This document shows, in pieces, positions 1 through 20,754 of a stretch of DNA of 20,754 bases. The notes below the pieces were generated by a model, which searched no databases, was not told the DNA's origin, and saw only the letters and a list, made by a program, of their open reading frames with translations. This DNA is from Sphingomonadaceae bacterium. Lineage in GTDB: Bacteria > Pseudomonadota > Alphaproteobacteria > Sphingomonadales > Sphingomonadaceae. The position numbers and the translations under genes were made by a program. Every line of letters starts with the position of its first letter. The stretch's first letter is position 1. The stretch is from assembly GCA_019245455.1 (NCBI GenBank), contig JAFARM010000143.1:1-20754 (forward strand), in the 5' to 3' direction.

Positions 1-419
1 GCGGCGGCTTCGGCGGCGGCGGCGGCGGCGGCTTGGAAGGCGAGGAGGATCGAGCCGTGGCGTGCCTTGTGCGGGCGGGCGAGGGCGAAGACGTCGAGGC
101 CAGGCCAGCCGCCGGGCGTCTCCGCCTCGCCGCGCAGATAGGCGGCGAGCGCGTCGCGGGCGGCGGCGATCTCGTCCGGCGTGCGGCCGACGACGTGCGC
201 GCCGAGCAGCGCCGCCGACGCCTGCCCCAGCGCGCAGGCGCGCACGTCCTGGGCGAAGCGGGCGACGCTGCCGCCTTCGAGATCGACGTCGGCCGTCACC
301 TTACTGCCGCACACCGGCGAGACGCGGACGACGCTCGCCTGAGGGCCGACGAGGCGGCCGGCGAGCGGGATCGCCGCGGCGAGGCGCAGGATCTGCGTGT
401 TGTAGAGCGCGGCGGACAT
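1..419 (-). CDS. NifU-like iron-sulfur cluster assembly scaffold protein (3' end beyond window)
   Basis: At least 139 residues, open to the left edge with no stop. It starts at ATG 417-419 (MSAALYNTQILRLA). I see the two cysteines typical of the short alphaproteobacterial NifU/IscU-like scaffolds: C37 in PVCGSKV and C62 in RACALGQASA. The third IscU cysteine region reads ARHGSILLAF, without Cys, as I recall for this subfamily. The family holds nascent Fe-S clusters in the cytosol. The two-Cys form may be a divergent scaffold rather than true IscU. The visible C-terminus runs into seven consecutive alanines encoded by identical GCC codons, then E-A-A. Upstream is the repeat-containing gap 420-802, so it probably has its own promoter; a TATATC hexamer lies about 10 nt before the ATG. 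Family assignment is fairly sure, precise role is not. Confidence 0.8.
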   Translation of the reverse strand, partial: MSAALYNTQILRLAAAIPLAGRLVGPQASVVRVSPVCGSKVTADVDLEGGSVARFAQDVRACALGQASAALLGAHVVGRTPDEIAAARDALAAYLRGEAETPGGWPGLDVFALARPHKARHGSILLAFQAAAAAAAEAA

Positions 420-497
420 GAATGGAGATATAGGCGGCGGGGATGACAGGGACCAGCCGGGCCGGCGTCCCGACGTGAACTGCGCCGTAAAGACGGT

Positions 498-607
498 GTC
501 ATTCCCGCGAAAGCGAGAACCCGTCTCCCGCCGCCCGCCGCACTGCGACCGGCCGCGTCGTCACTGGCGTAATGCGGAAGTTGGATCCCCGCTTTCGCGG
601 GGATGAC
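498..607. repeat. Palindromic REP/MITE-like element, copy 1
   Basis: The ends are inverted repeats: GTCATTCCCGCGAAAGCG at 498-515 and, at 583-607, the near-complement ending CGCGGGGATGAC. The terminal arms are about 25 bp with few mismatches, and the total is about 110 bp. The ends have the familiar form of dispersed proteobacterial palindromes whose translation gives CHSRESGNP-like peptides. The interior shares CCGCGTCGTCAC-GGCG with copy 2. No transposase is near, so any mobilisation would need an enzyme supplied elsewhere. Confidence 0.75.
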
Positions 608-662
608 AAGGATGGAGAGGGGGAAGCGCCACTTCCTTCAACGCGCTCTATTCGCCTTCCCT

Positions 663-769
663 GTCATTCCCGCGAAAGCGGGAACCCATCTCCCGCGGCC
701 GGCCATGCCGCGTCGAGCCGCGTCGTCACCGGCGGGGTGCGGGAGATGGGTCCCCGCCTGCGAGATGAC
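663..769. repeat. Palindromic REP/MITE-like element, copy 2
   Basis: Second copy in the same orientation, about 55 bp after copy 1. It begins GTCATTCCCGCGAAAGCGGG (663-682) and ends GCGAGATGAC (760-769). Inner arms also pair: ACCCATCTCCCG near 684-695 with CGGGAGATGGGT near 740-751, so the whole element can fold into a long hairpin. The right end carries substitutions relative to copy 1 (CCTGCGAGATGAC against TTCGCGGGGATGAC). It lies 33 bp downstream of the olsB-like stop, so it may double as a transcript 3'-end structure. Confidence 0.75.
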
Positions 770-802
770 AAGTTCAGCAGAGGAAGCGCGACCGCTGGCG
801 CG

Positions 803-1651
803 CTACTCCGCGTCGTTCGCGCCCGCGACGAACCGCCCGGCATAGCGCCGCGTGATGCGCTCGACCGGCATGACGACGAACACGTCGGTCGTGTTGAACT
901 GCAGGTCGACATAGGCCCCGTCGCCGATCATCGCGCCGACGCGCAGATAGCCCTTGATCAGCGGCGGCAGCGCCTTGGCCGCGACGCGCTGGTCGTAGGC
1001 GGTCGCCGACAGCCGGTCCATCGGGACATAATGGTCGGCGAGCGCCCGCGCGCGCAGCTCGGGCGGGGCGAGGTGGTGGTGGTAGAGGTAGCTGAGTTCC
1101 GCCGCGTGCACCCGCGGGTCGGCCCCGTGCAGCGAGGCACACCCGAACATATGGCCGATGGCGTGCGTCTGCAAATAGCTGGCGATCCCGCGCCAAAGGA
1201 GGGTGATCGTCGTGTTGTTGCGGTATTCGGGCGCGACGCAGCTGCGGCCGAGCTCGAGCAGCTGGCCGCCCTCCGCCGACTGGGCGATCAGCGGCGACAA
1301 GTCGTACTCGCCGGCCGAGTAGAAGCCGTGGTTCATCGTCGCCACGACCTGGCGCAGCAGGCGGTAAGTGCCGACCACGTGCGGCCCTTCTCCGGGCAGG
1401 CCGTGGTCGATGACGAGCAGGTGGTCGCAGATGGCGTCGTAGCTGTCGACGTCCCGCCGCTGCGCGGTCATCGCGCGCGTCGGCGTCGCCCCCATCTCGT
1501 CGTAGAAGATCTGGTAGCGCAGCGCCTGCGCCGCGGCGACCTCGGCCTCGGTCGTCGCCAGCCGCACATCGAGCTGCCCCGCCCGGTGCAGGTGCGGCGC
1601 GCCTTCGAGCAGGTGGGCGGCAACCGCCGTCGCCTTCGCCGAGAATGCCAT
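803..1651 (-). CDS. olsB: GNAT-fold N-acyltransferase, OlsB-like (ornithine lipid synthesis)
   Basis: A 282-residue protein. OlsB transfers a 3-hydroxyacyl group from acyl-ACP to the alpha-amino group of ornithine, the first step to phosphorus-free ornithine lipids. Family marks are ALRYQIFYDEMGA (43-55), the core LELGRSCVAPEYR (132-144), FGCASLHG (169-176) and the C-terminal block LPPLIKGYLRVGA with FNTTDVFVVMP (228-262), close to OlsB/hemolysin-like acetyltransferases. I chose ATG 1649-1651; the frame could extend to a TTG at 1675, but GACGGGGAAACG before the ATG is a reasonable ribosome site. It follows the ampG-like gene by 61 bp on the same strand. No olsA is adjacent; the plsC-family gene at 18422-19234 is a distant candidate. 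The ornithine-lipid role is inferred from family; another acyl acceptor is possible. Confidence 0.72.
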   Translation of the reverse strand: MAFSAKATAVAAHLLEGAPHLHRAGQLDVRLATTEAEVAAAQALRYQIFYDEMGATPTRAMTAQRRDVDSYDAICDHLLVIDHGLPGEGPHVVGTYRLLRQVVATMNHGFYSAGEYDLSPLIAQSAEGGQLLELGRSCVAPEYRNNTTITLLWRGIASYLQTHAIGHMFGCASLHGADPRVHAAELSYLYHHHLAPPELRARALADHYVPMDRLSATAYDQRVAAKALPPLIKGYLRVGAMIGDGAYVDLQFNTTDVFVVMPVERITRRYAGRFVAGANDAE

Positions 1652-1712
1652 CGTTTCCCCGTCCGTCACGCCCAAGCTTCGCCGTCTAGCGTCGAATTGT
1701 GACAGTGTCGCG

Positions 1713-3056
1713 TTATTCGGTCACGGGGTCGTCATGGCGTGGCGGCACCGCCACCAACCCTCTGCGCAGCATATAGAGGTACAGGCCAATGCCGGCCACG
1801 GTGATCAGCGGCGTCAGCAGGTAGAACTCGGCATAGCCAACCCGCTCAATCAGCGCTCCCGCAGCCGTCCCCGTGACGAAGCGGCCAAGGATGGCGCGCG
1901 CCGACGACAGCAGGGCGAACTGTGTCGCGGTGAAGCGGAGGTCGCACAGGGCCGACAGATAGGCGACGATCGCAACGTCGCCGACGCTGCCCGAGAAGTT
2001 CTCGAACGCGATCGCCGCCGCCAGCCGCAGTTCGCCGACGGTCAAGTCGCCGCCCAGCCCAAACGGCAGGTGCGCGGGGGTGGCCGGGTTGCCGAACGCA
2101 GCCAGGGCGCTGAAGCTGAGGTTCGACACCGCGATCAGCACCAGCCCGACGAGCACGGCGCGCTTCATGCCGATCCGCGCATAGACGATCCCGCCGACGA
2201 ACAGCCCGACGAGATAGCCGATCAGCCCGACGCCGATGTCGTAGGTCGCGATCTCCGTCTTGGTGTAGCCGAGATGGTTGAACAGGACGCGGAAGCTGAG
2301 TTGCGCGATCGTGTCGCCCATCTTGTGGATCATGATGAAGGCCAGGACGATCGCGGCGCCGTCGCGCCGCGCGAAGTCGGCGAGCGGGGCGATGACCGCC
2401 TCGCGCAGCGCGGCGAGGCCGCGGCGGACGACGACGACGTGCCGCGTCGGCTCGCCGACGAGCAAGCCCGCGACGAGCGCCGGCAGGGCGAAAAGCGTCG
2501 TGGCGAGATAGGCGGCGTCCCACCCGGCGCGCGCTGCCACGAACAGCGCCAGCGCCCCCGCCCCGGCCGAACCGCCGCGCCAGCCGTAACCCTGCATCCC
2601 CGACCCGGCGCCCAACTGTCGCGGCGACAGGCTTTCGATCCGCAGCGCGTCGATGACGATGTCGTAGGTCGCGCCTGAAAAGCCGACGGCGATCGCCGCC
2701 GCGACGGTGGCGCCGAGGTTGACGCGCGGGTCGGCCGCCCCCAGCCACGCGACCGAGGCCATGACCATGATCGCCGCGACCAGCAGCCACGCCCGACGCT
2801 GGCCGAGGAGGCGCGCCAGGACCGGCAGGCGCACCTTGTCGACGACCGGTGCCCAGATCGGCTTGAAGCTGTAGAGCAGCGTCGCCAGCGAGAAGGCCGT
2901 GACGGTCTTGATGTTGATCCCGCTCTCCGCGAGCCGCGTCTGCAGCGTCGCGCCGATCATGGCGTAGGGAAAGCCCGACGAAATGCCGAGCAGCAGCGCC
3001 GCCAGCGGCGCGCGCTCGAAGTACGGCCGGACGCCGGCGATCCAGCCGCGAGTCAA
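1713..3056 (-). CDS. ampG: AmpG-family MFS permease (muropeptide uptake)
   Basis: A 447-residue hydrophobic protein with about 12 predicted membrane spans. AmpG imports anhydro-muropeptides for cell-wall recycling. Recognisable segments are GISSGFPY (24-31) followed by TLQTRLAESGI (38-48), YSFKPIWAPVVDK (62-74) and LLGQRRAWLL (83-92), matching the conserved start of AmpG permeases. It is a little shorter than E. coli AmpG. The start is TTG 3054-3056: GGAG sits 7 nt before it on the minus strand and no ATG occurs until residue 33, inside the first span. It lies 85 bp after the sulfotransferase gene and 61 bp before the olsB-like gene on the same strand. No beta-lactamase or nagZ is in the window. 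Some sphingomonad AmpG-like carriers may take other substrates. Confidence 0.75.
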   Translation of the reverse strand: MTRGWIAGVRPYFERAPLAALLLGISSGFPYAMIGATLQTRLAESGINIKTVTAFSLATLLYSFKPIWAPVVDKVRLPVLARLLGQRRAWLLVAAIMVMASVAWLGAADPRVNLGATVAAAIAVGFSGATYDIVIDALRIESLSPRQLGAGSGMQGYGWRGGSAGAGALALFVAARAGWDAAYLATTLFALPALVAGLLVGEPTRHVVVVRRGLAALREAVIAPLADFARRDGAAIVLAFIMIHKMGDTIAQLSFRVLFNHLGYTKTEIATYDIGVGLIGYLVGLFVGGIVYARIGMKRAVLVGLVLIAVSNLSFSALAAFGNPATPAHLPFGLGGDLTVGELRLAAAIAFENFSGSVGDVAIVAYLSALCDLRFTATQFALLSSARAILGRFVTGTAAGALIERVGYAEFYLLTPLITVAGIGLYLYMLRRGLVAVPPRHDDPVTE

Positions 3057-3141
3057 ATTCTCACTCCGAAACCGCTGCTCATTTGTGTCCCCGCCCTTGC
3101 CGCGCCGGCACGCTAGCGGGCGACGGGCACGCGCGCAAAGC

Positions 3142-5139
3142 TCAGTCGCGATACGTCGCCACTGCGTCGCCGAGTGCGTCCTTCAGCGGCTCGAGGTGCG
3201 TCTCGAACTTGCGCCATTGGTCGAGGCCGTCGGTGAAGATCGGGCGGCGGACCTGCTCTCTGCACGGCGTGCGGACGCTGCGGGGGTTCTCGTGGAAAGT
3301 CAGGCACTTCGCCTCGAACGGCAGCCCGCAGTGGTCGAGGATGCGGCGGACCTGCCCGTCGAGATCGGCGACGACGTCTTCGTGGATCACGCGCAGCACG
3401 CGGCCGGGAAGCACGCGGTCCCAGTGGCGCATGACGTCGAGATAGGTGCGGTAGTAGCGGGCGATGGCGTCGATCGAGTAGGTGAACTCCTGCCCCTGCG
3501 CGAACAACTGCTTCAAGTTGCTGAAGCAGCACGCCATCGGCTCGCGCCGCGCGTCGATGATGACGGCATTCGGCAGGATCAGGTGGATGAGGGCGATGTG
3601 GCGGAAGTTGTTCGGCATCTTGTCGACGAAGCGCGGCTTGTCCGAGCGGTAGGCGGCAGTGTCGGCGAGGTACTGCGCCCCGAGTGCGGCGGCGTCCGCC
3701 GCCGTCAGGTCGGCGAGCGTCGCCGGATAGCGGCCGCCGTCGCCCTGCAGTTTCAGCGCGATGCGCTGGATGTCGGCGAGTTCCTGCGTGCCCTCGACGG
3801 CGGAATGCGAAGCCAGGATCTGCTCGATCAGCGTCGATCCCGAGCGCGGCAGGCCGACGACGAAGATCGGATCGCGCCGTGGTTCCCCCCAGCCGCGGCG
3901 GCGGTCGAAGAAGGCCGGCGTGCAGAGCGAAACGTGCGCCGCCGTGAGTTTTTCCGTGACCTCCGGCCGGATGCGGCTGGTCACGGCGCGCCGATGGTTG
4001 CCCTCCGCGTAGTGCGCCCACGCCGCGTCGGCGTCGCCGCGGTCCTCGAACGCCTTGCCGAGCGCGAAGTGGAGGTGGACGCGGTCGTCGCCGGCGGTAT
4101 CCGCCACCGCCGCCGTCATCCGCTCGATCGCCGCGTCGTCGAAGCGGTAGGTCTTGAGGTTGGCGAGGCTCCACCACGCATCGCCGAAGCCCGGCCGCAG
4201 GTCGGCGGCGGCGCGGTAGGCGACGACCGCCTCGTCCGTCCGCCCGACCGTCTTCAGCGCGTGGCCGAGCCACAGCTGCACGTCGCTCCGTCCGGGATCG
4301 TCGGCGGCGAGGCCGCGGTACAGCGCGATCGCCGCCTCGCTGTCGCCGACGCCGACCGCCGCCGTCGCCGCCATCTGCCGGTACGCGGCGCTTCCCGGAT
4401 CGACCGCGCGCAGCCGTTCGATCTCGGCCGCCGCAGCGCCGTACTTGTGGCGCAGGATCAGGCACTGGGCATAGTCGGCGCGCGCCGCGTGATGGTCCGG
4501 CAGCAGCGCGACGACGGCGGCGAGCAGCACCTCGGCGTCGTCGAGCACGTCGCGCGCCATGCCGATCTTGGCCAGCAGGCGCATCGCCTCGGGATCGTCG
4601 CCGTGGCGCTGCAGCACGCCGCGGACGATCGCCTCGGCCGGCACCAGGTCGCCGTCGGCGAACAGGCCGGTCGCCGTCACCACCTCCGGCCGCAGCGCGG
4701 CGAGCGCGGCGACGTGCGCCTCGGCGGTCGCGGCATTGGCGGCGTCGCCGGTCATCCGGTACAGGCCGGCGAGCATCCGCCACGCCATCGGCAGCGCCGG
4801 GTTGCGGTTGACGGCGCGGAGCAGCGCGTCGATCGCCGCCGGCGCATTCTTGCGGACGACGTGCGCCAGCCCGCGCTCCTGCCACATCAGGCTGAAGTCG
4901 GGATGCGCCGCGGCCAGCGCGTCGAGCGTCGCCAGCGCGTCCGCCGTCCGCCCCGCCAGCCGCTCGCTCGCCGCCTTGAGGAGGAGGAGGTCGCGGTTCT
5001 CCGGCACGTGCGCCAGCCGCGCCGTCGCTCCGGCGATGACCGCGGCGTGGTCGCCCGCCGCCTGCGCCCGGCGCAGCGCGACGACGACCGCCTGCGTGTC
5101 GGGCGCGGCAGGCAGGTCGTGGATCGGGTCGGTCGCCAT
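3142..5139 (-). CDS. TPR-repeat sulfotransferase
   Basis: A 665-residue protein with no signal peptide seen. Residues about 20-400 are TPR-like helical repeats (for example 267-315, with DVQLWLGHALKTVGR at 286-300). Residues 424-655 form a sulfotransferase domain. The PAPS 5'-phosphosulfate loop is PIFVVGLPRSGSTLIEQ (424-440), DKMPNNFRHI lies at 506-515, and the 3'-phosphate segment RREPMACCFSNLKQLF at 531-546. Expected chemistry is sulfuryl transfer from PAPS to an unknown acceptor, possibly a protein gripped by the TPRs. It starts 61 bp after the TonB receptor stop on the same strand, so the two are probably co-transcribed. ATG 5137-5139 is the only good in-frame start after an in-frame TAA; AGGCGAGGC precedes it. 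A perfect AAGGAGG lies farther upstream (5180-5186), out of useful range. Acceptor not predictable. Confidence 0.85.
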   Translation of the reverse strand: MATDPIHDLPAAPDTQAVVVALRRAQAAGDHAAVIAGATARLAHVPENRDLLLLKAASERLAGRTADALATLDALAAAHPDFSLMWQERGLAHVVRKNAPAAIDALLRAVNRNPALPMAWRMLAGLYRMTGDAANAATAEAHVAALAALRPEVVTATGLFADGDLVPAEAIVRGVLQRHGDDPEAMRLLAKIGMARDVLDDAEVLLAAVVALLPDHHAARADYAQCLILRHKYGAAAAEIERLRAVDPGSAAYRQMAATAAVGVGDSEAAIALYRGLAADDPGRSDVQLWLGHALKTVGRTDEAVVAYRAAADLRPGFGDAWWSLANLKTYRFDDAAIERMTAAVADTAGDDRVHLHFALGKAFEDRGDADAAWAHYAEGNHRRAVTSRIRPEVTEKLTAAHVSLCTPAFFDRRRGWGEPRRDPIFVVGLPRSGSTLIEQILASHSAVEGTQELADIQRIALKLQGDGGRYPATLADLTAADAAALGAQYLADTAAYRSDKPRFVDKMPNNFRHIALIHLILPNAVIIDARREPMACCFSNLKQLFAQGQEFTYSIDAIARYYRTYLDVMRHWDRVLPGRVLRVIHEDVVADLDGQVRRILDHCGLPFEAKCLTFHENPRSVRTPCREQVRRPIFTDGLDQWRKFETHLEPLKDALGDAVATYRD

Positions 5140-5200
5140 GCCTCGCCTGCGCAGCGGAGCGCACCCGCGCGCCCCGCCGCCTCCTTAGCGCATCGCCGCG

Positions 5201-7882
5201 CTAGAAGTCATAGCCGGCGCGGATGCCGAACACGCGCGGCCGGATCGGGATTTCCTCGCGGATGAACTCGGCCGACGTGGTGAAGGTCGACGCGTGGCTG
5301 TTGTTGAGGTTGGTGACATACGCCTGCGCGTTCCACCCGGCGCGCGCCGAAACGCCGATCGACGCGTCAATCGTGCCATAGCCGGGCTGGCGGTAGCGGA
5401 GGAAGGTCGTCGTCGGCAGGATCACGCCCTCGCCCGACAGATAGGTCGCCGGCTGGTTGTACTGCGCGCTGATGTACTGGCCGCCGATCTGGGCGAAGGG
5501 GCGATAGTCGCCGATCTCCCAGTCGTAGCGGACGCGCGCCGTGCCTTCGAAGTGCGGCGAGAAGGCGGAGACCGAGCCGGCGATGCCGAACGGGTTCTGG
5601 AACGGCGCGCCGCGCACCTCGGTGATGCACTGGCCGAAGGTCGGCGAGGCCGGGATGTTGCTGCGCAGGCACGGCGAGTTGGTCTGCCGGTTGTCGTTGT
5701 ACGTCGCCGTGCCGGTGAAGGTCAGCCCGCGCACCGGCCGCGCCGTCACCTGCACCTCCGCCCCCTTGATGTTGTAGTCGGGGCCGTTGACGCCGAACGT
5801 CGTGTTGCCGAGCTGCGTCGGGTTGTAGAACAGGAACTGAACGTTCTGCCAGTCCATGTTGTACAGGGTGACGTTGAGCTGCAGCTTCTTGTCGAACAGC
5901 GAAGTCTTGAGCCCGATCTCGTAATTGTTGAGGCTGTCGGGGGCATAGCTGTTCGGTGTCAGATACTGCGGATTGCCGTTGGCGTCGCGCGCCACCGCGC
6001 GCTGCGACCGGCTGAAGCCGCCGGGGCGGAACCCCTGCGAGAAGGTGAAGTAGGCGAGCGTCGTCGGCGTCACCTTCCAGTTGACCGAGGCGCGGCTGCG
6101 GAAGCCCTGGTAGGTGACATGGTCGTTGTGCGGCCCGATGTCGAAGGTGCCGCCGAGCGGCCCGCACTGGCCATTGGGCACGTTCAGACAGGCGACGCCG
6201 GTCGAGTACTGCGCCCCGACCTCATACTCGCGGTAGTTGTAGTAGCGCGTGCCGCCCGTGATCGTCAGCACGTTGGGGATGATGTCGACGTCGACCGAGC
6301 CGAAGGCGGCGAACTGGGTATAGCCGCGCTTGACGTCCTCGCCGAAGCCGGTGTTGTCGTCGCGCGTGCCGGGTTCGTTGACATCGGCCCCGGCGATCGT
6401 CCGCGTGTTGGCGACGCACGGCTGCCCGCCGGCGAGCGCGGTGGCGAGGTTGGCCGGGTTGCACGACGGGATCGTCTTATATTCGAAGTTCATGATGTCG
6501 TAGACGCGGAAGATTTCCTGGAACACGCCGCCGATCGCGCGGATGCGCCACGTCGACGGCGTGCTCAGCCGCACCTCGTTCGTCACGTGGATGTTGCGGA
6601 CGCGGTCGTGCCAGTAGGTCGCCGGCGAGAAGCAGACCGCCGGGCCGCGGCCGAAGCCGGTGGTGCCGCCGGTGCACTGGTAGTACTGGCCGTAGGCGGT
6701 GCGCGAATAGTTGGTGTAGTCGACCTGGTTGTCGATGTGGCGGTCGAGATAGCTGCCGGTGTAGACCGCCGACAGCGGCCCGATCTTGCCGTGGACGGTC
6801 CACGACGTCGCCGAGAAGCGGTCGTGGTCGAAGCTGGGCACGAACGACGTCACCTGCAGCGGCTGCAGCGGCTGGAAATCGGAGCCGATCGGATATTGCG
6901 CCGACAGGCCGCCGACATCCAGCTGCTGGTACGTCTCGCTGATCAGCACGTCCCAGTTGGGCGCGATATCCCACAGGGCGGAAACGCGGCCGCCGCGATA
7001 GTCGACCGGGTTGAAGTCGTTGTGGGCGATGGCGCCGTTGTTGATCTGGTGCTGATCGGCGAAGGTGCAGAAGCCGGGCGAGGTCGGCGCCTGCGGCTGG
7101 CCGTTCGGGCACAGCCCGTTCGCCAGCGGGCGGATGTTCAGGTAATAATTGCCGAGATCGGCGTTCGACCGGGTGAAGGTCGAATAGACGTTGTCGATAT
7201 AGCCGCCGCGGTGTTCGTTGTAGAAGGTCGCGCGGATCGCGAGCTTGTCCTTCAGGATCGGGACGTTGAGCGTCAGTTCCTCGCGGTTGTTCGACGAACC
7301 GCCTGACGTGCCGCCGTACAGCGCCTCGGCATGGCCGCCGAAGGCGCTGAGGTTCGGCTTGTTGGTGATGTAGCGCACCGCCCCCGCCTCGGCACCGCCG
7401 CCGAACAGCGTGCCCTGCGGCCCCTCGAGCACCTCAATGCGTTCGAGGTCGACGGCCAGGATGTCGATGTTGCGCGCCGGGAACTGCAGCGACTGGTCGT
7501 CGAGGTAGATGGCGACGTTGGGGAAGTTGCCGATCGTCGCCGACGACTGGCCGCCGGCGAAGCCCGCGCTCAATCCGCGGATGAAGATCGACCCCTGGCC
7601 CGGGCCGTTGTTGCCGAAGGTGATGTTGGGCACGTACTTGACGAGATCGTCGAAGGTCGTGACCTGGAGCTGCTTCAGCGTCTCGCCGGTGAACGCCTGG
7701 ATGGTCAGCGGCACGTTCTGGATGTTCTCGCTGCGGCGCTGGGCGGTGACGGTGATCTCGCCGATGCCGGTGTCGGCCCCGCCCGCGCTCTCGGCGGCGG
7801 CGGGTTCGGGCGCGGCGGCGGCGAGGGCGGGGCCGCAGACGAGCGCCGCGGCGGCGCACGAGATCAGATAGGCGGCTTTCAT
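5201..7882 (-). CDS. TonB-dependent outer-membrane receptor
   Basis: An 893-residue protein. The signal peptide MKAAYLISCAAAALVCGPAL is followed by AAAAPEP. A TonB-box-like GEITVTAQR lies at 41-49. The plug domain includes NVPLTIQAFTGETLKQL, ERIEVLEGPQGTLFGGG and AVRYITNKP, and a long 22-strand-type barrel ends in GIRAGYDF with the C-terminal Phe of outer-membrane proteins. Five cysteine pairs separated by 8-20 residues occur in presumed loops. The start is ATG 7880-7882, with GGGGGAT before it and a clear signal peptide; an upstream TTG would spoil the signal peptide. The leader carries the palindrome at 7964-7978, identical to the one before the aminophosphonate operon, and a small hairpin at 7935-7953. 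From the shared site I infer uptake of an aminophosphonate or a conjugate; sequence alone gives no substrate. The sulfotransferase gene follows. Confidence 0.93.
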   Translation of the reverse strand: MKAAYLISCAAAALVCGPALAAAAPEPAAAESAGGADTGIGEITVTAQRRSENIQNVPLTIQAFTGETLKQLQVTTFDDLVKYVPNITFGNNGPGQGSIFIRGLSAGFAGGQSSATIGNFPNVAIYLDDQSLQFPARNIDILAVDLERIEVLEGPQGTLFGGGAEAGAVRYITNKPNLSAFGGHAEALYGGTSGGSSNNREELTLNVPILKDKLAIRATFYNEHRGGYIDNVYSTFTRSNADLGNYYLNIRPLANGLCPNGQPQAPTSPGFCTFADQHQINNGAIAHNDFNPVDYRGGRVSALWDIAPNWDVLISETYQQLDVGGLSAQYPIGSDFQPLQPLQVTSFVPSFDHDRFSATSWTVHGKIGPLSAVYTGSYLDRHIDNQVDYTNYSRTAYGQYYQCTGGTTGFGRGPAVCFSPATYWHDRVRNIHVTNEVRLSTPSTWRIRAIGGVFQEIFRVYDIMNFEYKTIPSCNPANLATALAGGQPCVANTRTIAGADVNEPGTRDDNTGFGEDVKRGYTQFAAFGSVDVDIIPNVLTITGGTRYYNYREYEVGAQYSTGVACLNVPNGQCGPLGGTFDIGPHNDHVTYQGFRSRASVNWKVTPTTLAYFTFSQGFRPGGFSRSQRAVARDANGNPQYLTPNSYAPDSLNNYEIGLKTSLFDKKLQLNVTLYNMDWQNVQFLFYNPTQLGNTTFGVNGPDYNIKGAEVQVTARPVRGLTFTGTATYNDNRQTNSPCLRSNIPASPTFGQCITEVRGAPFQNPFGIAGSVSAFSPHFEGTARVRYDWEIGDYRPFAQIGGQYISAQYNQPATYLSGEGVILPTTTFLRYRQPGYGTIDASIGVSARAGWNAQAYVTNLNNSHASTFTTSAEFIREEIPIRPRVFGIRAGYDF

Positions 7883-7963
7883 GGTCGCATCCCCCGATGG
7901 CTCCTGGCGACGGGTTACGGGCGGACGGGCGGACGGGGCCAAGTCTTTGCCCCAATGCCGGGC

Positions 7964-7978
7964 ATAGGCGCGGCCTAT
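7964..7978. promoter_or_regulatory. Candidate LysR-type operator in front of the TonB receptor
   Basis: Interrupted palindrome ATAGGC-GCG-GCCTAT; with flanking C7963 and G7979 the arms are 7 bp. It is identical to 9467-9481. T7965 and A7977 give the T-N11-A spacing of LysR boxes. It ends 81 nt upstream of the receptor ATG. Read toward the gene, similarity continues for another 9 bases (GCC-GG-CATT against GCC-GC-CATT, with two differences). Function is inferred. Confidence 0.65.
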
Positions 7979-7993
7979 GGCGACGGCGCGCCG

Positions 7994-8011
7994 CTGTCAC
8001 ACGGCGGTCAC
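7994..8011 (-). promoter_or_regulatory. GTGAC-N6-GTGAC direct repeat, Pho-box-like (complement)
   Basis: On the minus strand it reads GTGACCG-CCGT-GTGACAG, 15 bp upstream of the palindrome and between the receptor gene and the HD-domain gene stop at 8020. The plus strand reads CTGTCAC-ACGG-CGGTCAC, close to the Pho-box layout of 7-bp repeats separated by 4 bp. The same arrangement recurs at 9449-9466. The orientation is opposite to that usual for PhoB activation of the receptor, so the identity of the binding protein is open. Confidence 0.4.
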
Positions 8012-8019
8012 GGTCGTTG

Positions 8020-8547
8020 TTAACGAAGCGTAAGCGCCTGCAGCATCGGCAGAAAGTCGGCGAAGGCGGCTGCCGGGGGGCCGTCGGCCTTCCCCGCGTC
8101 GTCGTAGCGGCGCAGGCGGATCGCCGCCGCCGCGTCGGGCAGGCGGGCGAAGGCAGCGGCGGCGGTGGCGTCGAACGCCCCGCCCTGCCGCACCAGCGAC
8201 CGCTGCGACTCGGCACTGAGCGCGGCCGCGTACGCCAGATCGACCGCGCATAGCCAGCGCTTGGCCGCGACGTGGAGCGCGACCGGCCGCCACACCGACG
8301 CGCCGAAGCACCGTGCCAGCGCCCGCGCGCCGACCGCCTCGTGCGCGCCCCCGCCGTCGCTGCCGCCGTGGCCGGCGATCAGGTGGCCGAGGTCGTGGAG
8401 CAGCGCCGCGGCGATCATCGCCGGCGGCTCGCCGGCGTCGCGCGCCAGCGTCGCGCACTGGACGGCGTGCTCGGCCTGGCTGACGCCTTCGCCATAGGTC
8501 TCGTGCCCGCGCGCGGCGAACAGCGCGGCGATGCCGGCGAGCGTCAC
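8020..8547 (-). CDS. HD-domain phosphonate-degradation protein, PhnZ-like oxygenase
   Basis: A 175-residue protein of the HD subgroup found in phosphonate operons, which includes PhnZ, a mixed-valent di-iron oxygenase that cleaves (R)-2-amino-1-hydroxyethylphosphonate to glycine and phosphate. Candidate ligands are all present: H27 (SQAEH), H51-D52 (ALLHDLGH), H69 (AHEAVGA), H92 (ALHVAAKRW) and D149 (RRYDDAGK). H55, K96 and E20 also fit, and as I recall the PhnZ spacing is very similar. The start is GTG 8545-8547, overlapping the LysR stop as GTGA, which implies translational coupling; a longer frame to 8700 lies wholly inside lysR and is rejected. Alternatives are an ordinary HD phosphohydrolase or an oxygenase for another substituted phosphonate. 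PhnY, which makes the hydroxylated substrate, is not in the window. Confidence 0.82.
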   Translation of the reverse strand: MTLAGIAALFAARGHETYGEGVSQAEHAVQCATLARDAGEPPAMIAAALLHDLGHLIAGHGGSDGGGAHEAVGARALARCFGASVWRPVALHVAAKRWLCAVDLAYAAALSAESQRSLVRQGGAFDATAAAAFARLPDAAAAIRLRRYDDAGKADGPPAAAFADFLPMLQALTLR

Positions 8548-9434
8548 GCCGCCCCGCGGACCTCGGCGACGACCCCCTTCAACGCTCGCATCATCGCGCT
8601 CCGCCGCCGTTCGTGCTGGCACAGCAGGAACCCGTGGAGGGCATAGGTCAAGGCCCCGGTGTCGAGCGGGCGATAGGCGATGCGCGGGTCGGGCGGACAT
8701 TCGGACGAATAGAAGACGCTGATGCCGACGCCGCGCGCGATCGCCTCGCGGATCGTCTCGCGGCCTTGGATCTCGAGGATCGCGCCGGGCGTGACGCGCG
8801 CGTCGGCGAGCGCGCGCTCGGTGAAGGCGCGCGTCTTCGACGTCGGCTCGCGCAGCAGCAGGACCTCGCCCGCCAGTGCGGCGACCGGCACGGCGTTGTC
8901 GGCCGCGAGCGGGTGCGCCGCCGGCAGGGCGCAGGCGAGCCGATCGCTGAACGCGGGGTCGTAGCTGAAGCCGGTGTCGCCCGGCGGGTCGCTGGCGAGC
9001 GCGGCGTCGATCTCCGCCTCGGCCAGCCAGCGCATGACCTCGGCGGCGTTGCCCATCCGCACCTGGACCGCGGTCAGCGGGTGGCGGCGGTGGAACAGGT
9101 CGACCACCTGCGCCGCATAATAAGGCGAGTCGGAGCCGAGGCGGAGCATCCCCGCCGCTTCCGTCGATTCGCCGAGCATGGCGTCGATGTCCGAGGCGGC
9201 GGCGAACAGGCGTTGGGTCAGCGCAAACAGGTCCCGCCCCGCCGCCGACAGCTGCAGCGGCGACCGCCGCCCTTCGAACAGCGACACGCCGTGACGCGCC
9301 TCGAGCGCCTTCAGCTGCTGCGACAGCGTCGGCTGCGAGACGTTGAGCCGCCGCGCCGCGCGCGACACGCCGCGCTCGACGGCGATGGCGTGGAAGGCAC
9401 GCAGATGCTGATAGCTGGCGGGCACGAGGATCAA
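8544..9434 (-). CDS. LysR-type regulator of aminophosphonate catabolism
   Basis: A 296-residue protein. The N-terminal winged helix-turn-helix (about residues 8-66) contains LRAFHAIAVERGVSRAARRL and NVSQPTLSQQLKALEARHGV; the rest is a LysR substrate-binding domain, ending at about 280. It resembles the LysR group tied to aminoethylphosphonate catabolism, and the neighbouring genes agree. The start is TTG 9432-9434; GTG 9423-9425 is an alternative, both with weak ribosome sites. It is divergent from the FAD oxidoreductase gene; the 126-bp gap between them contains the palindrome at 9467-9481 and the direct repeat at 9449-9466. Both sit just in front of this gene, so autoregulation is likely. 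The effector might be an aminophosphonate or phosphonoacetaldehyde (inference). Confidence 0.88.
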   Translation of the reverse strand: MILVPASYQHLRAFHAIAVERGVSRAARRLNVSQPTLSQQLKALEARHGVSLFEGRRSPLQLSAAGRDLFALTQRLFAAASDIDAMLGESTEAAGMLRLGSDSPYYAAQVVDLFHRRHPLTAVQVRMGNAAEVMRWLAEAEIDAALASDPPGDTGFSYDPAFSDRLACALPAAHPLAADNAVPVAALAGEVLLLREPTSKTRAFTERALADARVTPGAILEIQGRETIREAIARGVGISVFYSSECPPDPRIAYRPLDTGALTYALHGFLLCQHERRRSAMMRALKGVVAEVRGAA

Positions 9435-9448
9435 CTTAGACCGGCTGC

Positions 9449-9466
9449 GTGACGGCCCTGTGACCG
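9449..9466 (+). promoter_or_regulatory. GTGAC-N6-GTGAC direct repeat in the divergent promoter
   Basis: Reads GTGACGG-CCCT-GTGACCG, directly abutting the palindrome at 9467. The complement, CGGTCAC-AGGG-CCGTCAC, faces lysR and resembles a degenerate Pho box. It has the same layout and the same orientation relative to the downstream FAD gene as the copy at 7994-8011 has to the receptor gene. Confidence 0.42.
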
Positions 9467-9481
9467 ATAGGCGCGGCCTAT
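9467..9481. promoter_or_regulatory. Candidate LysR-type operator of the phosphonate operon
   Basis: ATAGGC-GCG-GCCTAT, identical to 7964-7978, with T9468 and A9480 in T-N11-A spacing. It lies 32 nt before the lysR start and 79 nt before the GTG of the FAD oxidoreductase, a classic position for a LysR regulator controlling itself and a divergent operon. An ATG at 9480-9482 falls partly inside the site and is therefore unlikely to be the oxidoreductase start. Confidence 0.7.
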
Positions 9482-9560
9482 GCCGGCCATTCGCGCACCT
9501 GCCCTTGCGCCGCCGCCGCCGCCCGCGTCAGGAAGGCTGCGGGGCGGATGCGGGGGCGGC

Positions 9561-10685
9561 GTGGAGGAATACGATCTGGCGGTCGTCGGCGCGGGCATCG
9601 TCGGCCTGGCGCACGCGCTCGCCGCGCGCCGGCTCGGCTGGCGGACGGTCGTCGTCGACCGCGACGCGCAGGCCAACGGCGCGTCGGTCCGCAACTTCGG
9701 CTTCGTCACCGTCACGGGGCAGGAGGCGGGAACCGTCTGGGCGCGGGCGAAGCGGTCGCGCGACGTCTGGGCCGAGGTCGCCGGGCCGGCGGGGATCGCG
9801 ATCCACCAGACCGGCCTGACGCTCGTCGCGCGGCGGGCGGAGGCGGCCGACGTGCTGCACGCCTTCCTCGCCACCGACATGGGGGCCGAGTGCCGCTGGC
9901 TCGACCGCGCTGCCGCCGCCGCGCACCTGTCGCCGCTCGCCCCCGCCGCGCTCGAAGGCGCGCTGGTCAGCCCGCACGAGCTGCGCGTCGAATCGCGCGA
10001 CGCGGTGCCGGCCCTCGCCCGCTGGCTGGCGGCGCAGGGCGTTGCCTTCCGCTACAACACCGCCGTCCGCGGCGTCGAGCCGGGGCGGCTGGACACCACG
10101 GACGGGCCGGTCCGCGCGCGGCACATCGTCATCGCCCCCGGCGACGATCTGGCGACGCTGTATCCCGAAGCGATGACCGGCGTCACGCGGTGCAAGCTGC
10201 AGATGCTGCGCCTTGCCGACCCCGGCTGCCGCCTGCCGGCGACGCTGATGACCGACCTCAGCCTCGTCCGCTATCTCGGTTACGCCGCGCTGCCGCAGGC
10301 GGCGGCACTGCGCGCGCGGCTCGAGGCCGAACAGCCGGCCCATCTCGCCCACGGCATCCACCTGATCGTCGCGCAGGGGGCGGACGGCAGCCTGATCGTC
10401 GGCGACAGTCACCACTACGCCGCCACGCCGGACCCGTTCGCGTCCGCCGCCGTCGAGGCGCTGATCCTGGACGAGTTCGCGCACCTTTTCGGCCGCGTGC
10501 CGCCGGTCGTCGAGCGGTGGACGGGGACCTATGCGTCGGCCGCCGGGCACAGCCGGGTCATGGCCCCGGCCGACGGCGTGCGGCTGGTCGTCGTCACCAG
10601 CGGCACGGGGGCGTCGACCGCCTTCGCACTCGCCGAGGAGGTGGTCGGCGACCTGGCGGGGGTGACAATCGGGGAGGCGGCATGA
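9561..10685 (+). CDS. FAD-dependent aminophosphonate oxidoreductase (phosphonate-operon DAO family)
   Basis: A 374-residue flavoprotein. The dinucleotide-binding GAGIVG lies at 10-15 with the ribose-binding acid at D33, followed by ASVRNFGFVTVTGQ (41-54), a signature of the DAO-family enzymes found next to phosphonatases. The C-terminal FAD segment WTGTYASAAGHSRVMAP precedes VVTSGTGASTAFALAEEV. Enzymes of this type oxidise N-methyl-aminoethylphosphonate, and some also 2-aminoethylphosphonate, to phosphonoacetaldehyde, so they can stand in for PhnW. PhnX follows with an ATGA overlap, fitting that product. I chose GTG 9561-9563 because GGGGGCGGC precedes it and family homology starts there; the in-frame ATG at 9480 would add a low-complexity proline-rich tail and overlap the operator. 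Exact substrate is unknown; glycine-oxidase-like activity is the alternative. Confidence 0.87.
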   Translation: MEEYDLAVVGAGIVGLAHALAARRLGWRTVVVDRDAQANGASVRNFGFVTVTGQEAGTVWARAKRSRDVWAEVAGPAGIAIHQTGLTLVARRAEAADVLHAFLATDMGAECRWLDRAAAAAHLSPLAPAALEGALVSPHELRVESRDAVPALARWLAAQGVAFRYNTAVRGVEPGRLDTTDGPVRARHIVIAPGDDLATLYPEAMTGVTRCKLQMLRLADPGCRLPATLMTDLSLVRYLGYAALPQAAALRARLEAEQPAHLAHGIHLIVAQGADGSLIVGDSHHYAATPDPFASAAVEALILDEFAHLFGRVPPVVERWTGTYASAAGHSRVMAPADGVRLVVVTSGTGASTAFALAEEVVGDLAGVTIGEAA

Positions 10686-11482
10686 TCCGGGCGGTGGTGT
10701 TCGACTGGGCGGGAACGATGATCGACTTCGGCAGCCGCGCGCCGGTGGTGGCGCTGCTGCGGCTGTTCAAGGCCAACGGCTTGCCGATCACCGAGGCAGA
10801 GGCGCGGGCCGACATGGGCCGGGCCAAGCGCGATCATATCGCCGCCCTGCTCGCCGCCCCGCGCATCGCCGCGGCGTGGCAAGCGGCGCACGGGTCCGCC
10901 CCGACGGCGGCCGACGGCGACCGGCTGCACGACGCCATCCTGCCCGAGATGCAGGCGGCGGCGCGGGACTGCGCGACGCTGATCCCGGGTGCCGCCGACC
11001 TCGTCCGCCGGCTGCGCGCACAGGGCGTCGGCATCGGCTCGTCGACCGGCTATACGCGGGCGATGATGGCCGACATCCTGCCCGCGGCCGCGGCGCAGGG
11101 CTACGCTCCCGACGTCGTCGTCTGCGCCGGCGACACGCGCGAGGGGCGGCCGTCGCCGCTGATGCTGTGGCGGAACCTGGTCGAGCTCGGCGCGTGGCCG
11201 GCGTCGGCGTGCGTCAAGGTCGACGACGCCGCCGTCGGCATCGCCGAAGGGCGCGGCGGGGGCACGTGGACGGTCGGCGTGACGGCGTCGGGCAACGGCG
11301 TCGGCCTGGCCGAGGACGCGCTCGCCGCCCTGCCCCCGGCCGAGCGCAGCGCGCGCATCGCCGCCGCCGGCGCGCCGCTGCTCGAGGCCGGCGCGCACTA
11401 TCTGGTCGAGACGGTCGCCGCGCTCGATCCGGTGCTCGCCGAAATCGCCGCGCGCATCGCCGCCGGCGACCGGCCGGGGTGA
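10682..11482 (+). CDS. phnX: Phosphonoacetaldehyde hydrolase (phosphonatase)
   Basis: A 266-residue HAD-superfamily enzyme that hydrolyses phosphonoacetaldehyde to acetaldehyde and phosphate. The nucleophile is D8 in VVFDWAGTMID. The cap-domain Schiff-base lysine is K49 in DMGRAKRDHI, with M45 and H52 also conserved as in the Bacillus enzyme. SSTGYTRAMM is the second HAD motif and VKVDDAAVGIAEG the acidic metal-binding segment, in the DD form that I recall from Pseudomonas PhnX. Length is normal. ATG 10682-10684 overlaps the FAD oxidoreductase stop (ATGA) and its own TGA overlaps the GTG of the next gene (GTGA), so the three are surely one operon. It receives the aldehyde made by its neighbour. 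Confidence 0.96.
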   Translation: MIRAVVFDWAGTMIDFGSRAPVVALLRLFKANGLPITEAEARADMGRAKRDHIAALLAAPRIAAAWQAAHGSAPTAADGDRLHDAILPEMQAAARDCATLIPGAADLVRRLRAQGVGIGSSTGYTRAMMADILPAAAAQGYAPDVVVCAGDTREGRPSPLMLWRNLVELGAWPASACVKVDDAAVGIAEGRGGGTWTVGVTASGNGVGLAEDALAALPPAERSARIAAAGAPLLEAGAHYLVETVAALDPVLAEIAARIAAGDRPG

Positions 11483-12759
11483 CGGACAGCCGCGTCACGG
11501 CGTGGCTGCGCCGCGCGCCGCCGGCGGCGTTCGCGCTGTACGGCGGTACGGCGGCGTTCGCGACCTATTTCGCCATGTACGCCTACCGGAAGCCGTTCGC
11601 GGCGGCGGCGTACGACCATGTCGCCGGCTGGCCGTTCGCGCTGCCGTTCAAGGTCGCGCTGGTCATCGCCCAGGTCGCCGGCTACGCGCTGGCCAAGGCG
11701 ATCGGCATCAAGGTCGTGTCGGAACTGGCCCCGTCGCGGCGGGCGGGGGCGATCGTCCTGCTGATCGCGCTGAGCGAGGTCGCGCTCGTCGTCTTTGCGC
11801 TCGCGCCAGCCGGCGTTGGCGTCGCCGCGCTGTTCGCCAATGGCCTGGCGCTCGGCATGATCTGGGGGCTGGTGTTCGGCTTCCTCGAGGGGCGGCGGCT
11901 GACCGAGGTGCTCGGCGCGATCCTGTGCGCGAGCTTCATCGTCAGCTCGGGCGCGGTCAAGGCGGCCGGCGCGGCGCTGCTCCTCGGCGGCTGGGCGGGC
12001 GAGCGGTGGATGCCGGCCGCCACCGGCGCGCTGTTCGCGCCGCTGCTCGTCGCCGCCGTCGCCGCGCTGGCGCAGCTGCCGCCGCCCGATGCCGCCGACG
12101 AGGCGGCGCGGACGGTGCGCGTGCCGATGGACGCCGCCGCCCGCGCGCGCTTCTTCCGCGCCTATGCCGGCGGCCTCGTGCCGCTAATCCTGTGTTATGT
12201 CCTGCTGTCCGCGTTCCGCGACTTCCGCGACAATTTCGCCGCCGAGATCTGGCGCGAACTCGGCTTCGCGGGCGAGGCGGCGATCTTCGCCTGGTCGGAG
12301 CTGCCGGTCGCGGCGATCGTGCTGGCGGCGATGGCGACATTGGTCCGGGTGCGCGACAACGCCCGCGCGCTGTTCTGGAACCTGGCCATGGTCGCGGCCG
12401 GGCTGGTCGTCATGGCGGCGGCGACGTCGGCGTTCCATGCCGGCGCGATGGGGCCTTTGGCGTGGATGGTGACGGTGGGGGCCGGGCTGTACCTCGCCTA
12501 TGTCCCGTTCAATGCCTTGCTGTTCGACCGGCTGATCGCCGCCAGCGGCGCGGCGGGGACGGCGGGGTTCCTGATCTACGTCGCCGACACCGCGGGCTAT
12601 GGCGGCAGCGTCGCCCTGCTGCTGCTGCGCAGCTTCGCGCATCTCGACCTGCGCTTCGCCGCGCTGCTTGGGCGTGTCGCCTATCTGACCGCGGCGGTCG
12701 GGCTGGCCGCGGTCGCGGTCGCCGCGGTGGCGCTGCGCCGCCGCCTGCGGGCGCGATAA
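11479..12759 (+). CDS. DUF5690-type MFS membrane protein, candidate phosphonate carrier
   Basis: A 426-residue protein, strongly hydrophobic, with about 12 spans. It matches the uncharacterised DUF5690 family as I remember it (YGGTAAFATYFAMYAYRKPF at 21-40; LRDFRDN-like segment at 246-252). The layout recalls organophosphate:phosphate antiporters: MYAYRKPF aligns by eye with YYLVRKNF of GlpT, placing R37 at the phosphate-binding R45, and R247 in YVLLSAFRDF with GlpT R269. NGLALGMIWG (121-130) also resembles the GlpT GWFQGMGW segment. GTG 11479-11481 overlaps the phnX stop, so translation is coupled to the catabolic genes. Uptake of an aminophosphonate in exchange for phosphate is my inference; the family has no function known to me. 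Confidence 0.85.
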   Translation: MTDSRVTAWLRRAPPAAFALYGGTAAFATYFAMYAYRKPFAAAAYDHVAGWPFALPFKVALVIAQVAGYALAKAIGIKVVSELAPSRRAGAIVLLIALSEVALVVFALAPAGVGVAALFANGLALGMIWGLVFGFLEGRRLTEVLGAILCASFIVSSGAVKAAGAALLLGGWAGERWMPAATGALFAPLLVAAVAALAQLPPPDAADEAARTVRVPMDAAARARFFRAYAGGLVPLILCYVLLSAFRDFRDNFAAEIWRELGFAGEAAIFAWSELPVAAIVLAAMATLVRVRDNARALFWNLAMVAAGLVVMAAATSAFHAGAMGPLAWMVTVGAGLYLAYVPFNALLFDRLIAASGAAGTAGFLIYVADTAGYGGSVALLLLRSFAHLDLRFAALLGRVAYLTAAVGLAAVAVAAVALRRRLRAR

Positions 12760-12820
12760 GGCCGGTTGCCGTCGACGGGCGGAGCGACGATCATCGCGCC
12801 GCAGGAAACCGGGAGGGCGC

Positions 12821-14116
12821 GTGACCGTCGAGACCAGGCCGCGGCTGTCCGCGGCGCGCATCGTGTCGATGAATATCGGCTTCCTGGGGCTGCAGTTCAG
12901 CTTCGGCCTGCAGCAGAGCAATATCGGGCCGATCTACCGCTACCTTGGGGCCGACGAGGCGACGCTGCCGCTGCTGTGGCTCGCCGGCCCGATCACCGGC
13001 CTTCTCGTCCAGCCGCTGATCGGCGCGCTGAGCGACCGCACGGTGTCGCGGCTGGGGCGGCGGACGCCGTATTTCCTGATCGGAGCGATCCTGTGCAGCG
13101 CCAGCCTGTTCGCCATGCCGTACAGCCGCGCGCTGTGGGTGGCGGCGTCGCTGCTGTGGATCCTCGATGCCGCCAACAACATCACGCAGGAACCCTATCG
13201 CGCCTATGTCAGCGACCGGCTGGTGCCGGCGCAGCGGCCGTTCGGCTTCCTGACGCAGGCGGCCTTCACCGGCCTGGCGCAGACGCTGTCGTACCTCGCC
13301 CCGTCGCTGCTCGTCTGGGCGGGGATGAACGCCGACGCGGTCGATGCCAACGGCATCCCGCAGGTGACGCGCATCGCCTTCCTAGCGGGATCGGCGATTT
13401 CGCTGACGACGATCCTGTGGTCGGTCGCGACGGTCCCCGAGCTGCCGCCGACGCCGGCCGAGCGCGCGGCGATGGCGGCCGAGCCGCTGTCGGCGCGCCA
13501 GGCGTGGCGCGACTTCGCCGCCGCCGTCGCCGCCATGCCGTCGCCGATGCGGCGGCTGGCGCTCGCCATGCTGTGCCAGTGGTATGCGATGTTCGCGTAC
13601 TGGCAGTTCATCGCGCTCGCCGTCGCACGGTCGCTGTTCCACACCGCCGACCCGGCGACGCCGGCGTTCCGCGGCGCGGTGCTCGTTGCCGGGCAGATCG
13701 GCGGCGTCTACAACGCCGTCGCCTTCGTCGCCGCCTTCATGATGGTGCCGCTGGCGCGGCGCTTCGGCGCCAAGGCGTGCCACGCCGCGTGCCTGGTCGC
13801 CGCCGGCGCGGCGATGCTCGCCATTCCCGCCTGCCGCAGCGAGGCGACCCTCCTGCTGCCGATGGTCGGCGTCGGGCTCGGCTGGGCTAGCCTGATGGGC
13901 AACCCGTACATCATGCTCGCCGACGCCATCCCGCCGGCGCGGACGGGCATCTACATGGGCATCTTCAATATGTTCATCGTCGTGCCGATGCTGATCGAAA
14001 GCCTGACGATGCCGCTTCTCTACCCGTTGCTCGGCAGCGATCCGCGCGCCGTCGTCGCGCTCGCCGGCGGTCTCATGCTGGCCGCGGCGGCGGCGACGCT
14101 CCGGGTGCGGGGCTGA
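12821..14116 (+). CDS. SLC45 / sucrose-maltose type MFS transporter
   Basis: A 431-residue inner-membrane carrier with about 12 spans. Family marks are MNIGFLGLQFSFGLQQSNIG (17-36), LWLAGPITGLLVQPLIG (52-68), the loop motif SDRTVSRLGRRTPY (71-84), and AANNITQEPYRAYVSD in the fourth-span region. These match bacterial SLC45-like proton symporters for disaccharides and related glycosides. It begins at GTG 12821-12823 after GGGAGGGCGC, 61 bp after the DUF5690 gene, so it may be the last gene of the operon or have its own promoter; no copy of the palindrome lies before it. Substrate is unknown. In this setting it could import the compound delivered by the TonB receptor, such as a sugar-linked phosphonate. 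Confidence 0.85.
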   Translation: MTVETRPRLSAARIVSMNIGFLGLQFSFGLQQSNIGPIYRYLGADEATLPLLWLAGPITGLLVQPLIGALSDRTVSRLGRRTPYFLIGAILCSASLFAMPYSRALWVAASLLWILDAANNITQEPYRAYVSDRLVPAQRPFGFLTQAAFTGLAQTLSYLAPSLLVWAGMNADAVDANGIPQVTRIAFLAGSAISLTTILWSVATVPELPPTPAERAAMAAEPLSARQAWRDFAAAVAAMPSPMRRLALAMLCQWYAMFAYWQFIALAVARSLFHTADPATPAFRGAVLVAGQIGGVYNAVAFVAAFMMVPLARRFGAKACHAACLVAAGAAMLAIPACRSEATLLLPMVGVGLGWASLMGNPYIMLADAIPPARTGIYMGIFNMFIVVPMLIESLTMPLLYPLLGSDPRAVVALAGGLMLAAAAATLRVRG

Positions 14117-14216
14117 ACGGCGAGGCACCCCAAGCGGTGACGACGTGGGGCACGCCGGCGATGACAGCCTGACCCGTCGATCCCGCGTTATCGCTGTCCA
14201 GCGCGCCTGACGCTTC

Positions 14217-15209
14217 CTACTGCGCGGCGCGCGGCGCTCGCTCCGGCCGTCCGTCGGCGGCCACGCCGCCCTCGCCGCGCGCCTGCCGCCGCGCGACCTC
14301 GGCGGCGGTCTGCGGCTTGACGAACACCGCCGTCACCTCCGGATGGTCGGCGCGGATGCGGTCCTCGAGCGCAACGACCGCCTCTTCGATCCTCGGCGCG
14401 GTCAGCGCGTCGGCGAACTCGACCGACAGGTTCGCCACCACCTGGTCGGGGGCGAGCTGCACCGTCGCCACGGCGTTGACCGCGTCGATGCCGTCGACCG
14501 CGCCGCCAATGGCGCAGATCGCTTGCGTCAGCGCCGGATCGGCCCGCTCCCCGATCAGCAGCGCCTTCGATTCGCGGGCGAGGATCAGCGCGACGGCGGC
14601 GAGGATGGCGGCGATGAGGACGCTCGCCGCCCCGTCCCATCGCGTATCGCCGGTGGCGAGCGCCAGCGCCGTCCCCGCCGCCGCCACCGCGAGCCCGGCG
14701 AGCGCCGCCGAATCCTCGAACACGACCATGAACGTCGGCGGGTCCTTCGACTGGCGGAAAGCGTCCCAGAAGCCGCGGCCGCCGGCCTGGGCGCGGAACT
14801 CGCGGACGCCGACGATCCACGAGATACCCTCGAACACCGCCGATACACCCAGCACGATGAAGACGGTCTTGGGCGATTCGATCGGCTTGGGATGCGCGAG
14901 GTGCTGCCACCCCTCGTACGCCGAGACGCCGGCACCGAGGGCGAAGATCAGCAGCGCGACGACGAAGCTCCAGAAGTACAGCTCACGGCCATAGCCGAGC
15001 GGGTGGGTCGCGTCCGGCGGCCGCTTGGCGCGGTGCTGGCCGTAGAGCAGCAGCACCTCGTTGGTCGTGTCGACTAGGCTGTGGACGCCCTCCGACAGCA
15101 TCGCCGCCGACCCCGACACCGCGGCGGCGAAGAACTTGACCGCGGCGATGGCGAGGTTGCCCGCCAGCGCCACCCAGACGACGACCTGCGATCCCGACTT
15201 CTCCGCCAT
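14217..15209 (-). CDS. Cation diffusion facilitator (CDF) metal transporter
   Basis: A 330-residue protein with about six spans (residues 9-205) and a cytosolic C-terminal domain (215-305). CDF proteins export divalent metals such as zinc in exchange for protons. TM2 carries SEGVHSLVDT (39-48) with H43 and D47 as metal ligands; HPLGYGRELYFW (69-80) follows. The TM5 site reads FEDSAAL (164-170), with E165/D166 instead of the common HxxxD, as in the ZnT9/SLC30A9-like branch. The C-terminal ~30 residues are low complexity (Arg, Gly, Ala). It starts at ATG 15207-15209, 59 bp after the pgl-like gene on the same strand. It is convergent with the SLC45-type gene; the 100-bp gap between them holds only a weak CCCCA/TGGGG inverted repeat. 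Metal specificity is not predictable. Confidence 0.9.
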   Translation of the reverse strand: MAEKSGSQVVVWVALAGNLAIAAVKFFAAAVSGSAAMLSEGVHSLVDTTNEVLLLYGQHRAKRPPDATHPLGYGRELYFWSFVVALLIFALGAGVSAYEGWQHLAHPKPIESPKTVFIVLGVSAVFEGISWIVGVREFRAQAGGRGFWDAFRQSKDPPTFMVVFEDSAALAGLAVAAAGTALALATGDTRWDGAASVLIAAILAAVALILARESKALLIGERADPALTQAICAIGGAVDGIDAVNAVATVQLAPDQVVANLSVEFADALTAPRIEEAVVALEDRIRADHPEVTAVFVKPQTAAEVARRQARGEGGVAADGRPERAPRAAQ

Positions 15210-15268
15210 GGCGGCTCAGACGCGCGAGGCGGCGCTTCGGTCGCGCGGCTGCGGCAATCGTTGTCCGA

Positions 15269-15949
15269 TCAGGCGGTCCAGTGGATATCGATCGGCAGCT
15301 CGGTCCCGGCGAGCAGGCGCGCGATCGGCGTCCCCGCCTTGGTGCCCTCCTCGACCGCCGCTTCGATCACGTCGCGCGCCTCGGCTCCTTGGGCGGCGAC
15401 GAGGACCGTCCGCGCCGCCATCAGCGTCGCGCGGGTCAGCGTCACCCTGCCGCCATCCGCAGTTCCCACGCCGATCGCCTTCGCCGGCGCGGTCATCGCC
15501 GCGTCGAGGTCGGGGCTGGCGACGAGCGACCCCGTGCTGCCGTCGCCCTCGACGATCAGCCAGGCGAGGTCGAGCGGCCACTTCATCGCGCCCAGCCGCT
15601 CGTCGGCGGCAAGGCCGGCGGCACGGTGGCCTGCCTTGATGTCGCCGACCAGCGGAATGACGCGCGCGCCGATCGGCAGGAAGGTCTTCGCCAGCAGACC
15701 GACGACCGATGCGGGATCGGTCGGCGCCACCAGCCGGTCGTCGGTCGGCAGGATCGTCACCCGCTTCCAGGCGAGCTTGGCCTTGGCCAGCCGCGCGTAG
15801 ACCGGTGCCGCCGCCGCCCCGCCGGGCAGCGCGACCAGCGCCTCGCCACGCGCGTCGAGCGCGGAATCGAGGATGAACTCGATGTCGGACGCGATCGCAT
15901 CGGCCGCCTCGTCGGCCTCGTCATACTCCCACCATTCGGCTTCGATCAT
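15269..15949 (-). CDS. Degenerate 6-phosphogluconolactonase-like protein
   Basis: A 226-residue protein with the overall pattern of sphingomonad 6-phosphogluconolactonases (MIEAEWWEYD start, WKRVTILPTDDRLV at 61-74, FLPIGARVIPL at 90-100, NagB-like fold). Two active-site regions are altered. The substrate-loop GGxTP/SGGS type motif is LPGGAAAAPV (41-50), and the usual GxGxDGHTASxFPG reads VEGDGSTGSLVASP (133-146), so the histidine is replaced by serine. The SN after the DDR segment is also missing (DPASVV). It has no zwf or edd neighbour. ATG 15947-15949 is the only good start. It could be a non-catalytic paralogue or an enzyme with another substrate; the reading frame is intact, so it is not an obvious pseudogene. 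Confidence 0.78.
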   Translation of the reverse strand: MIEAEWWEYDEADEAADAIASDIEFILDSALDARGEALVALPGGAAAAPVYARLAKAKLAWKRVTILPTDDRLVAPTDPASVVGLLAKTFLPIGARVIPLVGDIKAGHRAAGLAADERLGAMKWPLDLAWLIVEGDGSTGSLVASPDLDAAMTAPAKAIGVGTADGGRVTLTRATLMAARTVLVAAQGAEARDVIEAAVEEGTKAGTPIARLLAGTELPIDIHWTA

Positions 15950-16013
15950 CGGCGCTTTCCTGTCACGGCCGCGCCGCTATCGGCGGTCGGGCGGCGGCTG
16001 GCAACCGTCGGGA

Positions 16014-17048
16014 TCACTGCGGCCGCGCCACTGGCGGCACGCGGGGGAAGGCGATCCGCGTCGTCAGCCCGCGCGGGTGCCAGTCGCGCTCGATCCGCCC
16101 CTGGAGCTGGCGGATGACGACGGCGTCGGTCATGCCCAGGCCATAGCGCGGCACCGCCCGACGGGGGACCGGCCCGCCGCGCTCGATCATGTCAACGACG
16201 GTCTTCTCCCCGTCCGCCTGCCAGCGGATCGTCACGCGCCCCGCCGCCGTCGACAGCGCGCCGTGATCGACGGCATTGGTCAGCACCTCGTGCAGCGCCA
16301 GGATCAACGGCTGGACGTGCGCCGCCGCCACGGTCAACGCCGGCCCCTCGGCGGTCACGGGACTGCCGAAGCCCGCGGCGACCGCGGCGATGACGCGATC
16401 GATCGCCACGTCGCGCCATTCGGCGTCGGACAGGACGACGTGCGCCTGGGCCAGCGCATCGACGCGGCCCTGCACCGCGCGCGAATAGCGGTCGGGATCG
16501 TCGGCGCGCGACAGGCGGACGATGCCCTGGACGAGCGCCAGCGCGTTCTTCGCGCGATGATCGACCTCGCGCAGCAGCAGGTGCTCGCGCGCCGCCAGCC
16601 CGCGGGCGCGGCGCTCCCCGGTGACGTCGAGCTGCGAGGCGAAGAAATACTGGATCGCGCCGTCGTCGCCGATGATCGGGCTGAGCATCAGCTGGTTCCA
16701 GAAGGACGAGCCGTCGCGGCGATAGTTGAGCAGCTCGATCGTCAGGTCGCGGCAGTCGGCGATGGCCGCGCGAATGGCGTCGACGGCTTCGGGATCGGTG
16801 TCCGGACCCTGGAGAAAGCGGCAGTTGCGACCGATGACCTCGTCGGCCGCGTACCCTGTCTTGTCGAGAAACGCCTGGTTGGCAAAGACGATCGGGCAGT
16901 CGGCGCGGCGCGGGTCGGCGACCACCATCGGCATCCGCGTCCGCTGCACCGCGACCGCGGCGAGCGAGCGAAGATCGACGGCGGCCTCGGGCAGCAGGGC
17001 GGCCGGGCGGGCGTCGGGCACGGGGCGGCGGAGCGGGGTCGAAGTCAT
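16014..17048 (-). CDS. LOV-domain (blue-light) sensor histidine kinase, HWE/HisKA_2 type
   Basis: A 344-residue soluble protein. A LOV domain (about 36-142) carries the FMN-binding, photo-adduct motif GRNCRFLQG (73-81) with C76, plus NYRRDGSSFWNQL (108-120). A kinase domain follows: phospho-acceptor H164 in LREVDHRAKNALALVQ (159-174), the N-box ALHEVLTNAVDHGALS (251-266), and a G-box RYGLGM (301-306). The WxE motif of classic HWE kinases is not intact: MIERGGP (287-293) has Met where Trp is usual. Light would control autophosphorylation; no response regulator lies nearby, so the partner (for example a PhyR-type general stress path) is elsewhere. I chose ATG 17046-17048; a TTG at 17075 would add nine residues. 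A 6-bp-arm hairpin covers the ribosome-binding region. It follows cfa by 78 bp. Confidence 0.9.
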   Translation of the reverse strand: MTSTPLRRPVPDARPAALLPEAAVDLRSLAAVAVQRTRMPMVVADPRRADCPIVFANQAFLDKTGYAADEVIGRNCRFLQGPDTDPEAVDAIRAAIADCRDLTIELLNYRRDGSSFWNQLMLSPIIGDDGAIQYFFASQLDVTGERRARGLAAREHLLLREVDHRAKNALALVQGIVRLSRADDPDRYSRAVQGRVDALAQAHVVLSDAEWRDVAIDRVIAAVAAGFGSPVTAEGPALTVAAAHVQPLILALHEVLTNAVDHGALSTAAGRVTIRWQADGEKTVVDMIERGGPVPRRAVPRYGLGMTDAVVIRQLQGRIERDWHPRGLTTRIAFPRVPPVARPQ

Positions 17049-17053
17049 GGCAA

Positions 17054-17070
17054 TCCGGGGCTTACCCGGA
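17054..17070 (-). promoter_or_regulatory. Small inverted repeat over the LOV-kinase ribosome-binding region
   Basis: TCCGGG-TAAGC-CCCGGA on the minus strand, 6-bp arms and 5-nt loop, lying 6 to 22 nt before the ATG at 17048. In RNA it would form a stable short hairpin over the place where a Shine-Dalgarno should be. If TTG 17075 were the true start, the repeat would be coding. Confidence 0.35.
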
Positions 17071-17126
17071 CACAACGCTGCGGCCGTCGCTCGGGTGCAT
17101 CGGTCGCGCGCGCGATCGACAGTCCC

Positions 17127-18350
17127 TCAGCCGAGCGCGCGGTATCGCGCCTCCGCTGCCGCCATATAGTCGCGCGTGATCGGCAGGGTGTCGCGCCGCC
17201 GCGTCAGCTGCACCTGAACGTTCATGTGGCCGTCGTTGCGGAAGGCCGCCGCGGCGGCCGACAAATAGAACTGCCACATCCGGAAGAAGCGGGCGTCGTA
17301 CAGCGCGGTGATCGGCGCCTCGGCGGCAACCGTGCGGCGGTACCACTCCTCCAGCGTCAGCGCATAGTGGAGGCGAAGCACCTCGATATCGGTGATCCAC
17401 AGCCACGCGCGTTCGACGGCCGGGGCGATCTGCGAAAGCGCCGGGGCATAGCCGCCGGGAAAGATGTACTTCGCCGTCCACGGATCGGTCGCACCGGGCC
17501 CGTCGGCGCGGGCGATCGTGTGGATCAGGGCGACGCCGTCGGCGGCGAGCAGGCGATGCACCGTGTCGAAGAAGGTGCGGTAGTGCGGCAGACCGACGTG
17601 CTCGAACATCCCGACCGAGACGATCCGATCGAAGGTTCCGGTGACGGCACGATAGTCGATCAGCTCGAAGCGGACGTGGTCGCTCACGCCCGCGTCGGCG
17701 GCGCGCTGCCTGGCGACCTTCAACTGCTCCTCCGACAGGGTGACGCCGGTGACGTCGACGCCGGCGACGCGGTGCAGGTACAGCGCCATCCCGCCCCAGC
17801 CGCAGCCGATATCGAGCACACGCTGCCCCGGCTTCAGGTCGAGCTTGGCGGCAATATGCGCCTTCTTGTTGAGCTGCGCCGTTTCCAGGCTGTCGTCGGC
17901 GTGCTCGAAATAGGCGCACGAATATTGCCGGTCGACATCGAGGAACAGGTCGTACAGCCGGTCGGACAGGTCATAGTGGTGGGCGACATTGCGCTTGGAT
18001 CGCCGCGCGAAGTTGAGCTGATCGATCCACGCGGCGATGCGCGCCTGCCGCCACAGGGCGAAGCGGACGGGATTGTCGCGTTCCCAGCGCAGGTTCCAGG
18101 TGATCAGGTGCACAAGGTCGAAGATCGTGCCCTGCTCGACCGTCAACCGTCCGTCCATATACGCTTCGCCAGCACCGAGCGCGGGATTGAGCGCGATCGC
18201 CCGCGCCGTCCGCGCGTCCGCCAGCCGGATCGTCACCGCTGCCAGCGTCGGCGACGGCCGGCCGAAGCGGCGCGGCACGCCGGCCGGGTCGATGACCGTC
18301 AGCTCGCCGTCGCGGACGATGCGGTTGAACAGACGGTTGAAGAGGAGCAT
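17127..18350 (-). CDS. cfa: Cyclopropane-fatty-acyl-phospholipid synthase
   Basis: A 407-residue SAM-dependent enzyme that adds a methylene bridge across double bonds of phospholipid acyl chains at the inner membrane. The N-terminal lipid-binding part (1-110) is followed by NVAHHYDLSDRLYDLFLD (121-138), the active-site segment QYSCAYF (142-148) with C145, and the SAM loop VLDIGCGWGG (178-187). VGMFEHVGLPHYRTFF and KYIFPGGYAP are further Cfa signatures. Length matches the family. ATG 18348-18350 is preceded by minus-strand sequence without a strong Shine-Dalgarno. It lies 71 bp after plsC; a hairpin at 18394-18418 separates them. Related tuberculostearic or hydroxyacyl methyltransferases are less likely. 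Confidence 0.92.
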   Translation of the reverse strand: MLLFNRLFNRIVRDGELTVIDPAGVPRRFGRPSPTLAAVTIRLADARTARAIALNPALGAGEAYMDGRLTVEQGTIFDLVHLITWNLRWERDNPVRFALWRQARIAAWIDQLNFARRSKRNVAHHYDLSDRLYDLFLDVDRQYSCAYFEHADDSLETAQLNKKAHIAAKLDLKPGQRVLDIGCGWGGMALYLHRVAGVDVTGVTLSEEQLKVARQRAADAGVSDHVRFELIDYRAVTGTFDRIVSVGMFEHVGLPHYRTFFDTVHRLLAADGVALIHTIARADGPGATDPWTAKYIFPGGYAPALSQIAPAVERAWLWITDIEVLRLHYALTLEEWYRRTVAAEAPITALYDARFFRMWQFYLSAAAAAFRNDGHMNVQVQLTRRRDTLPITRDYMAAAEARYRALG

Positions 18351-18393
18351 CGGCGCGGGATCGCCTTCAGGGTTGGAACGCCTGCCTCTGTAT

Positions 18394-18418
18394 GGCCTGG
18401 CGCACGTCGCGCAAGGCC
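18394..18418 (-). terminator. Hairpin just after plsC, possible transcript end or processing site
   Basis: On the minus strand GGCCTTGCGC-GACGT-GCGCCAGGCC, 10-bp arms with one mismatch, starting 4 nt beyond the plsC stop codon. No T-run follows (ATACAG), so it is not a canonical intrinsic terminator. It could slow polymerase or protect the upstream mRNA. Confidence 0.4.
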
Positions 18419-18421
18419 GCG

Positions 18422-19234
18422 CTACATCCCGCGCATCAGCCGGCTGTAGCCGTCGGCGACGACCGCGTGGCAGTGACGCGCCAGCGCCTTGCGATCAGCG
18501 AAGTCGCCCCGGCGGACGGGCGGGTGGAAGATCAGCTCCGCACGGACCTTGCCCAGCGACATGAAGGCGAACAGGTGGGGCATCAGCGCCGTATCGCCGA
18601 TCCAGGCGATGTCGGGCAGGCGCTCGCGGGTGATCGGCATCCCGTTCAGCCGGGTGTAGGCGATCGTCACCGGTTGGATGACGAAGTCGGTCGTCGCGTC
18701 CTCGTCCGACTCGATGGCGGCGAACAGCGACGACTTGAACGGCAGCACGGCGATGCCGTCGCTGTTGGTGCCTTCGGGAAACAGGATGACGTTCTCGCCC
18801 GCCGCCAGCCGCCCGGCGATGGCGTTCTTCACCTCACCCGTCGCCTGGCGTCGCTCGCGTTCGACATAGACGGTGCGCGCCAGCGTCGACAGGAAGCCGA
18901 CCGGCCCCCAGCCGGCGACCTCCGCCTTGGCGACGAAGGCGGCCAGCAGCTGGGACCCCAGCACCGGGATATCCGCCCAGCTCAGGTGGTTGGCGACGAA
19001 CAGGACACCCCCCTGCCGCGCCGCGCGGCCGTGGGCGACGACGTGGATGCCAAGGCTGCGGGAAAGCGCGCGATGGAACAGCCACGGCAGATGCGGCCGA
19101 CTGCGCCGCGAGAAGCGCCGCAGGGCAAGCTCGACCGGAACCAGGACCGCAGCGGCAACCCCCGTCCCGGCGATCGTCCGCGTCCGGCCAAAGCCCCGCC
19201 CGCGCATCGGTCGCAGGCGCGCCGCCCGCGCCAT
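18422..19234 (-). CDS. plsC: 1-acyl-sn-glycerol-3-phosphate acyltransferase family protein (PlsC/OlsA type)
   Basis: A 270-residue protein with a hydrophobic N-terminal segment (20-37). The acyltransferase motifs are NHLSWAD (82-88, the HX4D catalytic pair), YVERERR (123-129) and FPEGT (152-156), followed by IQPVTIAY. It transfers acyl chains to lysophosphatidate, or to lyso-ornithine lipid if it is OlsA-like; sequence inspection cannot separate the two. ATG 19232-19234 overlaps the fur stop (ATGA), so it is translationally coupled to fur. A longer frame reaching 19630 exists but is a shadow of fur. Downstream is a hairpin and then cfa, so membrane-lipid enzymes are clustered. Confidence 0.9.
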   Translation of the reverse strand: MARAARLRPMRGRGFGRTRTIAGTGVAAAVLVPVELALRRFSRRSRPHLPWLFHRALSRSLGIHVVAHGRAARQGGVLFVANHLSWADIPVLGSQLLAAFVAKAEVAGWGPVGFLSTLARTVYVERERRQATGEVKNAIAGRLAAGENVILFPEGTNSDGIAVLPFKSSLFAAIESDEDATTDFVIQPVTIAYTRLNGMPITRERLPDIAWIGDTALMPHLFAFMSLGKVRAELIFHPPVRRGDFADRKALARHCHAVVADGYSRLMRGM

Positions 19235-19659
19235 CAGTCGCCGTCCGGCCGCACCGGCCGGCCGTACAGCTCCATGCGGTGATCGACCAGCCGGAAGCCG
19301 AGCCGTTCGGCGATGCGGCGCTGCAGCTCCTCGATCTCGGCGTCGTGGAACTCGATGACGCGACCACTCTCGATATCGATCAGATGATCGTGGTGGTCCT
19401 CGCCCGCGGCCTCGTAGCGCGACCGCTGGCCGTTGAACTCGTGGCGCTCCAGGATGCGCGCTTCCTCGAACAGGCGGACGGTCCGGTACACCGTGGCGAT
19501 CGAGATGCGCGGATCGATCGCGGCGGCGCGGCGATGGACCTCCTCGACATCGGGGTGATCGTGCGCCGCCGACAGCACGCGGGCAATCACGCGCCGCTGC
19601 TCGGTAATCCGCAGGCCCTTGGCCGCGCACAGCGCTTCGATGTCGATCGTGCCGCTCAT
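19234..19659 (-). CDS. fur: Fur-family metal-dependent repressor
   Basis: A 141-residue DNA-binding regulator of iron homeostasis (Fur, possibly Irr- or Mur-like). The winged helix includes GLRITEQRRVIARVL and the recognition helix SIATVYRTVRLFEE (53-66). Metal-site residues include H33/H35 (AAHDHPDVEEVH), E71, the HHDH stretch 89-92 (EDHHDHLID) and H105 in VIEFHDAEIE. No CxxC zinc pairs occur, as in many alphaproteobacterial Fur proteins. ATG 19657-19659 fits the usual family start; an in-frame GTG at 19689 would add ten residues. It is 64 bp after mucR and overlaps plsC by ATGA. No iron-uptake gene is adjacent. Confidence 0.92.
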   Translation of the reverse strand: MSGTIDIEALCAAKGLRITEQRRVIARVLSAAHDHPDVEEVHRRAAAIDPRISIATVYRTVRLFEEARILERHEFNGQRSRYEAAGEDHHDHLIDIESGRVIEFHDAEIEELQRRIAERLGFRLVDHRMELYGRPVRPDGD

Positions 19660-19723
19660 CTTCCCTGCCGTCGCTTGGGCGCGCCTCACCTTACGGGACG
19701 CGCGCCGCCACCGGCAAGCGCCG

Positions 19724-20140
19724 TCACCGCCGCGTCGCGTTGCGCGCCGTCCCCAGCCCGATCTTCAGCGCAAGGTTGCGACGCTCGGCGGCATAATCCG
19801 GCGCGACCATCGGATAGTCGGCCGGAAGGCTCCACTTCCGACGATAGGCCTCGGGCGTCAGGTTATAGTGGGTCATCAGGTGACGCTTGAGCATCTTCAG
19901 CTTCTTGCCGTCTTCCAGGCAGACAATGTGGTCGGGCTTGACCGATGCCTTGATCGCAACCGCCGGCTCGGGCACCGGCGTCGCGGTCGGTTGCGGCGCG
20001 CCAAGGCCGGCGAGCGCCGCGAAGGTGCTGGCGATCAGCACCGGCACGTCGCTGACGGGCACGATATTGTGGCTGACATGGGCGGCGACGATGTCGGCGG
20101 TCAGCGCCAGGAGATCGGCGTCGGCCGAAGCTTCGGTCAT
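19724..20140 (-). CDS. mucR: MucR/Ros-family zinc-finger regulator
   Basis: A 138-residue protein. MucR/Ros proteins are H-NS-like repressors of exopolysaccharide, motility and cell-cycle genes in alphaproteobacteria. The prokaryotic finger lies at 71-91: C74 in HIVCLEDGKK, then LKMLKRHLMTH with H87 and H91. The second cysteine of Ros is replaced by D77, giving a Cys-Asp-His-His set known from other MucR homologues. LTPEAYRRKWSLPADYPMVAPDYAAER (94-120, broken as LTPEAYRRKW and SLPADYPMVAP) is the conserved C-terminal part. The N-terminal ~65 residues should mediate oligomerisation. ATG 20138-20140 has AAGGA 8 nt upstream. A 5-bp-arm inverted repeat (20200-20213) lies in its leader; autoregulation is common in the family. 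Confidence 0.94.
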   Translation of the reverse strand: MTEASADADLLALTADIVAAHVSHNIVPVSDVPVLIASTFAALAGLGAPQPTATPVPEPAVAIKASVKPDHIVCLEDGKKLKMLKRHLMTHYNLTPEAYRRKWSLPADYPMVAPDYAAERRNLALKIGLGTARNATRR

Positions 20141-20199
20141 TTGGGGGAGTCCTTAAGGCAAGCTACTGGTATCGTTGTCGCATATGGCGGCACGGCCAG

Positions 20200-20213
20200 T
20201 CACTGACAAGTGA
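20200..20213. promoter_or_regulatory. Inverted repeat upstream of mucR
   Basis: TCACT-GACA-AGTGA, 60-73 bp before the mucR start, in the 83-bp gap after rimI. On the minus strand TTGTCA within it could serve as a -35 hexamer. It may be an operator; too short for a firm claim. Confidence 0.3.
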
Positions 20214-20223
20214 TCGGGCGCGC

Positions 20224-20706
20224 TTATCGGTCGCGGTCCCAGTCCCCGAGCCGGCGTCGCAAGGTGAGCGCGTCGAAGCGGTCCCCGCCCGCGCCGCGGT
20301 AATAGGCCGGGCGGCGGCCGACGATGGCGAAGCCGGCGGCACGGTAGAGCGCCAGCGCCGCCGCATTGCCGTCGCGCACCTCCAGGAACAGCGCCGTGTC
20401 GCCGCGCTCGGCGGCGTCGCGCACGGCTGCGGTCAGCAGCGCCGCGCCAATGCCGCGGCGCCGAGCGGCAGGCGCGACGCCGATCAGCAGCAGCTCGGCC
20501 TCGCCGCCGACATCGCGGCAGAGGGTGAAGCCGAGCGGTATCGCCGCGTCGCGCGCGACCCGCGCCCAGGCGGTTCCGGTCGCCAGACTGCCGAGCACCT
20601 GCGCCTGCGACCAGGCCTCGCCGAAGCCGGGGTCGAAAGCGGTCGCCATCACCGCCATCACCGCGTCGATATCGCCCGCGGCGGCGGGGTCGAGCCGCAC
20701 GCTCAT
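20224..20706 (-). CDS. rimI: Ribosomal protein S18-alanine N-acetyltransferase-like GNAT
   Basis: A 160-residue GNAT enzyme. RimI acetylates the N-terminal alanine of ribosomal protein S18, though alphaproteobacterial members may act on other N-termini. The acetyl-CoA loop is IGVAPAARRRGIGAALL (75-91) with R83-G85-G87 of the Q/RxxGxG/A pattern. LEVRDGNAAALALYRAAGF (108-126) contains the usual RimI signature with Y121 as likely general acid. ATG 20704-20706 overlaps the tsaB stop (ATGA). The tsaB-rimI pairing is widespread and supports the assignment. Confidence 0.9.
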   Translation of the reverse strand: MSVRLDPAAAGDIDAVMAVMATAFDPGFGEAWSQAQVLGSLATGTAWARVARDAAIPLGFTLCRDVGGEAELLLIGVAPAARRRGIGAALLTAAVRDAAERGDTALFLEVRDGNAAALALYRAAGFAIVGRRPAYYRGAGGDRFDALTLRRRLGDWDRDR

Positions 20707-20754
20707 GCCGCCAGATACAGCGGCGTCGCCGGCCCGCGCGCCGACGGCGGCAGG
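20703..20754 (-). CDS. tsaB: TsaB, tRNA threonylcarbamoyladenosine synthesis protein (3' end only)
   Basis: Only the last 16 codons and the stop are in the window: LPPSARGPATPLYLAA then TGA at 20703-20705. The PLYL ending and the ATGA overlap with rimI fit TsaB, the partner of TsaD in t6A37 tRNA modification. Identification rests mainly on position, since so little sequence is visible. Confidence 0.65.
   Translation of the reverse strand, partial: LPPSARGPATPLYLAA

Follow-up and report, generated by a model that had tools for sequence, protein, structure and literature searches.

A comparison of the locus with its relatives gives good support to the view that one LysR-type regulator very probably controls both a TonB-dependent receptor and a set of phosphonate-catabolising genes in the 20,754-nt stretch of Sphingomonadaceae DNA that was analysed in this work (the window). 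The same palindromic operator is located in front of the receptor gene and in front of the catabolic genes, and it is kept in related genomes, which suggests that phosphonate uptake across the outer membrane is an active process. That the receptor itself carries a phosphonate across this membrane is a separate proposition, which we consider probable, with less assurance than the shared regulation. The predicted genes and sites in the window are as follows (family scores refer to the NCBIfam models named).

3142-5139, minus strand: TPR-sulfotransferase protein, downstream of the receptor gene; near 13 of the 16 window-like receptors (window included)
5201-7882, minus strand: TonB-dependent receptor, 893 aa; plug (PF07715) and beta-barrel (PF00593) domains, both above the Pfam cut-offs
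7938-7978, minus strand: full 41-bp operator/-35-like module of the receptor promoter, 0 mismatches
7964-7978, minus strand: palindromic LysR-type operator core ATAGGC-GCG-GCCTAT, upstream of the TonB receptor gene (predicted site)
7994-8011, plus strand: Pho-box-like repeat CTGTCAC-N4-CGGTCAC, 1 mismatch (predicted)
8020-8547, minus strand: Phn-HD oxygenase-like protein, overlapping lysR; TIGR03276 197.7 bits, below the cut-off of 214.6 (score taken on the ORF 8020-8700)
8544-9434, minus strand: aminoethylphosphonate-type LysR regulator; TIGR03339 238.4 bits, below the cut-off of 341.1
9449-9466, minus strand: Pho-box-like repeat CGGTCAC-N4-CCGTCAC, 2 mismatches (predicted)
9467-9481, plus strand: second palindromic operator core of the LysR type, in the gap from lysR to the FAD-oxidoreductase gene, with CAT at 9488-9490 (predicted site)
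9561-10685, plus strand: FAD-dependent oxidoreductase; TIGR03364 397.3 bits, cut-off 285.1
10682-11482, plus strand: phosphonoacetaldehyde hydrolase PhnX; TIGR01422 324.9 bits, cut-off 220
11482-12759, plus strand: DUF5690 protein; together with the FAD gene in 14 of 16 loci (window included)
12821-14116, plus strand: MFS transporter

The operator core is 15 bp long and consists of two 6-bp arms and a 3-bp spacer with T-N11-A geometry. The sites of LysR-type regulators are typically imperfect palindromes of this geometry located in a divergent promoter, and the copy at 9467-9481, which separates lysR from the FAD gene, occupies such a position beside the regulator. Both copies lie where the original prediction had placed them, with the arms, the geometry and the distances (81 and 79 nt from the receptor ATG and the FAD GTG, respectively) that it described. 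Its observation that the window holds no other perfect copy extends to the entire 2.65-Mb assembly (95.2% complete), in which exact ATAGGC-N3-GCCTAT occurs in two places, both in the window, and the reversed control pattern in none. By base composition, the expected number of occurrences of this pattern is 0.0004 for the window and 0.046 for the assembly. Palindromes of this architecture (6-bp arms, 3-bp spacer) number 20 in the window, and the arms that are repeated among them are ATAGGC and the GC-rich CGGCGA; when the window was simulated 300 times under a Markov-1 model, no repeated arm with three or more A/T was seen. The bare exact palindrome is found in 6 of 39 other relatives' genomes and the reversed control in 4 of 40, and as this is near background, the signal sits in the pairing of the two copies and in the extended module. 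The bare-palindrome sites elsewhere in relatives (7 sites from 6 genomes) were rejected as operators, since none of the six sites checked carries the module at ≤4 mismatches, one of the two sites in genome G029 falling outside this check.

The similarity between the two copies continues past the palindrome toward each gene (6 nt followed by CAT), as had been pointed out earlier, and on the receptor side it extends further than was then noted. The module as a whole spans 41 bp and reads ATAGGC-N3-GCCTAT-N6-CAT-N6-AAAG-N-CTTGGC with fixed spacing (17 sites; some copies have AATG or AAAC), the receptor-side continuation in the window being GCCTAT-GCCCGG-CAT-TGGGGC-AAAG-A-CTTGGC. The palindrome side of this module was thus correctly recognised in the original prediction and its CAT..CAAAG-N-CTTGGC half was missed. 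At the FAD copy of the window, which makes up a nineteenth site, the 41-bp module is not found at ≤3 mismatches; the palindrome and CAT are intact there and the promoter half (CAAAG/CTTGGC) is degenerate. The promoters in the alignment were picked by the palindrome and aligned on it, so that the downstream columns had no role in picking, and in blocks of 15 columns the mean information content is 1.30, 0.78 and 1.01 for the module, as compared with 0.15-0.34 for the flanks. The weak second palindromes of the loci L043 and L044 were left out of the information-content and Pho-box counts, and L010 was replaced by L102, a longer stretch of the same genome. CTTGGC starts 21 bp past the end of the palindrome, whose centre is ~31 bp upstream of the CTTGGC centre; with this gap, if CTTGGC is a -35 box, the centre of the palindrome would lie near -64. 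LysR regulators place their recognition site near -65.

Relatives of the locus were obtained by scanning genomes of named species with the window LysR, which led to 11 loci (from Polymorphobacter, Sphingomonas, Caulobacter, Woodsholea and MAGs), and by a search of the family, which added G005 and G688, and of the order, which added G146; their genes were mapped by tblastn with the window proteins. In the 19 loci scanned there are 18 sites with ≤2 mismatches, distributed over 13 loci (the genome of L038, which is that of G001/G215, being counted once), and all 18 immediately precede a TonB receptor gene (11) or the FAD gene (7), at 55-160 nt from the extrapolated start, with none elsewhere in the loci; however, since several of these promoters are near-identical and the loci were retrieved with the window LysR, the counts are not independent. 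Six genomes (the window, L038, L039, L046, L048 and G005) have two copies, one for each gene, and in one of them, viz. Sphingomonas PAMC 26605 (L039), the gene order is rearranged, yet each gene has its own copy in front. In G146 and L044 the module is present at the FAD gene alone. No site at ≤2 mismatches was found in the loci L047, L139, L165, L166, L008 and L009. The first of these, from Woodsholea (LysR 50% identical), lacks the module though a TonB receptor is present in the locus, and in G688 (LysR 52%) there is a 4-mismatch module at the receptor, whereas the stretch that contains the FAD genes has none.

The element is therefore kept at the same two types of genes in relatives, and in its 41-bp form it is not frequent outside this locus. 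In 15 genomes picked for a LysR relative, 16 sites with ≤2 mismatches (12 genomes) are all at the phn locus; in the same scan 14 sites of exactly 3 mismatches are located elsewhere, with 1 for the reversed control and none in G192. Within the family, the module at ≤1 mismatch is present in 3 of 298 genomes, all of which are among the four with a LysR at E≤1e-70, and as the three belong to one genus they are not independent of each other. Across 385 genomes of the class, the exact module matches in the genome of the window only, and at ≤2 mismatches it is found in 24 genomes versus 18 for the reversed control, so that two mismatches represent background at that scale.

The receptors found at these loci are of more than one type. 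Type A receptors, which are 56-83% identical to that of the window, are present inside the phn locus in L038, L039, L045, L046, L048 and G005; in G688, lysR diverges from the genes of a type A receptor (54%) and a TPR-sulfotransferase, and FAD and phnX are 12 kb away. In four Caulobacter loci (L040-L043) a type B receptor, which gives no match to the window receptor at 1e-5, is located between the operator and the FAD gene, ~89-117 nt before the latter. The loci L047 and G146 have another receptor type, ~30% identical over part between the two, and L044, from a Caulobacter MAG, has no receptor between the operator and the FAD gene and one ~5 kb beyond lysR. TBDR-FAD-phnX seem to form a single operon with one operator ahead of it in four strains of Caulobacter and in a MAG of the Caulobacteraceae. 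These apparent operons and the other receptor subfamily in Caulobacter, as well as the Pho-box-like repeat, are observations that were absent from the original prediction.

TIGR03339 is still the best NCBIfam family for the window LysR (runner-up 111.2 bits), and in view of its sequence score we call the protein AepR-like, not AepR. Judging from its relatives, the protein more likely starts with the GTG at 9425 than with the TTG at 9434. The helix QPTLSQQLKALE, with which LysR presumably recognises its site, has the same sequence in all 13 LysRs from module-bearing loci and it is changed in all four compared LysRs from loci without a good module. The LysR from G688, where the site has 4 mismatches, differs in this helix at one conservative residue, and those from L047, G188 and G192, with no site at the locus, differ more. 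The last two genomes, which have the top TIGR03339 scores in the order sample, were rejected as relatives: their LysRs are distant (35% and 32% to that of the window) and lack the module, and they served as negative controls; in G188 the module is matched with 3 mismatches ~9.5 kb from the LysR of that genome. The order-wide TIGR03339 search is uninformative, 195 of 196 genomes giving a match and none above the cut-off. Sequence comparison thus shows the conservation of the module, the genes that it precedes and its co-occurrence with LysR. The earlier claim that the LysR protein controls the receptor too, placing it in a phosphonate regulon, gains its support from this conservation and from the tracking of LysR and its helix by the module.

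A Pho box, as described in PMC4415409, is made up of two 7-bp direct repeats of the CTGTCAT type with a 4-bp spacer. Upstream of the palindrome, TGAC-N7-TGAC (11-bp period) is present at 12 of 17 sites versus 19 of 8500 random stretches, and CTGTCAY-N4-CTGTCAY at ≤3 mismatches at 15 of 20 sites versus 65 of 6000, these counts being less independent than they appear due to near-identical promoters. All 15 of the latter repeats point away from the receptor or FAD gene, even where no divergent gene is in sight. At ≤1 mismatch, there are 24 matches to the pattern across seven genomes and 5 to its reversed version; for the own assembly the numbers are 4 and 1, with 7994-8011 among the four, and the Polymorphobacter relative has two exact matches, one of which is at the receptor promoter. 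Of the pstS-like loci, 15 in number and none of them reaching the TIGR02136 cut-off, five have a box at ≤3 mismatches, e.g. CTGTCACCGAACCGTCAT, ~90-125 nt before the matched pstS-like stretch. The pstS-like gene of the own assembly begins at a contig edge, its promoter being out of reach. Because the Pho-box-like repeat is located upstream of so many of the sites (15 of 20), we infer joint control by PhoB and LysR.

Regarding the catabolic genes, FAD enzymes of the PbfD type are reported to form phosphonoacetaldehyde by oxidising AEP and N-methyl-AEP, so that PhnW may be replaced by them, and their genes are sometimes accompanied by phnX alone, according to the account of them in PMC10574752. 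The window resembles the PbfB/PbfC/PbfD systems in having, beside phnX, a FAD enzyme that may replace PhnW; no aminotransferase such as PhnW is found among the window proteins scanned, and from its phnX context the FAD oxidoreductase is a candidate PbfD-like AEP/N-methyl-AEP oxidase. The DUF5690 protein is a candidate inner-membrane permease. The MFS transporter of the window has no match at 1e-5 across the 11 named loci.

In the scheme that we infer for the binding and activation by LysR, its inducer, the action of PhoB and the transported substrate, the phn-type LysR (8544-9434) would recognise the palindromes. At each target promoter it would bind as a tetramer, with contacts to the palindrome near -64 and to the CAT..CAAAG half, the putative activation site, beside the -35-like CTTGGC, and when a phosphonate metabolite is present it would activate the transcription of two targets, viz. 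the FAD oxidoreductase-phnX-DUF5690 operon and the TonB receptor with the TPR-sulfotransferase, with the upstream Pho-box-like repeat bringing in control by PhoB. Active uptake across the outer membrane of an aminophosphonate, or of a compound bearing one, would be followed by its oxidation to phosphonoacetaldehyde and the hydrolysis of the latter to phosphate. The fuller interpretation, viz. a dedicated, energy-driven outer-membrane aminophosphonate importer under LysR and PhoB control, receptor subfamilies that were swapped behind one operator, and an operator that marks a phosphonate receptor, is in our judgement evenly poised between right and wrong.

In sphingomonads and Caulobacter the TonB receptors of a genome number in the dozens, and for few of these is the substrate known. 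The model of the window receptor has a mean pLDDT of 61.4 with a poorly modelled plug; the 50 fold matches listed are TonB receptors or models of them, and the TonB receptors met among solved structures are mostly siderophore receptors, at 10-14% identity among the matches listed. The model and these searches do not inform on the substrate. At E≤1e-150, 12 of the 298 genomes of the family contain window-like receptors, four of these genomes having the LysR as well, and near seven of the 12 no phn genes were found in the 9-14 kb stretches searched, hence this receptor subfamily is not phosphonate-only. The same seven genomes lend weight to a different explanation, which we hold to be possible and distinctly the less likely one, viz. 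that the receptor belongs to the LysR/Pho regulon and is co-induced in a general response to phosphorus, its cargo being iron, a quaternary amine or some other phosphorus compound (a phosphate ester or a lipid head group). In keeping with it, one of the phn-less receptors (L159) adjoins a betaine-type ABC transporter gene, the receptor of G688 (L139) adjoins phospholipase C-type genes, and several Caulobacter TonB receptors are described as being under PhoB (PMC11208175). However, the receptor and the C-P enzymes have in common an operator of a substrate-type LysR, beyond a Pho box, and in 6 of the 7 phn-less receptors no Pho-box-like repeat is found at ≤4 mismatches in the 300 nt upstream. 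Further, the receptor of G610 is divergent from DUF5690 and FAD genes, with Pho-box-like repeats present, and this 3.85-kb contig contains no LysR match and no LysR operator. At the level of sequence, the phn-linked type A receptors are singled out by their promoters. In a receptor tree of 17 rows the phn-linked receptors are clustered without forming one clade, with 3 changes versus a shuffled mean of 5.9 and 8 of 500 shuffles as low. A phosphonate is the cargo that we favour.

It is improbable that the palindrome is bound by another regulator (e.g. PhoB or a global factor) and that LysR acts elsewhere. A Pho-box-like repeat does adjoin most copies; however, the module tracks LysR and its recognition helix, it occurs nowhere else at ≤2 mismatches in the 15 LysR genomes, and its geometry (T-N11-A, divergent promoter) is the one general to LysR sites. 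Even less credit can be given to the second copy as a recent, functionless promoter duplication or a product of chance: although the two 15-mers of the window are identical, their flanks differ, in five other genomes this pair of genes is preceded by two copies that are not identical, and the rearranged genes of L039 each have their own.

The occurrence of a LysR next to phosphonatase genes is already known, together with PhoBR, from AepR-PhnWX of Pseudomonas putida BIRD-1, which combines substrate induction with PhoBR (PMC9311074). However, the transporters of that system, AepXVW and AepP, are in the inner membrane, its authors speculate that each AepR serves the adjacent operon only, and its main text makes no mention of TonB, a Pho box or a binding site (PMC9311074). 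The statement in the original prediction that no phosphonate TonB receptor is described has to be qualified in view of the PusCD complexes of Flavobacterium, which are TonB-dependent, induced by phosphate depletion and encoded in clusters with phosphonate-degrading enzymes (PMC8115612). These are the nearest precedent that we met; however, they are SusC/SusD pairs of Bacteroidetes, and the passages describing them name no LysR operator and no phosphonate as substrate (PMC8115612). For the PhoB-controlled TonB receptors of Caulobacter crescentus the uptake of alternative phosphorus sources is proposed, but their description there includes no phosphonate operon or LysR operator (PMC11208175). 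Among the matches listed from literature titles and abstract openings, in which subscription literature is thinly covered, there was no phosphonate TonB receptor, and in its treatment of uptake a 2023 review presumes that phosphonates enter by porins, without mention of TonB (PMC10574752). What appears to be new is that an operator could be delimited by comparing genomes and that an outer-membrane TonB receptor is placed under it. An operator common to a receptor and the C-P bond enzymes would tie that receptor to phosphonate nutrition and call into question the porin-entry picture, which bears on phosphorus cycling at low concentrations, and its 41-bp signature can be searched for in other genomes. 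The automatic names given to close relatives of the window receptor place them under iron transport.

Among the loci that carry the FAD oxidoreductase gene, 14 of 16 also contain a gene for a DUF5690 protein, which is a candidate inner-membrane phosphonate permease; a literature search for the name DUF5690 returned no match. This gene and the other features considered here are as follows.

Window 11482-12759: DUF5690 protein
Window 3142-5139: TPR-sulfotransferase protein, downstream of the TonB receptor
Window 16014-17075: blue-light (LOV) histidine kinase
L040 (Caulobacter) 10892-14763: additional TonB receptor that bears an STN domain
L043 (Caulobacter) 9966-9980: second, weaker palindrome-like copy, 3 mismatches, near the lysR start
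L044 (Caulobacter MAG) 9966-9980: second, weaker palindrome-like copy, 3 mismatches, near the lysR start
L139 (family genome G688) 15099-18425: phospholipase C-type and PI-PLC-type genes

The phospholipase C-type and PI-PLC-type genes adjoin the lysR-receptor unit of G688, which suggests lipid head groups as a source. For 13 of the 16 window-like receptors, a TPR-sulfotransferase gene is found in the same stretch, whether or not phosphonate genes are also present there.

The STN-domain receptor of L040 is located beside a metallophosphoesterase gene, on the opposite side of lysR. Further, in three other stretches from the window's own genome and its relatives (L116, L105 and L115), Pho-box-like repeats lie 5' of candidate further TonB receptor genes, whose likeness to such receptors was judged by eye from the N-terminal sequence. 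The histidine kinase, which scores above the NCBIfam cut-off, lies outside the operator and phosphonate finding.
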